55,241 nt of DNA. Source: Actinomyces culturomici (GTDB lineage Bacteria; Actinomycetota; Actinomycetes; Actinomycetales; Actinomycetaceae). The notes beneath the pieces are model-generated. The model saw only the letters and a list, made by a program, of their open reading frames with translations. It was not told where the DNA came from and did not search any database. This document shows, one piece after another, positions 1 to 55,241 of the stretch (positions within the stretch are counted from its first letter, which is position 1; the number at the start of each line of letters is the position of its first letter). The position numbers were made by a program, and so were the translations under genes. The stretch is taken from positions 494,814-550,054 of the forward strand of contig NZ_LS991316.1 in NCBI RefSeq assembly GCF_900499005.1, read 5' to 3'.

Positions 1-26
1 CGCCCCGCCCTCGTCGATCGACGAAA

Positions 27-59
27 GGGCGCGCCGGAACCCGTCGGCCCGGCGCGCCC
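27..59 (-). terminator. Hairpin terminator after the flavin reductase gene
   Basis: A perfect 11-bp stem (27-37 with 49-59) and an 11-nt loop lie 25 bp beyond the stop codon of the minus-strand reductase gene. A second smaller palindrome around GTCGATCGAC (positions 13-22) overlaps its distal side. There is only a short T run, as is usual in high-GC actinobacterial terminators. Confidence 0.7.
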
Positions 60-84
60 CTCGCGCTATTCCTGGATCTCCCGA

Positions 85-1485
85 TCAGGCGAGCTGATCT
101 AAGAGGATCTGCAGGCCCTCGCCCATCGTCGGGTGGGCGATCGGGAGGAAGCAGAGATTCTCGTAGGTCATGCCCGCGGCCATCGCGACCTGGACGGCCG
201 TGACGACCTCGCCCGAGTCCGGGCCCTGGATCGCGACGCCGAGGATCTCGTGGGTAGCCGCATCGACGACGCCCTTCCACACGCCTCGCGACGCGCGCAT
301 CGTCTTTGCGCGCGGGATCTGGGCGACCGGGATCTTCGCGACGAGGACCTCGCGGCCCGCCTCGCGCGCCTCGGTCTCCGACAGGCCGATGCGGCCGAGC
401 TCGGGGGTGGCGAAGACCGCGTAGGGCATGACGCGTCCGGCCTTCGAGGTGCGCGGATCGGAGTCGTCGGCGCCGTCGAACTGGGCGCGGATGATGCGGA
501 AGTCCGACCAGGAGGCGTGGGTGAACATCGGGGTGCCAGCGGCGTCGCCCGCGGCCCAGACGTTCTCGGCGCTCGTGCGCAGGTGCTCGTCGACGGCGAT
601 GAATCCGCGCTCGTCGAGGGCGATCCCGGCGTTCTCCAGGCCGATGCCGTCCGTGTTCGGGGTGCGGCCGGCGGCGACGAGGACGGCCTCGGCGGACAGG
701 GTCTGTCCGTTCGAGAGGAGGAGCGTGGTCAGCCCGTCCTCGCGCAAGGCGGACAGGGCGCGGGCGTTCCCGACGATCGAGACGCCCATGTCCGTCAGGC
801 TCGCCTCCATCTCCGCGGCCACGTCCTCGTCCTCACGGGGGAGGACGTGCGCGCCGGAGGAGATGAGCGACACCTCGACGCCGAACGCGGCCATCATCGA
901 GGCGAACTCGACGCCGATGTAGGAGGCGCCGATGATCGCGAGGGACTTCGGGAGGGTCTCGAGGCGGAGGATCTCCTCGTTCGTCCACGCGCCGGACTCC
1001 CACAAGCCGGGGATCTCGGGACGCGCAGGGCGCGAACCGAGGTTGACGAGGACCCTCTCGCCGCGGATCGTGCGGGTGCCGCCGTCTTCGAGGGCGACCT
1101 CGACGGTGCGCTCGGCGACGAAGCGGGCTTCGCCGCGGATGAAGTCGAGGCCGGGGGCGGCGAACATCTTCTCGTGGGCGCCGACCATCGCGGAGACGAT
1201 CCCCTCCTTGTGGGCGCGGAGCTTGCCGAGGTCGACCGAGGCGCCGGAGGTGCCGACGACGCCGAAGGCCTCGTCGGTGCGGGCGTTCTCGAGACGGCGG
1301 GCCGAGGCGACGAGGGTCTTCGTCGGGATGCACGCGACGTTGATGCAGGTGCCGCCGACGAAGCGGCGCTCGACCATCGCGACCTTGAGGCCCTTCTTCG
1401 CGCGCTCCATGGCGAGCGACTTGCCGGCCTTGCCGCCTCCGACGACGAGGAGGTCGAAATCTTCAATGGCGGTCTGGTCGGACAT
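85..1485 (-). CDS. Pyridine nucleotide-disulfide oxidoreductase (Lpd/mercuric reductase/RclA-like)
   Basis: FAD-dependent NAD(P)H oxidoreductase with a redox-active disulfide, cytoplasmic, 466 aa, the usual family length. The FAD-binding Rossmann motif is at residues 16-21 (GGGKAG). The redox pair is C47/C52 in GGTCINVAC, and a second nucleotide-binding motif lies near residue 185. The C-terminal dimerisation domain carries the catalytic pair H451 and E456 (HPTMGE). The CxxxxC spacing and HxxxxE fit dihydrolipoyl dehydrogenase, mercuric reductase and RclA families. No 2-oxoacid dehydrogenase genes lie nearby and there is no N-terminal metal-binding domain, so a stand-alone reductase of RclA type is as likely as Lpd. 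It is divergent from the next gene and ends at a strong hairpin. The substrate cannot be told from sequence. Confidence 0.9.
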   Translation of the reverse strand: MSDQTAIEDFDLLVVGGGKAGKSLAMERAKKGLKVAMVERRFVGGTCINVACIPTKTLVASARRLENARTDEAFGVVGTSGASVDLGKLRAHKEGIVSAMVGAHEKMFAAPGLDFIRGEARFVAERTVEVALEDGGTRTIRGERVLVNLGSRPARPEIPGLWESGAWTNEEILRLETLPKSLAIIGASYIGVEFASMMAAFGVEVSLISSGAHVLPREDEDVAAEMEASLTDMGVSIVGNARALSALREDGLTTLLLSNGQTLSAEAVLVAAGRTPNTDGIGLENAGIALDERGFIAVDEHLRTSAENVWAAGDAAGTPMFTHASWSDFRIIRAQFDGADDSDPRTSKAGRVMPYAVFATPELGRIGLSETEAREAGREVLVAKIPVAQIPRAKTMRASRGVWKGVVDAATHEILGVAIQGPDSGEVVTAVQVAMAAGMTYENLCFLPIAHPTMGEGLQILLDQLA

Positions 1486-1663
1486 GGGGCTCCTTCGAGT
1501 TCGAGGTCGCGAACGTTCGCGGTGGCATCGGTGGTCGTCGCGGCGGAGTATCGCCGTCGCGGCGCGTCATTCCGATCAACGAGGGCGATCCCCGGTTCAT
1601 TCCGACTCTCGCCACAAGGTGTCGAGCATCACGCTAGCCACTGACGTACCGGGGGCCCGGACG

Positions 1664-1669
1664 TAGGCT
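1664..1669 (+). promoter_or_regulatory. -10 element TAGGCT, leaderless aldo/keto reductase promoter
   Basis: TAGGCT ends exactly 6 nt before the ATG at 1676, so transcription would begin at or next to the start codon. No Shine-Dalgarno can fit. The same geometry recurs at several other genes in this window. Confidence 0.5.
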
Positions 1670-1675
1670 GAGGAC

Positions 1676-2548
1676 ATGATCGCGCCGACGCCGAACCTCC
1701 TGCTCAACTCCGGGACCGAGATCCCCGCCATCGGATTCGGGACCTTCCAGATCCCGCCGGAATCGACGGCCGTCGCCGTGACCGAGGCGCTCGAGATCGG
1801 GTACCGCCACATCGACACCGCAGCCGCGTACTACAACGAGGCGGGCGTCGGCGAGGCGATCCGGACCTCGGGGATCGACCGGGACGACCTGTTCGTCACG
1901 ACGAAGCTGCGGAACTTCGACCAGGGGCGCGAGAGCGCCCGTGAGGCGCTCTCGCGCTCTCTCGACGCGCTCGGGCTCGACCGCGTCGACCTCTACCTCA
2001 TCCACTGGCCGGTCCCGTCGAAGGACCTCTACCTCGAGAGCTGGGAGACCCTCATCGCCCTCAACGAGGAGGGGCTCGCGACCTCGATCGGCGTCTCGAA
2101 CTTCCTGCCGGAGCACCTCAGCCGGATCGTCGACGCGACCGGCGTCGTGCCGGCGGTCGACCAGGTGGAGGCCCACCCGCTCTTCCACCGCCCCGATGTG
2201 CGCGACGCGTGCGTCGAGCTCGGCATCGCGATCGAGGCGTACTCGCCGCTCGGCCAGGGCGCGGACCTCGCCGATCCGACGATCGTCGGGATCGCGGAGA
2301 GGATCGGCGCGACGCCCGCGCAGGTCGTCCTCGCCTGGCACCTCGCGGTCGGACACATCGTCATCCCGAAGTCGACGCACCGCGAGCGCATGGAGGCGAA
2401 CCTCGCGGCCGCGGGCCTCGAGCTCGAGGCGGACGATCTTGCGGCGATCGACGCCCTGCACGCCGACGAGCACCGGATCGGCGGCGATCCGGTGGTGTTC
2501 GAGTTCTCGCAGACGCTCGAGGACATCGCGGCGCGCAAGGAGGCGTGA
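1676..2548 (+). CDS. Aldo/keto reductase (2,5-diketo-gluconate reductase type)
   Basis: NADPH-dependent carbonyl reductase, cytoplasmic TIM barrel, 290 aa. The catalytic tetrad of the family is visible: D47 and Y52 in DTAAAYYNE, K77 in TTKLRN and H110 in LIHWP. The C-terminal cofactor-binding motif IPKSTHRERM is present. Sequence type matches the small bacterial AKR5-like enzymes (DkgA/YvgN), which reduce a broad range of aldehydes and ketones; the physiological substrate is unknown. The ATG at 1676 is chosen because a -10 element lies 6 nt upstream. It stands alone, divergent from the flavin reductase and followed by a dispersed repeat before the convergent helicase gene. Confidence 0.92.
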   Translation: MIAPTPNLLLNSGTEIPAIGFGTFQIPPESTAVAVTEALEIGYRHIDTAAAYYNEAGVGEAIRTSGIDRDDLFVTTKLRNFDQGRESAREALSRSLDALGLDRVDLYLIHWPVPSKDLYLESWETLIALNEEGLATSIGVSNFLPEHLSRIVDATGVVPAVDQVEAHPLFHRPDVRDACVELGIAIEAYSPLGQGADLADPTIVGIAERIGATPAQVVLAWHLAVGHIVIPKSTHRERMEANLAAAGLELEADDLAAIDALHADEHRIGGDPVVFEFSQTLEDIAARKEA

Positions 2549-2570
2549 GCCCGGCCGACCTGGGCGTTCG

Positions 2571-2632
2571 AAGATCCCCTCGGCGCGCGAACGTGATGCT
2601 TTCGGCGCGCGAAGGTGATGCTCTCGGTGGGG
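2571..2632 (+). repeat. Dispersed GTGATGCTTTCGG repeat, copy 1 (three units)
   Basis: Three consecutive units of about 21-22 bp: one beginning AAGATCCCCTCGGCG, then AACGTGATGCTTTCGGCG, then AAGGTGATGCTCTCGGTG. Related copies lie at 10533-10598 (reversed), 28490-28510, 28635-28700 and around the IS30 element at 42970-44340. It fills most of the gap between two convergent genes. Confidence 0.75.
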
Positions 2633-2660
2633 GTCGGGTAATGCCGTCGGCGAATCGAAG

Positions 2661-5282
2661 CTACCGCCGGGGCTTGGCGCGCGAGGTCGGCTTCTCCGAG
2701 AACGGGTCCTCCGGCCACGGGTGCTTGGGGTAGCGCCCACGCAGCTGGGCGCGCACGTCCCGGTAGGGGCCGGCCCAGAAGCTCCGCAGGTCGGAGGTCA
2801 CCGCGGTCGGCCGCCCGGCGGGGTCCGTGAGGTGGAGGACGAGGGGCAGGCGCCCGTCCGCGAAGGTCGGAGTGTCGAGCCACCCGAAGGCCTCCTGGAC
2901 GCGCAGGGCGAGGACGGGCCTCCCGCTCGACCAGTCGATCCTGCGGCGAGCGCCGGTCGGGATCTCGATGTCGACGGGCGCGAGCTCGTCGAGGCGCCCG
3001 GCGACCGGCCATTCGAGCAGGGAGCGCAGCGCCCGGACCATGTCGATCCCGGCAATGGGTCGTCCCCTCGCGAGCCCGGGCAGCTCGGGCGCGAGCCAGA
3101 GGGGCGCCGCGGCGAGGAGGGCCTCGTCGGACATGTCGGGCCACGAGTCCGGATCCACCGCATGCAGGGCTGAGAGCCGCTCGCGCAGACTCCTGGCAGC
3201 GGGCGTCCAGTCGAGGATTCCGAGTCCCTCCGAGCCGAGAAGGTCGACGAGGGCGGAGAGCGCCTCCTCTTCGCTCGGAGCCGAGGCGAGCGGCTCGCCG
3301 AGCGGGATCGCGCCGAGCGATTCGCGGCGCGCGAGTCGGATCCGCCCGCCGACGAGCGAGGTCTCGGCGATCGTCCGCAGGAGCGGCGCGCCGACCTCCA
3401 CCGCGTCGTCGGCCGCGATCGGCACGGCCGCGCGGATGAGGCCGTCGGCCCCGGCGGCTCGTGAGACCTCGGCGACGGCGAGCCACTCGCTTCCCTCGAG
3501 CGGCGAATTCTCAGGCAGCGACGCGCCCTGTCCGTCGGCGAGGAGGTAGCGCCGCCCCTTCCCGCGGGCGCGCGCGATCCACGCGGGGCGGGCATGCGCG
3601 ACGACGAGGGCGAGGGCGTCCTCGTCACGGAGGCGGATGGGCCGGCTGACGGCCGCCCCAGCGCCCCCGGCCGAATCAGCACCCCCGCCTGAAGCGGCGC
3701 CCTCGGACCCCGGTTCCCGTCGATCGCCCAGGTCCCCGAGCAAGCGGAGCAGCCGCGACGCCCCGCGATCGACACGCGCGGCGAGTGCCCGGTCGCGCGC
3801 CTTCAGCGAGCGCGCGAGGGCGGCGAGGTCCGCATCATTCACGCGCGGCTCCTCCCCGAGCAGTGCGGCGAAGCGCGCGGCCCGCTCGGCTCCGATCCGC
3901 GGGGAGGTAGCGACGAGGGCGCAGCCGATGCCCGGATTGAGGGGGAGCCTCGCGACGCGGCGCCCGAGATCGGTCGCTCGCCCCGCGGACAGGGCGCCGA
4001 GCCCTTCGAGACTCGTCAGGGCCGCCGTCAGCGCGGCGGCCGGCGGCCGATCGAGGAGCGCGAGCCCCGCGAGCCCGTCGTTCGACCAGCACGCCGCCTG
4101 GAGCGCGGCGTCGGAAAGATCGGCGACGAGGATCTCGGGAAGGGCCTGGGCGGGCCTGCGGGCCCAGTCGACCTCGTCGAAGCAGCGGATCGCGAGGCCC
4201 GGCCCGAGGCGCGCGGCGCGGCCCGCGCGCTGGTCGCAGCGGGCCCGGGCGGCCGACACGGTGACGAGGGAGGAGGTGCCGCGCGCGATGTCGAGGCGCG
4301 GCTCGCGCGCGAGCCCGGAGTCGACGACGCAGCGGACGCCCGGGACCGTGAGGGAGGATTCGGCGACGGGTGTCGCGACGACGATGCGACGCGGCCCGCC
4401 GGAGCGGGGGACGAGGACCCGATCCTGCTCGGCGGCCGACAACGAGCCGTGAAGGGGGAGGACCTCGACCTGCTCGCCGTCGAGGTATCCGGGGCCGAAT
4501 CCGCCGAGGCCCGAGGCGACCTCGTCGATCTCGCGCGCGCCCGGCACGAAGACGAGGACGTCCCCCTCGGTCGCGGCGAGGGCGGCGCGCGTGCGGGCGG
4601 CGACGTGCGCGCAAAAGGCGCGGGGCACGCGGACCTCGCCGCGCGGACCCGCCTCGAGGGATCCGACGCCGCGCGGGGGAGCGGCGTAGCGGACCTCGAG
4701 CGGGTGGAGGACGCCGGGCACGTCGACGCGGTCGACCTCCGGGACGACGCCGGAAAGGAGTTCGGCGACCCGATCGGCCTCGAGGGTCGCGGACGCGATC
4801 GTCAGATGGAGGTCCTCGCGCAGGACGGCCCGCGCGTCGAGGAGGAGCCCGAGGGCGAGGTCGGTGTCGAGGTGGCGCTCGTGGAACTCGTCGATCATCA
4901 CCGCGCCGACGCCCTCGAGGGACGGGTCGGCCTGGAGGCGCCGCCCGAGCACGCCGGGAGTGCAGAACTCGACGCGGGTGCGCCCCGACAGGCGCGTCGC
5001 GCCGCGCACGGAGAACCCGGCGAGGCCCCCGATCTCGTCGCCGAGGAGGGCGGCGAGACGCCGCGCGCCCGCGCGGGCGGCGATCCGGCGCGGCTGCACG
5101 ACGAGGACGCGGCCGGGTAGGCGCTCGGCGAGGAGCGGCGGCGCGAGCGTCGTCTTGCCCGAGCCCGGGGGAGCCGTGAGGACGAGGGCGCGGCCGGGCG
5201 CGATCCGCGCCGACAGATCGGCGAGGGCCGCGACGACCGGGAGGTCGGGCGGGTCGGCGAGCAGTCGGGCGAGCGGGGTCAC
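2661..5282 (-). CDS. hrpB: ATP-dependent helicase HrpB (DEAH/RHA family)
   Basis: DExH-box helicase of the HrpB family, 873 aa from the GTG at 5282. Motif I (GSGKTT) is at residues 40-45, motif II reads DEFH at 131-134, and motif III SAT is at 164-166. These are followed by the helicase C domain, HA2-like region and the long HrpB-type C-terminal domain. The start is uncertain: the frame stays open to a GTG at 5366, adding 28 residues. I prefer 5282 because GATAAT lies 6 nt before it, the leaderless pattern seen at other genes here, and because the conserved family sequence begins just inside. HrpB homologues are predicted RNA helicases of unclear function. It converges on the aldo/keto reductase and diverges from the phoH-like operon. 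Confidence 0.9.
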   Translation of the reverse strand: MTPLARLLADPPDLPVVAALADLSARIAPGRALVLTAPPGSGKTTLAPPLLAERLPGRVLVVQPRRIAARAGARRLAALLGDEIGGLAGFSVRGATRLSGRTRVEFCTPGVLGRRLQADPSLEGVGAVMIDEFHERHLDTDLALGLLLDARAVLREDLHLTIASATLEADRVAELLSGVVPEVDRVDVPGVLHPLEVRYAAPPRGVGSLEAGPRGEVRVPRAFCAHVAARTRAALAATEGDVLVFVPGAREIDEVASGLGGFGPGYLDGEQVEVLPLHGSLSAAEQDRVLVPRSGGPRRIVVATPVAESSLTVPGVRCVVDSGLAREPRLDIARGTSSLVTVSAARARCDQRAGRAARLGPGLAIRCFDEVDWARRPAQALPEILVADLSDAALQAACWSNDGLAGLALLDRPPAAALTAALTSLEGLGALSAGRATDLGRRVARLPLNPGIGCALVATSPRIGAERAARFAALLGEEPRVNDADLAALARSLKARDRALAARVDRGASRLLRLLGDLGDRREPGSEGAASGGGADSAGGAGAAVSRPIRLRDEDALALVVAHARPAWIARARGKGRRYLLADGQGASLPENSPLEGSEWLAVAEVSRAAGADGLIRAAVPIAADDAVEVGAPLLRTIAETSLVGGRIRLARRESLGAIPLGEPLASAPSEEEALSALVDLLGSEGLGILDWTPAARSLRERLSALHAVDPDSWPDMSDEALLAAAPLWLAPELPGLARGRPIAGIDMVRALRSLLEWPVAGRLDELAPVDIEIPTGARRRIDWSSGRPVLALRVQEAFGWLDTPTFADGRLPLVLHLTDPAGRPTAVTSDLRSFWAGPYRDVRAQLRGRYPKHPWPEDPFSEKPTSRAKPRR

Positions 5283-5456
5283 CCCTCGATTATCGCCGAC
5301 CGGGAGACGTACCAGGCGATGGCGGCCTTCGTCGACACTCCCGGGGCTGCCCGGCAACGCCTCCACCGGCGCCCCGCCCCGACCTCGTCGATCCCGCAGC
5401 CCTCCGAGCGGCGGCCGAGCGCGACCCGCCCGAGCGCCCCGGGGATCCCGCCCGGC

Positions 5457-5462
5457 TAGACT
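5457..5462 (+). promoter_or_regulatory. -10 element TAGACT of the phoH-ybeY-era operon
   Basis: TAGACT lies 30 nt before the GTG at 5493, and an AAGGAG ribosome-binding site lies between them. The same hexamer precedes glyS, dnaG and ylxR in this window, so it looks like the preferred housekeeping -10. Confidence 0.5.
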
Positions 5463-5492
5463 GGGCGCGTCCCCGAAGGAGAGCGAGGCTCA

Positions 5493-6551
5493 GTGACCGA
5501 CCCCGAAGTGGCGCGCATCGTCGCCGCGACCCGGCACGTCCCGATCCCGGCCGACCTCGATCCGATCCTCGTCCTCGGGACCGCCGACCAGGTCCTGCGC
5601 GCCCTCGAACGCGGATTCCCGCGCGTCTCCTTCCACGTCATCGGGCGCGACGCCGCCCTCACTGGACTGAAAGCGGACGTCGACGTCGCCGCCGACCTCC
5701 TCGAGGAGCTCGTCGGCCTCGCCCGCCGCGGCACGCCGCTCGACGCCGACGCCGTCGAGCGGGCGATCGGTCTCCTCAAGTCGACGGCGCTCGCGGGCGC
5801 CCCCTCCGAGGAGGTCCTCACGGTCCGCGGCCGCTCGATCCGGCCGAAGACCGCGGGCCAGCGCGCCTACGTCGAGGCGATCGAGCGCTCGACGATCGTG
5901 TTCGGCGTCGGACCCGCGGGCACGGGCAAGACCTACCTCGCGATGGCGGTCGCCGTCCGCAAGCTCCTCGCCGGCGAGGTCCGCCGGATCGTTCTCACGC
6001 GCCCGGCGGTCGAGGCGGGGGAGAACCTCGGGTTCCTCCCCGGCACGCTCACCGACAAGATCGACCCGTACCTGCGCCCGCTCTACGACGCGCTCAAGGA
6101 CATGCTCGACGCGGAGGCCCTGCCCAAGCTCATGGCCGCCGGGACGATCGAGGTCGCGCCGCTCGCCTACATGCGCGGGCGGACCCTCAACGACTCCTTC
6201 ATCATCCTCGACGAGGCGCAGAACACGACCGCCAACCAGATGAAGATGTTCCTCACGCGCCTCGGCTTCAACTCGCAGATCGTCGTCACCGGCGACGCCT
6301 CGCAGATCGACCTGCCCGGCGCCTCGCAGTCCGGCCTCGCCGTCATCGAGAGAATCCTCGACGGCATCGACGGCATCGAATTCCGGCGGCTCACCAGCGC
6401 GGACGTCGTCCGCCACGAGCTCGTCGGCCAGATCATCGACGCCTACTCCCGCTGGGAGGACCGCGCCGCCGCGACGCGCGCCCTCTCCTCGCGCTCCCGC
6501 AGCAGGGGGACGAGGACGGGGTCCGGGCACCACGAGAAGGGGGAGAGATGA
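5493..6551 (+). CDS. ybeZ: PhoH-like ATPase (YbeZ)
   Basis: Cytoplasmic PhoH-family P-loop NTPase, 352 aa. The Walker A motif GPAGTGKT is at residues 140-147 and Walker B IILDEAQ at 237-243. The N-terminal part (about residues 25-100) resembles the KH-like region of PhoH/YbeZ proteins. It starts at GTG after an AAGGAG site and overlaps ybeY by 4 bp (ATGA), the classic ybeZ-ybeY pairing. YbeZ is thought to work with YbeY in rRNA processing and ribosome quality control, possibly as an RNA helicase; that role is family knowledge and is not shown by this sequence. Confidence 0.94.
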   Translation: MTDPEVARIVAATRHVPIPADLDPILVLGTADQVLRALERGFPRVSFHVIGRDAALTGLKADVDVAADLLEELVGLARRGTPLDADAVERAIGLLKSTALAGAPSEEVLTVRGRSIRPKTAGQRAYVEAIERSTIVFGVGPAGTGKTYLAMAVAVRKLLAGEVRRIVLTRPAVEAGENLGFLPGTLTDKIDPYLRPLYDALKDMLDAEALPKLMAAGTIEVAPLAYMRGRTLNDSFIILDEAQNTTANQMKMFLTRLGFNSQIVVTGDASQIDLPGASQSGLAVIERILDGIDGIEFRRLTSADVVRHELVGQIIDAYSRWEDRAAATRALSSRSRSRGTRTGSGHHEKGER

Positions 6552-6997
6552 CCGAGGTCATCAACGAGACCGAGTACGCGATCGACGGGGAGGAGTTCGC
6601 CGCCCTCGCCGACCACGTCCTCACGCAGATGCACGTCGCCACCGACGCTGAGCTCAACATCCTCTTCATCGACCCCAAGCCGATGGAGGACCTTCACATC
6701 CGCTGGCTCGACCTTCCGGGCCCGACGGACGTCATGAGCTTCCCCATGGACGAGCTCCGCCCCGGCACGGCCGGGAAGCCGACTCCCGCCGGGACGCTCG
6801 GCGACATCTGCATCTGCCCGCAGGTCGCCGAGGCGCAGGCGAAGGAGGCAGGGCACACGACGGTCGAGGAGATGCTCATGCTCGCGACCCACGGGATGCT
6901 CCACCTCCTCGGCTACGACCACGCCGAGGAGGACGAGAAGGAGGAGATGTTCTCCCTCCAACGCACACTCCTCCTCACCTTCCTCGCGACCCGATGA
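6548..6997 (+). CDS. ybeY: Endoribonuclease YbeY
   Basis: Zinc-dependent single-strand endoribonuclease used in 16S rRNA 3'-end maturation and ribosome quality control, 149 aa. The metal ligands are seen in HGMLHLLGYDH: H115, H119 and H125. The upstream DVMSFP motif is typical of the family. It overlaps the phoH-like gene and the following CBS-domain gene by 4 bp each, so the three are translationally coupled. The length is normal and no anomalies were seen. Confidence 0.96.
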   Translation: MTEVINETEYAIDGEEFAALADHVLTQMHVATDAELNILFIDPKPMEDLHIRWLDLPGPTDVMSFPMDELRPGTAGKPTPAGTLGDICICPQVAEAQAKEAGHTTVEEMLMLATHGMLHLLGYDHAEEDEKEEMFSLQRTLLLTFLATR

Positions 6998-8310
6998 CCT
7001 CGGACTGGGCCCAGTCGATCCCCGCGGCGGCGCTCCTCGTCCTCGCGCTCGTCGCCGTCGCCGTCGCCTCGGCGCTCCAGTCCGTCGAGGTCGCCTTCCA
7101 ACGCCTCTCGCTCGCCACCGCCGAGGACCTCGTCGAGGACGAGGAGCGCCACGCGCCGCTCCTCGCGCTCCTCCTCGAGCACCGGACCCGCACGGGCCTC
7201 GTCGTCCGCGGATTCCGGACCTTCTGGCAGGTCGTCTTCGCGATCTGCCTCACCCTCGCGATCGCGGGCGCCGGGCTGTCCTGGTGGGCGACCGGCCTCG
7301 TTGCGCTCCTCGTCGTCTCGCTCGTCCAGTTCGTCCTCGTCTCCCTCCTCCCCTCGCGGTGGGGATCGCGCCGCCCCGAGCGGATCGCCCTGCGCGGCGC
7401 GCCGCTCGTCTCCCGGCTCGTCGACGCCTCGCGCGTCCTCGACCCGCTCGTCGTGCGCCTGCGCGGCCGCCTGCCCCAGCCCGCCCAGACCGAGGCCGAG
7501 GCCCGCGCCGAAATGGCGAACGACCTGCGCGAGATGGTCGACCAGGTCGGCGAGACCGAGGGCTTCGAGGAGGAGGACCGGGAGATGCTCCGCTCCGTCC
7601 TCGACCTCGGCCACACCCTCGTCCGCGAGGTCATGGTCCCGCGCACCGAGATGGTGACCGCGCCCGTCGACCTGCCCGCCCGCAAGGCCCTGCGCCTCTT
7701 CGTCCGCTCCGGGTTCTCGCGCATCCCCGTCGAGGGAGACGACGTCGACGACATCCGCGGCGTCCTCTACTTCAAGGACGTCGTCCAGCGCCTCGAGACC
7801 TACGGCTCCGACATGGACCAGGTCGCCGAGCAGATGATGCGCCCCGCCGAGTTCACCGTCGAGATGAAGCCCGCCGACGACCTCCTGCGGCACATGCAGG
7901 CCGAGCACTTCCACATGGCGATCGTCATCGACGAGTACGGCGGGGTCTCCGGCCTCGTCACCCTCGAGGACCTCATCGAGGAGGTCGTCGGCGAGCTCAC
8001 CGACGAGCACGACCGCGTCGTCCTCGAGCCTGAGGACCTCGGGAACGGCACGTGGCGCGTCCCCTCCCGCTTCCCGATCAGCGAGCTCGGCGAGCTCCTC
8101 GGCATGGAGCTCGAGGATGAGGACGTCGACTCGGTCGGCGGGCTCCTCGCCAAGGCGATCGGGCGCGTCCCCCTCCCCGGCGCCGTCGGCGTCGCCGAGG
8201 GCGTCCGCATGGAGGCCGAGAAGGCCCGCGGGCGCCGCCGCCAGGTCGGGACCGTCCTCTGCGCGCGCGTGGACGATAATGGTGCGACCGAACCGAAGAG
8301 CGAGGACTGA
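6994..8310 (+). CDS. CNNM/CorC-type membrane protein with CBS domains
   Basis: 438-aa membrane protein. About residues 8-125 hold hydrophobic segments of a CNNM (DUF21) transmembrane domain. They are followed by a CBS pair starting near VREVMVPRTEMV (about residue 210) and a C-terminal CorC/HlyC domain (about residues 345-430). Related proteins are called hemolysin-like; family members are implicated in Mg2+/Co2+ transport or its regulation. The place between ybeY and era is conserved in actinobacteria. It starts with an ATGA overlap on ybeY and ends 3 bp before era. Confidence 0.9.
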   Translation: MTSDWAQSIPAAALLVLALVAVAVASALQSVEVAFQRLSLATAEDLVEDEERHAPLLALLLEHRTRTGLVVRGFRTFWQVVFAICLTLAIAGAGLSWWATGLVALLVVSLVQFVLVSLLPSRWGSRRPERIALRGAPLVSRLVDASRVLDPLVVRLRGRLPQPAQTEAEARAEMANDLREMVDQVGETEGFEEEDREMLRSVLDLGHTLVREVMVPRTEMVTAPVDLPARKALRLFVRSGFSRIPVEGDDVDDIRGVLYFKDVVQRLETYGSDMDQVAEQMMRPAEFTVEMKPADDLLRHMQAEHFHMAIVIDEYGGVSGLVTLEDLIEEVVGELTDEHDRVVLEPEDLGNGTWRVPSRFPISELGELLGMELEDEDVDSVGGLLAKAIGRVPLPGAVGVAEGVRMEAEKARGRRRQVGTVLCARVDDNGATEPKSED

Positions 8311-8313
8311 GAC

Positions 8314-9546
8314 ATGCGATTCCCCAGCGACGACGAGCTGATGGCGGGCCCCAACGCCTTCGAGGGCGCCGAGGTCGAGTTCGACGACGCCGACCTCGCC
8401 CGATTCGAGGCGGGCGACGGAAACGGCGATGCCGGGGACTCCGCCGACGACGGCCCCTCGGAAGCAGGCCCGTCCGGCGATCCCGCCGCGTCCTCGTCGA
8501 TCGACGAGGACGGGGACGCCGACGTCGACGACTGGGAGGACGAGGACGGCGACCCCGAGGACGTCTTCGCGCGCCTCGAGGATCTCAAGGGCCTGCGCGA
8601 CGACGCGAACGCGGGCGCGGGCCTCATGATGCCCGACTATCCCGAGGACTTCCGCGCGGGATTCGTCTCGATCGTCGGGCGCCCGAACGTCGGCAAGTCG
8701 ACGCTGACGAACGCGCTGGTCGGTCAGAAGATCGCCATCACCTCGGGGCGCCCGGAGACCACCCGCCACAACATCCGCGGCATCGTCCACCGGGAGGGCT
8801 CGCAGCTCGTCCTCGTCGACACCCCCGGATACCACCGGCCGCGCACGCTCCTCGGCAAGCGGCTCAACGACATGGTCCGCGAGGCCCTCGCCGAGGTCGA
8901 CGTCGTCGTCTTCTGCCTGCCCGCCGACCAGAAGATCGGGCCCGGCGACCAGTTCATCGCCCGCGAGCTGCGCGACGTGCGACGTCCCATCATCGCGGTC
9001 GCGACGAAGGCCGACCTCGTGTCGCGCGAGCGGCTCGTGAAGCACCTCCTCTCCATCGACGAGATGGGCGAATTCGCCGCGATCGTCCCGGTCTCCGCGA
9101 TGAGCGGGGAGGGGATCGACATCCTCCTCGACGTCCTCTCGCAGACCGTCCCGCTCTCGCCGCCCCTCTACCCCGCAGGCGATGTCACCGACGAGTCGCG
9201 CGACACCCTCATCGCCGAGTTCATCCGCGAGGCCGCCCTCGAGGGCGTGCGCGACGAGCTCCCGCACTCGCTCGCCGTCCAGGTCGAGGAGATCGTCGAA
9301 CGGCCCCGCCGCGAGGGCGACGAGCGGCCGCCCCTCGTTGACGTCCACGTCAACGTCTACGTCGAACGCGACTCCCAGAAGGCGATCATCATCGGCAAGC
9401 GCGGATCCCGGCTCAAAGAGATCGGATCGAAGGCGCGGCCCCTCATCGAGGACCTCCTGAAGAAGCGCGTGTTCCTCGACCTTCACGTGAGGACCGCGAA
9501 GGACTGGCAGTCCGACCCGAAGATGCTCGGGCGACTCGGATTCTGA
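8314..9546 (+). CDS. era: GTPase Era with acidic N-terminal extension
   Basis: Ribosome-assembly GTPase that binds the 16S rRNA 3' end, 410 aa. The G1 motif GRPNVGKST is at residues 122-130, G3 DTPG at 169-172 and G4 TKAD at 231-234. The C-terminal KH domain includes IIIGKRGSRLKEIG (about 368-381). Ordinary Era is about 300 aa; here about 110 residues rich in D, E, G and A precede the GTPase. The extension is open in frame, and the ATG at 8314 has GAGGA just upstream, so I keep it. An internal ATG near residue 105 (MMPDYPEDF) is the alternative start. The gene is fourth in the ybeZ-ybeY operon. Confidence 0.93.
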   Translation: MRFPSDDELMAGPNAFEGAEVEFDDADLARFEAGDGNGDAGDSADDGPSEAGPSGDPAASSSIDEDGDADVDDWEDEDGDPEDVFARLEDLKGLRDDANAGAGLMMPDYPEDFRAGFVSIVGRPNVGKSTLTNALVGQKIAITSGRPETTRHNIRGIVHREGSQLVLVDTPGYHRPRTLLGKRLNDMVREALAEVDVVVFCLPADQKIGPGDQFIARELRDVRRPIIAVATKADLVSRERLVKHLLSIDEMGEFAAIVPVSAMSGEGIDILLDVLSQTVPLSPPLYPAGDVTDESRDTLIAEFIREAALEGVRDELPHSLAVQVEEIVERPRREGDERPPLVDVHVNVYVERDSQKAIIIGKRGSRLKEIGSKARPLIEDLLKKRVFLDLHVRTAKDWQSDPKMLGRLGF

Positions 9547-9547
9547 C

Positions 9548-10504
9548 ATGACGCAGATCCCCCGGGCGCCTATCGCGGTCGTCGCCCTCGGGGGCAACGC
9601 GCTCGGCCACACGCCCGACGACCAGCTTCGCCTCCTGCGCGCTTGCGCTCCCGCCCTCGTCGACATCTCCGAGGCCGGGCCGCTCGTCGTCGCCCACGGC
9701 AACGGCCCCCAGGTCGGGCAGATCACGCGCGCCTTCGCGCTCGGCGCCGCCGTCGACCCGGGCGTCCCCGAGGTCGACCTTCCCGAGACCGTCGCAATGA
9801 GCCAGGGCTATATCGGCGAGCACCTCGTCCGCTCCCTTGACGAGGAGCTCGCGCGCCGCGGCCGCTCCGGACGGGTCGCGGGCCTTCTCACCCGCGTCGA
9901 GGTCGACCCGGCCGACCCCGCCTTCGCGCATCCGACGAAACCGATCGGCCAGTTCCTCACCCGCGAGATGGCCGAGCGCCGCCGCGCCGAGGACCCGACA
10001 CAGGTCTTCGGCGAGGACGCCGGGCGAGGATTCCGCAGGCTCGTCGCCTCGCCGGCGCCGCGCGCGACCGTCGAGGTCGACGCCGTGCGGGCCCTCGCCG
10101 ACGCCGGATTCATCGTCGTCGCCTCCGGCGGGGGAGGGATCCCCGTCATCCGCACCGCGACGGGAATGCGCGCCGTCGACGCGGTCGTCGACAAGGATCG
10201 GTCGGCGGCCCTCCTCGCCGACGAGCTCGGCGCCTCGACCCTCGTCATCCTCACGGCCGTCCCGCGCGTCGCGATCGGCTGGGGGACCGCGCACCAGGAG
10301 TGGCTGCCGCGGTTGTCGCTCGAGCGCGGGCGCGCCCTCGTCGATGCGGGGGAGTTCGCCGAGGGTTCGATGCGCCCGAAGGTCGAGGCCGTCCTCGAAT
10401 TCGTCGCCGGGGCCCCCGCCGGCGCGCGGCGCGGGGTGATCTGCGCGCTCGCCGACGCCTCCCGCGCCCTCACCGGCTCGGTCGGCACCGTCGTCACCGC
10501 CTGA
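9548..10504 (+). CDS. arcC: Carbamate kinase
   Basis: Transfers phosphate from carbamoyl phosphate to ADP to make ATP and carbamate, the last step of the arginine deiminase or agmatine/allantoin routes. Cytoplasmic, 318 aa, normal length. Visible family motifs include VALGGNAL (residues 12-19), AHGNGPQVG, the SQGYIGEHL segment and ASGGGGIPVI. It begins 1 bp after the era stop codon, so it is the last gene of this operon even though it is metabolic. No arcA, arcB or agmatine genes are in the window. Confidence 0.93.
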   Translation: MTQIPRAPIAVVALGGNALGHTPDDQLRLLRACAPALVDISEAGPLVVAHGNGPQVGQITRAFALGAAVDPGVPEVDLPETVAMSQGYIGEHLVRSLDEELARRGRSGRVAGLLTRVEVDPADPAFAHPTKPIGQFLTREMAERRRAEDPTQVFGEDAGRGFRRLVASPAPRATVEVDAVRALADAGFIVVASGGGGIPVIRTATGMRAVDAVVDKDRSAALLADELGASTLVILTAVPRVAIGWGTAHQEWLPRLSLERGRALVDAGEFAEGSMRPKVEAVLEFVAGAPAGARRGVICALADASRALTGSVGTVVTA

Positions 10505-10532
10505 TCCCCCGGCGCCCCCGCCGCGCCCTCCG

Positions 10533-10598
10533 CCGCCGAGAGCATCACCTTTCTTCGTCGAAAGCATCACCTTGCCCCGTCGAGGGGATCTCCTTGCC
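10533..10598 (-). repeat. Dispersed GTGATGCTTTCGG repeat, copy 2 (reversed, three units)
   Basis: Read on the minus strand: a GGAGATCCCCTCGACG unit, then CAAGGTGATGCTTTCGACG, then AAAGGTGATGCTCTCGGCG. This is the same three-unit order as the copy at 28635-28700. It lies between arcC and the leu leader. The rest of the 10505-10732 gap shows no gene. Confidence 0.75.
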
Positions 10599-10720
10599 GA
10601 CTTCGCGGGGAAACGGCGTCCGGGCAGGTGGGCGTCCGGGCCCGGGCGTCCGGACCTTGGATACGTAGGCCGAGGGCGTCCGGATCGTGGGGCTCCCGCG
10701 CGCGATCGGCGGGGAGGGCC

Positions 10721-10726
10721 TACAGT
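10721..10726 (+). promoter_or_regulatory. -10 element TACAGT of the leu leader/leuA transcript
   Basis: TACAGT ends 6 nt before the ATG of the leader peptide, so the leader peptide itself would be translated from a leaderless mRNA. No convincing -35 is visible. Confidence 0.5.
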
Positions 10727-10732
10727 GCAGAC

Positions 10733-10780
10733 ATGCGCTCGGCACAGCAACTCCTTCTTCTTCGCCGCGACGAGGCCTGA
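10733..10780 (+). CDS. leuL: leu operon leader peptide
   Basis: A 15-codon open frame, MRSAQQLLLLRRDEA, with four consecutive Leu codons (CTC CTT CTT CTT). It is followed directly by competing hairpins and then leuA. This is the standard layout of ribosome-mediated transcription attenuation: stalling at Leu codons when charged tRNA-Leu is scarce would favour the antiterminator. The start codon sits 6 nt after a -10 element. Too short for statistical support as a gene, but the Leu run, position and flanking hairpins agree. Confidence 0.8.
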   Translation: MRSAQQLLLLRRDEA

Positions 10781-10782
10781 AA

Positions 10783-10849
10783 GGGCCGGAACCTCGTCGC
10801 GGCTGACGTCGTGTCCGGCCCGAGCCCGATGAACGGGCGAGTCCACGAC
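10783..10849 (+). promoter_or_regulatory. leuA attenuator hairpins
   Basis: Stem GGGCCGGA/TCCGGCCC (10783-10790 with 10814-10821) can form right after the leader peptide stop. GTCGTG (10808-10813) can instead pair with CACGAC (10844-10849), enclosing a GCCCG/CGGGC hairpin. The two structures are mutually exclusive because the strands overlap at 10808-10821. This is typical of attenuation by a leader peptide. Confidence 0.6.
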
Positions 10850-10864
10850 ACAGGAAGTCATCTC

Positions 10865-12619
10865 GTGAAGACCACAGGCACTGTCCCCACCCCCGCCGGA
10901 TCCGGAATGCCCGTACAGAAGTACCGCGCGTTCCTCGACGTCAACCCCGTCGATCTGCCCGATCGCACCTGGCCGTCCAAGCGCATCACGAAGGCGCCGC
11001 GCTGGATGTCGACCGATCTGCGCGACGGCAATCAGTCGCTCATCGAGCCGATGGACTCGGTGCGCAAGCGCAAGATGTTCGACCTCCTCGTCTCCCGCGG
11101 CTACAAGGAGATCGAGATCGGGTTCCCCGCAGCCTCGCAGACGGACTTCGACTTCGTCCGCTCGCTCATCGATTCGGGTGCCGTTCCCGACGACGTGACG
11201 ATCTCCGTCCTCACCCAGTCGCGCCCCGAGATCATCGAGCGGACCCTCGAAGCGCTCGTCGGCTTCCCGCGGGCGACCGTCCACCTCTACAACGCGACCT
11301 CGCCGCTGTTCCGCGAGCTCGTGTTCCGCAACGACAAGGCGCAGACGATCGACCTCGCCGTGTCGGGCACGCGCGAGGTCATCGCGCAGGCGGAGAAGCG
11401 CCTCGGCGACGAGACGATCTTCGGCTTCGAGTACTCCCCGGAGATCTTCATCGACACCGAGCGGGATTTCGCCCTCGAGATCTGCGAGGCCGTCATGGAC
11501 GTGTGGCAGCCCGACGCCGACCGCGAGATCATCCTCAACCTCCCGGCGACCGTCGAGCGGGCGACTCCGAACGTCTATGCCGACCAGATCGAGTACATGT
11601 CGCGCAATCTCTCGCACCGCGAGAACATCGCGATCTCGGTCCACCCGCACAACGACCGCGGCACCGGCATCGCGGCCGCGGAGCTCGCGATGCTCGCGGG
11701 CGCCGACCGCGTCGAGGGCTGCCTCCTCGGCCAGGGCGAGCGCACCGGCAACGTCGATCTGCTGACTCTCGGCCTCAACCTCTTCAGCCAGGGCGTCGAT
11801 CCGGGCGTCGACCTGTCGAACGTCGACGAGATCCGCGCGACCGTCGAGTTCTGCACGCAGATGGAGACCTCTCCGCGCTGGCCCTACGTCGGCGACCTCG
11901 TCTACACGTCCTTCTCCGGCTCCCACCAGGACGCGATCAAGAAGGGCTTCTCGGCCCGCAAGAAGAAGGTGGCCGAGGCCGGCGGCGACGAGAACGCGGT
12001 CCCGTGGGAGCTCCCGTACCTCCCGATCGACCCGCACGACGTCGGCCGCTCCTACGAGGCCGTCGTCCGCGTCAACTCGCAGTCCGGCAAGGGCGGCGTC
12101 GCCTACCTCATGTCGACGGCGCACAACCTTGAGCTGCCGCGCCGCCTCCAGATCGAGTTCTCCCGCATCGTCCAGCGCCACACGGACTCCTTCGGCGGGG
12201 AGATCGACGCGGATGCGCTGTGGAAGATCTTCGCCGACGAGTACCTCCCGACTTCGGCGGCGGCCGATCTCACGCCGTGGGGCCGCTTCGTCCTCGGGTC
12301 CTCGAAGGTGACGAGCTCGGACGACGACCACGTTGAGCTCGAGGCCGTCCTCAAGGACAACGGCGAGACCGTGACGGTGAACGCGACCGGGTCCGGCCCG
12401 ATCGACGCCTTCGTCTCGGCGCTCCACCAGTTCGACCTCGACGTCCGCGTCCTCGACTACTCCGAGCACGCGATGAGCCAGGGCCGCGACGCGAAGGCCG
12501 CCTCCTACGTCGAGGCCGCCGTCGACGGGCAGATCGTGTGGGGCGTCGGCATCGACTCCTCGATCACGCGCGCGACCTACAAGGCCGTGATCTCGGCGGT
12601 CAATCGCGCCCTGCGCTGA
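10865..12619 (+). CDS. leuA: 2-isopropylmalate synthase
   Basis: First committed step of leucine synthesis: acetyl-CoA plus 2-oxoisovalerate gives 2-isopropylmalate. 584 aa from GTG 10865, which has AGGAAG 8 nt upstream. The frame is open further upstream to 10811, but that overlaps the attenuator. The catalytic segment STDLRDGNQ is near residue 50, and the metal-binding HPHND is in the middle of the TIM barrel. The C-terminal LeuA dimerisation/feedback domain begins near residue 450. Length and N-terminus match the long actinobacterial LeuA type. Leucine control is expected both by allostery and by the upstream leader. Confidence 0.96.
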   Translation: MKTTGTVPTPAGSGMPVQKYRAFLDVNPVDLPDRTWPSKRITKAPRWMSTDLRDGNQSLIEPMDSVRKRKMFDLLVSRGYKEIEIGFPAASQTDFDFVRSLIDSGAVPDDVTISVLTQSRPEIIERTLEALVGFPRATVHLYNATSPLFRELVFRNDKAQTIDLAVSGTREVIAQAEKRLGDETIFGFEYSPEIFIDTERDFALEICEAVMDVWQPDADREIILNLPATVERATPNVYADQIEYMSRNLSHRENIAISVHPHNDRGTGIAAAELAMLAGADRVEGCLLGQGERTGNVDLLTLGLNLFSQGVDPGVDLSNVDEIRATVEFCTQMETSPRWPYVGDLVYTSFSGSHQDAIKKGFSARKKKVAEAGGDENAVPWELPYLPIDPHDVGRSYEAVVRVNSQSGKGGVAYLMSTAHNLELPRRLQIEFSRIVQRHTDSFGGEIDADALWKIFADEYLPTSAAADLTPWGRFVLGSSKVTSSDDDHVELEAVLKDNGETVTVNATGSGPIDAFVSALHQFDLDVRVLDYSEHAMSQGRDAKAASYVEAAVDGQIVWGVGIDSSITRATYKAVISAVNRALR

Positions 12620-12644
12620 TCCGCCTCCGTTCTCGCGAACCGCC

Positions 12645-12678
12645 CGGCCCGTCCTCGTTCATCGACGAGGGCGGGCCG
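12645..12678. terminator. Bidirectional terminator between leuA and the LacI-type gene
   Basis: A 14-bp stem with one G-U pair (12645-12658 with 12665-12678) and the 6-nt loop TCATCG, placed between two convergent genes. The upper stem and loop contain the CTCGT..ATCGACGAG core shared by several terminators in this window. Confidence 0.75.
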
Positions 12679-12722
12679 ACGCGTCGGAGGAGGGGAGTGA
12701 ATCGCGGAGTGGGCGTTGGCCG

Positions 12723-13769
12723 CTACTGTCCGGCGCCGTGGGAGGCGGGTGCAGAACGGGCCGACTCCCGGACGGGACCCGTCGATGAGCGAACGATGAG
12801 GTCGGGAGTGAACTCAAAAGAGCCGCGCTCGTTCGAGCCGAATTCGATCTTCATCTCGAGCATCCGAACCGCGGCGCGGGAGATTGCCTGCACGGGTTGT
12901 CGGATCGAGGTGAGTGGCGGATCGGTGTGCGCCATGAGCGAGGTGTCGTCGAAGCCGACGACGGACAGATCGTCCGGTATCGAGAGTCCGAGCGATTGAG
13001 CCGTTCGAATCACGCCGAGAGCCTGGAGATCCGAGGCGCAGATGATCGCAGTCATGGAGTCGGCAATCAGCTCTTTCGCGCCGGCGGCACCAGCCTCGTA
13101 GGTGTAGAAGGTCTCAAGGACTCGAGGAGGGCCGACGCCGAGGAGACCCGTCTCGGAGACGAACGCCTCAATCTTCCGCAAGCTCGGAATGATGTGGCGT
13201 CGGCCCGTGAGGAGTGCGATTCTCTCGTGCCCGAGTGAAGCCAGGTGACGAACCGCGCAGCGGATGCCGCTGGCATCGTCCGTGGAGAAGTCGGGTGCCG
13301 AGACTTCTTCTCTTGACCCGTTGATGGTGACGAAGGGGATACGCTGTTCCAGAAGCTTCGAATACCGAGAGAGATCGGCGTGGTAGTCGGCGTGTCGGCC
13401 CGACGTGAAGATGAGTCCGTCGGCATGAGAGTCGAGAAGCCGGGAAATGTAGTCGTCCTCGGTGACGCCCCCCGGCGTCTGCGTGCACAGGAAGGGGACG
13501 GCGCCGATAGCCGAGAGCTCGGACTGAAGCGCGTGCGCGTACGAGGCGAAGACCGGATTGATGAGTTCGGGGACGATGATGCCGATGAGGGGCGAGTCCG
13601 TCGCTTGTTCCGGGAACGGGCGTTCGTACCCCAAGGAGTCGATGGCGACGAGTACCCGATGGCGAGTCACCTCTGACACGCGTCCCGTGTCATTGATGAC
13701 GCGAGAGACGGTCGCGATCGACACACCGGCCTGCTCGGCGATGTCCGACATTCGAGTGCGACTCTTCAC
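12723..13769 (-). CDS. LacI-family transcriptional regulator of the sugar cassette
   Basis: DNA-binding repressor, 348 aa from GTG 13769, which has a perfect AGGAGG 5 nt upstream. The frame is open five codons further, to 13784. The N-terminal LacI HTH is clear (MSDIAEQAGVSIATVSRVIN, residues 7-26). It is followed by the hinge and a periplasmic-binding-protein-like sensor domain (about 60-330). It is divergent from the binding-protein gene, and a perfect TGTAAC-C-GTTACA palindrome lies between them, so it most likely represses the adjacent transporter and GH31 genes until a sugar inducer binds. Inference from context: the inducer is a glucoside. Confidence 0.92.
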   Translation of the reverse strand: MKSRTRMSDIAEQAGVSIATVSRVINDTGRVSEVTRHRVLVAIDSLGYERPFPEQATDSPLIGIIVPELINPVFASYAHALQSELSAIGAVPFLCTQTPGGVTEDDYISRLLDSHADGLIFTSGRHADYHADLSRYSKLLEQRIPFVTINGSREEVSAPDFSTDDASGIRCAVRHLASLGHERIALLTGRRHIIPSLRKIEAFVSETGLLGVGPPRVLETFYTYEAGAAGAKELIADSMTAIICASDLQALGVIRTAQSLGLSIPDDLSVVGFDDTSLMAHTDPPLTSIRQPVQAISRAAVRMLEMKIEFGSNERGSFEFTPDLIVRSSTGPVRESARSAPASHGAGQ

Positions 13770-13853
13770 ATCGGCCTCCTTCACGGGGATGAGGGGGATG
13801 TCACGAATGTTACAGCTCGGGCAAGCTCTCCCGAATCATTGCGGCAATTGCGG

Positions 13854-13866
13854 TGTAACCGTTACA
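13854..13866. promoter_or_regulatory. Putative LacI-type operator TGTAACCGTTACA
   Basis: Perfect 13-bp palindrome with a central C, in the intergenic region between the LacI-type gene and the binding-protein gene. A partial copy (GAATGTTACAG) lies at 13805-13815. Position and symmetry fit a LacI-family operator. Confidence 0.65.
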
Positions 13867-13932
13867 TTCGCTTTCAGCGACTTGCGTCCCGCATTCACGG
13901 CGCGAGTCCATCCCATCGAAGAAGGAGCGAAA

Positions 13933-15186
13933 ATGCAACGGAGCATTGCCCTCGTCGGAATCGCCGCACTCGCGTCGACTCTTGCGGCCTGCGGCTCGAC
14001 CGCCTCACAGTCCGGGTCCGCAGGGACCGCCATGGAGGAGGCCCAATCCTCGGCGGGGACGACCGGTGAGCTCGGCACCATCACCATTTGGGCCGATGAT
14101 ACGCGGTATCCCCAGATGCAGGAGATCGCGAAGGACTTCACTGCGGAGACGAAGATCGGCCTCAACACGGTCCAGAAGCCGACGGCCGATATCGCCCAGG
14201 AATTCATCACTCAGGTGCCGACGGGCAACGGTCCCGACGTCATCGTCACCGCCCACGACGGGCTCGGACAGCTCGTCGAGAACGGCGTCGTCGGTACCGT
14301 TGACCTGGGTGCGGCGAAGCCCGACCTCGCCCCGGCGGCCATCCAGGGCGTCACGTACAACGGTCAGACCTACGGAATGCCCTACGCCGTTGAGTCCGTC
14401 GCGCTCATTCGCAACAATGCGCTGGTGACCGATGAGCCGAAGAGCTTCGACGAGATGATCGCCTCCGGCAAGGCGGCGAACGTCGAACGCCCCTTCGTCG
14501 TTCAGGCTGGCGAGAACGGTCAGTTGGACCCGTACCACATGTATGCCTTCCAGACGTCCTTCGGCGCCCCGATCTTCAAGCAGGAGGCCGACGGCTCGTA
14601 CACCGCCGAGCTCGGCATCAAGGGCTCTGAGGGGACCGCCTTCGCCGAATGGCTCAAGAGCCAGGGGGACGCGGGGATCCTCGATCTGTCCATTAGCGCT
14701 GATATCGCCAAGCAGACGTTCCTCGATGGGAAGAGCCCTTACATCGTGACCGGGCCGTGGAATGTCACCGCGTTCCGGGAGGCGGGCATGGATGTGTCCG
14801 TCCTTCCGATTCCCGCGGCGGGGAATGCCGCCGCACAGCCCTTCGTCGGAGTCCAGGCATTCTTCCCATCCGCCAAGACGGAGAACGGTCTCCTCGTCGC
14901 CAAGTTCATGGAGTACATGGGCACGGTGGCCGCTCAGCAGAAGATGTACGATCTCGGCGGTCGCGTTCCCGCGATGACCCCGGTCGCCTCGAAGATCGAC
15001 GATGCGGACGTCAAGGGCTTCGCGGAGGTCGCCGGCAACGGCGTTCCGATGCCCGCGATCCCCGCGATGTCCTCCGTGTGGGAATTCTGGGGGGCGACGG
15101 AGGGCAACATCGCCACCGGTAAGGAGGGCGCGGCGGACGGCTGGGCCGCCATGGTCGGAAATATCGAGAAGGCCATCGCCAAGTAG
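13933..15186 (+). CDS. ABC sugar transporter, substrate-binding lipoprotein (MalE-like)
   Basis: Family 1 extracellular solute-binding protein, 417 aa. It has a lipoprotein signal with lipobox LAAC (C20), so it should be anchored outside the membrane. The ATG at 13933 follows GAAGGAG. The frame is open far upstream, but that lies inside the LacI-type gene and is not coding. Features such as the TAFTEQTG-like start of the mature domain (KDFTAETKIGL) and the end WAAMVGNIEKA fit maltose/oligosaccharide binders. It is followed by a hairpin and then the two permease genes. Substrate inferred from the linked GH31 enzyme: alpha-glucosides. Confidence 0.9.
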   Translation: MQRSIALVGIAALASTLAACGSTASQSGSAGTAMEEAQSSAGTTGELGTITIWADDTRYPQMQEIAKDFTAETKIGLNTVQKPTADIAQEFITQVPTGNGPDVIVTAHDGLGQLVENGVVGTVDLGAAKPDLAPAAIQGVTYNGQTYGMPYAVESVALIRNNALVTDEPKSFDEMIASGKAANVERPFVVQAGENGQLDPYHMYAFQTSFGAPIFKQEADGSYTAELGIKGSEGTAFAEWLKSQGDAGILDLSISADIAKQTFLDGKSPYIVTGPWNVTAFREAGMDVSVLPIPAAGNAAAQPFVGVQAFFPSAKTENGLLVAKFMEYMGTVAAQQKMYDLGGRVPAMTPVASKIDDADVKGFAEVAGNGVPMPAIPAMSSVWEFWGATEGNIATGKEGAADGWAAMVGNIEKAIAK

Positions 15187-15198
15187 GGCACCGCTTCG

Positions 15199-15233
15199 GA
15201 GCGGTCCCGGGTGGTCATCGCCCGGGATCGCTC
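15199..15233 (+). terminator. Intra-operon hairpin after the binding-protein gene
   Basis: 13-bp stem with one G-U pair (15199-15211 with 15221-15233) and a 9-nt loop, 12 bp after the stop codon. Such hairpins after binding-protein genes protect the 5' message or reduce read-through, giving more binding protein than permease. Confidence 0.6.
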
Positions 15234-15320
15234 CTCGGGCCGATCACATCGTATCGGCGCAATCATCGAGCACATCGTCGGCCCCTCGAGAGTCGCCCCG
15301 TGAGAATCCGGAGTCCCCTC

Positions 15321-16922
15321 ATGTCCACTTCATCCTCGACGTCGCTCGACGTCGAGAAGTCCCCGTCCTACCAGCCCTCTCATGCTCGAGACGTGCGCAG
15401 GCCGGGCTTCTTCATCAAACTCGTCCTCATCATGCTCGTCGACGCCCTCGGGGTGTACGGCGTCGTCACCGCCGCGTTCGTTCGCTCATGGACGATCGTC
15501 GGGATACTCGTCGTCCTCCTCGTGGTCGTCAACTACGTCTACTTCTCGTCGAGGATGATCCCCTCGAAGTACCTCGTGCCGGGAATGATCTTCCTCCTCA
15601 TCTACCAGGTCTTCGTAATGGGCTACACCGGCTATGTGTCCCTGACGAACTATGGCCAGGGACACAACTCGACGAAGCAGGACGCCATCGAGGCCCTCCT
15701 CGCCACGAACACGGCGCGCGTTGACGGTACGCCGGACGTTGCCACGGCCGTACTCGACCGAGGGAGTACCCTCGGGCTCGCAATCATCGACCCGGAGACT
15801 GGCCGGGTGATGGTCGGGGACTCGGCGACCCCGCTCGAAGCCGTCGATGGGGCGACTGTTTCAGGCGCCTCGATTACCGAGATCCCCGGTGAAACGCTCC
15901 TCACCTTCGACCAGCTCGTGACCCGACAGAAGGAGGTCACGGGCCTCTTCGCGCCGGTGAGCGACGATCCGAACGCGGGCTTCTACGTGACGTCGGACGG
16001 AGCGAAGGGCTATCTTGCAAAGTCCAACCTCATCTACGATGCGGTCGCCGACACTATGACGGACAATCAGACGGGGACCGTGTACACGGCTTCGGATGAG
16101 AAGGGCTGTTTCGCATCGGACACGGGCGAGACCCTGAAACCCGGTTGGCGAGTCTTCGTCGGTGTGGCGAACTACGGGAACATCTTCACCTCGCCGGACC
16201 TGGGCACTCCCTTCCTCAAGGCCCTCCTCTGGTCGTTCGCCTTCGCGATCCTCTCAGTCCTCACGACCTTCGCGTTCGGTTTGTTCCTTGCCCTCGTCTT
16301 CGCCGACGAGCGAGTGAAGGGACGCAGGCTCTATCAGTCCCTGCTGATCCTGCCCTATGCCTTCCCGGGCTTCCTCGCGACCCTGGTCTGGCGCGGATTG
16401 CTCAATGAGAAGTACGGCTTCATCAACGAGGTACTGCTCGGCGGTCACCACATCCCCTGGCTCACCGATCCGATGTTGGCCAAGGTATCGATCCTCGGCG
16501 TGAACCTCTGGCTCGGCTTCCCCTACATGTTCCTCGTGTGCATGGGGGCGCTCCAATCCCTTCCGTCTGACTGCATGGAGGCGGCGAAGATCGATGGTGC
16601 CTCCGGGCTACGCACGGTCTGGTCGATCAAGCTCCCGCTGGTCCTCCAATCGACCGTGCCGCTTCTCATCGCCTCTTTCGCGTTCAACTTCAATAACTTC
16701 TCCCTCATCTACATGCTCACCAACGGCGGGCCGAACTATCCGGGCTTGTCGGTTCCCGTGGGTGAGACGGACATCCTCATCTCGATGGTCTACAAGATCG
16801 CCTTCGAGGGGGGCTCGAAGGATTACGGCCTCGCGTCCGCAATGTCCATCGTCATCTTCCTCGTCGTCGGCGTGATCGCCTGGCTCGGATTCCGTAAGAC
16901 CAAGGCTCTGGAGGAACTCTGA
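15321..16922 (+). CDS. malF: ABC sugar transporter permease (MalF-like)
   Basis: Inner-membrane permease, 533 aa. There are three N-terminal transmembrane segments (about residues 25-105), then a large extracytoplasmic domain (about 110-280) and a further set of membrane segments. The EAA loop EAAKIDGASG, near residue 420, docks on the ATPase. The long P2-type loop is the mark of MalF rather than of shorter permeases. ATG 15321 has CGGAG upstream; GTG 15300 is an alternative. It overlaps the next permease by one base. No ATPase gene is in the cassette, so a shared MsmK/MalK-type ATPase encoded elsewhere is probably used. Confidence 0.9.
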   Translation: MSTSSSTSLDVEKSPSYQPSHARDVRRPGFFIKLVLIMLVDALGVYGVVTAAFVRSWTIVGILVVLLVVVNYVYFSSRMIPSKYLVPGMIFLLIYQVFVMGYTGYVSLTNYGQGHNSTKQDAIEALLATNTARVDGTPDVATAVLDRGSTLGLAIIDPETGRVMVGDSATPLEAVDGATVSGASITEIPGETLLTFDQLVTRQKEVTGLFAPVSDDPNAGFYVTSDGAKGYLAKSNLIYDAVADTMTDNQTGTVYTASDEKGCFASDTGETLKPGWRVFVGVANYGNIFTSPDLGTPFLKALLWSFAFAILSVLTTFAFGLFLALVFADERVKGRRLYQSLLILPYAFPGFLATLVWRGLLNEKYGFINEVLLGGHHIPWLTDPMLAKVSILGVNLWLGFPYMFLVCMGALQSLPSDCMEAAKIDGASGLRTVWSIKLPLVLQSTVPLLIASFAFNFNNFSLIYMLTNGGPNYPGLSVPVGETDILISMVYKIAFEGGSKDYGLASAMSIVIFLVVGVIAWLGFRKTKALEEL

Positions 16923-17824
16923 TGAGCACGACACCCTCGACCGCGCCGAAGAAGCTCCACACCTCGCTCACCGGAGCGCGATGGCTTCGCGAAGTGGGCT
17001 GGCGCCATCTCGTCGGCATCGCCGTCATCATCTACTGCGTCATCCCGCTGCTCTACGTTCTCTCGGTATCTCTTGTTCCCAATGCGACTCTTACCGGTTC
17101 CAATGACTTGTTCCGCACTCTCTCATTCGACAACTTCGCCGCATTGAGCACGAGGAACGGCGGCCAGTACTGGAACTGGATCGTCAACTCCCTCATCGTC
17201 TCCTCCATTACGGCGATCGGGACGGTCCTTATGGGCGCGGCCGCGGCCTACGCCTTCAGCCGCTACCGATTCAAGGGGCGCAGGGGGACGCTCACCTTCC
17301 TCCTCCTCGTCCAGATGTTCCCGCAGATGCTCGCTTTCGTCGCGCTCTACCTGCTACTCCTCGGCATTCAGGACGTCTTCCCGATCATCGGCCTCAACTC
17401 GAAGCTCGGCCTAGTCTGCGTCTACCTCGGGGGCGCGCTCGGCTCGAACACCTTCCTCCTGTATGGGTTCTTCAATTCGATTCCGAGGGAACTCGACGAG
17501 GCCGCGGAGATCGACGGGTGTTCGCACGCCCAGACCTTCTGGACGATCATCATGCCCCTGGTGCTTCCGGTCCTCGCGGTCGTCTCTCTCCTGAGCTTCA
17601 TCTCGAGCTTCGGCGATTTCGTCATCGCGAAGGTCGTCCTCCAGCAGCCCGAGCAGTTCACCTTGGCGGTCGGCATGTTCAACTGGGCCTCCGATGAGCG
17701 CAATGCTCCCTGGGGCGTTTTCGCAGCGGGAGCGGTGGTGGCGGCGATTCCCGTCATCCTTCTCTTCCAGTACCTCCAGAAGTACATCGTCTCGGGGCTG
17801 ACTGCAGGCGCCGTCAAGGGCTGA
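16922..17824 (+). CDS. malG: ABC sugar transporter permease (MalG-like)
   Basis: Second inner-membrane permease, 300 aa, six predicted membrane segments. The EAA loop EAAEIDGCSH lies near residues 193-202 and its start codon overlaps the stop of the MalF-like gene. Together with the binding lipoprotein it forms a carbohydrate uptake (CUT1) importer lacking only its ATPase. The gene is followed at once by a very strong hairpin and then by the GH31 gene. Confidence 0.92.
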   Translation: MSTTPSTAPKKLHTSLTGARWLREVGWRHLVGIAVIIYCVIPLLYVLSVSLVPNATLTGSNDLFRTLSFDNFAALSTRNGGQYWNWIVNSLIVSSITAIGTVLMGAAAAYAFSRYRFKGRRGTLTFLLLVQMFPQMLAFVALYLLLLGIQDVFPIIGLNSKLGLVCVYLGGALGSNTFLLYGFFNSIPRELDEAAEIDGCSHAQTFWTIIMPLVLPVLAVVSLLSFISSFGDFVIAKVVLQQPEQFTLAVGMFNWASDERNAPWGVFAAGAVVAAIPVILLFQYLQKYIVSGLTAGAVKG

Positions 17825-17833
17825 GTCCTCACA

Positions 17834-17866
17834 GTGCGCGGGCGGAGGTTTCCTCCGCCCGCGCAC
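17834..17866 (+). terminator. Perfect 15-bp hairpin between malG and the GH31 gene
   Basis: GTGCGCGGGCGGAGG (17834-17848) pairs perfectly with 17852-17866 around a TTT loop, 9 bp after the malG stop. It should act as a partial terminator or 3' barrier, separating transporter expression from that of the glycosidase. Confidence 0.7.
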
Positions 17867-17935
17867 GCGTTCCTCATCGCCTGGCCCCGTCACCTCCCCG
17901 AATACGAGACCGCCCGATCTGAAAGGACCGCCCCC

Positions 17936-20365
17936 ATGCGTCGGACTCCCGCGAACTCCCGATTCGCCCTGCCGGTTGCCGGCCTACCGCCTGAAGACCG
18001 CGTGGCGAGGGGTGCCCAGTGGCGAATCCAGGTCTTGACCGAACGGCTCATACGCGTCGAATGGTCTCCCAGTGGCGTCTTCGAGGACCGCGCGACCCAA
18101 ATGGTGATCGACCGGGCCGGTTCCGTCGCGGACGGAGCGTCGATCCGCATCGATGCCGACGCGATCGGCGGGGGAGTGCGCATCGCGACGGAATGGATGA
18201 GCCTCGACTATGACGGGTGCGAGTTCAGCCCGCACGGGCTGAGCGCCCGGGAACGGCGCAACCGCCGGTGGGGGGCCCAATGGCGATGGGGGGTCGACGA
18301 GTCGATCGACGACATCCACTATCGCAATCTCGGAGGCACCGCCCGCACCCTGGACAATGCGAACGGACGCATCGACCTCGAGGCCGGCATCATGGACGGG
18401 CGCGGCATCACGTGCCTCGAGGACTCGAGTCTCGCCCTCGGCCCCGCTGGGGAGCCGTGCGCGCGCGAGCCCGGATCCCACGACTGCTACATCTTCGCCT
18501 ACGGAGCCGACTTCCGCGGAGCGATCGCGGACTTCTATCGACTTACCGGACCGCAGCCGATCCTCCCGCGCTTCACCTTGGGCAACTGGTGGAGCCGATT
18601 CCATCGTTACGATGAGCTCGAGTACCTGAGTATCCTCGACGAATTCGCCGCTCACAGGGTTCCCCTTGCCGTTGCGGTCCTTGACATGGACTGGCACCTC
18701 ACCTCTCTGCCCGAGCGCTTCGGCTCGGGATGGACCGGATTCACATGGAATCGGGATCTGTTCCCCGAGCCTGAGGAGTTCGCCTTGCGTCTTCATGAGC
18801 GCGGCCTCGCCCTCGCCCTCAACCTTCACCCCGCCGACGGCATTCGCGCTTATGAGGATGCCTACCTCCAGCTCGCGGCTCGTCTCGGCGTCGACGTTGC
18901 ATGCGAGGAGCCGGTCGCCTTCGATCCGGCGGATCCCACCTTCCTCGAAGCCTACTTCGATGAAGTCCTCGGGCCCCTTGAACGCGGGGGAGTCGACTTC
19001 TGGTGGGTCGACTGGCAGCAGGGGACGAACTCGAGGATCGCTGGCTTCGATCCGCTGTGGATGCTTAATCATGCGCACGTCCTGGAGTCCGCTCGTACTC
19101 GGGGACGAGGAGTGACTCTGTCGCGCTACGCCGGTCCGGGCTCGCATCGTTACCCGATCGGCTTCTCCGGCGACACGGTGATCTCCTGGGAGTCCCTCGC
19201 CTTCCAACCCGAATTCACCGCGACCGCGGCGAATATCGGTTTCGGCTGGTGGAGCCATGACATCGGCGGTCATATGGGCGGTGTCGCGGACGACGAACTC
19301 GCGACCCGTTGGGTTCAATTCGGGGTCTTCAGCCCGATCATGCGCCTGCATTCAACGGTTTCAGCGTTCACTCGGAAAGAGCCGTGGGCCTTCCCCGCCG
19401 AACATGAAACGATCCAGGCGCGCTTCCTGCGCCTTCGACATCGGCTCATTCCCTACCTACACTCCGAGCAGTTGCGCGGTCATGGCGTCGGCGTTCCCCT
19501 CATCCAACCGATGTACTGGGAGGATCCCGAAGCGGAGGGCTCGTGGCGCGTCCCCAACCAGTACATGTTCGGCTCCCGTCTGACGGTCGCCCCCATCACG
19601 GCACCGTCCTCGCGGATAACCGGTCTCGGCGCTGCGCGCGTCTGGCTGCCGGAGGGGCGCTGGACTGACATCTTCACAGGGATGAGCTACGAGGGCGGGC
19701 GCGAGATCGTTGCCCACCGTCCGCTCTCCTCGATTCCGGTGCTCGGTCGTGCGGGGTGCGTGCTGCCGCTCGCGGGCGCCGAGGATGAGGAATGCGGCAT
19801 CGCTAATCCGGATTCCATCGAATTGGTCGTCATCGTCGGGGCGGGAGGCTCGTATGAGCTGCGCGAAGACGACGATGGGATCGCGCCTGCGGAATCGGTG
19901 GAGGCGGGGGAACGCGCCTCCACGACCCGTTTCGACTGGGACCAGGACTCGGGTCGGCTTTCGGTCCGTCACGAGGGGGACGCGAGTGTATTGCCGGAGC
20001 GCAGACGATGGTGCGTGAAGGTCCTCGGCGCTCCGGCTGCCGAAGTCCTCGGGGTCGAGGGGGCGCAAGTTCGGAGCGTCGGGCGAGAGGAGGGGAGCGG
20101 TGCGCTTCGTGTCGAGCTCGACGCCATCGACGCCGCAGCCCCGTTCTCCGTGAGCTTCGCGGGAGTCGCCCCCGGGCAGTCGGTCAGTGCGAGCGATCGT
20201 CTCTATGGGATGCTCGCACGATGCCAGTGCTCCAACGATCTGAAAGAGCGCCTGTGGAAGGAGCTCGCCGGAGCATCTGCGGCCCGCGCCCTGTCCGCCC
20301 TCTTCTCACTCGGGGCTCCCGAGTCTCTGAGCTCAGCGATCGCGGAGATCTTCGGCGCGGGATAG
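17936..20365 (+). CDS. Glycoside hydrolase family 31 (alpha-glucosidase type)
   Basis: Retaining alpha-glycosidase, 809 aa, cytoplasmic (no signal peptide). The N-terminal beta-sandwich (about 1-205) is followed by the TIM barrel: the VAVLDMDWH segment, the nucleophile D359 in WWVDWQQG and the likely acid/base D413 in FSGDTVISW. The GWWSHDIGGH signature and C-terminal beta domains follow. ATG 17936 has GAAAGGA upstream; the frame runs back into the hairpin and is not coding there. The cassette suggests intracellular hydrolysis of imported alpha-glucosides (maltose, isomaltose or related). GH31 also contains alpha-xylosidases and others, so the substrate is not certain. Confidence 0.92.
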   Translation: MRRTPANSRFALPVAGLPPEDRVARGAQWRIQVLTERLIRVEWSPSGVFEDRATQMVIDRAGSVADGASIRIDADAIGGGVRIATEWMSLDYDGCEFSPHGLSARERRNRRWGAQWRWGVDESIDDIHYRNLGGTARTLDNANGRIDLEAGIMDGRGITCLEDSSLALGPAGEPCAREPGSHDCYIFAYGADFRGAIADFYRLTGPQPILPRFTLGNWWSRFHRYDELEYLSILDEFAAHRVPLAVAVLDMDWHLTSLPERFGSGWTGFTWNRDLFPEPEEFALRLHERGLALALNLHPADGIRAYEDAYLQLAARLGVDVACEEPVAFDPADPTFLEAYFDEVLGPLERGGVDFWWVDWQQGTNSRIAGFDPLWMLNHAHVLESARTRGRGVTLSRYAGPGSHRYPIGFSGDTVISWESLAFQPEFTATAANIGFGWWSHDIGGHMGGVADDELATRWVQFGVFSPIMRLHSTVSAFTRKEPWAFPAEHETIQARFLRLRHRLIPYLHSEQLRGHGVGVPLIQPMYWEDPEAEGSWRVPNQYMFGSRLTVAPITAPSSRITGLGAARVWLPEGRWTDIFTGMSYEGGREIVAHRPLSSIPVLGRAGCVLPLAGAEDEECGIANPDSIELVVIVGAGGSYELREDDDGIAPAESVEAGERASTTRFDWDQDSGRLSVRHEGDASVLPERRRWCVKVLGAPAAEVLGVEGAQVRSVGREEGSGALRVELDAIDAAAPFSVSFAGVAPGQSVSASDRLYGMLARCQCSNDLKERLWKELAGASAARALSALFSLGAPESLSSAIAEIFGAG

Positions 20366-20460
20366 ACTCGGATCGCTTGAATCCGGCCCAGGCCCCGGCG
20401 TGACGCGGCGCGCAGCGCCCCGTTGGGCGAATCGGCGGTGGCGGGTGGGATGATGGCCGG

Positions 20461-21198
20461 GTGTTGAGGACGTACCGGGACGAGGCCATCGTGCTGCGCA
20501 CCCATAAGCTCGGAGAGGCCGATCGCATCATCACGCTCCTCACCGCCGATCACGGGCTCGTCCGCGCCGTCGCGAAGGGCGTGCGCCGCACGTCCTCGAG
20601 GTTCGGGTCCCGGGTCGAGCCCTTCGGCGTCATCGACGTCCAGCTCGCGAAGGGCCGGAGCCTCGACACGATCACGCAGGTCGAGCTCATCGCCTCGCAC
20701 GGGGATGCGCTCGCGTCCGACTTCGGGCTCTACACGCGCGCGTCCGTCATGGCGGAGACGGCCGAGCGCCTCACGCAGGACTCCGACGAGGGCGCCCGCT
20801 CCCAGTACCTCCTCCTCATCGGCGCGCTCTTCGCGCTCTCGCACGTGCGCCACGACCCGTCCCTCGTCCTCACCTCGTACCTCCTGCGCGCGCTCGCGAT
20901 CGCCGGCTGGGCGCCCTCGTGCTTCGACTGCGCCGTGTGCGGCGCGGCGGGCCCGCACGCCGCGTTCTCCATTCACGAGGGCGGGGCCGTGTGCGAGGAC
21001 TGCCGCCCCGCGGGGGCGGCGGCGCCGTCGATCGAGGCGATGATCCTGCTCGGCGACCTCCTGTCGGGCGATTGGGCGCGGGCCGATCATTCGGAGGAGT
21101 TCGCGCGCACCGAGGCGCACGCGCTCGTGTCCTCCTATGCTCAGTGGCACGTCGAGCGGCGCATCCGCTCGCTCCGCGTTCTCGAGAGGACCCGCTGA
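20461..21198 (+). CDS. recO: DNA repair protein RecO
   Basis: Recombination mediator of the RecFOR pathway that anneals strands and loads RecA, 245 aa. It has an N-terminal OB fold (YRDEAIVLRTHKLGEADRI), a helical domain and a zinc-finger with CAVC and CEDC cysteine pairs near residues 157-180. GTG start; GATGAT lies 6 nt upstream, which again suggests a leaderless message. The stop overlaps the uppS start by one base. recO-uppS is a conserved actinobacterial pair. Confidence 0.95.
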   Translation: MLRTYRDEAIVLRTHKLGEADRIITLLTADHGLVRAVAKGVRRTSSRFGSRVEPFGVIDVQLAKGRSLDTITQVELIASHGDALASDFGLYTRASVMAETAERLTQDSDEGARSQYLLLIGALFALSHVRHDPSLVLTSYLLRALAIAGWAPSCFDCAVCGAAGPHAAFSIHEGGAVCEDCRPAGAAAPSIEAMILLGDLLSGDWARADHSEEFARTEAHALVSSYAQWHVERRIRSLRVLERTR

Positions 21199-22016
21199 TG
21201 CCCGTTTCCCCGACCCCGATGGACCGCGCCGGCGGAGACCCGTACGGGCGCCTGCCGGGCCCGGGGGAGTGGGCGACCCCGGCACCGGTCTTCTCCGCCT
21301 CTGAGGTCCCCGCCCACGTCGCCCTCGTGATGGACGGGAACGGGAGATGGGCGAACTCGCGGAGCCTCCCGCGCACGGAGGGGCATCGGGCCGGCGAGTA
21401 CGCGCTCATGGACACGATCGCCGGCGCGATCGACGCGGGGGTCCGCTACCTCAGCGTCTACACCTTCTCGACGGAGAACTGGAAGCGCAGCCCCGCCGAG
21501 GTCCGCTTCATCATGAACTACGCCTCCGACGTGCTCGCCCGCAGGACCGGGCAGCTCAAGGAGTGGGGCGTCCACGTCCGCTGGTCGGGGCGCGAGCCGC
21601 GCCTGTGGAAGTCGGTGATCCGCGCGCTGCAGAAGGCCGATGAGGCGACGCGGGACAATGCGACGCTCGACCTCGTCATGTGCGTGAACTACGGGGGGCG
21701 CGCGGAAATCGCCGACGCCGCCCGCGACATCGCGCGCGAGGCCGCGGCCGGGCGGCTCAAGCCCGAGGGCGTCACGGAGCGCTCCTTCGCCCGCCACCTC
21801 TACCTGCCCGACGTGCCCGACGTCGACCTCATGATCCGGACCTCGGGGGAGAAACGAATCTCGAACTACCTGCTGTGGCAGCTCGCCTACGCGGAGATGA
21901 TGTTCGTCGACACGCCCTGGCCGGCCTTCGACCGCGAGGCGCTGTGGGACTGCCTCCTCGAGTACGCGGGCCGCGACCGCCGCTTCGGCGGCGCGGTGGA
22001 CGCCGTCAAGGCCTGA
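21198..22016 (+). CDS. uppS: Isoprenyl (undecaprenyl/decaprenyl) diphosphate synthase
   Basis: cis-Prenyltransferase that makes the lipid carrier for cell-wall synthesis, 272 aa. The catalytic motif HVALVMDGNGRWA is near residue 40. Substrate-binding segments YTFSTENWKRS, VNYGGRAEI and DLMIRTSGEKRISNYLLWQ are all present. The N-terminus carries about 35 extra residues before the conserved core. ATG overlaps the recO stop. In actinobacteria this family makes decaprenyl diphosphate as well as shorter products, so chain length is not fixed by sequence alone. Confidence 0.95.
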   Translation: MPVSPTPMDRAGGDPYGRLPGPGEWATPAPVFSASEVPAHVALVMDGNGRWANSRSLPRTEGHRAGEYALMDTIAGAIDAGVRYLSVYTFSTENWKRSPAEVRFIMNYASDVLARRTGQLKEWGVHVRWSGREPRLWKSVIRALQKADEATRDNATLDLVMCVNYGGRAEIADAARDIAREAAAGRLKPEGVTERSFARHLYLPDVPDVDLMIRTSGEKRISNYLLWQLAYAEMMFVDTPWPAFDREALWDCLLEYAGRDRRFGGAVDAVKA

Positions 22017-22039
22017 GGCCCGTCCTCTCCTCCGCGAGT

Positions 22040-22084
22040 CGGCTCGAGGGCCCCGCCCTCGTCGATCGGAGCGGGCCCGAGCCG
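22040..22084 (+). terminator. Terminator after uppS
   Basis: CGGCTCG (22040-22046) pairs with CGAGCCG (22078-22084), continuing inward through GGGCCC-rich arms with small bulges. The loop contains CCTCGTCGATCGG. The same sequence, with its CGCGA-TCGGCTCGAGGG flank, occurs at 24431-24470. Confidence 0.65.
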
Positions 22085-22123
22085 TCGGTGGATGGAAACC
22101 GGGCCGTCCGATAGGGTGGCCGA

Positions 22124-22438
22124 GTGGCGGACCTGCACATCGACGAAGGAGCCCTCGCGAAGGCGCGCGAGGACCTTCGCGACGCCTCCGAGCGCCTCGC
22201 CGGACTGCGCGTTCCCGACCTTTCCGCCAGCATTCGCGCGGCTGCGCCCGGATCCGACGCGGAGGGCGACTACGCCGGAGCGAGCGAGGCGCTCGCGAAG
22301 ATCCTCACCGAGGCGGCGACCCGCCTCGCGGAAACCGTCGATGCGATCGCCGCCTTCGAAGACGACATGACGAGAACGGACCGCAGCATCGAGGAGTGGG
22401 CGAATTCCCTCCTGCGGAGCACTGGGGGCCGCCCATGA
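22124..22438 (+). CDS. Small helical protein, WXG/Lap-like partner of the next gene
   Basis: 104-aa, Ala-rich, almost entirely helical protein without signal peptide or membrane segment. Its size and helix-turn-helix character resemble WXG100-like and LXG-associated (Lap) partner proteins of type VII secretion, though no clear WXG turn is present; a late EEWANS occurs near residue 92. GTG start with TAGGGT 6 nt upstream (leaderless). The stop overlaps the start of the glycine-zipper protein (ATGA), so the two are co-translated. Function is inferred from size and context only. Confidence 0.6.
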   Translation: MADLHIDEGALAKAREDLRDASERLAGLRVPDLSASIRAAAPGSDAEGDYAGASEALAKILTEAATRLAETVDAIAAFEDDMTRTDRSIEEWANSLLRSTGGRP

Positions 22439-23421
22439 CGACCTGGTCCGATCTCCTCGCATGGGACCCGATGCCGCTCAAGGGAGCCTCCGCCGACATG
22501 ACCGACCTCGCGAAGCGAATCCGCGAGGTCTCCGAGGACGTGTCGAATGCGGCACCGGACGAGGACGAGTGGAGCGGTGAGAGCGCCGGAGCCGCCCGGG
22601 CGAAGCTGTCGAACGTCTCCGGAGCGCTCGCGGATCTCGCCGACCGGATCGACGCGTTCGCGAAGAACCTCGACGCCGATGCGACGCGCGTCGCCGACAC
22701 GAAGTCGAACGTCGGCGCGGCCCTCGACTACGCCGCCGCCCACGGGCTGACGATCACCGCAGAAGGGACGGTCGTCGCCCCTCCCATGACGGCGAACACT
22801 GCGCTCCTCGATATCGACCTGCGCGAATGCGCCCGAAGGGTCCAACGAGCGATCGACGCCGCCAACGAATTCCTCGCATCGCCGACCTTCGTCCAGGTCT
22901 CCCAGGGCATTCGGAGCTTCCTCTTCGAGCTCGGCAAGGCGCTCGTCCAGGACCACGTCGCCGAGAAGGTCGCCGAGGGCGTCGCCAAGGCCCTCGCGGC
23001 CGCCGTGCCCATGTGGGGCGGGGCCGCCGCCCTCGTCGGAGGCGGCGTCATGACCGTGCCCATTCCGGATCCCGCCGCCGTCAAGGCCGTCGGCGGCGTC
23101 CTCAAGTACGGCGCGGCGGCCATCGGCGCGGCGATCGACTTCACCGGTCAGATGCAGGAGGTTGCGGCCGGGAAGCAGAACGTCGGCGATGCGGTCATCA
23201 AGACCGCCGCCCACACCGGCATCGGCATCGGTTCGGCCGTCGCGGCCGGCGCGATCATGGGCTCGGTCTTCCCGGGCGTGGGAACGGTCGTCGGAGCGGT
23301 CGGCGGGGCGGTCATCGGGTCCGTCCTCTCGATCGCGGGCTCAGGGCTCTTCGACGCGGCCTATGACGCCGTCGGGGGCTGGGAGGGCGCCGGCGACGCG
23401 ATCGTCGGGTGGTTCACATGA
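22435..23421 (+). CDS. Putative type VII secretion effector: WXG-like domain plus glycine-zipper C-terminus
   Basis: 328 aa. The N-terminal 100 residues look like a WXG100-type helical hairpin with WSG at 46-48. A middle helical region follows (about 125-190). The C-terminus is strongly hydrophobic with repeated small residues: GGAAALVGGGVM (about 195-206) and a glycine-zipper stretch at about 262-303 (GIGIGSAVAAG, GVGTVVGAVGGAVIG). LXG/WXG effectors with glycine zippers are known pore-forming toxins in Firmicutes; no enzymatic toxin domain is visible here. ATG overlaps the preceding stop, and its own stop overlaps the membrane-protein start. Toxin role is inference. Confidence 0.6.
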   Translation: MTTWSDLLAWDPMPLKGASADMTDLAKRIREVSEDVSNAAPDEDEWSGESAGAARAKLSNVSGALADLADRIDAFAKNLDADATRVADTKSNVGAALDYAAAHGLTITAEGTVVAPPMTANTALLDIDLRECARRVQRAIDAANEFLASPTFVQVSQGIRSFLFELGKALVQDHVAEKVAEGVAKALAAAVPMWGGAAALVGGGVMTVPIPDPAAVKAVGGVLKYGAAAIGAAIDFTGQMQEVAAGKQNVGDAVIKTAAHTGIGIGSAVAAGAIMGSVFPGVGTVVGAVGGAVIGSVLSIAGSGLFDAAYDAVGGWEGAGDAIVGWFT

Positions 23422-24065
23422 GTCGCCCCGAGGACCTGCGCGCGACCGGGCGCGGGAGCGCGCGCCTCAGGCGCTCCGGCCTCTTCCCCCTCGGCGAGTA
23501 CGGCGGGCGCCCCGTCCTCGTGAGCGCCGACGACGGCGCGCCCTGGATCCTGCGCTCAGGGGACTCCGACGCGACGTCGAGGGCCGTCTCGATCGGCGCG
23601 TGGGCGGGGGCGCTCATCCTCGGTCCCGTCCTCTCGCTCCTCGCCTCGGCGACGCTCGGCGCGAGCCCCTCGCCCGCCGCGGTTCTCCTCGCCGTCGTCC
23701 TCGCCGCCGCGCCGGTCGCGGCGCTCCTCGAGTTCGGAGCGGTTCGCCAGCGCCTCGAGCTCGAGGCCGCGCCACTCGACGCCGGAACCCTCCTCGACCT
23801 CGACGAGCGCTCGAGCTCCCAGCGACGCGTCCTCCTGCTGCTCGCCCCCTGTCACCTCCTCGTCCTCCTCGTCCTCTTCGGACTCACCGCCTCGACCGCC
23901 AGGGCGGAGCATCTCATCGCCTCCGCCCTCGCACTCGGTCTCGCGCCGATGTCCCTCTACGCCCTGCGCGCCGCGCTCGCACGGCGCCGATGGGCCCGTC
24001 GATGGCGCGCCTCGACCTCCGGGCCGCGCTCCACCACCGAAAGGAACCGACATGACCTCCCCTGA
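23418..24065 (+). CDS. Four-segment membrane protein, possible immunity protein
   Basis: 215-aa integral membrane protein. A cytoplasmic N-terminus of about 55 residues (including GEYGGRPVLVS) precedes hydrophobic segments near 57-78, 86-105, 138-158 and 163-184, and the tail is Arg-rich. The start codon overlaps the stop of the glycine-zipper protein by ATGA and its end overlaps the next gene by 14 bp. A membrane protein encoded directly after a membrane-active effector is the usual arrangement for immunity to it, but I recognise no named family. Confidence 0.6.
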   Translation: MSRPEDLRATGRGSARLRRSGLFPLGEYGGRPVLVSADDGAPWILRSGDSDATSRAVSIGAWAGALILGPVLSLLASATLGASPSPAAVLLAVVLAAAPVAALLEFGAVRQRLELEAAPLDAGTLLDLDERSSSQRRVLLLLAPCHLLVLLVLFGLTASTARAEHLIASALALGLAPMSLYALRAALARRRWARRWRASTSGPRSTTERNRHDLP

Positions 24066-24378
24066 CGAGCGCCCCCTGCTCCCGCTCGGCTCCGTCGTCA
24101 TCCTCCGCAACGGCGAGATCAAGCTGATGGTCGTCGGACGCGTGCCCCTCTACCGCGATGAGAGCCGCTTCGGCTACTTCGACTACATGGCCGTGAAGTA
24201 TCCCGTCGGCCTCACGGAGGAGGCGATCGCCTACTTCAACGCCGAAGACATCGCCGAGGTCCTCTTCGAGGGCTTCGCCGATTCCGACGACGACGCGATT
24301 CAGAACGCCTACGCCAACGCCCTCGCGTCGGGCTCGATCGGGTATGAGCGCCTCAGCATCGGCGACGCCCGGGCCTGA
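24052..24378 (+). CDS. DUF4176-like protein of the effector cassette
   Basis: 108 aa, soluble, no signal. The pattern LLPLGSVVILRNGEIKLMVV, then FDYMAVKYPVGL, then FNAEDIAEVLFEGF matches the DUF4176 family as I know it: LPIGSVV..L..G, YDY...YP.G, FN..DI..V.F.GY. DUF4176 genes accompany LXG effectors of type VII secretion in Firmicutes. Its presence here is the strongest clue that this four-gene set is a secretion-effector cassette. The reading frame overlaps the preceding gene by 14 bp. The exact role (chaperone or accessory) is not settled. Confidence 0.7.
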   Translation: MTSPDERPLLPLGSVVILRNGEIKLMVVGRVPLYRDESRFGYFDYMAVKYPVGLTEEAIAYFNAEDIAEVLFEGFADSDDDAIQNAYANALASGSIGYERLSIGDARA

Positions 24379-24445
24379 GGGCCGGTTCCCTCAGTCGCGA
24401 ATCGGCTCGCCTGAGGGCCCGTTCCCTCAGTCGCGAATCGGCTCG
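24374..24445. repeat. 36-bp tandem duplication containing hairpins
   Basis: A 36-bp unit starting CCTGAGGGCC occurs twice head to tail (24374-24409 and 24410-24445), differing at one base. Each unit holds a CTGAGGG/CCCTCAG hairpin. The first unit includes the stop codon of the DUF4176-like gene, and the second overlaps the 3' end of the minus-strand membrane-protein gene, so it is a duplicated convergent terminator. Confidence 0.8.
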
Positions 24446-24960
24446 AGGGCCCCGCCCTCGTCGATCGGACGGACGCCCGAACGCGCGAGGCGGCGGCGGA
24501 CGACGAGGCCGAGGACCGTCAGCGCGACGAAGCCGAGAACGACCCGGCCCGCGGTCGAACCGGCGACCGCGGAGAGGACGGCCGCCCACACGGCGAGCAT
24601 CCCGAGACCGTAGAGGAGGGCCCAGGCGACGCACCCGGGGAGCATCGCGAGCGTGTAGGTCCGCCACTTCATGCGGACGAGGCCCGCACCCGCGTTGACG
24701 GCGGTCTGGACGCCGACGGTGAGGAAGCAGAGGGGGATGAGGAGGAGGCCCCACTTGTCGAGAAGGGCGGCGCCGCGGCGGGGGACCGGGCCCTCGAACC
24801 AGCGGGCAATCGCGCCGAGGACGCCCGCGCGACCGGACGCTGCGAGTGCGCCGCGCGCGGCGGCGCGCCCCAGCCAGTAGGTCGACTGCGCGCGCACGAG
24901 GACGACGCAGAAGAGGAAGACGAAGAGGGGCGGTCCAGAGGCCGCCCAGTCCGGGGTCAC
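24427..24960 (-). CDS. VTT/DedA-family membrane protein
   Basis: 177-aa polytopic membrane protein. The pattern STYWLGRAAARG, then LLIPLCFLTVGVQTAVN, AGLVRMKWRTY and PGCVAWALLYGLG is characteristic of VTT (SNARE-associated/DedA-like) proteins, which act in membrane lipid or small-molecule transport. GTG 24960 overlaps the zur stop codon (GTGA), so it is the last gene of the zinc operon. The last codons (IDEGGALEPIRD) are encoded by the dispersed terminator-like sequence also found after uppS, so the C-terminal tail looks like a recent addition or run-on. Confidence 0.8.
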   Translation of the reverse strand: MTPDWAASGPPLFVFLFCVVLVRAQSTYWLGRAAARGALAASGRAGVLGAIARWFEGPVPRRGAALLDKWGLLLIPLCFLTVGVQTAVNAGAGLVRMKWRTYTLAMLPGCVAWALLYGLGMLAVWAAVLSAVAGSTAGRVVLGFVALTVLGLVVRRRLARSGVRPIDEGGALEPIRD

Positions 24961-25406
24961 CCCTTCGCCCGCGCGCACGAGGCGCACAGGCCGAACAACT
25001 CCATCGAATGGGCGACCTCGGTGAATCCGTGGGAGGCGGCGACCTCGTTCACCCAGGTCTCGATCTCGTTCTGCTCGATCTCCTCGGCGTGCCCGCACTC
25101 GCGGCACACGAGGTGGTGGTGATGGCCGGTCGTCTCGCAAAGCCGGAAGAGCGACTCGCCCTCCGCGGAGCGCAGGACGTCGACGCGGTCCTCCTCGGCG
25201 AGTGCCTGGAGGTTCCGATAGACGGTCGCGAGACCGACCTTCTCGCCCTGGGAGTGGAGGTCCTCGAAGATCTGCTGCGCGGAGCGGAAATCGGGAACGC
25301 GATGCAGTTCGGTGAAGACCGCCTGCCGCTGCTTCGTCATCCGCTGCATTCTCGAGCCCTCCCGCTTCGATCCGCCGACCTCCGCAGCATACCCGTGAGC
25401 GCTCAT
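24957..25406 (-). CDS. zur: Zinc uptake regulator Zur (Fur family)
   Basis: 149-aa Fur-family repressor. The N-terminal winged helix (MTKQRQAVFTELH, VGLATVYRNLQALAEE) is followed by the metal-binding domain with HHHHLVCRECG and C-terminal CASC, the structural zinc cysteines. Encoded inside the znu operon with ATGA overlap on znuB, it should shut off zinc uptake when zinc is plentiful, through the palindrome in the znuA promoter. An internal ATG at residue 20 or 23 is a possible shorter start; the overlap favours the one given. Confidence 0.92.
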   Translation of the reverse strand: MSAHGYAAEVGGSKREGSRMQRMTKQRQAVFTELHRVPDFRSAQQIFEDLHSQGEKVGLATVYRNLQALAEEDRVDVLRSAEGESLFRLCETTGHHHHLVCRECGHAEEIEQNEIETWVNEVAASHGFTEVAHSMELFGLCASCARAKG

Positions 25407-26326
25407 GCGCGCCCCTCGTGCTCGGGATGCTCGACCGTGGCGGTCACCTCGCGCATGCGCGACGCCCTCCGCTTCGCGTCGAGCGCGGTGCGAATGAGGA
25501 AGCCGAGGGCGTAGAGCGCGATCGCGAAGACGACGATCGCGGCGCCGGGGGAGAGATCGATGAAGTAGGTGAACGACAGGCCCGTCACGCAGATGACGAC
25601 GCCGATCCCCATCGCCCACGCCATCGTCGACCGGAAGGACTTCGCGCCGAGCTGGGCGATCGCCACGGGGATCACCATGAGCGCGGAGACGAGGAGCGAA
25701 CCGACGACCCGCATCGCGACCGCGACCGTGAGAGCGGACAGGACCGCGACGACCATCGAGAGCCCGCGAACGGGCAGGCCCGTCGAGCGCGCGAAGTCCT
25801 CGTCGTTCGTCACCGAGAAGAGCGCGGGCGCGATCCCGACGCCGATCGCGAGGATGACGGCGCCGAGGATCGCGATGATCACGATGTCCGTCCACGTCAC
25901 CGTCGCGATCGACCCGAAGAGGTAGCTGTTGAGCTGGGCGGACGTGCCGCCCGCGAGCCCGATGAGGAGGATGCCCCCGGCGATGCCCCCGTAGAAGAGC
26001 ATCGCGAGCGCGACGTCGCCGGAGGTGCGCCCCGACTGGCGGACGAGCTCGATCGTCACCGCGCCGAGGAGGGAGACGAGCATCGCGCCCGGTAGTGCCC
26101 ACGAGTCCTGCGGGGAGACGTTCGCGAAGGTCCCGGCGAGCCAGCCGAGGGCGACGCCGGTGAGGGAGATATGACCGATGCCGTCGCCGAGCATCGCGAG
26201 GCGCCGGTGGACGAGGTACGTGCCGACGACGGGGCCGGCGAGCCCGACGAGGAGCGCCGCGATGAGCGAGCGCTGCATGAGGGACGAGGACAGGAGCGAG
26301 GCGAGCCCCGCGAGGAGCGCGGTCAT
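25403..26326 (-). CDS. znuB: Zinc ABC transporter permease
   Basis: 307-aa ABC-3 family permease with about eight membrane segments. The start of the family core, VVGTYLVHRRLAMLGDGIGH, is clear, as is the mid-region GGTSAQLNSYLFGS. ATG 26326 overlaps the znuC stop by 4 bp, and the stop overlaps zur likewise. With the binding lipoprotein and ATPase it forms a high-affinity divalent metal importer. Zinc rather than manganese is inferred from the linked Zur and the His-rich loop of the binding protein. Confidence 0.93.
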   Translation of the reverse strand: MTALLAGLASLLSSSLMQRSLIAALLVGLAGPVVGTYLVHRRLAMLGDGIGHISLTGVALGWLAGTFANVSPQDSWALPGAMLVSLLGAVTIELVRQSGRTSGDVALAMLFYGGIAGGILLIGLAGGTSAQLNSYLFGSIATVTWTDIVIIAILGAVILAIGVGIAPALFSVTNDEDFARSTGLPVRGLSMVVAVLSALTVAVAMRVVGSLLVSALMVIPVAIAQLGAKSFRSTMAWAMGIGVVICVTGLSFTYFIDLSPGAAIVVFAIALYALGFLIRTALDAKRRASRMREVTATVEHPEHEGRA

Positions 26327-27153
26327 CGGGCCCCCTTGAGGATGTCGTCGACGAGGGCGGGGCCGGCGCCCGTCGGATGGGCGTGATGGTGGCCGCCGCC
26401 GTCCGCGTGCTGCTCGTGGTCGTCGGCGATGTGCGGCGCCCCGTTGTAGGAGATGTGGCCCGAGCCGATGTGGAGCTCGCGGTCGAGAAGGGGGCCGAGC
26501 TCGCCGAGCTCGTGGAGGACGACGAGGATCGTCGTCCCCGCGGCCTTCGACTCGGCGACGATGTCGGCGAGTCGCTCCCGCGAGGCCCGGTCGATGCCGG
26601 CCATCGGCTCGTCCATGAGAAGGAGATCCGGATCCCGGACGAGGGCGCGGGCGATGAGGACGCGCTGCTGCTGGCCCCCCGAGAGAATCGCCATCGGCTC
26701 CTTCGCGCGGTGGGCGAGACCCACGCGCTTGAGGGCGGCCATCGCCTTCGCGGTGTCGCCGGGCGCCGACCACCACTTCCGGCGGCCGAGAAGTCCCGAC
26801 AGAACGATCTCGCGGGCGGACGAGGACACGGCGCCGCCGACGCTGATCCGTTGGGGGACGTAGCCGATCCGGTCCCAGGGGACGCGTCGGCGGTCCTGGT
26901 TGTCGACGCCGAAGAGCCGGGCGGATCCGCGCGTGATCGGCGCGGTCCCGAGGATCGCGTGGAGGAGGGTCGACTTTCCGGAGCCGTTCGAACCGGTGAG
27001 GGCGACGGTCTGACCGGGGGCGATGTCGAACCCGATGCCGTGGAGGACGAGGTTCGCGTCCCAGGCGACGTGGAGGTTATCCAGGCTCACGACGGCAGCG
27101 GGCGCCCCCACCCCAGGGGCACCCGCTGCCGAGTTCTCGAGATCGCGCGTCAC
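26323..27153 (-). CDS. znuC: Zinc ABC transporter ATP-binding protein
   Basis: 276 aa. Walker A GSNGSGKST is at residues 54-62, the signature LSGGQQQR near 158, and Walker B LLLMDEPMAGID follows. The family H-loop histidine sits in VLHELGEL. The C-terminal tail is His-rich (HEQHADGGGHHHAH), a feature of zinc systems. The GTG start overlaps the znuA stop (GTGA). The last codons overlap znuB and contain the sequence class found in the terminators (GACGAGGGCGGGGCC). Confidence 0.93.
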   Translation of the reverse strand: MTRDLENSAAGAPGVGAPAAVVSLDNLHVAWDANLVLHGIGFDIAPGQTVALTGSNGSGKSTLLHAILGTAPITRGSARLFGVDNQDRRRVPWDRIGYVPQRISVGGAVSSSAREIVLSGLLGRRKWWSAPGDTAKAMAALKRVGLAHRAKEPMAILSGGQQQRVLIARALVRDPDLLLMDEPMAGIDRASRERLADIVAESKAAGTTILVVLHELGELGPLLDRELHIGSGHISYNGAPHIADDHEQHADGGGHHHAHPTGAGPALVDDILKGAR

Positions 27154-28148
27154 TTGCAGGTGAGCGCCTTCTGCAATGCGGTGATGTTGTCGCGCATGAC
27201 GGCAGAGTAATCCTTCTGCGGATCGACCTGGCTCTCGATCGGATCGAGGACCGCGGTCTGGATGCCGAGGTCGTTCGCGAGGGTCTCGGCGACCTTCGGA
27301 TCGATGAGGGCCTCGGTGAAGATCGTCGAGACGCCCTCGGCCTTGACAAGCTTCGAGATCTCCTGGAGGCGAGCCGGCGACGGCGAGGACTCCGGGTCGA
27401 GGCCGGAGATGCCGACCTGGGTGAGGCCCGTCCGGTCGGCGAGGTAGCCGAACGCGGTGTGCGCGGTGACGAACGTCTTGTGCTCGCAGGTCGCGGTGCC
27501 GTCGACGAGTTCGGCGCCGAGGTCCTTCATCGCCTTCGTCACCGACGCGGCGTTCGCCGTGTAGGTCTGGGCGTTGTCGGGGTCGGCGGTCGCGAGCGCC
27601 TGACCGATCGCGGTGGCGGCCATGCCCATGCGCTCCGGGTCGAGCCAGAAGTGCGGGTCGGCCGTCATGTCGTGGTGGTGACCCTCTTCAGCGTCGTGGT
27701 CGTGGCCGGACTCGGCCTCGTCGGCGTCCTCCTCCTCGCCTGCGTGATTGCCGGACTCGGTCGCGTCGACGAGCTGGACGGCGGTCGACACGTCGACGAC
27801 GGTCTTCGGCGCGGCCTGCTCGACCGCGTCGTCGACGGCGCCCTGGAAGCCCTTGAGGTAGACGACCGCGTCGGCCTTCGACAGGGTGTCGACGGCGGCG
27901 GGGGAGAGCTCGAGGTCGTGCGGCTCGGCGCCGTCCGGCGTGAGGGACTCGACGTCGACGAGGTCGCCGCCGATCTGCTCGGTGAGGTACTTGAGCGGAT
28001 AGAACGCGGCCTCGACCTTGAGGGTGGACGAGGTGGTCGCACCCGACTGGGAGGAGGTCGACGAGGTCGCCGATCCGGTCGAGCAGGCGGCGAGCGAACC
28101 GGCGGCGAGCAGCGCGGTGGCCAGGGCAAGAGGACGGGAGATGGTCAT
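27150..28148 (-). CDS. znuA: Zinc ABC transporter substrate-binding lipoprotein
   Basis: 332-aa cluster A-I metal-binding lipoprotein with lipobox LAAC (C22). A His/Asp/Glu-rich loop (residues about 150-180, ending GHHHDM) is followed by DPHFWLDPERM, which contains a metal-ligand histidine. Further family motifs VTAHTAFGYLADR and TEALIDPKVAETLA are present. The ATG at 28148 is 6 nt from a GATGAT -10, so the message is probably leaderless. It is the first gene of znuA-znuC-znuB-zur-VTT, all joined by 4-bp overlaps, and is likely derepressed under zinc starvation by Zur. Confidence 0.94.
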   Translation of the reverse strand: MTISRPLALATALLAAGSLAACSTGSATSSTSSQSGATTSSTLKVEAAFYPLKYLTEQIGGDLVDVESLTPDGAEPHDLELSPAAVDTLSKADAVVYLKGFQGAVDDAVEQAAPKTVVDVSTAVQLVDATESGNHAGEEEDADEAESGHDHDAEEGHHHDMTADPHFWLDPERMGMAATAIGQALATADPDNAQTYTANAASVTKAMKDLGAELVDGTATCEHKTFVTAHTAFGYLADRTGLTQVGISGLDPESSPSPARLQEISKLVKAEGVSTIFTEALIDPKVAETLANDLGIQTAVLDPIESQVDPQKDYSAVMRDNITALQKALTCK

Positions 28149-28154
28149 GGCGTC

Positions 28155-28184
28155 ATCATCCCGCGTAATGGGAACCATTGTCAA
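28155..28184 (-). promoter_or_regulatory. znuA promoter with Zur-like operator
   Basis: On the minus strand TTGACA (28184-28179) and GATGAT (28160-28155) are separated by 18 bp, with the ATG 6 nt further on. The perfect inverted repeat AATGG-GAA-CCATT (28167-28179) fills the spacer and touches the -35, an ideal place for repression by Zur. The exact Zur consensus in this genus is not known to me. Confidence 0.6.
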
Positions 28185-28344
28185 AACATAAAGGTCGCGA
28201 TCCCTCTCACATCGCGCCCCGGTCCCCACGCGAGGTCATGCGCCTTTGCCCGCGAATTCGTGCGCCTTCGACGGCGAGGTCATGCGACTGACGCTGCGAA
28301 ACCTCGCGTGCGCCGCCGCTTCTCCGGCGTTCCTTCTGCAATTC

Positions 28345-28447
28345 CGCACACAGTTTCGGTGCTGGTGGAGGGTCTTCAGAACGACCCTTGGGAGAATGCG
28401 CAGATCAGAGCCCTGGTTCATCGGAGCCAATGGGGAAACTGTGTGCG
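28345..28447 (+). repeat. 103-bp terminal-inverted-repeat element, copy A
   Basis: Bounded by CGCACACAGTTTC and its perfect reverse complement (13 bp each), total 103 bp, with an inner conserved GCGCAGATCAGAGCCCTG. Copies B (49402-49504) and C (50324-50426, reversed) are exactly the same length. It has no open frame, so it is MITE-like or a structured RNA. The 28149-28985 gap contains no gene that I can support. Confidence 0.8.
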
Positions 28448-28489
28448 TTCTTGCGGGTGCGAGGTCGGTGCGCACACTCTCGACGCGCG

Positions 28490-28510
28490 AACGTCATGCT
28501 TTCGGCGGAG
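28490..28510 (+). repeat. Dispersed GTGATGCTTTCGG repeat, single unit
   Basis: AACGTCATGCTTTCGGCGG, one unit of the repeat family, directly after the 103-bp element and a CGCACACTCTCGACG sequence that resembles the start of the 94-bp repeat unit. Confidence 0.55.
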
Positions 28511-28568
28511 AGGGGGGAGTGCACCTCTTCACGCTTAGAGGTGTCGTCGGTCGTCGACGAGGCTCATT

Positions 28569-28620
28569 CCCTGAATCCGCGCTCCCCGCGACCCGGATCG
28601 CCGTCTCGGCGTGCCTGGCG
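28569..28620 (-). repeat. Solitary reversed copy of the 94-bp repeat core
   Basis: Read on the minus strand it carries GCACGCCGAGACGGCGATCC followed by a GCGCGGATTCAGGG end. It matches the central half of the tandem units at 49575-50108. Confidence 0.65.
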
Positions 28621-28634
28621 AGGCAGTGAAGGGA

Positions 28635-28700
28635 GGGAGATCCCCTCGACGAAGGAAGGTGATGCTTTCGATGGGGAAAGGTGATGCTCTCGGCGGGGCG
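28635..28700 (+). repeat. Dispersed GTGATGCTTTCGG repeat, copy 3 (three units)
   Basis: GGAGATCCCCTCGACG, then GAAGGTGATGCTTTCGATG, then AAAGGTGATGCTCTCGGCG. Same order of units as the copy at 10533-10598. Confidence 0.75.
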
Positions 28701-28724
28701 GTGAGACCATTCGCCATGTCGGCG

Positions 28725-28800
28725 TTCGGCTGTTGGCGCGTTCGGCTGTTGGCGCGTTCGGCTGTTGGCGCGTTCGGCTGTTGGCGCGTTCGGTTGCTGG
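28725..28800 (+). repeat. 16-bp tandem repeat, four perfect copies plus a partial
   Basis: TTCGGCTGTTGGCGCG repeats at 28725, 28741, 28757 and 28773, then a partial copy TTCGGTTGCTGG. The period is not a multiple of three and no start or ribosome site is associated, so it is non-coding. It lies 130 bp before the glyS promoter. Confidence 0.85.
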
Positions 28801-28926
28801 TCCTTCTCCGCCTCGGGACAGACGGGCCTCGGGACTGATCTCCTCAAGGGCGACCGGCCCGGGATCGATCGGCTTCCGGTCGGATCGGCCTCCGGCCCGG
28901 GGGGCCGGTGCCGCGCCCTCGTCGGC

Positions 28927-28932
28927 TAGACT
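28927..28932 (+). promoter_or_regulatory. -10 element TAGACT of glyS
   Basis: TAGACT is 53 nt before the GTG start of glyS, giving a leadered transcript with an AGGAG site, unlike the leaderless genes nearby. Confidence 0.5.
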
Positions 28933-28985
28933 CGCCCTACCGTGTCCGCGCCGGCCAGGTGCGGCGACAGAACCTAGGAGCAGCT

Positions 28986-30377
28986 GTGGCACAGGCCCCC
29001 TCCCGTCTCGATTCCGTCATCTCTCTGGCGAAGCGCCGCGGCTTCGTCTTCCCCTGCGGGGAGATCTACGGCGGCACCCGCTCGGCGTGGGATTACGGCC
29101 CGCTCGGCGTCGAGCTCAAGGAGAACATCAAGAAGCAGTGGTGGCAGTACATGGTCCGAGGGCGCGAGGACGTCGTCGGCCTCGACTCCTCCGTGATCCT
29201 CCCGCGTGAGACCTGGGTAGCCTCCGGCCACGTCAACGCCTTCACCGACCCGCTCGTTGAATCGCTCCACACGCACAAGCGCTATCGTGTGGATCAGCTC
29301 ATCGAGGAGTACGCCGAACGCAAGAATCTTGACCCCGACACCGTCACCCTCGACCAGGTGCCCGACCCGGTGACCGGCCAGCCCGGCGCCTGGACCGAGC
29401 CCCGCGCCTTCTCCGGCCTGCTGAAGACCTACCTCGGCCCGGTCGACGACGAGGCCGGCCTCCACTACCTGCGCCCGGAGACCGCCCAGGGCATCTTCAT
29501 CAACTACGCGAACGTCGCGGCCGCCGCCCGCAAGAAGCCGCCCTTCGGCATCGGCCAGATCGGCAAGTCCTTCCGCAACGAGATCACGCCCGGCAACTTC
29601 ATCTTCCGCACCCGCGAGTTCGAGCAGATGGAGCTCGAGTTCTTCTGCGCCCCCGGCACGGACGAGGAGTGGCACCAGTACTGGATCGACTACCGCAAGG
29701 CGTGGTACACGGGCCTCGGCATCGACCCGGAGAACCTCCGCTTCTACGAGCACCCGAAGGAGAAGCTCTCCCACTACTCGAAGCGCACCGTCGACATTGA
29801 GTACCGCTTCGGCTTCCAGGGCGGCGAGTGGGGCGAACTCGAGGGTATCGCGAACCGCACGGACTTCGACCTGTCGACGCACTCGGAGCACTCGGGCGCG
29901 AAGCTCGACTACTACGACCAGGAGACCGGCGAGCGCTGGACCCCCTACGTCATCGAGCCGTCGGCGGGCCTCACCCGCTCGCTCATGGCGTTCCTCATCG
30001 AGGCGTACCACGAGGACGAGGCCCCCAACACGAAGGGCGGCGTCGACAAGCGCACGGTCCTCAAGCTCGATCCGCGCCTGTCGCCGGTGAAGGTCGCCGT
30101 CCTCCCGCTCTCCCGCAAGGAGCAGCTCACGGGCCCGGCGAAGGAGCTCGCCGCCGACCTGCGGAAGATCTGGAACGTCGAGTACGACGACGCGGGCGCG
30201 GTGGGACGCCGCTACCGCCGCCAGGACGAGATCGGCACCCCGTACTGCGTGACCTACGACTTCGACTCGGTCGAGGACCACGCCGTGACGGTGCGCGACC
30301 GCGACACGATGGCGCAGGAGCGCATCCCGCTCGAGAACGTGAAGTCCTGGCTCGTCGAGAAGCTCGGAGCCTGCTGA
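28986..30377 (+). CDS. glyS: Glycyl-tRNA synthetase (class II, single-chain type)
   Basis: Charges tRNA-Gly, 463 aa, homodimeric class IIc enzyme of actinobacterial/eukaryotic type. The N-terminus [23 protein letters not shown] is the expected one; GTG 28986 follows AGGAG. Class II motif 2 is seen around [21 protein letters not shown] and motif 3 in [10 protein letters not shown]. The C-terminal anticodon-binding domain starts near residue 365. The frame is open upstream to 28908, but that part overlaps the promoter. It is directly followed by dusB with no gap. Confidence 0.96.
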
Positions 30378-31634
30378 GTGTCCTCGTCGCTCGCGCACGG
30401 CCCGGTCTCCCCGCTGGAGATCGGGCCGCTGCGCGTGTGGTCGCCCGTCGTCCTCGCGCCGATGGCGGGCGTTACGGACGCGCCCTTCCGCAGGCTCTGC
30501 CGCGAGCAGGGGGAGCGTGGGCTGCCCTCGTTCCTCGCCCCCGGTGATCCGGCGTGCGAGGTCGAGCCGGTGCGCGGCGTCGACGCGCTCGCGGGCCTGT
30601 ACGTCATGGAGATGGTGACCTCGCGCGCCCTCGTCGAGGGGAATCGGCGCACGCTCGAGATGGTGCGCCCCGATCCCGCCGAGCGCGTCCGTTCGATCCA
30701 GCTCTACGGCGTCGATCCGGAGACGATGGCGAAGGCGGCGCAGATCCTCATCGACTGCGACCTCGTCGATCACATCGATCTCAACTTCGGGTGCCCGGTG
30801 CCGAAGGTGACGCGCAAGGGCGGGGGAGCGGCGCTTCCGTGGAAGAAGGACCTCTTCGACGACCTCGTGCGCGCGGTCGTCGACGCCGCCGATCACGCGG
30901 GGACGAGGGCGGGGCGGTGCGTCCCGGTGACGGTGAAGATGAGGGTCGGGATCGACGACGATCACATCACGTACCTCGACGCGGCGCGGACGGCGGTCAA
31001 TCGCGGGGTCGCCGCGATCGCCCTGCACGCGCGCACGCAGACGCAGCACTATTCGGGCCGGGCGGACTGGACGCGGATCGCGCGCCTCAAGGAGGCGGTC
31101 GACGTGCCGGTGCTCGGCAACGGCGACGTGTTCTCCGGTGCGGACGCGGCTCGGATGATGGAGGAGACGGGCTGCGACGCGATGGTCGTCGGGCGCGGCT
31201 GCCAGGGGCGGCCGTGGCTGTTCGCCGACATCGTGTCGACGCTCATGGGTGGGCCCGCGGTCGGCGATCCGAATCTGCGGGAGATCGCGGCGCTCATCGA
31301 GCGGCACGCCCGCTGGGTCGTCGAGGATCAGGGCGACGAGGCGCGGGCGATGCGCGAGATGCGCAAGCACATCGGCTGGTACCTGCGCGGTTTCGCGGTG
31401 GGCGGGCCGACGCGGCACGCCCTCGGCATGGTGTCGAGCCTGGAGGAGCTCCACGAGATGCTCATGGGCCTCGACCTCGATCAGGAGTTCCCGGCGGCGG
31501 CCGAGGGGCCGCGCGGACGGGCCGGCGGGGAGAAGACCCCGCACCTGCCCGACGGGTGGTTGGATTCGCCGTTCCTCACCGAGGCCGAGCGCGCCCACCT
31601 GCACCTCGCCGAGGACGGCGCGAACGGAGGCTGA
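30378..31634 (+). CDS. dusB: tRNA-dihydrouridine synthase
   Basis: FMN-dependent reduction of uridine in tRNA, 418 aa. Motifs PMAGVTDAPFRRLC near the N-terminus, HIDLNFGCPVPKVTRKGGG (catalytic Cys), LHARTQTQHYSG and NGDVFSGADA are all present. The GTG start follows the glyS stop directly. The C-terminal 60 residues extend beyond the common core, ending in a charged tail. The DusB label follows actinobacterial usage; the exact uridine position is not determined by sequence. Confidence 0.93.
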   Translation: MSSSLAHGPVSPLEIGPLRVWSPVVLAPMAGVTDAPFRRLCREQGERGLPSFLAPGDPACEVEPVRGVDALAGLYVMEMVTSRALVEGNRRTLEMVRPDPAERVRSIQLYGVDPETMAKAAQILIDCDLVDHIDLNFGCPVPKVTRKGGGAALPWKKDLFDDLVRAVVDAADHAGTRAGRCVPVTVKMRVGIDDDHITYLDAARTAVNRGVAAIALHARTQTQHYSGRADWTRIARLKEAVDVPVLGNGDVFSGADAARMMEETGCDAMVVGRGCQGRPWLFADIVSTLMGGPAVGDPNLREIAALIERHARWVVEDQGDEARAMREMRKHIGWYLRGFAVGGPTRHALGMVSSLEELHEMLMGLDLDQEFPAAAEGPRGRAGGEKTPHLPDGWLDSPFLTEAERAHLHLAEDGANGG

Positions 31635-31635
31635 G

Positions 31636-32463
31636 ATGAGCGCTGCGGAAGGTTCGGCGACGGTTGTGGTCGGCAGGCCCGGGCCGCTCGGGGCGCCCGG
31701 GCGCGGCGCGTGCGCGCTCGGCGGGCCGACGCGGATCATCGCGCCGATCGTCGGGGCGGACGCGCGCGCCCTCGCCTCCGAGATCGCGGTTCTGCGCGGG
31801 GTGGCGGGCGAGCCGGTGGACCTCGTCGAGTGGCGGGTCGATCCGCTGCTCGCCGCGCTTCCCAAGGGCGCCGACGCCGACGCCGTGCTCGAGGCGGCGT
31901 GGTCCGCGGCGGTGAGCACGGCCCCCCGGCCCGTCCTCGCCTCCATCCGCACGATCGACGAGGGCGGGGCGGCGAACCTTTCCGCGTCGGAGTACTCGAG
32001 CCTCGTGCGCCTACTCGCGGGCCTCGCCGACGCGGTCGATGTCGAGATCGACCGGGCGGGGGCAAACGAGCTCATCGCCGATGCGCGCGCCTTCGGCGCG
32101 GTCGTCGTCGCGTCCCATCACGACTTCTCGGAGACGCCCTCGACGGAGGGGATCCTCGAGGTCTTCGCGCGCATGGACGCGGCGGGCGCCGACGTCCTCA
32201 AGATCGCGTGCCGGGCGAACGGGCCCGACGATGCGCTCCGCCTGCTCGGCGCGCAGGTCCGGGCGCGCGCCGAGTTCTCCCGTCCGATCATCGCGATTGG
32301 CATGGGCGGCGCCGGGGCCCTCACGCGCCTGGCCGGATCCCTCATGGGGTCGGCCGCGACCTTCGCGAGCGTCGGAACCGCGTCGGCTCCCGGCCAGTTC
32401 ACCGCCGCGCAGACGCGCGCGGTCCTCGACCTCGTCGAGCGCGGGGGCGCTCAGTCCCAGTAG
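31636..32463 (+). CDS. aroD: 3-dehydroquinate dehydratase, type I
   Basis: Class I (Schiff-base) dehydroquinase, third step of the shikimate pathway, 275 aa. E65 in VEWRVDP, R105 in SIRT, the catalytic H161/H162 in SHHDF and the Schiff-base K189 in VLKIACRA are all visible, with the C-terminal GQFTAAQ lid loop. An N-terminal extension of about 30 residues is unusual. ATG starts 1 bp after the dusB stop, so glyS-dusB-aroD is one unit. No other aro gene is in the window. Confidence 0.94.
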   Translation: MSAAEGSATVVVGRPGPLGAPGRGACALGGPTRIIAPIVGADARALASEIAVLRGVAGEPVDLVEWRVDPLLAALPKGADADAVLEAAWSAAVSTAPRPVLASIRTIDEGGAANLSASEYSSLVRLLAGLADAVDVEIDRAGANELIADARAFGAVVVASHHDFSETPSTEGILEVFARMDAAGADVLKIACRANGPDDALRLLGAQVRARAEFSRPIIAIGMGGAGALTRLAGSLMGSAATFASVGTASAPGQFTAAQTRAVLDLVERGGAQSQ

Positions 32464-32511
32464 GCATCCGCTGGCGCACCGACGCCCCGGATCGGGCCGA
32501 GCCGGCGCGAA

Positions 32512-32533
32512 GTGCTGACATTGTGCGATCCCG
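32512..32533 (+). promoter_or_regulatory. Upstream element, copy 1 (decayed lipoprotein promoter)
   Basis: A 22-bp sequence beginning GTGCTGACATT and continuing TGCGATCCCG matches 19 of 22 bases of the element at 34995-35016. In both places exactly 30 bp separate it from a TAGNNT -10 (TAGCGT at 32564-32569 here). Possible binding site of the adjacent response regulator. Confidence 0.55.
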
Positions 32534-32616
32534 AAATCATGCCTCGTATCCGCATGGCGGCGCTAGCGTCGTGAGCAAGCGGTCGGAAGAGACCGTTGAC
32601 TCTCAAGGGGACAACG

Positions 32617-32898
32617 ATGAAGAAGCACCTCGCCCTCGCGCTTGGTGCCCTGCTAAGGGCAATCCGGACACTGTTGATCCCTATGACCTGATGGCCCTCT
32701 GCTTGGTACGGAAGAAGGTCATGGATCCCTCGTACTCGGGGAACCGCTCCGGATTCGACCTGGAACGCCACTTCGCTCTCCCCGAATTCGTGAGGAGTGG
32801 ACCTGGTGAGTTCCTCGACTATTCAGATGCCGTTGCGGGGACGAACGCCTGCGAGGAGTGCGCGCGCCTCTCCGCGCGAGGGGTCCTCGCTCTTCCTG
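32617..32898 (+). pseudogene. Decayed lipoprotein gene of the island family
   Basis: ATG 32617 opens a signal-peptide-like MKKHLALALGALL, which stops after 24 codons. In another frame the sequence then matches the C-terminal part of the lipoprotein encoded at 35406-36050: NPDTVDPYDLMALCLV, RKKVMDPSYSG and DLERHFALPEF align with NPENIDSNALIAFCLV, KKGVVDPAYGG and DMERYFALPEG. About 100 codons between signal and C-terminus are missing and the frame is shifted, so this is a deletion remnant of a fourth family member. It retains the upstream element and -10 of its intact relative. Nothing else was found in the 32464-32911 gap. Confidence 0.75.
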
Positions 32899-32911
32899 GA
32901 CTACGCGCGCT

Positions 32912-33571
32912 TCAGGGTTCGCCGATCCCGCACCGTTGCGCGCGGATCGCGACTTCAGTCCGTGATGAGCAGCCGAGGAGCATGATGAGTCGGCTGACGT
33001 AGGTGCGGGCCGATCCTTCGGAGAGGTTGAGCGCCCGCGCGATCTCCCGATTCGACTTCGCCTGGGCGACTTCGATGAGGACTGGGCGGAGACGATCGGG
33101 CAGATGGGCGACGGCGGCGGCGAACGCGGAATTGTCGTCGACGGTCGAGGTGGGGACGAGGGAGGGCGGTGCGTCGAGTTCTGGGGAGATGACTCGGGTC
33201 CCCGAATATGCTGCGAGGAGGTTGGCGACAAGGCGATCGGGAGGCAGATCCTTCAAGATGATGCCGCGAACACCGGCTGCAAGTGCCCGGTTCCGCAGAT
33301 CCGGAAGAGCGAATGCGGTGTAGAGGACGACAACGATGTCCGGAGCGAGGTCGCGCAGCCGCTCGGCGGTGGAGATTCCGTCGAGGACGGGCATGCGGAC
33401 GTCGAGCAGGGCGATGTCGGGTTGGATCTGCTGCGCGATGATTAGGGCTTCTGCGCCGTCGTCGACCGCCGCGATGATCTCGAGTTCGGAGTGCTGAGAG
33501 AGAAGGTCGATGAGCCTGCCGCGCAGGTCGGTGTCGTCCTCGGCGATGAGGAGTGTGAGCGGAGCGGTCAT
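32912..33571 (-). CDS. NarL/LuxR-family response regulator
   Basis: 219 aa. Receiver domain (residues 4-120) with acidic pocket E11/D12/D13, phosphoacceptor D57 in LLDVRMP, the conserved T in VLYTAF and K in LKDLP. The C-terminal LuxR-type HTH (about 155-215) contains AQAKSNREIARALNLSEGSA and TYVSRLI. ATG overlaps the kinase stop by 4 bp. It is in an operon with the kinase and, probably, the upstream peptide gene; the likely targets are the divergent lipoprotein and secreted-protein promoters. Confidence 0.92.
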   Translation of the reverse strand: MTAPLTLLIAEDDTDLRGRLIDLLSQHSELEIIAAVDDGAEALIIAQQIQPDIALLDVRMPVLDGISTAERLRDLAPDIVVVLYTAFALPDLRNRALAAGVRGIILKDLPPDRLVANLLAAYSGTRVISPELDAPPSLVPTSTVDDNSAFAAAVAHLPDRLRPVLIEVAQAKSNREIARALNLSEGSARTYVSRLIMLLGCSSRTEVAIRAQRCGIGEP

Positions 33572-34701
33572 CGTGCGTCCTCGGCTTCCACGTGGGCAAG
33601 GGGGATTCGAGCAGAGAGGACCCACCGACCTGCGATGACGTGGGCTCCGACATTCGCTCCGAGGGCGGACGCTCGGCGGGCGAGACCTGACAAGCCGAGC
33701 CCGTTCGACGCGTCGGCGGACCCGCTGGGCCCGCTTTCGTTGACGAGGGTGACTTCGATGCTCGCGGGGCCGTCGTCGCTGGCTCTTTCGACGATGAGCG
33801 ACGCGGTGGAGCCTCTCGGGGCGTACTTGAAGATGTTGATGCACCCCTCCCGAACAAGCGTCAGGAGGAGAGCTCGTTCTTCGGCGTCGAGCTGGCGCAC
33901 GAGAGTGTCGTCGATGTCCGTCTCAAGGACGATCCCGTGGATTGCGAGTGTCCGTTCGCTGTCGCGCACCACATCGTCGAGTGATTCGGGGGAGGGAGAG
34001 AGGATGGGGGCGTGCGTGGTGTCGATGACGAAGCGGAGGTCCGCCATCGCGGCACGGGTGGCGTCGAGTGCGTCGCGGAGCTGTCCGGCGAGGTGTGGGT
34101 CGCTGGCGATGGAGAGGGCCTGTTCCTGCGCAGCGATCGCCTTCACGAGGTTTGCAACGGCGGTGTCGTGGAGGATCTGGGCGGTCGCCTGCCGGGCATC
34201 GACGATCATTGAGTGCGAGCGCTCCTGTTCGAGTGCGAGCGCGACATCGGCGGTGCGCAGGCGAGCGGCGAATCGTCTGCCGCCGAACCCGACGAGGACG
34301 CTGAGAAAGGTTCCGATGGCGAGTTCGAGGAAGCCCGCACGCACATAGGGGCCGGGAATATGAATTGCCCCGTAGCCGACGATGGCGAGCAAGGCGGAGA
34401 TGTACCAGCCCTTGTAGATCCATAGTGCGGCAACGGCGTAGATGCCGAAGCATAGGAGACCAACTGACGCAACTGTTCCGGGAACGAGGATCAAGGTGGC
34501 GAGGAGGATGAGGAAGGCGCTGGCGCCCGCGCGTGGGAACAATCCCGTCAGTGCGAAGGCTACTCCTGCAAAGACGAGGAGCGGTATCGAGACGACGCTC
34601 GCATGCCCATAGGCGACGATGTCGGCACCACCGAGGATGATGGAAAGGACCGCAAAGGCGGAAGCACCGCCTATTCCAGCCAGGGATCGTCCCGGATTCA
34701 T
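33568..34701 (-). CDS. Sensor histidine kinase (HisKA_3/NarX-DesK type)
   Basis: 377 aa. The first 140 residues hold about five to six hydrophobic membrane segments with short loops and no large extracellular sensor domain, as in peptide- or membrane-sensing kinases. A coiled region (about 145-170) precedes the phosphoacceptor H178 in QILHDTAV. The HATPase_c domain has its N-box at REGCINIFKYA (N289) and a G-box at GLGLSGL. Its partner is the overlapping response regulator. The ATG lies 18 bp after the stop of a small peptide gene; I see no strong ribosome site of its own. Confidence 0.9.
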   Translation of the reverse strand: MNPGRSLAGIGGASAFAVLSIILGGADIVAYGHASVVSIPLLVFAGVAFALTGLFPRAGASAFLILLATLILVPGTVASVGLLCFGIYAVAALWIYKGWYISALLAIVGYGAIHIPGPYVRAGFLELAIGTFLSVLVGFGGRRFAARLRTADVALALEQERSHSMIVDARQATAQILHDTAVANLVKAIAAQEQALSIASDPHLAGQLRDALDATRAAMADLRFVIDTTHAPILSPSPESLDDVVRDSERTLAIHGIVLETDIDDTLVRQLDAEERALLLTLVREGCINIFKYAPRGSTASLIVERASDDGPASIEVTLVNESGPSGSADASNGLGLSGLARRASALGANVGAHVIAGRWVLSARIPLAHVEAEDAR

Positions 34702-34719
34702 ATGTGCCGTTTCAGCGGT

Positions 34720-34869
34720 TCACTTGCACCAAGGAAGCCACGGGGCGATCAAGCAGAGCCCGCGATCGTCAACGGACTGGGCTACGAACTGCGGAAAGTC
34801 GACAGGTGCTGGGTCGAGGTCCGCATCAGCATGGAGGAAGAGAAGTGTGGAGATGAAGGCGGTGAGCAC
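34720..34869 (-). CDS. Small hydrophobic peptide encoded directly before the kinase
   Basis: A 49-codon open frame. GTG 34869 has a strong AGGGAGG 5 nt upstream. The predicted product starts with a short hydrophobic signal-like segment MLTAFISTLLFLHADA and ends in the hydrophobic Cys-containing tail GLCLIAPWLPWCK, with an acidic middle (DLDPAPVDFPQF). The ribosome site, the amphipathic layout and the position 18 bp before the sensor kinase suggest a secreted signal or bacteriocin-like peptide, but no known family is recognised. The alternative is a chance frame. The rest of the 34702-35100 gap is regulatory. Confidence 0.45.
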   Translation of the reverse strand: MLTAFISTLLFLHADADLDPAPVDFPQFVAQSVDDRGLCLIAPWLPWCK

Positions 34870-34940
34870 GGATGCCTCCCTGATCGAATGCGCTTGGCGC
34901 TCGCCAATGCGGTGGTCCATCCCGCACAGAGACGGTGAAT

Positions 34941-34951
34941 CGATAGTATCG
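34941..34951. promoter_or_regulatory. Palindrome CGATAGTATCG, possible -10/operator of the peptide-kinase transcript
   Basis: Perfect 11-bp palindrome 72 bp upstream of the peptide gene. On the minus strand it reads CGATACTATCG and contains TACTAT/GATACT, usable as a -10, so an operator overlapping the promoter is possible. Confidence 0.35.
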
Positions 34952-34994
34952 GCTACCCGTGTTGTTCGGGCTTGATCGACTTCGGGTGCGGAAA

Positions 34995-35016
34995 GTGTTG
35001 ACATTCTGCGATACCG
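34995..35016 (+). promoter_or_regulatory. Upstream element, copy 2 (secreted protein/lipoprotein promoter)
   Basis: 22 bp beginning GTGTTGACATT and continuing TGCGATACCG. It lies 30 bp before TAGTCT (35047-35052), the same spacing as copy 1, and the distance from the -10 to the ATG is also alike (47 and 48 nt). TTGACA inside it is too far from the -10 to serve as -35, so an activator site is more likely. Confidence 0.6.
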
Positions 35017-35100
35017 GTCGGCCTGTCGCCCATGGTGGTGTCTCTCTAGTCTGGAACGTGTGGGAAGAGGATTCCCCACAGTGAGAGAAGGGGTGGGACG

Positions 35101-35409
35101 ATGAAGTCTCGAATGACAGTACTCCTTGGTGCGTGCGCGGTGAGCATGGCGATCACAGGTGCGTCGATCGCCCCGGCTCATGCGGCTCCCGTGACGTGTG
35201 AAGCCATGAAGATCGCGTCAAATTCGATGAAGTCGCTGTGCCTGACTGGAACCCCTGGAAATGGCCACTACGCGGAGGCGAGAATCCAATTCTCTGGATA
35301 TTCAGCGTTTCGTCAGTCGCCGAAGGCTCCAATGGGGTCCTGGAGTGTGTCCGGAACCTTTAATGGCGGATACATTTCCTCCGGACCTTGGCCAGTTGTT
35401 GTACCGTGA
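35101..35409 (+). CDS. Small secreted protein of unknown function
   Basis: 102 aa with a clear Sec signal peptide (MKSRMTVLLGACAVSMAITG) and an AHA-A cleavage site near residue 28. The mature part of about 74 residues has two cysteines (in VTCEAM and SLCLTG) and a Gly/Ser/aromatic-rich C-terminus (GSWSVSGTFNGGYISSG), reminiscent in composition of small secreted bacteriocins, but I cannot place it in a family. GAAGG precedes ATG. It is first in the transcript from the conserved element at 34995 and is translationally coupled to the next lipoprotein (GTGA). Confidence 0.75.
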   Translation: MKSRMTVLLGACAVSMAITGASIAPAHAAPVTCEAMKIASNSMKSLCLTGTPGNGHYAEARIQFSGYSAFRQSPKAPMGSWSVSGTFNGGYISSGPWPVVVP

Positions 35410-36050
35410 GGAGGATATTGCTTTGCAGGACGCCCATCCAATTGGGGCTGGGCGTCCTGCTCGTGTTGGGTCTTTCGGGGTGTGCAGAGAACTCAGTCGA
35501 ACCGTTGCTGCATGGGCCGGGCTATTCGTCTGAATTTGAAGCACTCCGCTCGTCGTCGAATTCAGACTTCCTTATTGAAGTTCTCGAGGATGATGAGATC
35601 ACTGAAGCAGAAGTCGTTGAGGCGCGAAGTCGTTTCGTGGAGTGCGTAGCGGGATCGGGGCGACTTGAAGCAGCCAGTCTTGCAGATGGCGGATTTGAAT
35701 ATACGGGAATCGCGCTCGATGAGGGGGACTATCGGACGATCATCGATGCGTGCAACCAACAGACCTCTGCAGACACGATTACAATGCTTGCGATGAGAAT
35801 TCGCAATAACCCTGAGAATATTGATTCGAATGCGCTCATCGCTTTCTGTCTTGTGAAGAAGGGGGTTGTCGATCCTGCCTACGGGGGCGATCAATACGTA
35901 GCGGATATGGAACGGTATTTTGCGCTTCCAGAGGGTCAGAGAGTGGATGTGTTGACATTTCCGCAATTTATCGATAAGGAACGAGGTCCTGCGGCGCATA
36001 ATGCGTGCATAGAAATGAGTGCTGACGAGATTCTTGGGCTGGCGGATTAG
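35406..36050 (+). CDS. Island lipoprotein 1
   Basis: 214 aa from the GTG overlapping the preceding stop; an upstream in-frame TTG at 35388 is less likely. Lipoprotein signal with lipobox GLSGC (C26). The mature part contains FLIEVLEDDEITEAEVVEARSRFVEC split over a helical region. This pattern, I..L.DD.ITE.E..EA......C, is shared by the two following lipoproteins. The C-terminal half has conserved DVDPAY-like and ERYFALPEG motifs. The base composition is visibly more AT-rich than its neighbours, suggesting acquisition by transfer. Unknown function. Confidence 0.8.
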   Translation: MRRILLCRTPIQLGLGVLLVLGLSGCAENSVEPLLHGPGYSSEFEALRSSSNSDFLIEVLEDDEITEAEVVEARSRFVECVAGSGRLEAASLADGGFEYTGIALDEGDYRTIIDACNQQTSADTITMLAMRIRNNPENIDSNALIAFCLVKKGVVDPAYGGDQYVADMERYFALPEGQRVDVLTFPQFIDKERGPAAHNACIEMSADEILGLAD

Positions 36051-36120
36051 CGATGTCCACGGACAGTTCGGACCACGTGTGAGCGACCGGGTCGATGAGA
36101 ATGCGCGATAGAGGTATAGG

Positions 36121-36807
36121 ATGAAATGGGTGATATCTCGAATGAAGCGGTGGGGCGATCGGGGATTCCGAGGATCGATTGTGCTGTCCTTCGCCGCCTC
36201 CCTCCTCGCTTTGTCGGCGTGCTCGTCGCAAGCGGGAGGGGCGGCGGAGGCCTACAAGGCCGAGCTTGATGACCTCGTCGCGCGCTCGGCCGGCATTGAG
36301 CCGGCCGCATCGATTGTGGAGGATCGTCTGATCACCGAAGCGGAGATCGCAGAGATCGACAAGGCCTTCATCTCCTGCGTCGAAGATGCGGGCTTCCCCG
36401 GTGCGACGGTTGATGACCTTGCTGGGAACGTTGGAATTCCGATTCCCGCTGATAGCCGGGACTCTTCGGCCGCATTTTCCGAGTGTTCAACCTCGACGCT
36501 CTTCAGCGATATTCACAGCGTGTTCTGGGCGATGAGGACGAATCCGGAACACCTTACCCAGGATGAGGCGATCCTCGCCTGCCTCAAGCGGTTCGATGTC
36601 ATCGATCCGGATTATTCCGTCGAGCAGTTCAGTCGTGAGGAGGACGCCTGGATGGAGTCAGCACCGACGATCGATGGCGTGATTCAAGGTGGCCCGAACG
36701 AGGCGCACACATACACGGACCGGGAACGGGGACTCGAGCTGTTCCTCGAGTGCGAAATCGACCCTTCAATCACCCCGGATGACGAGTTTGTCGACGGGGC
36801 TCGGTAG
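36121..36807 (+). CDS. Island lipoprotein 2
   Basis: 228 aa. The signal peptide ends in LSAC (C34). The shared motif reads SIVEDRLITEAEIAEIDKAF followed by ISCVEDAGFPG. A second conserved block is NPEHLTQDEAILACL with FDVIDPDYSVEQF, paralogous to lipoproteins 1 and 3. Four further cysteines in the mature part may form disulfides. GAGG lies a few bases before ATG. Placed 70 bp after lipoprotein 1 and 20 bp before lipoprotein 3, so probably co-transcribed. Unknown function; envelope location is likely. Confidence 0.82.
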   Translation: MKWVISRMKRWGDRGFRGSIVLSFAASLLALSACSSQAGGAAEAYKAELDDLVARSAGIEPAASIVEDRLITEAEIAEIDKAFISCVEDAGFPGATVDDLAGNVGIPIPADSRDSSAAFSECSTSTLFSDIHSVFWAMRTNPEHLTQDEAILACLKRFDVIDPDYSVEQFSREEDAWMESAPTIDGVIQGGPNEAHTYTDRERGLELFLECEIDPSITPDDEFVDGAR

Positions 36808-36827
36808 GACTGAACGAAGACGGAGCG

Positions 36828-37583
36828 ATGATGAAGGTGATGAACGCAGCGGCGCGGCTTCTTACGGTCGTCGTGGTGTTCTTCGCCGCGACCGCGTGCT
36901 CGTCGCCGAAGGCGTCGAGCCCTGGGGATCGGTATCAGCCGGAATTTGATGAGCTCATCGCCTCGGTCGGAACAGACGAGCCTGCGGCCTCGATTCTCAG
37001 TGACCATCAGTTGTCCGAGTCTGAAATGCTCGAGGCGCAGCAGGTGCTGGATCAGTGCATGAAGAACGAGGGCTTCTCTGGAGCGATCTTCGAAGAGGAT
37101 CTGTGGGTGCCGGCGGGGAGTCATGTCGAGGTGGACCAGCAGGGGCGCGAGGCTCAAGACGTGCTCGAGCAATGCGACGAACGGATCCACTACAGGGAAC
37201 TCACCTACCTGTATGGGCGACTTCACCACAATCCCATGAAGCTTGACCCCGATCAGGTGGTGATTGATTGCATGGTGCGTCGAGGGGTCTTGGATCCGTC
37301 CTATACGGTCGAGCGTTTTGAGAAGGAACTCTCTACCTGGATCGAGCAGCCCCATACGATGAGGGGCGAGGTGATCATCGGAAGCCCGGGTGAGGCGTTC
37401 ACCTACATCGGGGATCGGGAGGACGGAATTCAGGTGTACATGGAGTGCGCCTACGACCCGACGAGCGGTCAGAGCTCCGAACCCCGACCTCGTAAGGCCC
37501 ATTTTCGAGTTCTCACCGACAGGGAGTTGATGAATGTCAACGCCGATGGAGACACGAGCGCCGCCTCCTCGCCCCTATTCTGA
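36828..37583 (+). CDS. Island lipoprotein 3
   Basis: 251 aa. Signal peptide with lipobox ATAC (C24). The shared motif is SILSDHQLSESEMLEAQQVL followed by DQCMKNEGFSG. The C-terminal block NPMKLDPDQVVIDCMVRRGV, then LDPSYTVERF, matches lipoproteins 1 and 2. Two adjacent ATG codons could serve as start. The last 50 bp run under the possible upstream start of the adaptor gene (37534). Families with this ITE.E..EA....C motif occur beside adaptor/ATPase/FtsX-type exporters in actinobacteria to my recollection, which is the arrangement here. Confidence 0.82.
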   Translation: MMKVMNAAARLLTVVVVFFAATACSSPKASSPGDRYQPEFDELIASVGTDEPAASILSDHQLSESEMLEAQQVLDQCMKNEGFSGAIFEEDLWVPAGSHVEVDQQGREAQDVLEQCDERIHYRELTYLYGRLHHNPMKLDPDQVVIDCMVRRGVLDPSYTVERFEKELSTWIEQPHTMRGEVIIGSPGEAFTYIGDREDGIQVYMECAYDPTSGQSSEPRPRKAHFRVLTDRELMNVNADGDTSAASSPLF

Positions 37584-37614
37584 AATCGGCTGCCCGACAG
37601 ACAAGGACTCGACG

Positions 37615-38646
37615 ATGAGGATCCCTCTCCGCCCCCTCGCGATCGGCGCCTTCGCGTGCGCCCTCGTCGGCTGCGGCGGAGCAGCCCTCGGCGCCCTCGT
37701 CCTCCCCCCCCCCGTCCCCGCCTCGCTCGACGCCGCTCCCGCACTCGACAGCGCCCCCGTTGAAACACGCGTCATCGACGACGCCCGCACGATCCCCCTC
37801 GCCTTCGTCAGAGGCGACACGACCTCGATACCGGCGCCGCTCTCCGGCAAGATGACAGCCCTTCCCATCTCCGTCGGAGACACGCTCGAATCGGGAGAGG
37901 AAATCGCCCGCATCGACGGGACGTCCCTCATCGCCCTTGCCACGACGACGCCCCTCTACCGCCCGATCGTCAACGCTCTCGAAGGCGATGACGTTCGCGC
38001 GCTGCAGACCGAACTCGCGCGCCTTGGCTACGCCGTCGACGCCACAGGCATCGCCGATTGGAACACGCGGCGCGCCGCCGCCGACCTCCTCGGCATCGAC
38101 GACGGTGCCGGAGGAGTGCCCGCCGAAGTGCCGACCACCGGATTCGCGTGGATCCCCGCGGCCTCCGTCACCGTCTCGGGCATCGAGGTCGGCCTCGGGG
38201 CGACCGTCGATCCGACTGCGGCCCTCCTCGACGTCACCGACTCCGTCGAGCGCGGCGTCCTCACCCTCCCGAAGGAGGCGATGCCCGGCGACCGCGTCAT
38301 CACCCTGTCGACGGGCGCCCTGCCCGTGCCCGCGGACGGCGTCATCACCGACCCCGACACGATTCGCGCGATCAAGGAATCCGACCAGTACGCCGCGTTC
38401 ACCACGGCCCTCGGCGACGGCGAGGGCGTCTTCTCCGTCCCATGGTCGCTCGCCACTCCCGTGAGCGCGCTCGTCGTCCCGCCCTCGTCGCTTTTCGGAA
38501 TCATCGGCGCGGACGCGTGCGTCGCCCACGACGGCAGCGTCCACAAGGTCCGGATCGTCGGCTCGCAGCTCGGTCAGTCCTACATCACCTCCGACGATCC
38601 CCTCACCGACGTCGACCTGGACACCGAGGGCCTCGAATGCCGGTGA
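37615..38646 (+). CDS. Exporter 1 membrane fusion (adaptor) protein with peptidoglycan-binding-like domain
   Basis: 343 aa. The N-terminal anchor MRIPLRPLAIGAFACALVG may also be a lipobox (LVGC). A lipoyl/barrel-sandwich region SGKMTALPISVGDTLESGEE (about 78-97) is split by a peptidoglycan-binding-type helix bundle, LEGDDVRALQTELARLGY (about 122-139), followed by a beta-barrel. It resembles the adaptor of exporter 2 at 48156-49274. ATG 37615 has AAGGA upstream; an in-frame ATG at 37534 with AGGGAG is the alternative. A run of ten C bases (37704-37713) lies just after the anchor. Overlaps the ATPase gene by 10 bp. Confidence 0.82.
   Translation: MRIPLRPLAIGAFACALVGCGGAALGALVLPPPVPASLDAAPALDSAPVETRVIDDARTIPLAFVRGDTTSIPAPLSGKMTALPISVGDTLESGEEIARIDGTSLIALATTTPLYRPIVNALEGDDVRALQTELARLGYAVDATGIADWNTRRAAADLLGIDDGAGGVPAEVPTTGFAWIPAASVTVSGIEVGLGATVDPTAALLDVTDSVERGVLTLPKEAMPGDRVITLSTGALPVPADGVITDPDTIRAIKESDQYAAFTTALGDGEGVFSVPWSLATPVSALVVPPSSLFGIIGADACVAHDGSVHKVRIVGSQLGQSYITSDDPLTDVDLDTEGLECR
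37704..37713 (+). repeat. Homopolymer of ten C bases inside the adaptor gene
   Basis: Ten consecutive cytosines encode part of VLPPPVP, 30 codons into the adaptor. Tracts of this length are prone to slippage, so the downstream frame could switch on and off. Confidence 0.8.
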
Positions 38647-39347
38647 GCCTGCGAATGCTCGGGCACCGCTTCAGCGATGGTCCCTGGCTCTTCCGCGGGC
38701 TCGACGAGACGATTCGGGAGGGCGAGGTCGTCGCGCTCATCGGCCCCTCCGGCTCCGGCAAGTCGACGCTCCTGTCGATGATCTCCGGGTGGCTGGCCCC
38801 CGCCGAGGGGAGCATCGACGTCGGCGCGCCCACGGGGGACGAGGCCGGGGCCGACGCCCGACGTGACGAACCGCGAATCGCCTGGGTCTTTCAGAACCCG
38901 CACGGCGTGCCCGGCCGAACCGTCCTCGATCACGTCGCCCTGCCGCTCCTCGCGCAAGGGCTCGCCCCCGCGGACGCGGACGATCGGGCGCGAGCCCTGC
39001 TCGACGACTTCCGGCTCGACCAGGTCGCCGAACGCCTCTTCAAGACCCTGTCGGGCGGAGAGGCGCAGCGCATGCTCCTCGCCCGCGCACTCGCCTCCGA
39101 GCCGGACGTGCTCCTCGTCGACGAACCAACCGCCCAACTCGACCAGCGCACCGCCGCGCACGTCGCCGACACGCTCACGGCGCTGCGGGATCGGGGCCTC
39201 GTCGTCCTCATCGCCACCCACGATCCGCACGTGCGCGACAGGTGTACACGCGTCATCGACCTCGCCGCCTACGCGGACGTCGATTCCGCCGACGACGGCT
39301 CGACCGGCGCCGGGGCCGCGACGCGGGAGGCGAGGCCCGATGCGTGA
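38637..39347 (+). CDS. Exporter 1 ABC ATPase (MacB/LolD type)
   Basis: 236 aa. Walker A GPSGSGKST is at residues 36-44, the Q-loop is in WVFQNPHG, the signature is LSGGEAQRM, and Walker B is VLLVDEPTAQLD with the H-loop in ATHDPH. ATG overlaps the adaptor stop by 10 bp and its stop overlaps the permease start by 8 bp. The C-terminal tail after residue 215 is Asp/Ala-rich. With the adaptor and the FtsX-like permease it should extrude a peptide, drug or lipid substrate, or act in envelope stress. Confidence 0.9.
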   Translation: MPVSLRMLGHRFSDGPWLFRGLDETIREGEVVALIGPSGSGKSTLLSMISGWLAPAEGSIDVGAPTGDEAGADARRDEPRIAWVFQNPHGVPGRTVLDHVALPLLAQGLAPADADDRARALLDDFRLDQVAERLFKTLSGGEAQRMLLARALASEPDVLLVDEPTAQLDQRTAAHVADTLTALRDRGLVVLIATHDPHVRDRCTRVIDLAAYADVDSADDGSTGAGAATREARPDA

Positions 39348-40428
39348 ACGGATGACGCGGCGCGCCCTCGCGCGCGAAGCGTGGCGCGACATGACGAGCG
39401 GCACCGCGTGGATCGGCGTGTGGAGTCTCGTCGTTTCCCTCCTCATCGGCGGAGGCATCGCCCTCGACCTTCGCGTGATCGCGCGGGAGGCGCAAGCGGC
39501 CCAGAACTACCAGCGAGCGATGGCGTCCGTCCGCGTCGTCGAATCGACCCGAGCGATCGACGGTGCCGGGTGCCGCGCCCTCGCCCGCGTCGAGGGCGTC
39601 GCAGGTGCCGTCGCGATGAGGAAGGCGGACCAGTCACTCACGCCGGCGGCGATGCCGTCCTCATCGCTTCAGACCTGGGAGTACGCCGGCGACATCGGCG
39701 GAGTGTTCGACATGGCCTCCCTTTCACCGGGTGTCGGTGTCGTCCTCGCCGAACAAGTCGGGGACGCCCTCGGCCTCGCGGCGGGAGGCGAACTCGCGCT
39801 CGCCGACGGTTCTTCCGCGCGCGTCCAGGGCGTCTACCGCTGGGACGAGACCGACGGGCGTCGCACCGGCTTCGCCTACTCGGCGCTCGTGCCCGTGCCC
39901 GCCGGCGGCGTCTTCGACGCCTGCTGGGTTCGACTCTGGCCCCTCAAGCCCGAGGTCGATTCGCTCATGCGGACCTCGGTCATCCCCTCCGGGGAGAACC
40001 AACAGGTCGAGACCTATTCGGTGAACGCGAGTCTCGGATCTTCGTTCGACGGGCAGGCCCGCTACTTCGGACGGATCACCGCCCCGATCATGTGGGCGCT
40101 CGGGGCGGGCTCGCTCGTCGTCGGAGCACTGTCCGTCCGCAGGCGCCGCCTCGAACTCGCCTCGGATCTGCACGCGGGCGTCGGAAGGGCGGACCTGCTT
40201 GCCAAACTCCTCGCGCACGCCGTCGTCATCGGGGTCGCCAGCTCCGTCCTCGTCCTTCCCGCGCTCTCCTGGGCGATCCTCCGCGCCCCTGCGGGGGACA
40301 GAGGGGACTTGTGGGCGCATGCCGGGCTGCTCGGCGCGGTCGGATTCGCCGGGCTCGTGCTCGGCGCACTGGCGGCAGGACTCCTCGTTCGAGAGACGAA
40401 GCTCTTCGACTACTTCAAGGCGCGGTAG
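39340..40428 (+). CDS. Exporter 1 FtsX/MacB-like permease
   Basis: 362 aa. One N-terminal membrane segment (about 23-43, WSLVVSLLIGGGIAL) is followed by an extracytoplasmic domain of about 200 residues and three C-terminal segments (about 250-270, 285-315 and 325-350). The RRRRLELASDLHAGVGRADL loop between C-terminal helices is the FtsX signature region. Four segments and a large outside domain are the MacB topology. The gene ends the island; a short gap separates it from the convergent GH13-like gene. Confidence 0.87.
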   Translation: MRERMTRRALAREAWRDMTSGTAWIGVWSLVVSLLIGGGIALDLRVIAREAQAAQNYQRAMASVRVVESTRAIDGAGCRALARVEGVAGAVAMRKADQSLTPAAMPSSSLQTWEYAGDIGGVFDMASLSPGVGVVLAEQVGDALGLAAGGELALADGSSARVQGVYRWDETDGRRTGFAYSALVPVPAGGVFDACWVRLWPLKPEVDSLMRTSVIPSGENQQVETYSVNASLGSSFDGQARYFGRITAPIMWALGAGSLVVGALSVRRRRLELASDLHAGVGRADLLAKLLAHAVVIGVASSVLVLPALSWAILRAPAGDRGDLWAHAGLLGAVGFAGLVLGALAAGLLVRETKLFDYFKAR

Positions 40429-40454
40429 CCCCGCGCGGTGCCCATGTCAAAGGG

Positions 40455-41600
40455 TCAGTCCCAGTAGGCGGCCGCAGCGGGGCGGATGCGCGGCGTCTCG
40501 AACCACGCGCAGGCGCCCGCCGGCACGATCGTCGACCCGTCGGCCGCCGTGCCGAGCGCGTGCGAGGAGCATAGGCGCGGCGCTCGACCGGGCACGGACA
40601 CCGGCTGCTCCGACGTGTTGAGGACGACCATCACGGGGCCGTTGAGGTGGACGACGACGCCCGGGGCCGCCCAGGCGAGCCCGTGAACGATCCCGAGGCT
40701 GCCCGTGCCGAGGCCCTTCGACGAGCGGACGGAGAGCGCGAGGGGGACGACCTCGTCGATCGGGAGTGCGCCGATGTCGGAGGCGAGCGCGTCGGGCCCG
40801 AAGAGGACGTGCGCGGCGCCCGGCAGCGAGAGCGCGTAGAGCGCGAGGGCGAGGCCGCCGCCCGGCTCCGCGCAGGCGACGTCGACGGACCACGGGGTGA
40901 TCGCGCCGAGGCGGTCGCGCGACTCGAGGGAGGAGACGACCGCGTTCTCGATCGACCTGGCGTCCCAGGCGACCCGGCGCAGCGCGTCGTCACGCAGCTG
41001 GTGGAACCAGTCCTCCTCGAGGTGGGCGCGCACGTGCGACGCGTCCGCGCCGGTGATCCGCCCGATGACGATCGGCTGGGAGTCGGCGGCCATCGCCTCC
41101 GACTCGACGAGGCGCACGAGGGCGGCGAAGCGCTCGCGCGCGCGGGCGGTGGAGCGGTCGGGGTCGCGGGAGGAGCGATACTCCCCGCATTCGCCGAGGT
41201 CGATGCCGTCGGCGCCGGCCTCGAGAATGAGGCGCGTGCGCGCGAGGACGAGGGACTCACGGTCGACCGCGTCGACGTCCGGATCGTCGAGGTCGGCGAA
41301 GGCATCGGCGGGAAGGGCGACGACGACGCGCAGCCCGAGCTCGTGGAGACGGGCGACGAGGCCCGGGACGGGCGTGCCCGCCGAGTCGACATCCTCGGGC
41401 GAGGGACTGAGGACCAGGGCGTCGAAGCCCGCGGCGCGGGCGAGGGAGGCGAACTCGAGGAGGCGCTCCGGGTCGGAGGAGTCGAGCGGGCGGTCGGGGT
41501 CGAAGATCGCGGACGAGTGCCACCAGGGCGCGGGACCCCGCGTCGCCCGATGCACGAGAACCGTGCGCACGTTCTCCTGGAGACCTCGTCGTTCCACCAT
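40455..41600 (-). CDS. GH13-like protein lacking the catalytic residues
   Basis: 381 aa, cytoplasmic. The layout follows the alpha-amylase barrel: PWWHSSAIFDPD near the N-terminus, FASLARAAGFDALVLSPSPE (beta-2 region), LHELGLRVVVALP, EAGADGIDLGECG where GH13 enzymes have GADGFRID, PIVIGRITG where they have the general acid Glu, and SLESRD where they have NHD. Thus nucleophile and acid/base appear to be absent. The C-terminal VVLNTSEQPVSVP resembles the GH13 C-terminal beta domain. It is divergent from dgt by 63 bp. The family link is by pattern, so treat the name as tentative. Confidence 0.6.
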   Translation of the reverse strand: MVERRGLQENVRTVLVHRATRGPAPWWHSSAIFDPDRPLDSSDPERLLEFASLARAAGFDALVLSPSPEDVDSAGTPVPGLVARLHELGLRVVVALPADAFADLDDPDVDAVDRESLVLARTRLILEAGADGIDLGECGEYRSSRDPDRSTARARERFAALVRLVESEAMAADSQPIVIGRITGADASHVRAHLEEDWFHQLRDDALRRVAWDARSIENAVVSSLESRDRLGAITPWSVDVACAEPGGGLALALYALSLPGAAHVLFGPDALASDIGALPIDEVVPLALSVRSSKGLGTGSLGIVHGLAWAAPGVVVHLNGPVMVVLNTSEQPVSVPGRAPRLCSSHALGTAADGSTIVPAGACAWFETPRIRPAAAAYWD

Positions 41601-41651
41601 TTCTCCATGGTGACACACAATCGGGCCCGATGCGTCGGGGCGCTCGTTCGT

Positions 41652-41657
41652 TAGTCT
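41652..41657 (+). promoter_or_regulatory. -10 element TAGTCT, leaderless dgt promoter
   Basis: TAGTCT is separated from the GTG at 41664 by exactly 6 nt (GGGGGC). No ribosome-binding site fits. Confidence 0.5.
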
Positions 41658-41663
41658 GGGGGC

Positions 41664-42959
41664 GTGAGCGCAGCTTCGAGACCCCTCGTCGAAACGAGCC
41701 TGGTCCCCGTCTACTCGGAGGCCGACCAGGCCCGACGTACCCCCGAATCCGCGAAGTCCGCGATGAGGACCGCGTTCGAGAGGGACCGGGCGCGGATCCT
41801 CCACTCCTCGGCGCTGCGGCGCCTCGGGGAGAAGACGCAGGTCCTCGGGCCCGCGTCGAACGACTTCGTCCGCACGCGCCTCACCCACTCCCTCGAGGTC
41901 GCCCAGGTCGGTCGCGAGCTCGGCAAGGAGCTCGGCGCGAACCCCGACGTCGTCGACGCCGCGTGCCTCAGCCACGCCCTCGGCCCCCCGCCTTTCGGGC
42001 ACAACGGCGAGCGCGTCCTCGACGAGCTCGCCGCCGACTGCGGGGGATTCGAGGGGAACGCGCAGCCCCTGCGCCTCGTCTCCCGCCTCGAGCCGAAGGT
42101 CCTTGCTCCCGACGGCGATCCCGCGGGCCTCAACCTCACGCGCGCCACCCTCGACGCGATCTGCAAGTACCCGTGGGCGAAGGGGGCCGGGCCCGACCCG
42201 GTGAAGTCGGCGCGCAAGTACTCCGTCTACGCCGACGACCTCCCGGTCTTCGCATGGATGCGCGAGGGCGCGCCCGCGGGCAGGCGCTGCCTCGAGGCGC
42301 AGATCATGGACCTGTCCGACGACATCGCCTACTCCGTCCACGACGTCGAGGACGCGATCGCGACCGGGAAGTGCCGCGTCGAATCGCTCGGCGATGACGC
42401 GGTCGCCTCCGCCGTCATCGATTCGACGATCGACTGGTACGGGCGCGGCGTCGCGCGCGCGGACCTCGAGAACGCGCTCGAACGACTCCTCGCCCTCGAC
42501 GTGTCGATCGGCGGATTCGACGGGTCCTACGCGTCGCTCGCGCGTCTCAAGGACCTCACGAGCGAACTCATCGGCCGCTTCTGCGGCGCCGCCGTCACGG
42601 CGACCCGCGTCGAATTCGGGGCGGGCGCGCTCGGGAGGTACCGCGCCGACCTCGTCGTCCCGCCGTCGACCCGCGCCGAGATCCAGGTCCTCAAGGGCCT
42701 CGCCGTCCACTTCGTCATGAGCCCGCGCGAGAACGAGCCCGTCTACTACCAGCAGCGCACGCTCCTCGCCGACCTCGTCGATGCGCTCCTCGACGCCGGA
42801 CCCGCGGCGCTCGAGCCGATGTTCGCCGCCGCGTGGCGGATCGCCGAGGACGAGGCTGGGCGCGTGCGCGCGGTCGTCGACCAGGTGGCCTCCCTGACGG
42901 ACGCCTCCGCATCGAAGTGGCACGCCCGCCTGTGCGGGATGCTCTCGACGCAGCTGTGA
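41664..42959 (+). CDS. dgt: Deoxyguanosine triphosphate triphosphohydrolase-like protein with HD-to-HA change
   Basis: 431-aa dNTPase family protein. N-terminal SSALRRLGEKTQVLGP and FVRTRLTHSLEVAQVG (H75) are typical. The central motif, normally HDLGHPPFGHNGE, reads HALGPPPFGHNGE: A105 (GCC, 41976-41978) replaces the metal-binding Asp and P108 (CCC, 41985-41987) the following His. The third motif, LSDDIAYSVHDVED (D220), is intact. Without the HD Asp the phosphohydrolase should be weak or inactive. Family role: hydrolysis of dGTP or other dNTPs. Position before dnaG is conserved in actinobacteria. Confidence 0.9.
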   Translation: MSAASRPLVETSLVPVYSEADQARRTPESAKSAMRTAFERDRARILHSSALRRLGEKTQVLGPASNDFVRTRLTHSLEVAQVGRELGKELGANPDVVDAACLSHALGPPPFGHNGERVLDELAADCGGFEGNAQPLRLVSRLEPKVLAPDGDPAGLNLTRATLDAICKYPWAKGAGPDPVKSARKYSVYADDLPVFAWMREGAPAGRRCLEAQIMDLSDDIAYSVHDVEDAIATGKCRVESLGDDAVASAVIDSTIDWYGRGVARADLENALERLLALDVSIGGFDGSYASLARLKDLTSELIGRFCGAAVTATRVEFGAGALGRYRADLVVPPSTRAEIQVLKGLAVHFVMSPRENEPVYYQQRTLLADLVDALLDAGPAALEPMFAAAWRIAEDEAGRVRAVVDQVASLTDASASKWHARLCGMLSTQL

Positions 42960-42969
42960 GCTGAATGGC

Positions 42970-43023
42970 GGGGGAGATCTCCTCGACGCGGCAAGGTGAT
43001 GCTTTCAGCGGGGAAAGGTGATG
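42970..43023 (+). repeat. Dispersed GTGATGCTTTCGG repeat, copy 4, left part interrupted by IS30
   Basis: GGAGATCTCCTCGACGCGG, then CAAGGTGATGCTTTCAGCG, then AAAGGTGATG, where the insertion sequence begins. Continues at 44302 after the element. The final ATG (43021-43023) is the target duplication. Confidence 0.8.
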
Positions 43024-44301
43024 GGCGGTTTCAGGTGGTGAGTGCAACGCCTTGAGTGTGTGGGGTGGTTGCTGTGGGTTTTCGTTGTTCTGAGGCGGTT
43101 CGCCGCCAGGTGTTGGATCTGCTGATTGAGGGTGTGCCGGTTAGGCAGGTGCATTTGCGGGTGGGTGTCGCGGTGTGCACGATCCGCAAGTGGGCCAAAG
43201 ATTGGGGCATGACGTTTCGTGTGGGTTCGCGAGGCGGGTGGGTGGGCAGTGCGCCCGCCGACCCTGTGGAGGGGCTGGTCAGCGGGGTCGGGCATGGGGC
43301 CCGGTTGACGATCGGGGGCCGCCAGCTCATCGAGTACTTGCACGGTCAGGGGATGAGCATGCGGGGGATCGCCCGCGAGCTTGGGGTGGCGGCCTCGACG
43401 GTGAAGCGGGAGTTGGATCGTGGGGGCGGCCAGTATCGGGCGGTACGCGCTCATGAGGAGGCTGCCGGGAGGCGGGCTCGTCCCAAGCCGTTCAAGCTGG
43501 AGGATCCTCGGCTGCGCGCCTTCGTGGTCGCCAAGCTTAACGAGCACTGGTCGCCTGAGCAGATCTCGCGGGCCTGGGCGTGTGGGGACAATAGGGGGGT
43601 GACGATCAGCCCGGAGACGATCTATCAGGCCCTGTATGTGCATGGGCGCGGCGCGTTGCGTCAAGAGCTCAAGGTGGAAAAGGCGTTGCGGTCGGGGCGC
43701 ACGCGTCGCCTGGCGCGTTCGCCGCTGGCTCTGGCGCGCTCGAAGGGGAAGTCGTGGGTGGAGGGCGCCAGGATCGTGGACCGGCCCCAAGAGGTGGAAG
43801 GACGCCAGGTTCCGGGCCATTGGGAGGGGGATCTGATCGTGGGGGCGAACAACAAGAGCGCCGCGATCACCCTGGTGGAACGCACCACGGGCTACCTGCT
43901 CGTCCGGCCCCTGCCAGCGTGCCACGACACGGCAAGTGTGATCGACGTGCTCGCCGACATGATCAGCCCTTTCCCGCTCACGCTTCGCGAGACGATCACG
44001 TGGGACCAGGGAGGGGAGATGGCGAACGCGAAAGACCTGACCAGCCGGACCAAAACGAAGGTGTATTTCGCCGACCCGCATTCGCCCTGGCAGCGCGGGT
44101 CCAACGAGAACACCAACGGCCTGTTGCGCGACTACTTCCCTAAAGGCACCGACCTGAACGACTATCCCCCAGAAGCATTCGCCGAGGCCGAACGCCAACT
44201 CAACACCCGACCCCGCAAACGCCACGGCTGGAAAACACCCGCCGAACTCATGCAAAAATTACTCGACGACAACGCCGTTGCACTCACCGCCTGAAACCGC
44301 C
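43024..44301 (+). mobile_element. IS30-family insertion sequence, complete
   Basis: 1278 bp. The ends are inverted repeats of about 25 bp with one mismatch: GGCGGTTTCAGG(T/C)GGTGAG followed by TGCAAC, left end at 43024, right end at 44301. A 3-bp ATG target duplication flanks it (43021-43023 and 44302-44304), as expected for IS30. It carries one intact transposase gene that ends inside the right inverted repeat. The element split a dispersed repeat unit. Confidence 0.92.
43056..44294 (+). CDS. IS30-family transposase
   Basis: 412 aa. The N-terminal HTH ([16 protein letters not shown] and [11 protein letters not shown]) is followed by a second HTH near residues 97-120 ([20 protein letters not shown]). 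The DDE catalytic core has D259 in [11 protein letters not shown]317 in TWDQGGEM and E351 in [16 protein letters not shown], the classical IS30 signatures. The C-terminus has [19 protein letters not shown] start with no strong ribosome site, common in insertion sequences. The frame is uninterrupted, so the element may be active. Confidence 0.95.
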
Positions 44302-44340
44302 ATGCTTTCGGCGGGGAAAGGTGATGCTTTCGGCGGGACG
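44302..44340 (+). repeat. Dispersed GTGATGCTTTCGG repeat, copy 4, right part
   Basis: ATGCTTTCGGCGGGG, then AAAGGTGATGCTTTCGGCGGG. It resumes exactly where the left part stopped if the IS and one ATG are removed. The repeat contains GTG and ATG codons that give a false upstream extension to dnaG. Confidence 0.8.
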
Positions 44341-44379
44341 GGCGCGTGGGGACCGGACGCAGGCGGCGACGGGCGTCGG

Positions 44380-44385
44380 TAGACT
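44380..44385 (+). promoter_or_regulatory. -10 element TAGACT of dnaG
   Basis: TAGACT is 7 nt before the ATG at 44393, a leaderless arrangement. It lies outside the IS30 element, so the insertion did not displace it. Confidence 0.5.
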
Positions 44386-44392
44386 GACGCCC

Positions 44393-46354
44393 ATGCCCGG
44401 TCTCATTCGCAAAGAGGACATCGCCGCAGTGCGCGAGGCCGCCCGGATCGAGGAGATCGTCGGCGAGCACGTCGCCCTGCGGCCCGCGGGCGTCGGCTCC
44501 CTCAAAGGACTGTGCCCCTTCCACGACGAGCGCACTCCGAGCTTCCACGTCCGCCCCCACCTCGGCATGTGGCACTGCTTCGGCTGCGGCGAGGGCGGGG
44601 ACGTCATCTCCTTCGTCCAGAAGATCGACCACCTCCCCTTCGCCGAGGCCGTCGAGTTCCTCGCCCAGCGCTCCGGCGTCACCCTCCACTACGAGGAGGG
44701 AGGCCGCCAGGTCCGCACCGAGGAGCCGGGCAAGCGCAAGCGCCTTCTCGAGGCGCATCAGGTCGCCGAGGAGTTCTACATCGCCCAGCTCGGCTCGCCC
44801 GAGGCCGCCAAGGGCCGCGCCTTCCTCGCGAACCGAGGATTCGACCAGTCGATGTGCGCCCACTTCGGCGTCGGCTACTCGCCGGACTCGTGGGACGCGC
44901 TCCTTCGCCACCTGCGCTCGAAGGGCTTCACCGACCAGGAGATCGAGATCGCGGGACTGGGAACCCGCGGCAATCGCGGGCTCTACGACCGGTTCCGGGG
45001 GCGGCTCATGTGGCCGATCCGGGACATCACGGGCGCGACCGTCGGATTCGGCGCCCGGCGCCTGAACGACGAGGACCAGGAATCCCCGAAGTACCTCAAC
45101 ACGCCCGAGACGCCGATCTACAAGAAATCCCAGCTGCTCTACGGCCTCGACCTCGCGAAGAAGCGGATCGCGACCGAGCGCCGCGTTGTCATCGTCGAGG
45201 GCTACACGGACGTCATGGCCGCCCACGTCGCGGGGGCCGGGTGCGCGGTCGCGACCTGCGGCACCGCCTTCGGCTCCGAGCACGTGAAGATCGTGCGGCG
45301 CCTCCTCGGCGACGCCGCCGATCCGGCCGCCGGCGTCCTCCTGTCCGACGGGCGCGCCCGCGGGTCCGAGGTGATCTTCACCTTCGACGGCGACGCGGCG
45401 GGCCAGAAGGCGGCGCTGCGTGCCTTCCACGAGGACCAGAACTTCGCCTCGCAGACCTTCGTCGCGGTCGACGCGGAGGGCATGGACCCGTGCGAGGTCC
45501 GCATGGCCCGCGGCAATCAGGCCGTGCTCGACCTCGTGAATTCGCGGACCCCGCTCTTCGAGTTCGTCATCCGCTCGGTCCTGCGCCAGGTCGATCTCAA
45601 GACCGCGGAGGGGCGCGTCCGCGCCCTCGGCGCCTCCGCCCCGATCGTCTCGAGCATCAAGGACCGGGCGCTGCGCATGGAGTACACGCGCTCGCTCGCC
45701 GGCTGGCTCGGGATGGACATCCGCACGGTCTCCGACGCGGTCCGCCACGCCCAACGGCCCACCGCCGAGCCCCGCTACGGGGAGGCCAGCGACATGGCGG
45801 GCGCCGGCATCCCTGCGCCCGCGCCGCGTCGCGGCCCCGAGGACCCCATCGCGAAGCTCGAGCGCCAGGTCCTCGAAGCGGCCCTTCAACACCCGATGTA
45901 CCTCATCGGATCCGGCTTCGACGACCTCGACGGCTCGTCCTTCTCCGTCCCGACCCATCGCGCCGTCCACGACGCGATCCGCGCGCTCGGCGGGCTCGAC
46001 GCTTTCGCCGCGCTCCTGCGCTCGGCCGAGTCGCACTTCGGCGAGGGGGAGCGCGCCCGCGACGCCGCGACCCGCCGCTTCGTCGATCAGGTCCGCGAGG
46101 AGGCCGGGGAGATCGTGGGCGTCGCCGTCTCCGAGCTCGCCGTCGCGCCGCTGCCGCAGGACCGCGAGGACGAGATGCGCTCGTACTGTCGCGGAGTCGT
46201 CGCCGCGCTCGTCCGCATGGATCTCACCCGCAAGATGGGCGAGGCCCGCTCGCGCCTCCAGCGTCTCGACGAGGACGATCCCGACTACGCCGAGGCATTC
46301 CGCGATCTCATGCGCCTCGAGCAGCGCCGCCAGACCTTCTCCGAGAGGAACTGA
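44393..46354 (+). CDS. dnaG: DNA primase
   Basis: Synthesises RNA primers for replication, 653 aa. The N-terminal CHC2 zinc finger is [15 protein letters not shown] with [12 protein letters not shown]. The TOPRIM core has [13 protein letters not shown] and [13 protein letters not shown] with acidic metal ligands. The RNA polymerase domain includes [11 protein letters not shown], and the C-terminal helicase-binding region is normal in length. ATG 44393 is chosen because it begins the conserved [10 protein letters not shown] and has TAGACT 7 nt upstream; 24 extra codons back to 44321 come from the repeat. Confidence 0.96.
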
Positions 46355-46393
46355 CACCCGCCCCGGCGATGCTCCGACCGAAACCTCGACTGG

Positions 46394-47503
46394 TCAGGGG
46401 ACGCGGAGCTCGTGGAGCGGGTCTCGCGAGGACGCCCAGAGCGCGGGGAGGACCGCGAGCGAGCCGGAGACGAGGACGAGGGCGATCGCGCTCGCGAGGA
46501 CGAAGGAGGCGCCCGGTAGCGGCGCAGAGCGGAGCGCGAGTAGGAAGAGCCCCGCACCGGTGCCGACGAGGGCGCCGAGGATGGAGACGAGAGCGACCTG
46601 TCCGATAGTGAGGGCGACGATGATCGACCGCGTCGCGCCGAGAGCTCGACGCCGGCCGAAGTCGCGGCGCCGCATGAGCACGGTCACCCAGACCACGATC
46701 ATCACGAGGAGCGCGGCGATCGCGAGGGTCGCGAGGATGAGGACCCGATTCGAGGCGGTGAGCGAGCCGTCGAGGGCCGTGCGCAAGGCGGCGTACTGCT
46801 GCGAGGACGCGACGGTGTACTCCGAGGAGGGGATTCCGGACAGGTGGTCGAGGGCGAGTCGCTCAACGAAGGGAAGGTCGGCGGAGGAGTCGGCGACGAC
46901 GAGGATCGACGCGACTGGCGTCGTGGGCGTCTCCGACGTTGGAATGAGGAGGACCGGCTCGAGATCCCGGAGGAACTCGGGGAGCGGTTCTTCCGCGACG
47001 ACCTGGTACTCGGGGCCGTCGCCGACGGCGCGAACCGTCCCTCCCGAGGCGGGCAGCCCGAGGAGGTCGAGCACACCCGGAGAGGCGATCGCCCGGTCGA
47101 TCTGCGCAGGGATGCGCTCATCGAGCCCCGAAAGACGCTCGTCCGCCCACGCGCCGTACACGCGCCGGGCGCTGACTCGGGTCGCGCCACTGGCGTCGTA
47201 CGCGGAAACGTCGAAGGCATCGGAGAAGGCCGCCACATGGTCGACGAGGTCGTAGGCGGCGATGGACCGGGCGAGACCCGCGGTGAGGGGCGAATCGACG
47301 TGAGCGGTGTGGATCGATAGCGTGCGCGTGCCCATGTCGTCGACCGTCGAGAGGATCTGCTGCTGACGTCCGGCGGCGTATCCGGCAGTCGCGATGACCG
47401 ACGCCGTCGCCACTGCCATGATGAGGGCGACGATGAGGGAGGTGAGGCGCTGCGCGAGGGCACTCGCCCTGATCTCGGAGAGGAGAAGGAGCAGGCGCGT
47501 CAT
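46394..47503 (-). CDS. Exporter 2 FtsX/MacB-like permease
   Basis: 369 aa. One N-terminal membrane segment (about 20-45, LIVALIMAVATASVIATAG), an extracytoplasmic domain of about 200 residues, then three C-terminal segments with the cytoplasmic loop VLMRRRDFGRRRALGATRSI. MacB-like topology. The start overlaps the ATPase stop by 4 bp. It is the last gene of a three-gene minus-strand operon (adaptor, ATPase, permease) that is a paralogue of the island exporter in the same composition, and it converges on dnaG. Confidence 0.88.
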   Translation of the reverse strand: MTRLLLLLSEIRASALAQRLTSLIVALIMAVATASVIATAGYAAGRQQQILSTVDDMGTRTLSIHTAHVDSPLTAGLARSIAAYDLVDHVAAFSDAFDVSAYDASGATRVSARRVYGAWADERLSGLDERIPAQIDRAIASPGVLDLLGLPASGGTVRAVGDGPEYQVVAEEPLPEFLRDLEPVLLIPTSETPTTPVASILVVADSSADLPFVERLALDHLSGIPSSEYTVASSQQYAALRTALDGSLTASNRVLILATLAIAALLVMIVVWVTVLMRRRDFGRRRALGATRSIIVALTIGQVALVSILGALVGTGAGLFLLALRSAPLPGASFVLASAIALVLVSGSLAVLPALWASSRDPLHELRVP

Positions 47504-48153
47504 GCGTCGCCTCCGATCGCGATGCGCCGGTCGGCGACGGCCGCGACCTCGGCGTCGTGCGTGACGACGATGACGATCGCACCGGCGTGCGCTCGCTTCG
47601 CGAGGACATCCATGACGAGGCTGCCCGTCTGTGCGTCGAGGTTCCCCGTCGGCTCGTCGGCGAAGATGATGTCCGGATTCCCGATCAATGCCCGGCACAG
47701 GGCGATTCGTTGGGCCTGACCGCCCGAGATCTCGCCGGGTCGGCGAGCCGGCGGTAGATCAAGGGCGACCGCCTCGAGAAGATCGAGGGCGAGGGGCTCC
47801 GCCTCTCGCCGGGATCGTCCGCGATAGAGGGCGGACTCGGTGATGTTGTCGATGATCGACCGCGTCCCATCGAGCGCGGCGTCCTGGAAGATGAAGCCGC
47901 AGTGCTCGGCGCGGAATCGCGAGCGCACGGCGTCGGGGAGAGCGTCGATCCTGGTGCCGTTGAAGAGGATCTCCCCCGAGTCGGGACGCAGGAGTGTCGC
48001 GAGGAGGAAGAGCCTCGTCGATTTGCCGGATCCTGATCCTCCGGTGATGGCGGTGAGCGCTCCAGCCTCGAAGGACTCGGACCAATCGACGACGATCGGG
48101 GAGCGCGCTCGCGGATAGGCGAAGGTCGTGCTGCGCGCGGCGAGGACCGTCAT
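47500..48153 (-). CDS. Exporter 2 ABC ATPase
   Basis: 217 aa. Walker A GGSGSGKST at residues 38-46, Q-loop FIFQDAALDG, signature ISGGQAQRI, Walker B IIFADEPTGNLD and H-loop VTHDAE. It belongs to the MacB/LolD ATPase group. ATG 48153 lies 2 bp after the adaptor stop, and the stop overlaps the permease start. No unusual residues in the ATPase motifs were seen. Confidence 0.91.
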   Translation of the reverse strand: MTVLAARSTTFAYPRARSPIVVDWSESFEAGALTAITGGSGSGKSTRLFLLATLLRPDSGEILFNGTRIDALPDAVRSRFRAEHCGFIFQDAALDGTRSIIDNITESALYRGRSRREAEPLALDLLEAVALDLPPARRPGEISGGQAQRIALCRALIGNPDIIFADEPTGNLDAQTGSLVMDVLAKRAHAGAIVIVVTHDAEVAAVADRRIAIGGDA

Positions 48154-48155
48154 GC

Positions 48156-49274
48156 TCACCCCGCTGAGGAGGGGGAGTCCGGTGTACGCTCGCCGTCGGA
48201 ATCCGCGGCCGAGCCCTCGGATGTCGACAGCACGCGGAGGCGCGTCCCCTCGTCGACGCCGGTGACGATCGACCGGCCCGAGACGCTGACGAGCACCTCG
48301 ACGGGGAGAAGCGCTCCGCCCTCGTCGATGAGAACGGTCGCCCCGTTGGCGTCGACCCTCAGCGCGCTGGTCGGGACGACGACGCCGGAGCGCTCGGGGA
48401 CGACCGTGATCGTCGTGCGCATCCCCTTGGCGCCCTGCGCTGGAATGAGCGCGCACTCGTCGCCGCAGATGGACGTCGCGCCCTCGGCCGGCTGCAGGAT
48501 CGTCGTCGCCTCATTCGTCTCCGGATCGATCGTGATCGGACCAATCCGGGCATCCCACGTCCTCGTGCTCGTGGAGATCGATGCGGGCATGCCCTCCGAG
48601 ACCAGAGCGAGCTGACCGGAGGGGATCGTCATCGTGAACGTCGGCTCGTCGGCGAGGACCTTTCCGATCGGATCGCCGACGTGTACGGGTGTTCCGAGCT
48701 CGACGTCATCGGCCCACGTGAGTGAGAGCGGGGTGCGAGCGGCGAAGACGATTCGCCCCAGCGGCACGGTGGGGTCATCGGGGATCCCGAGAGAGCGGTT
48801 CCACTCGAGGACCGCGCGCGTCGTCCGGCCCGCGAACTCGCCGTCCTCCGCGAGGCCGTAGCCGCCGACGGCGTTGAGGAAACGTTGGAGTTGGACGACG
48901 TCGGGGCCCTTCATCCCCTCGGTGAGCGTCCTGTACGCGGGGACGGTCCCTTCGGCGAGGACGACGGGCAGCATGTCGACGGTGTAAAGGAGGGATCCCA
49001 CACCGTTCGATTCGCCCTCTTGGACGTCGAGGGACGTGAGTGTTCCGTCGAGTTGAGAGACGAGGGTGGTCGTCGCCTGTCGGGTCGCCGATGAGTTGAG
49101 GGTGATCGCGCGACCCAACTGGCCGGACTGCGCCGTCACGAGGGCGTATGGGGACGCCGTCTCTGTCGGGCTCGGGGGAGCGAGGAGGACGCGGAGCGAC
49201 CAGCCCGCGAGGGCGCCGACGACGAGGATCGCGAAGGCTGCGGCGAGGAGCCGGGGAAGACGACGTGCGGCCAT
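48156..49274 (-). CDS. Exporter 2 membrane fusion (adaptor) protein with peptidoglycan-binding-like domain
   Basis: 372 aa. N-terminal membrane anchor LLAAAFAILVVGALAGWSL. The lipoyl-like halves flank a peptidoglycan-binding-type bundle (MKGPDVVQLQRFLNAVGGYG followed by GEFAGRTTRAVLEWNR, about residues 120-158). It continues with a beta-barrel and a membrane-proximal domain ending in an acidic Ser-rich tail. ATG 49274 has GGGAG upstream; the frame is open into the repeat island, but that is not coding. First gene of the exporter 2 operon. VLIDEGGALLP uses the GACGAGGGCGG sequence class of the terminators. Confidence 0.85.
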   Translation of the reverse strand: MAARRLPRLLAAAFAILVVGALAGWSLRVLLAPPSPTETASPYALVTAQSGQLGRAITLNSSATRQATTTLVSQLDGTLTSLDVQEGESNGVGSLLYTVDMLPVVLAEGTVPAYRTLTEGMKGPDVVQLQRFLNAVGGYGLAEDGEFAGRTTRAVLEWNRSLGIPDDPTVPLGRIVFAARTPLSLTWADDVELGTPVHVGDPIGKVLADEPTFTMTIPSGQLALVSEGMPASISTSTRTWDARIGPITIDPETNEATTILQPAEGATSICGDECALIPAQGAKGMRTTITVVPERSGVVVPTSALRVDANGATVLIDEGGALLPVEVLVSVSGRSIVTGVDEGTRLRVLSTSEGSAADSDGERTPDSPSSAG

Positions 49275-49401
49275 ACCTACTCCCAGGGGCAGAGTTCGTA
49301 AAGTGGCGCTTCGCAATTGAGGGTGTAGTCGGCGGATCCCGGCCGGCCGCCGATTGCGGAGTCGTGGGCCGGGGGCGTCTCCGACGTCCCCACCGCGAAT
49401 C

Positions 49402-49504
49402 CGCACACAGTTTCGGCCCGTTGGGAGGGTCCCTCTAGAGATCCTCGTAGGAAAGCGCAGATCAGAGCCCTGCAGCATCGGAGCCGACGGAGAAACTGTG
49501 TGCG
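49402..49504 (+). repeat. 103-bp terminal-inverted-repeat element, copy B
   Basis: 13-bp perfect terminal inverted repeats CGCACACAGTTTC/GAAACTGTGTGCG, 103 bp in all, with inner AAGCGCAGATCAGAGCCCTG as in copy A. The arms can be extended imperfectly to about 25 bp. The whole 49275-50725 interval (1.45 kb) has no supportable gene and consists of repeats. Confidence 0.85.
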
Positions 49505-49574
49505 TTTCTGCGGGTGAGGCGTCGGCCTCCAGGCTCCCGGCACTCCGTTCCTTCCACGTGCGAGTCACCCGGAT

Positions 49575-50108
49575 CGCACACTCGACGACCTTCCCCACCC
49601 GCCAAGCACGCCGAGACGGCGATCCAGGTGACGCGGGCCGCTGATTCCGGGCGTGGGGCGACTTGGATCGCACACTCGACGGCCCTTCCCGCCCGCGAAT
49701 CCCGCCGAGACGGCGATGTAGGTCATGCGAGAGGCTGATTCCGGGTGTCAGGCCACCTGGATCGCACACTCGACGACCTTTCCCACCCGCGAAGCCCGCC
49801 GAGGCGGCGATCCAGGTGACGCGGGCCGCTGATTCCGGGCGTGGGGCGACTTGGATCGCACACTCGACGACCTTTCCCGCCCGCGAAGCCCGCCGAGGCG
49901 GCGATCCAGGTCACGCGGGCCCCTGATTCCGGGCACGGAACAACCTTGATCGCACACTCGACGACCCATCCCACCCGCCAAACTCGCCGAGGCGGCGATC
50001 CAGGTCATGCGGGCCCCTGATTCCGGGCACGGAACAACCTTGATCGCACACTCGACGACCCGCCCCGCCCGCGAAGCCCGCCGAGACGGCGATGTAGGTC
50101 ATGCGGGG
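49575..50108 (+). repeat. 94-bp tandem repeat array, five full units and a partial sixth
   Basis: Units begin with CGCACACTCGACG at 49575, 49669, 49763, 49857, 49951 and 50045, an exact 94-bp period. Each contains CCGCCGAG(A/G)CGGCGAT and a CTGATTCCGGG segment near the end. Units differ by point changes, and the last diverges after about 60 bp. There is no open frame across the units. Confidence 0.92.
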
Positions 50109-50116
50109 CATCGGCA

Positions 50117-50179
50117 ACCGACTACACCCCCAACTGTGAAGAGCCTAACCGGCTCTTCACAGTTGGGGGTGTAGTCGGT
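50117..50179. repeat. Perfect 29-bp inverted repeat (long hairpin)
   Basis: Bases 50117-50145 are the exact reverse complement of 50151-50179, around a 5-nt centre TAACC. The arm includes CTACACCCCCAACTGTGAAG. It would form a very stable stem in RNA and could extrude as a cruciform in DNA. Sequences similar to one arm lie at 49319-49333 and 50542-50568. Confidence 0.92.
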
Positions 50180-50323
50180 GAGGATCCTGGGTGCTGAGAG
50201 CCGCAGGGTTGCCGCTGCGCCCGACTGCACCCCTGTCATGAGGAGCCGCAGCACCCGACCATGAAGAACCGTAGTACCCGTCCCCCGCCGAGGGGATGCG
50301 CCTGGACGTCCTACCCGCAAATA

Positions 50324-50426
50324 CGCACACAGTTTCTCCGTCGACCAAGGCGGAGCAGAGCCCTGATCTGCACCTTCTTCCGGCCGTCTTTCGGGCGAGC
50401 CTCCGCGAGGGCCGAAACTGTATGCG
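50324..50426 (-). repeat. 103-bp terminal-inverted-repeat element, copy C (reversed)
   Basis: CGCACACAGTTTC at 50324-50336 and GAAACTGTATGCG at 50414-50426 (one mismatch), 103 bp in total. Read on the minus strand it has GGTGCAGATCAGGGCTCTG at the same place as copies A and B. More diverged inside than A and B are from each other. Confidence 0.8.
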
Positions 50427-50466
50427 GATGTGCAGGAGGGACGCCGGAGACGCCCGAGACGCATCA

Positions 50467-50520
50467 CGCACACTCGACGCCTCTGCCCACCCGCCGTGTG
50501 CGCCGAGACAGCGATCCGAG
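50467..50520 (+). repeat. Outlying degenerate copy of the 94-bp unit
   Basis: CGCACACTCGACG followed by CCCACCCGCC and CGCCGAGACAGCGATCC, the first half of a 94-bp unit, 41 bp beyond copy C of the 103-bp element. Confidence 0.7.
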
Positions 50521-50603
50521 GGATGACGTTCGTCGGCACGCGACGACACCCCCGAATGCGAAAAGCCCGATAACTTCGGCGTTCCGACCCGCCAAACGTC
50601 AGG

Positions 50604-50618
50604 AAAGCCGCCAAACGC
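50604..50618 (-). repeat. 15-mer AAAGCCGCCAAACGC upstream of luxS
   Basis: Identical to 51305-51319 downstream of luxS and complementary to the three direct copies of GCGTTTGGCGGC at 51220-51269. A partial CCGCCAAACGT lies just upstream (50589-50599). Confidence 0.7.
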
Positions 50619-50672
50619 GTGTTGAGGACCGGCGTCGACTACCGTGGGGCCCGTCCACCCCGTCGCGGCGCC

Positions 50673-50699
50673 GCGGCGCCCCGCTCGAACGGGCGCCGC
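50673..50699 (+). promoter_or_regulatory. Hairpin in the luxS leader
   Basis: Perfect 9-bp stem GCGGCGCCC/GGGCGCCGC (50673-50681 with 50691-50699) with a 9-nt loop, 26 bp before the luxS start. It is followed by CCCCGCCCTCGTCAAC and the GGAG ribosome site. It may be a regulatory leader; it matches no riboswitch I can identify. Confidence 0.45.
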
Positions 50700-50725
50700 C
50701 CCGCCCTCGTCAACAGGAGTCCCCC

Positions 50726-51205
50726 ATGGCCGAAGTCGAGAGCTTCACGCTCGACCACACCGCAGTCCTCGCCCCCTACGTCCGCCTCATCTCGATCGAG
50801 ACCGGCCCGAAGGGCGATGAGATCTCGAACTTCGACCTGCGCCTCGTCCAGCCGAACGAGACCGCGATCCCGACCGGTGGCCTCCACACGATCGAGCACC
50901 TCCTCGCGTCGCTCCTGCGCGACCGCATGGACGGCGTCATCGACTGCTCGCCCTTCGGGTGCCGGACCGGCTTCCACCTCATCTGCTGGGGGACGCCGAG
51001 CGTCGAGGAGGTCGCCCGCGCTCTCGATTCCTCGCTGCGCGCCATCGCGGCCGAGGTGACCTGGGAGGACGTGCCGGGCACGGACGTCTTCTCCTGCGGC
51101 AACTACCGCGACCACTCGCTCTTCAGCGCGAAGGAGTGGGCGGCCGCCATCGTCGAGCAGGGCTTCTCCACCGACCCCTTCGTCCGCACGCCGCTCGAGG
51201 TCTGA
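50726..51205 (+). CDS. luxS: S-ribosylhomocysteine lyase
   Basis: Iron-dependent enzyme of the activated methyl cycle that makes homocysteine and the autoinducer-2 precursor DPD, 159 aa. Metal ligands H54 and H58 with E57 lie in LHTIEHLL; the catalytic Cys is C79 in SPFGCRTGF and the third metal ligand is C124 in [13 protein letters not shown] 50726 follows GGAG. The gene stands alone between the repeat island and a hypothetical gene, and repeated 15-mers flank it on both sides. It was probably taken up with, or is controlled through, these flanks; which one cannot be told from sequence. Confidence 0.96.
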
Positions 51206-51219
51206 GGGCGCCCGTCCGA

Positions 51220-51319
51220 GCGTTTGGCGGCTTTCACGGCGTTTGGCGGCTTTCACTGCGTTTGGCGGCGATCATCGGGCCGATTTGCGCCGCCGAACAC
51301 CAACAAAGCCGCCAAACGC
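51220..51319. repeat. Iterated GCGTTTGGCGGC repeats and inverse copy after luxS
   Basis: GCGTTTGGCGGCTTTCAC occurs at 51220 and 51239, and its first 12 bases again at 51258, a 19-bp period. The inverse copy AAAGCCGCCAAACGC at 51305-51319 can pair with any of them as a 12- to 15-bp terminator stem. It lies between convergent genes. Confidence 0.75.
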
Positions 51320-51333
51320 GAGTTGGGGCAGGC

Positions 51334-51819
51334 TCAGTCGAGCCCGACGCCCTCGCGGAGCATTCGCTCGAAGCGCTCGGCCTCGGCGCGCGACGCCGCG
51401 TCGAGCGGCCCCTGGGCGGTGAGGACGGAGAAGAGCGCGTCGTCATCGCGCCTGCGGATCCACGCCGAGATCGCGGTCCCGTTCGAGACCTTCGTCGACT
51501 TGTGGACGACGATCGAGTGATTGACGCGGTCGGCGATCGTCCGCATGAGGACGTGCGGGTCGCGCGACACGGTCTCGACGCGGATCGACGCGCGCGACGG
51601 GTCCATCCAATCGACCGAGAGGACGCGATCCTCCGCGTTCCACTTCGCCGTCGCGACCTCGTACCACATGCCCGAATCGAGGACGCGGTCGGCCCCGACC
51701 CGGATGATCGCGTGCTGACCGGCGACGATCCACGTGCCGTCGGCGAGCTCCTCGGCGGGGGCCTTGCGGTCGGAATCGGGCAGGAGCGCGCGTGCGGCGT
51801 CGGGCAGGGGTGCGGTCAT
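51334..51819 (-). CDS. Conserved hypothetical protein
   Basis: 161 aa, soluble, no signal or membrane segment. The sequence alternates beta strands (GTWIVAGQHAIIRVG, GMWYEVATAKWNAEDRVLSV, RASIRVETVSRDPHVLMRTI) and ends in a helix, DAASRAEAERFERML. It may be a small beta-barrel with a helical end, a type common in uncharacterised actinobacterial proteins. ATG 51819 has no strong ribosome site. It converges on luxS. I do not recognise the family and assign no function. Confidence 0.7.
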   Translation of the reverse strand: MTAPLPDAARALLPDSDRKAPAEELADGTWIVAGQHAIIRVGADRVLDSGMWYEVATAKWNAEDRVLSVDWMDPSRASIRVETVSRDPHVLMRTIADRVNHSIVVHKSTKVSNGTAISAWIRRRDDDALFSVLTAQGPLDAASRAEAERFERMLREGVGLD

Positions 51820-51837
51820 GCGCCCGATTCTACGCAG

Positions 51838-51881
51838 GGCGCCGCGCCGCTTCCCGATCGACGAGGCCGGGGCGGTGCGCC
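51838..51881 (-). terminator. Imperfect hairpin between two minus-strand genes
   Basis: GGCGC (51838-51842) pairs with GCGCC (51877-51881) and further GC-rich pairing continues inward with mismatches. The loop contains CCCGATCGACGAGG, the core seen in other terminators here. Confidence 0.4.
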
Positions 51882-51895
51882 GACGACGGGGGAGT

Positions 51896-52984
51896 TCAGG
51901 ACCGGGCGCCGATGAGCGCCGGGGCGCTCGCGTCCGCCCCGATCGTCCAGTTCCCGAGGTCCTCGAGGGCGGCGCGCGCGCCGATCGTCCGCACGGTCGC
52001 GTCGTCGGAGTCGAGGAGGTGGAGGTCGGCGGCGATGAGGGCGTTCGCGAGCGAGGTCGCGTCGAGGTCGTCGAGCGAGCAGCGCAGCGTCCGCTCATCG
52101 GTCGCGCCGGCCGACAAGAGGGCGTCGACCCGGGAGAAGAGGACGTCCTGGCGCGTCGAGGCGTCGGAGACGGACTGGGCGACGAGCTGGGCCTTCGGGA
52201 GCGACTGGGCCGCGCAGTCCCAGGAGGCGATCGACTCGGAAAGCTCGGTCGAATCGCCGAGGGCCGTGTCCTTCGAAAGGTCGGGGGCGGCGAGGAGCGC
52301 GCCCGAGGCGAGCGCGTCGGGATCGAGCCCCCAGGTCCCGAGGAGCGAGAGCGAGTCCGAACCGGCGATCGACTGCAGCCTCTCGTTGAGATCCGACACC
52401 GCGGCCCCGCCCTCGTCGATCGAGAGGCCGTAGACGGAGGCGAGGGCCTGGGCGGAGCGGTAGCGGCCGAGCGCCGCCGTCGCGAGGGCGAGAGCGTCGG
52501 ACGAGGCGGTCTCCTCCGGATCCGCGGCCGCGGCCAGGTCGCGGCGGGCGGTCTGCAAGAGCCAGGAGGCGAACTCGTCGACCGTCACGGGTGCGCTCGC
52601 GACCGCCGGAACGGTCTGCGCGCCCTTCGGCGGATTCCCATTCCACGGATCCCACACGCCGCCGAGCGCCTCGAGGCGCGACCGGGAGTTCGACGCGATC
52701 GAGGTGAGGACCTCCGCGCACGCCGGGCACGAGGTCGCGTCCGTCGCGAGATCGGCCGCGCGATCGGCGGCCGCCGACTCCGTCCGGGCGGCGGTGTCGC
52801 GGATCGCGTCGATGCGCGTGAGCGAGGGGAGCGTCGGCACGTCCGTCTCCAGGCGGACGTGAGGCGCCTCGCACGAGGAGAGCGCGACCGCCGAGGCCGC
52901 GAGCAGCGCGAACGCGCCGAGCGCTCGGGAGCGCCGGTGGGGGAGCGCGCGGTTCGGGCCTGAAGTCGGAAGGGAGGCGGTCAC
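51896..52984 (-). CDS. Putative lipoprotein upstream of rimP
   Basis: 362 aa. The signal peptide after an Arg-rich start ends in a lipobox SSC (C38, in VALSSCEAP). The mature part is helical and Ala/Leu-rich, with a CPAC motif near residue 86 (ATSCPACAEVL) and two further cysteines. It may correspond to the actinobacterial lipoproteins with ferritin-like DUF4439 domains that lie next to rimP-nusA, but I cannot confirm this. GTG 52984 has GATGAT 6 nt upstream (leaderless). Divergent from rimP. YGLSIDEGGAAVSD uses the dispersed GACGAGGGCGGGGC sequence. Confidence 0.72.
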   Translation of the reverse strand: MTASLPTSGPNRALPHRRSRALGAFALLAASAVALSSCEAPHVRLETDVPTLPSLTRIDAIRDTAARTESAAADRAADLATDATSCPACAEVLTSIASNSRSRLEALGGVWDPWNGNPPKGAQTVPAVASAPVTVDEFASWLLQTARRDLAAAADPEETASSDALALATAALGRYRSAQALASVYGLSIDEGGAAVSDLNERLQSIAGSDSLSLLGTWGLDPDALASGALLAAPDLSKDTALGDSTELSESIASWDCAAQSLPKAQLVAQSVSDASTRQDVLFSRVDALLSAGATDERTLRCSLDDLDATSLANALIAADLHLLDSDDATVRTIGARAALEDLGNWTIGADASAPALIGARS

Positions 52985-53013
52985 GGGGGCATCATCCCAT
53001 GACCGGACGCGGG

Positions 53014-53019
53014 TACGAT
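53014..53019 (+). promoter_or_regulatory. -10 element TACGAT of rimP-nusA
   Basis: TACGAT lies 37 nt before the rimP GTG, giving a short leader that includes AGGAGG. The divergent lipoprotein promoter is only 25 bp away. Confidence 0.4.
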
Positions 53020-53056
53020 GGGGGGCCGGTGCCGTGTCGGACACACAGGAGGATTT

Positions 53057-53524
53057 GTGGCCCAGCCCCAGCGCTTCGTCGAACTCGAGGAACGACTCCG
53101 CCCCCTCGTCGAGGGATTCGGGCTCGAGCTCGACGCCGTCCTCGACGTCAGGGAATCCGGGATGCGGATCGTCCGCGTCGTCGTCGAGGCCCCCGCGGGC
53201 GCCTCCGTCGACTCCGACGGGCTCGCGGACCTGTCGCGCGCCGCCTCGCCGATCGTCGACGAGGCCGACCCCGTCGAGACCGAGTACTTCCTCGAGGTCT
53301 CGACTCCCGGCGCCGAGCGCGAGCTCACCGAGCCGCGCCACTGGATCAAGCAGATCGGACGGCTCGCGTCCGTCAAGCTCCGCGACGGCTCGAGGGTCCT
53401 CGGGCGCGTCGAGGCCGCCGACGAGACCGGCGCCTCACTGAGCGTCGACGGCGCTGCGACTAGGATCGACTACGCACAGATGAAGAAGGCGCGGGCTCGC
53501 GTCGAATTCGGCACGGAGGAATGA
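53057..53524 (+). CDS. rimP: Ribosome maturation factor RimP
   Basis: Needed for 30S subunit assembly, 155 aa. The N-terminal domain has LRPLVEGFGLELDAVL and RIVRVVVEAPAG; the middle carries LADLSRAASPIVDE and YFLEVSTPGAERELT, typical of RimP, and the C-terminal SH3-like domain ends in IDYAQMKKARARVEF. The GTG start has a perfect AGGAGG 6 nt upstream. Next to nusA in the universal rimP-nusA-ylxR-infB order. Confidence 0.95.
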   Translation: MAQPQRFVELEERLRPLVEGFGLELDAVLDVRESGMRIVRVVVEAPAGASVDSDGLADLSRAASPIVDEADPVETEYFLEVSTPGAERELTEPRHWIKQIGRLASVKLRDGSRVLGRVEAADETGASLSVDGAATRIDYAQMKKARARVEFGTEE

Positions 53525-53529
53525 GACGC

Positions 53530-54576
53530 ATGGAAATCGACATGACCGCGCTGCGGATGGTCGAGCAGGAGAAGGGGGTCTCCCTCGACCGGCTCGTCGA
53601 CGCCATCGAAGAGGCCCTCCTCAAGGCGTATCACAACATCCCCGGCGCCATCTCCAAGGCCCGCATCGAGATCGACAAGAAGACCGGCCGCGTCGCCGTC
53701 ATCGCGACGGACGAGGACGAGGACGGCAACCCCATCGGGGAGTTCGACGACACCCCGAAGAACTTCGGGCGCATCGCCCAGTCGACCGCGCGCTCGATCA
53801 TCATGCAGCGGCTCCGCGACGCCGATGACCAGAAGGTCCTCGGCGACTTCGCCAACCAGAAGGGCCGCGTCGTCACCGGCGTCGTCGACCAGTCGCGCGA
53901 CGGGCGCATCACGATCGTCAAGGTCGGCGACGACTTCGAGGCCGTCCTCCCGGATTCGGAGAAGGTCCCCGGCGAGTCCTACCGCCACGGCGACCGCATC
54001 CGCGCCTTCGTCGTCAACGTCGAGCGCACCGAGAAGGGCGCCCGCATCACCCTCTCGCGCACGCACCCCGGCCTCGTCGCCGGGCTCTTCGAGCGCGAGG
54101 TCCCCGAGATCCAGCAGGGCCTCGTGAAGATCAAGGCGATCGCCCGCGAAGCCGGTCACCGCACGAAGATCGCGGTCGTCGCCGCCCGCGACGGCGTCAA
54201 CGCGAAGGGCGCGTGCATCGGCCCGATGGGCTCGCGCGTCCGCGCCGTCATGACCGAGCTCGGCGGCGAGAAGATCGACATCGTCGACTGGTCGGCCGAC
54301 CCCGGCCGCTTCGTCGCGAACGCCCTGTCGCCCGCCCGCGTCTCGCGCGTCGTCGTCCACTCGGTCGACAACAAGACCGCGACCGCCGTCGTCCCCGACT
54401 TCCAGCTCTCCCTCGCGATCGGCAAGGAGGGGCAGAACGCCCGACTCGCCGCGCGCCTCACGGAGTACCACATCGACATCCACGCCGACACCGAGACCGG
54501 CGACGAGCCCCTCGCCTCGCGCTCCTCGATGCCCGACGACGTGACCAGTCGCTCATACTCCGATCCGCTGGACTGA
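53530..54576 (+). CDS. nusA: Transcription termination/antitermination factor NusA
   Basis: Binds RNA polymerase and RNA, controlling pausing and termination, 348 aa. The N-terminal domain starts MEIDMTALRMVEQEKG. The S1 domain covers about 108-180, and two KH domains include GACIGPMGSRVRAV and LAIGKEGQNARLAAR. As in other actinobacteria it lacks the C-terminal acidic repeats of E. coli NusA. ATG 53530 is preferred (GGAGG 10 nt upstream, conserved MEIDM); ATG 53521, overlapping the rimP stop, is an alternative start three codons earlier. Confidence 0.95.
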   Translation: MEIDMTALRMVEQEKGVSLDRLVDAIEEALLKAYHNIPGAISKARIEIDKKTGRVAVIATDEDEDGNPIGEFDDTPKNFGRIAQSTARSIIMQRLRDADDQKVLGDFANQKGRVVTGVVDQSRDGRITIVKVGDDFEAVLPDSEKVPGESYRHGDRIRAFVVNVERTEKGARITLSRTHPGLVAGLFEREVPEIQQGLVKIKAIAREAGHRTKIAVVAARDGVNAKGACIGPMGSRVRAVMTELGGEKIDIVDWSADPGRFVANALSPARVSRVVVHSVDNKTATAVVPDFQLSLAIGKEGQNARLAARLTEYHIDIHADTETGDEPLASRSSMPDDVTSRSYSDPLD

Positions 54577-54588
54577 CGGGGCCTCGAC

Positions 54589-54594
54589 TAGACT
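54589..54594 (+). promoter_or_regulatory. -10 element TAGACT before ylxR
   Basis: TAGACT ends 6 nt before the ylxR GTG. It would let ylxR-infB be transcribed from an internal leaderless promoter besides read-through from rimP-nusA. Confidence 0.5.
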
Positions 54595-54600
54595 GACCGC

Positions 54601-54927
54601 GTGTCGCAGTCCGCGCTGAACCAGGTCGCCGCCTCTTTCGAAGCGGTTCCGGTTCGTACGTGCACGGGCTGCGGGAAGCGCGCGCCGCGTTCGGAGCTCT
54701 TCCGGATCGCCGCGTCGCGCGAGGGGGTCCTCACCGTGGATCCCCAGGCCGTCCGGCCCGGTCGGGGCGCGTGGGTCCACCCGGATCCCGCGTGCGTCGA
54801 GCGCGCCAGGAAGCGCCGGGCTCTCAAGCGCGCCCTGCGACTTCAGGAGGAACCTCCCGAGTCGCTGTGGTCGGAGCTCGACGCGGCGGTGTCGTCCAGG
54901 ACGTCCCCGACGTCCGTACTCGAGTAA
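54601..54927 (+). CDS. ylxR: YlxR-family RNA-binding protein
   Basis: 108 aa, basic. Family motif VPVRTCTGCGKRAPRSELFR (residues 17-36), then PGRGAWVHPDPACVERA. YlxR proteins bind nucleic acid; the family has been linked to RNase P regulation in Firmicutes, unproven here. GTG start directly after a leaderless-type -10 and 24 bp after the nusA stop. The C-terminal 30 residues are a non-conserved tail. Confidence 0.9.
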   Translation: MSQSALNQVAASFEAVPVRTCTGCGKRAPRSELFRIAASREGVLTVDPQAVRPGRGAWVHPDPACVERARKRRALKRALRLQEEPPESLWSELDAAVSSRTSPTSVLE

Positions 54928-54997
54928 TGGAAGCGGGTTGGAAGCCGATGGGCACCCGATGAGTACCCAGCGATGAGCTGCCAGCATCATCAGTAAC

Positions 54998-55025
54998 GCG
55001 TCTCCGTCCGGAGGCGCTTCCGGAC
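54998..55025 (+). promoter_or_regulatory. Alternative hairpins before infB
   Basis: GCGTCTCC/GGAGGCGC (54998-55005 with 55010-55017, one G-U) competes with GTCCGGA/TCCGGAC (55006-55012 with 55019-55025). Only one can form; the second abuts the AGGAG site at 55026-55030, so the pair may control infB translation. Confidence 0.4.
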
Positions 55026-55034
55026 AGGAGAACA

Positions 55035-55241
55035 GTGGCAAAGTTGCGTGTTAGCGAGCTCGCCAAGGAGCTCGGAATCACGAGCAAGGAACTGCTCGCC
55101 CACCTCAAGGAGAGCGGCGAGTACGTGAAGGGGGCCTCTTCCGGCCTCGAACCCCCGGTCGTGCGGACGGTGCGCGAGCACTACGGCTCCGCCGGCCAGT
55201 CGGAGGCCCCGGCCCCCGCGAAGAAGACCCCGGCCCCCAGG
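55035..55241 (+). CDS. infB: Translation initiation factor IF-2, N-terminal part
   Basis: Only the first 69 codons are in the window; the frame is open at the right edge. [20 protein letters not shown] is the IF2 N-terminal subdomain, followed by an Ala/Pro/Lys-rich linker ([14 protein letters not shown]). The GTG at 55035 has AGGAG 4 nt upstream. IF2 is a GTPase that places initiator tRNA on the ribosome; its G domain lies outside this sequence. Confidence 0.93.

Follow-up and report, generated by a model that had tools for sequence, protein, structure and literature searches.

A putative bacteriocin-immunity island with lipoproteins and an FtsX-type pump in Actinomyces culturomici

Introduction

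Lactococcin 972 and mediterrocin are described, in the passages cited here, as small secreted proteins encoded upstream of presumed immunity genes with an ABC ATPase (PMC4055356, PMC12345188). A similar arrangement was observed in the stretch of Actinomyces culturomici DNA analyzed in this work (55,241 nucleotides, hereafter the window), where the gene of a small secreted protein, the cargo, also precedes putative immunity genes including an ABC ATPase. The mature window cargo has two cysteines, whereas lactococcin 972 has none according to the cited part of PMC8538875. The partners differ as well: the window cargo is accompanied by lipoproteins, an adaptor, an ATPase and an FtsX-type permease, and not by a 7TM DUF1430 protein. 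In the NisI/NisFEG system, as outlined in the same part of PMC8538875, a lipoprotein binds the lantibiotic and an ABC transporter expels it, a division of labour that the window genes would share. However, the window lipoproteins match no known immunity family, the pump is of the FtsX type with an adaptor, and a lanthipeptide enzyme was not found among the proteins of the window operon with Pfam and NCBIfam. By analogy, the island may work like the NisI/NisFEG and lactococcin 972 systems, with a family match to neither.

MacAB-type pumps consist of an adaptor, an ATPase and an FtsX-like permease whose external domain is large, as the window pump probably does, but the window adaptor carries a peptidoglycan-binding domain and a lipoprotein gene precedes the adaptor gene in 64/80 loci. 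Actifensins, reportedly defensin-like bacteriocins of Actinomyces, come from the same wider bacterial group but have more cysteines than the two of the mature window cargo, which matches no family. Strings of non-identical immunity genes are a further likeness to EsaG, said to form tandem immunity paralogues of T7SS toxins, whereas the window has lipoproteins adjoining small secreted proteins, and G150 contains two copies identical over 609 nt. The locus is read here, with a probability of roughly 0.64, as a regulated bacteriocin-immunity island in which lipoproteins and FtsX-type pump provide the immunity.

Gene content of the island

The island lies between glyS, dusB and aroD on one side and dgt and dnaG on the other, and Pfam confirmed these flanks as named in the preliminary description. 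The minus strand carries a NarL/LuxR-type response regulator (32912-33571; PF00072, 6.1e-21; PF00196 (GerE), 7.7e-9) and a histidine kinase (33568-34701), with a 4-nt overlap between the two genes. No Pfam match was obtained for the kinase. Its N-terminal part is rich in hydrophobic segments, forming a series from residues 7 to 140 in the hydropathy profile, and residues 239-359 gave a weak UhpB-like match (E 3e-4); a relative with 60% identity was found in genome G150. The plus strand carries the cargo (35101-35409), the lipoproteins lipA (35418-36050), lipB (36121-36807) and lipC (36828-37583), the adaptor (37615-38646), an ABC ATPase of FtsE/LolD type (38637-39347) and an FtsX/MacB-type permease (39340-40428), the last three genes overlapping in series. 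Gene starts across the island are the analyst's choice. This inventory, already listed in the preliminary description, held up in Pfam, hydropathy and sequence comparison.

The genes of the island are real, with the probable exception of a 49-codon ORF with a GTG start (34720-34869, minus strand). It had been proposed as the gene of a hydrophobic peptide serving as signal or cargo. No hydrophobic 19-residue segment in it passed the analyst's threshold, and matches in 34 other genomes of the genus did not rise above noise (6 genomes, best E 0.42). G150 and G171 have the operon at the same place as the window, yet there too the ORF matched at noise level. The peptide was rejected as a gene because it has no counterpart in these 34 genomes.

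The cargo is a 102-aa secreted-type protein and putative bacteriocin. Its hydrophobic N-terminus followed by an AHA|A site (AxA) was classified as a Sec-type signal peptide by a home-made rule, on which all cargo calls depend. The cargo matched no Pfam, NCBIfam or known bacteriocin family, including PF09683 and TIGR01653. Membership in the lactococcin 972 family by sequence was rejected, since these family models were unmatched and profile-profile comparison with the lactococcin-972-type set (hhalign) gave a probability of 1%. Relationship to a second cargo group with a common A-R-I motif was likewise rejected (hhalign probability 0.3%). The cargo's own family comprised 10 matches in 6/213 genomes. 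In all 10 cases a same-strand lipoprotein match followed within 204 nt; six of the 10 are profile members picked for this position and four are new.

A lipobox was found in all three lipoproteins (LSGC, LSAC, ATAC), and the lipobox cysteine was at least 90% conserved among 91 sequences. The three are paralogous, lipC being 32% and lipA 27% identical to lipB. Translation of lipA was placed at a TTG start after GGAGG, 9 nt past the cargo stop, again by the analyst's choice. Pfam and NCBIfam gave no match for the lipoproteins apart from three weak NCBIfam hits at chance level for lipC, comparison with the PDB gave weak matches only, mostly at the lipobox end, and a first scan of genome contigs with the lipoproteins as queries confirmed no relative. 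lipA was 70% identical to a G171 lipoprotein whose adjoining mature cargo is 81% identical to that of the window. lipB was 66% identical to a G150 lipoprotein adjoining a cargo 34% identical to that of the window and 88% identical to another G150 copy, and lipC was 57% identical to a second G150 lipoprotein. These identities pair lipA with the window's cargo type, and lipB resembles lipoproteins adjoining another cargo.

The adaptor matched PF01471 (PG_binding_1) with 23.3 bits, just above the cut-off of 23, and showed a weak lipoyl-like match to PF00364 (13.7 bits, under the cut-off of 22.1); it was also examined in an alignment of 28. The ATPase matched PF00005 (1.7e-32) and TIGR03608 with 131 bits, under the cut-off of 254.85; the FtsE model was closest, with LolD near. 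Among the island proteins the MacB model matched the ATPase only. The permease gave no Pfam or NCBIfam match, and hydropathy and alignment indicated about four membrane segments and, between them, a large external domain. A MacB-type architecture is possible, with family matches for ATPase and adaptor, and topology and neighbours only for the permease.

The exporter more likely serves as a clearing pump than as a secretion route, because the cargo appears to bear its own Sec-type signal. Secretion of the cargo by the exporter, with the lipoprotein as chaperone or processing helper, would agree with the tight operon order, and peptide export is a role of MacB-type pumps in some systems. It is nevertheless improbable in view of the cargo's Sec-like N-terminus with its AxA site and of cargo-lipoprotein pairs with no exporter within the fetched stretch, three in G166 and one in G173. 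A Sec argument on secretion has also been made for mediterrocin, in the cited part of PMC12345188.

Recurrence and co-divergence

Related modules occur in many actinobacteria, with a recurring core operon of a small Sec-type secreted protein, one or more lipoproteins, adaptor, ABC ATPase and FtsX permease. Among 80 named actinobacterial loci fetched by FtsX alone, 74 contained a lipoprotein anywhere in the locus and 64 had one on the same strand no further than 1.5 kb 5' of the adaptor; recurrence in 64 loci fetched in this way indicates that the lipoprotein-adaptor order is more than chance. The lipoprotein profile was built up in rounds on the same loci that it searched, growing from 144 ORFs in the first round (three window proteins) to 151 in the last, in 120 loci, 40 of them fetched by the lipoproteins themselves. 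It matched 0 reversed ORFs. The expected co-occurrence of lipoprotein and exporter was borne out in the genus, with lipoproteins in 17/18 genomes with FtsX and 2/17 without (Fisher p 6e-7).

A Sec-like small ORF ended just upstream of the lipoprotein in 25/64 loci, compared to 89/4000 random anchors and 0/82 adaptor, 3/79 ATPase and 4/82 FtsX starts. Under the strict home-made rule, a cargo was not called in the other 39/64 loci with an upstream lipoprotein. The Schaalia odontolytica group has lipoprotein-exporter operons in which a cargo was likewise undetected; these operons and the pairs of G166 and G173 also count in favour of the bacteriocin-immunity reading.

Similarity between cargos was found to follow similarity between lipoproteins (Mantel r 0.77, p 1e-4), in 9 pairs and with phylogeny uncorrected; the test covered 9 of the 10 cargo-family matches, a G150 fragment being left out. 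Cargo and lipoprotein paralogues within one genome split together. The correlation persisted when made partial on FtsX, with r 0.44 (p 0.0002) for 25 loci and r 0.35 (p 0.0006) for 23. In the 25-locus test, FtsX itself correlated with cargo (r 0.76) and lipoprotein (r 0.88).

An alternative explanation for these operons could be envelope maintenance, in which lipoprotein and MacB/LolCDE-like pump remove wall-active compounds or traffic lipoproteins generally, with the secreted protein as an accessory or passenger. The operons with undetected cargo, both in the Schaalia odontolytica group and in the 39 named loci, speak for it, as does an ATPase nearest to the FtsE model and near LolD. It is considered unlikely, as the cargo position is enriched far above controls, the co-divergence of cargo and lipoprotein goes beyond that with FtsX, and the pairs in G166 and G173 have no nearby exporter.

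Relation to lactococcin 972

In 12/120 loci the cargo position, immediately 5' of the lipoprotein, was occupied by a lactococcin-972-type protein, 8 of the 12 being seeds of the search profile. This profile gave 14 matches in total, including one on the opposite strand (L115) and one non-adjacent (L038). Independent family models were run on 31 hand-picked cargo candidates, of which PF09683 matched 8 and TIGR01653 matched 9, and the cargo profile matched the solved lactococcin 972 structure (2lgn) with 5e-12. The reverse search from PF09683 recovered the module in 2/29 loci only. Ten proteins downstream of other PF09683 matches were inspected: five fit the 7TM partner model below cut-off and five fit nothing. 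No match to this partner (TIGR01654, 7TM DUF1430) was observed among ten island proteins scanned.

A bacteriocin-like system with lipoproteins as immunity proteins had been one option of the preliminary description. It is retained as the best supported guess, because lactococcin-972-type cargo occurs in the same operon and cargo and lipoprotein co-diverge.

Regulation

Two copies of a promoter element, TGACATTNTGCGATNCC, were found on the plus strand of the window. The first (32516-32532) is followed by a -10-like TAGCGT at 32564 and the second (34999-35015) by TAGTCT at 35047. The pattern was derived from the two window copies themselves; with up to 2 mismatches, it matched only these two sites in the 2.56 Mb genome, one 102 nt from the cargo start and one 101 nt from a decayed fourth cassette. 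The element is conserved in the relatives L034 and L035, with the geometry of the second copy. The decayed cassette (32617-32894, plus strand) consists of a signal-peptide start in a 24-codon ORF and an out-of-frame C-terminal lipoprotein fragment (32655-32894), which matched the lipoprotein profile at 32655-32864 (E 1.2e-9). In tblastn the fragment shared 53% identity with the last lipoprotein of G150, 49% with that of G171 and 40% with lipA. The cassette with its promoter copy (32516-32894) was absent from the preliminary description.

The cargo operon is probably under control of the adjacent kinase-regulator pair. The pair is divergent from the operon in the window, G150, G152 and G133, and L046 has kinase, regulator, lactococcin-972-type protein, lipoprotein and exporter ordered as in the window. 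Beyond the window, the kinase matched in 4/40 family loci (G150, G152, G133 and a fragment in G171) and in 1/80 named loci (L074, the same G171 fragment), in a search that a diverged kinase would escape; the regulator matched in four further named loci (L107, L124, L130, L148). The pair is thus rare, since one of the 80 named loci gave a kinase match, a fragment, and four a regulator match, and the two-component system could not be upheld as a fixed part of the island.

The small protein could instead be an intraspecies signal, a pheromone sensed by the kinase or via the lipoproteins and cleared or modulated by the pump. The divergent pair in the four genomes and the restriction of TGACATTNTGCGATNCC to sites before cassettes in the window genome are consistent with such a signal. 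The rarity of the pair speaks against it, the cargo candidates are often of the lactococcin 972 bacteriocin type, and a row of several diverged lipoproteins fits immunity better, making a pheromone quite unlikely.

Proposed function and surroundings

For the preferred reading, a bacteriocin-immunity island, the following mechanism is proposed from gene patterns. Kinase and NarL-type regulator probably activate the promoter with the TGACATTNTGCGATNCC element. The operon would yield a mature protein of ~74 residues, encoded at 35185-35406, Sec-secreted and probably with one disulphide, which by analogy with lactococcin 972 may kill related bacteria by attacking their envelope. lipA, anchored at the outer membrane surface of the producer cell, would bind the cell's own cargo as the cognate immunity protein, and the adaptor-ATPase-FtsX pump would then remove the bound cargo from the membrane. 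lipB and lipC may be spare immunity proteins that guard against the cargo types of neighbours, lipB against another cargo type.

More tentatively, and at somewhat less than even odds, the modules may together be one polymorphic bacteriocin system, widespread among actinobacteria and not found described, with swappable cargoes (lactococcin-972-type and several unrelated in sequence), cognate four-cysteine lipoproteins, one conserved adaptor-ATPase-FtsX clearing pump, and spare lipoproteins that keep an inherited record of the bacteriocins of rivals. If the bacteriocin-immunity reading is right, the lipoprotein-adaptor-ATPase-FtsX operon would provide a handle on secreted antibacterial proteins of actinobacteria that escape sequence models, the window cargo included. 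Proteins of the lactococcin 972 type would gain a second immunity architecture, and lipoproteins of both kinds, paired and spare, would open bacteriocin-immunity specificity to direct testing.

Anti-phage defence was rejected, as PADLOC matched only the ATPase among seven proteins. In the window, no Rfam family scored above its cut-off and no tRNA was found. A consensus scan of 32400-40600 gave no terminators and a single promoter-like site, no more than expected by chance. Between the island and the dgt-dnaG flank, an unnamed minus-strand ORF with no Pfam match extends from 40455 to about 41.6 kb, and in the flank a transposase precedes dnaG.

Organization of the island

The genes of the island described from the sequence alone were found in place, with the exception of a 49-codon hydrophobic peptide gene on the minus strand: its ORF gave nothing above noise level in the 34 other genomes of the genus, including G150 and G171. 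The flanking genes named in that preliminary description, glyS, dusB and aroD on one side and dgt and dnaG on the other, were each supported by Pfam. The genes of the NarL-type regulator (32912-33571) and the kinase (33568-34701) overlap by 4 nt on the minus strand. On the plus strand, the gene for the small secreted protein (the cargo, 35101-35409) ends 9 nt before lipA, the first of the three lipoprotein genes lipA, lipB and lipC (35418-37583), and mutual overlaps run along the exporter genes for the adaptor (37615-38646), the ATPase (38637-39347) and FtsX (39340-40428). G+C content was 51-60% in the cargo-lipoprotein region (35.0-37.5 kb), compared to 67-73% in the exporter.

Neither the lipoproteins, the cargo nor FtsX matched a Pfam family (E up to 1) or an NCBIfam family above chance-level rows, and only weak matches were obtained with the lipoprotein profile against PDB. 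The lipobox cysteine and four further cysteines are among the best conserved positions of the lipoprotein family.

Distribution of the lipoprotein-exporter module

Relatives of the three lipoproteins were identified by profile search in 33 of 213 genomes of the family; no match was obtained with reversed ORFs. The preliminary description had placed the lipoproteins and the exporter in one candidate system, and their co-occurrence in the genus agreed with this. Among 35 genomes of the genus, FtsX was found in 18, the lipoprotein in 19 and both in 17 (Fisher p 6e-7), the exceptions being G169 with FtsX only and G173 and G175 with the lipoprotein only. The association was also observed in named loci fetched by FtsX alone (the best 80 of 98), derived from Actinomyces, Schaalia, Bifidobacterium, Sanguibacter, Microbacteriaceae and others. 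A lipoprotein was present somewhere in the locus in 74 of these 80, and in 64 it preceded the adaptor on the same strand by no more than 1.5 kb (median gap 112 nt). In four loci (L076, L077, L139 and L150) the lipoprotein was found downstream of FtsX instead. Genome G166 (loci L037-L040, L059 and L060) has ten lipoprotein-family matches versus one FtsX match genome-wide, and most of its cargo-lipoprotein pairs or lone lipoprotein copies have no adjoining pump.

No description of a lipoprotein-adaptor-ATPase-FtsX module with such a cargo was found in the full-text literature searched, in which subscription journals are thinly covered. Lactococcin 972-like loci of actinobacteria are already described (PMC4289311), the P. 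acnes locus being said there to have a gene organisation unlike the others.

Small secreted proteins upstream of the lipoprotein

A small secreted-type ORF ending just upstream of the lipoprotein was called in 25 of the 64 loci by a strict rule (60-160 aa, a charged and hydrophobic N-terminus, AxA and a ribosome-binding site), leaving 39 in which none was called. The same rule gave 89 calls at 4000 random anchors, 0 at 82 adaptor starts, 3 at 79 ATPase starts and 4 at 82 FtsX starts. Some cargo candidates are of lactococcin 972 type: of 31 picked by hand, 8 were matched by PF09683 and 9 by TIGR01653 (E up to 0.1). A profile seeded with 8 candidates of lactococcin 972 type gave 14 matches in 120 loci, 12 of which, the 8 seeds included, lie directly 5' of a lipoprotein on the same strand. 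A set of 12 proteins of this type matched the solved structure of lactococcin 972 (2lgn, 5e-12) and another family member (9hkj, 3.5e-9) in PDB. In locus L046 the gene order is that of the window, with regulator and kinase followed by a lactococcin 972-type protein, lipoprotein, adaptor, ATPase and FtsX.

The cargo of the window has no detectable sequence relation to the lactococcin 972 family and forms a small family of its own, with 10 matches in 6 of 213 genomes. Each of the 10 is followed on its own strand by a lipoprotein match no more than 204 nt away; 6 of them are profile members selected for that position, and the 4 new matches (in G166, G173, G152 and, as a fragment, in G150) are also located 5' of a lipoprotein.

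The module is not required by lactococcin 972 proteins, because only 2 of 29 loci fetched for PF09683 matches carry it; one of the loci, L231, stops at its match. PF09683 was found in 6 of 296 genomes of the class and 21 of 396 of the order, with one genome common to both. Ten proteins downstream of PF09683 matches were compared with the 7TM partner model: five scored 26-107 bits, short of the cut-off of 189, and the other five matched nothing. In L189, L190 and L192, from genomes of 5.7 and 7.4 Mb, two or three lactococcin 972-type genes are arranged in tandem upstream of an ORF of about 700 aa.

Pairing of cargo and lipoprotein

Within the cargo family of the window, cargo identity covaried with the identity of the adjacent lipoprotein (nine pairs, Mantel r 0.77, p 1e-4). 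Raw correlations with FtsX were also high (0.76 for the cargo and 0.88 for the lipoprotein, 25 named loci), but the correlation of cargo and lipoprotein persisted with FtsX similarity removed, at a partial r of 0.44 (p 0.0002). In a less redundant set of 23 loci, the partial r was 0.35 (p 0.0006). Paralogues within one genome split along cargo type (G166a from G166b and G166c, G152a from G152b), which argues against mere descent as the cause.

lipA is 70% identical to a G171 lipoprotein whose neighbouring cargo is 81% identical to that of the window. lipB is 66% identical to a G150 lipoprotein adjoining a cargo of just 34% identity to the window cargo, and 88% identical to another G150 copy preceded by a decayed cargo. 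For lipC, an identity of 57% was obtained with yet another lipoprotein of G150. From these identities, lipA looks cognate to the window cargo, and lipB and lipC look spare. Two lipoprotein copies in the G150 array (L034:6552-11757) share an identical sequence of 609 nt, and one copy is split across two frames.

Putative function

Judging from its Sec-type signal, the cargo needs no pump for crossing the membrane; the same argument was made for mediterrocin (PMC12345188). The simplest reading of the sequence is that the cargo would be a putative bacteriocin, to which the lipoprotein and the pump would confer immunity. Lactococcin 972 is reported to bind lipid II, acting on wall synthesis (PMC9964109), and to be accompanied by two genes for a possible ABC transporter involved in immunity (PMC4055356). 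In NisI/NisFEG, immunity is shared by a lipoprotein that binds and a transporter that expels (PMC8538875).

Decayed cassette and putative promoter element

A decayed fourth cassette, overlooked in the preliminary description, was found at 32516-32894. It consists of a putative promoter element and a signal-peptide start, followed out of frame by the C-terminal end of a lipoprotein of lipA type. The pattern of the element, TGACATTNTGCGATNCC, was derived from its two copies in the window and occurs nowhere else in the genome (up to 2 mismatches), one copy being in the decayed cassette and the other upstream of the cargo; the reversed control gave no match. It is located 101 nt upstream of the start in the decayed cassette and 102 nt upstream of the window cargo. 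L034 and L035 also have it 102 nt upstream of their cargo, the former with 1 mismatch and the latter with 2. A TAGNNT box follows at equal distance in all four cases. The element was not found in five further loci scanned (L036, L038, L039, L046 and L058). Such constant spacing points to a dedicated promoter, and the neighbouring regulator may bind the element.

Chromosomal site

The contig that carries the window has a length of 1.6 Mb, in a genome of 2.56 Mb. Its dusB and dgt genes are 10.0 kb apart by match coordinates, with FtsX in between. FtsX has the same placement in G150 (13.3 kb) and G171 (9.6 kb). In G148 the two genes are rearranged and 42 kb apart, with an FtsX in between. It is absent from the interval in eight genus members with a spacing of 2.1-3.7 kb (G167, G168, G162, G176, G155, G153, G156 and G170), and in G147, G162, G164 and G168 it is located 11-13 kb past dgt. 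Many remaining members have a spacing of 5-25 kb. The site is therefore variable.

Between dgt and dnaG, an element with 26-nt inverted repeats (43024-44301) is inserted, encoding a transposase with integrase core (43056-44294; PF00665, PF13936), which we take to be of IS30 type. It is surrounded by copies of a 22-nt unit, GTGATGCTNTCGNCGGGGAAAG, present in 84 copies genome-wide (up to 3 mismatches) versus 0 in the reversed control and often paired as a direct repeat in a 22-nt step. Its sites in the window are 2579-2627, 10533-10598, 28645-28698, 42996-43017 and 44293-44337. A perfect 16-nt tandem repeat, GCGTTCGGCTGTTGGC, is present in 4.5 copies shortly upstream of glyS (28722-28793), and a 94-nt tandem unit with internal complementary stretches is repeated 5.8 times at 49567-50107 (85% matching).
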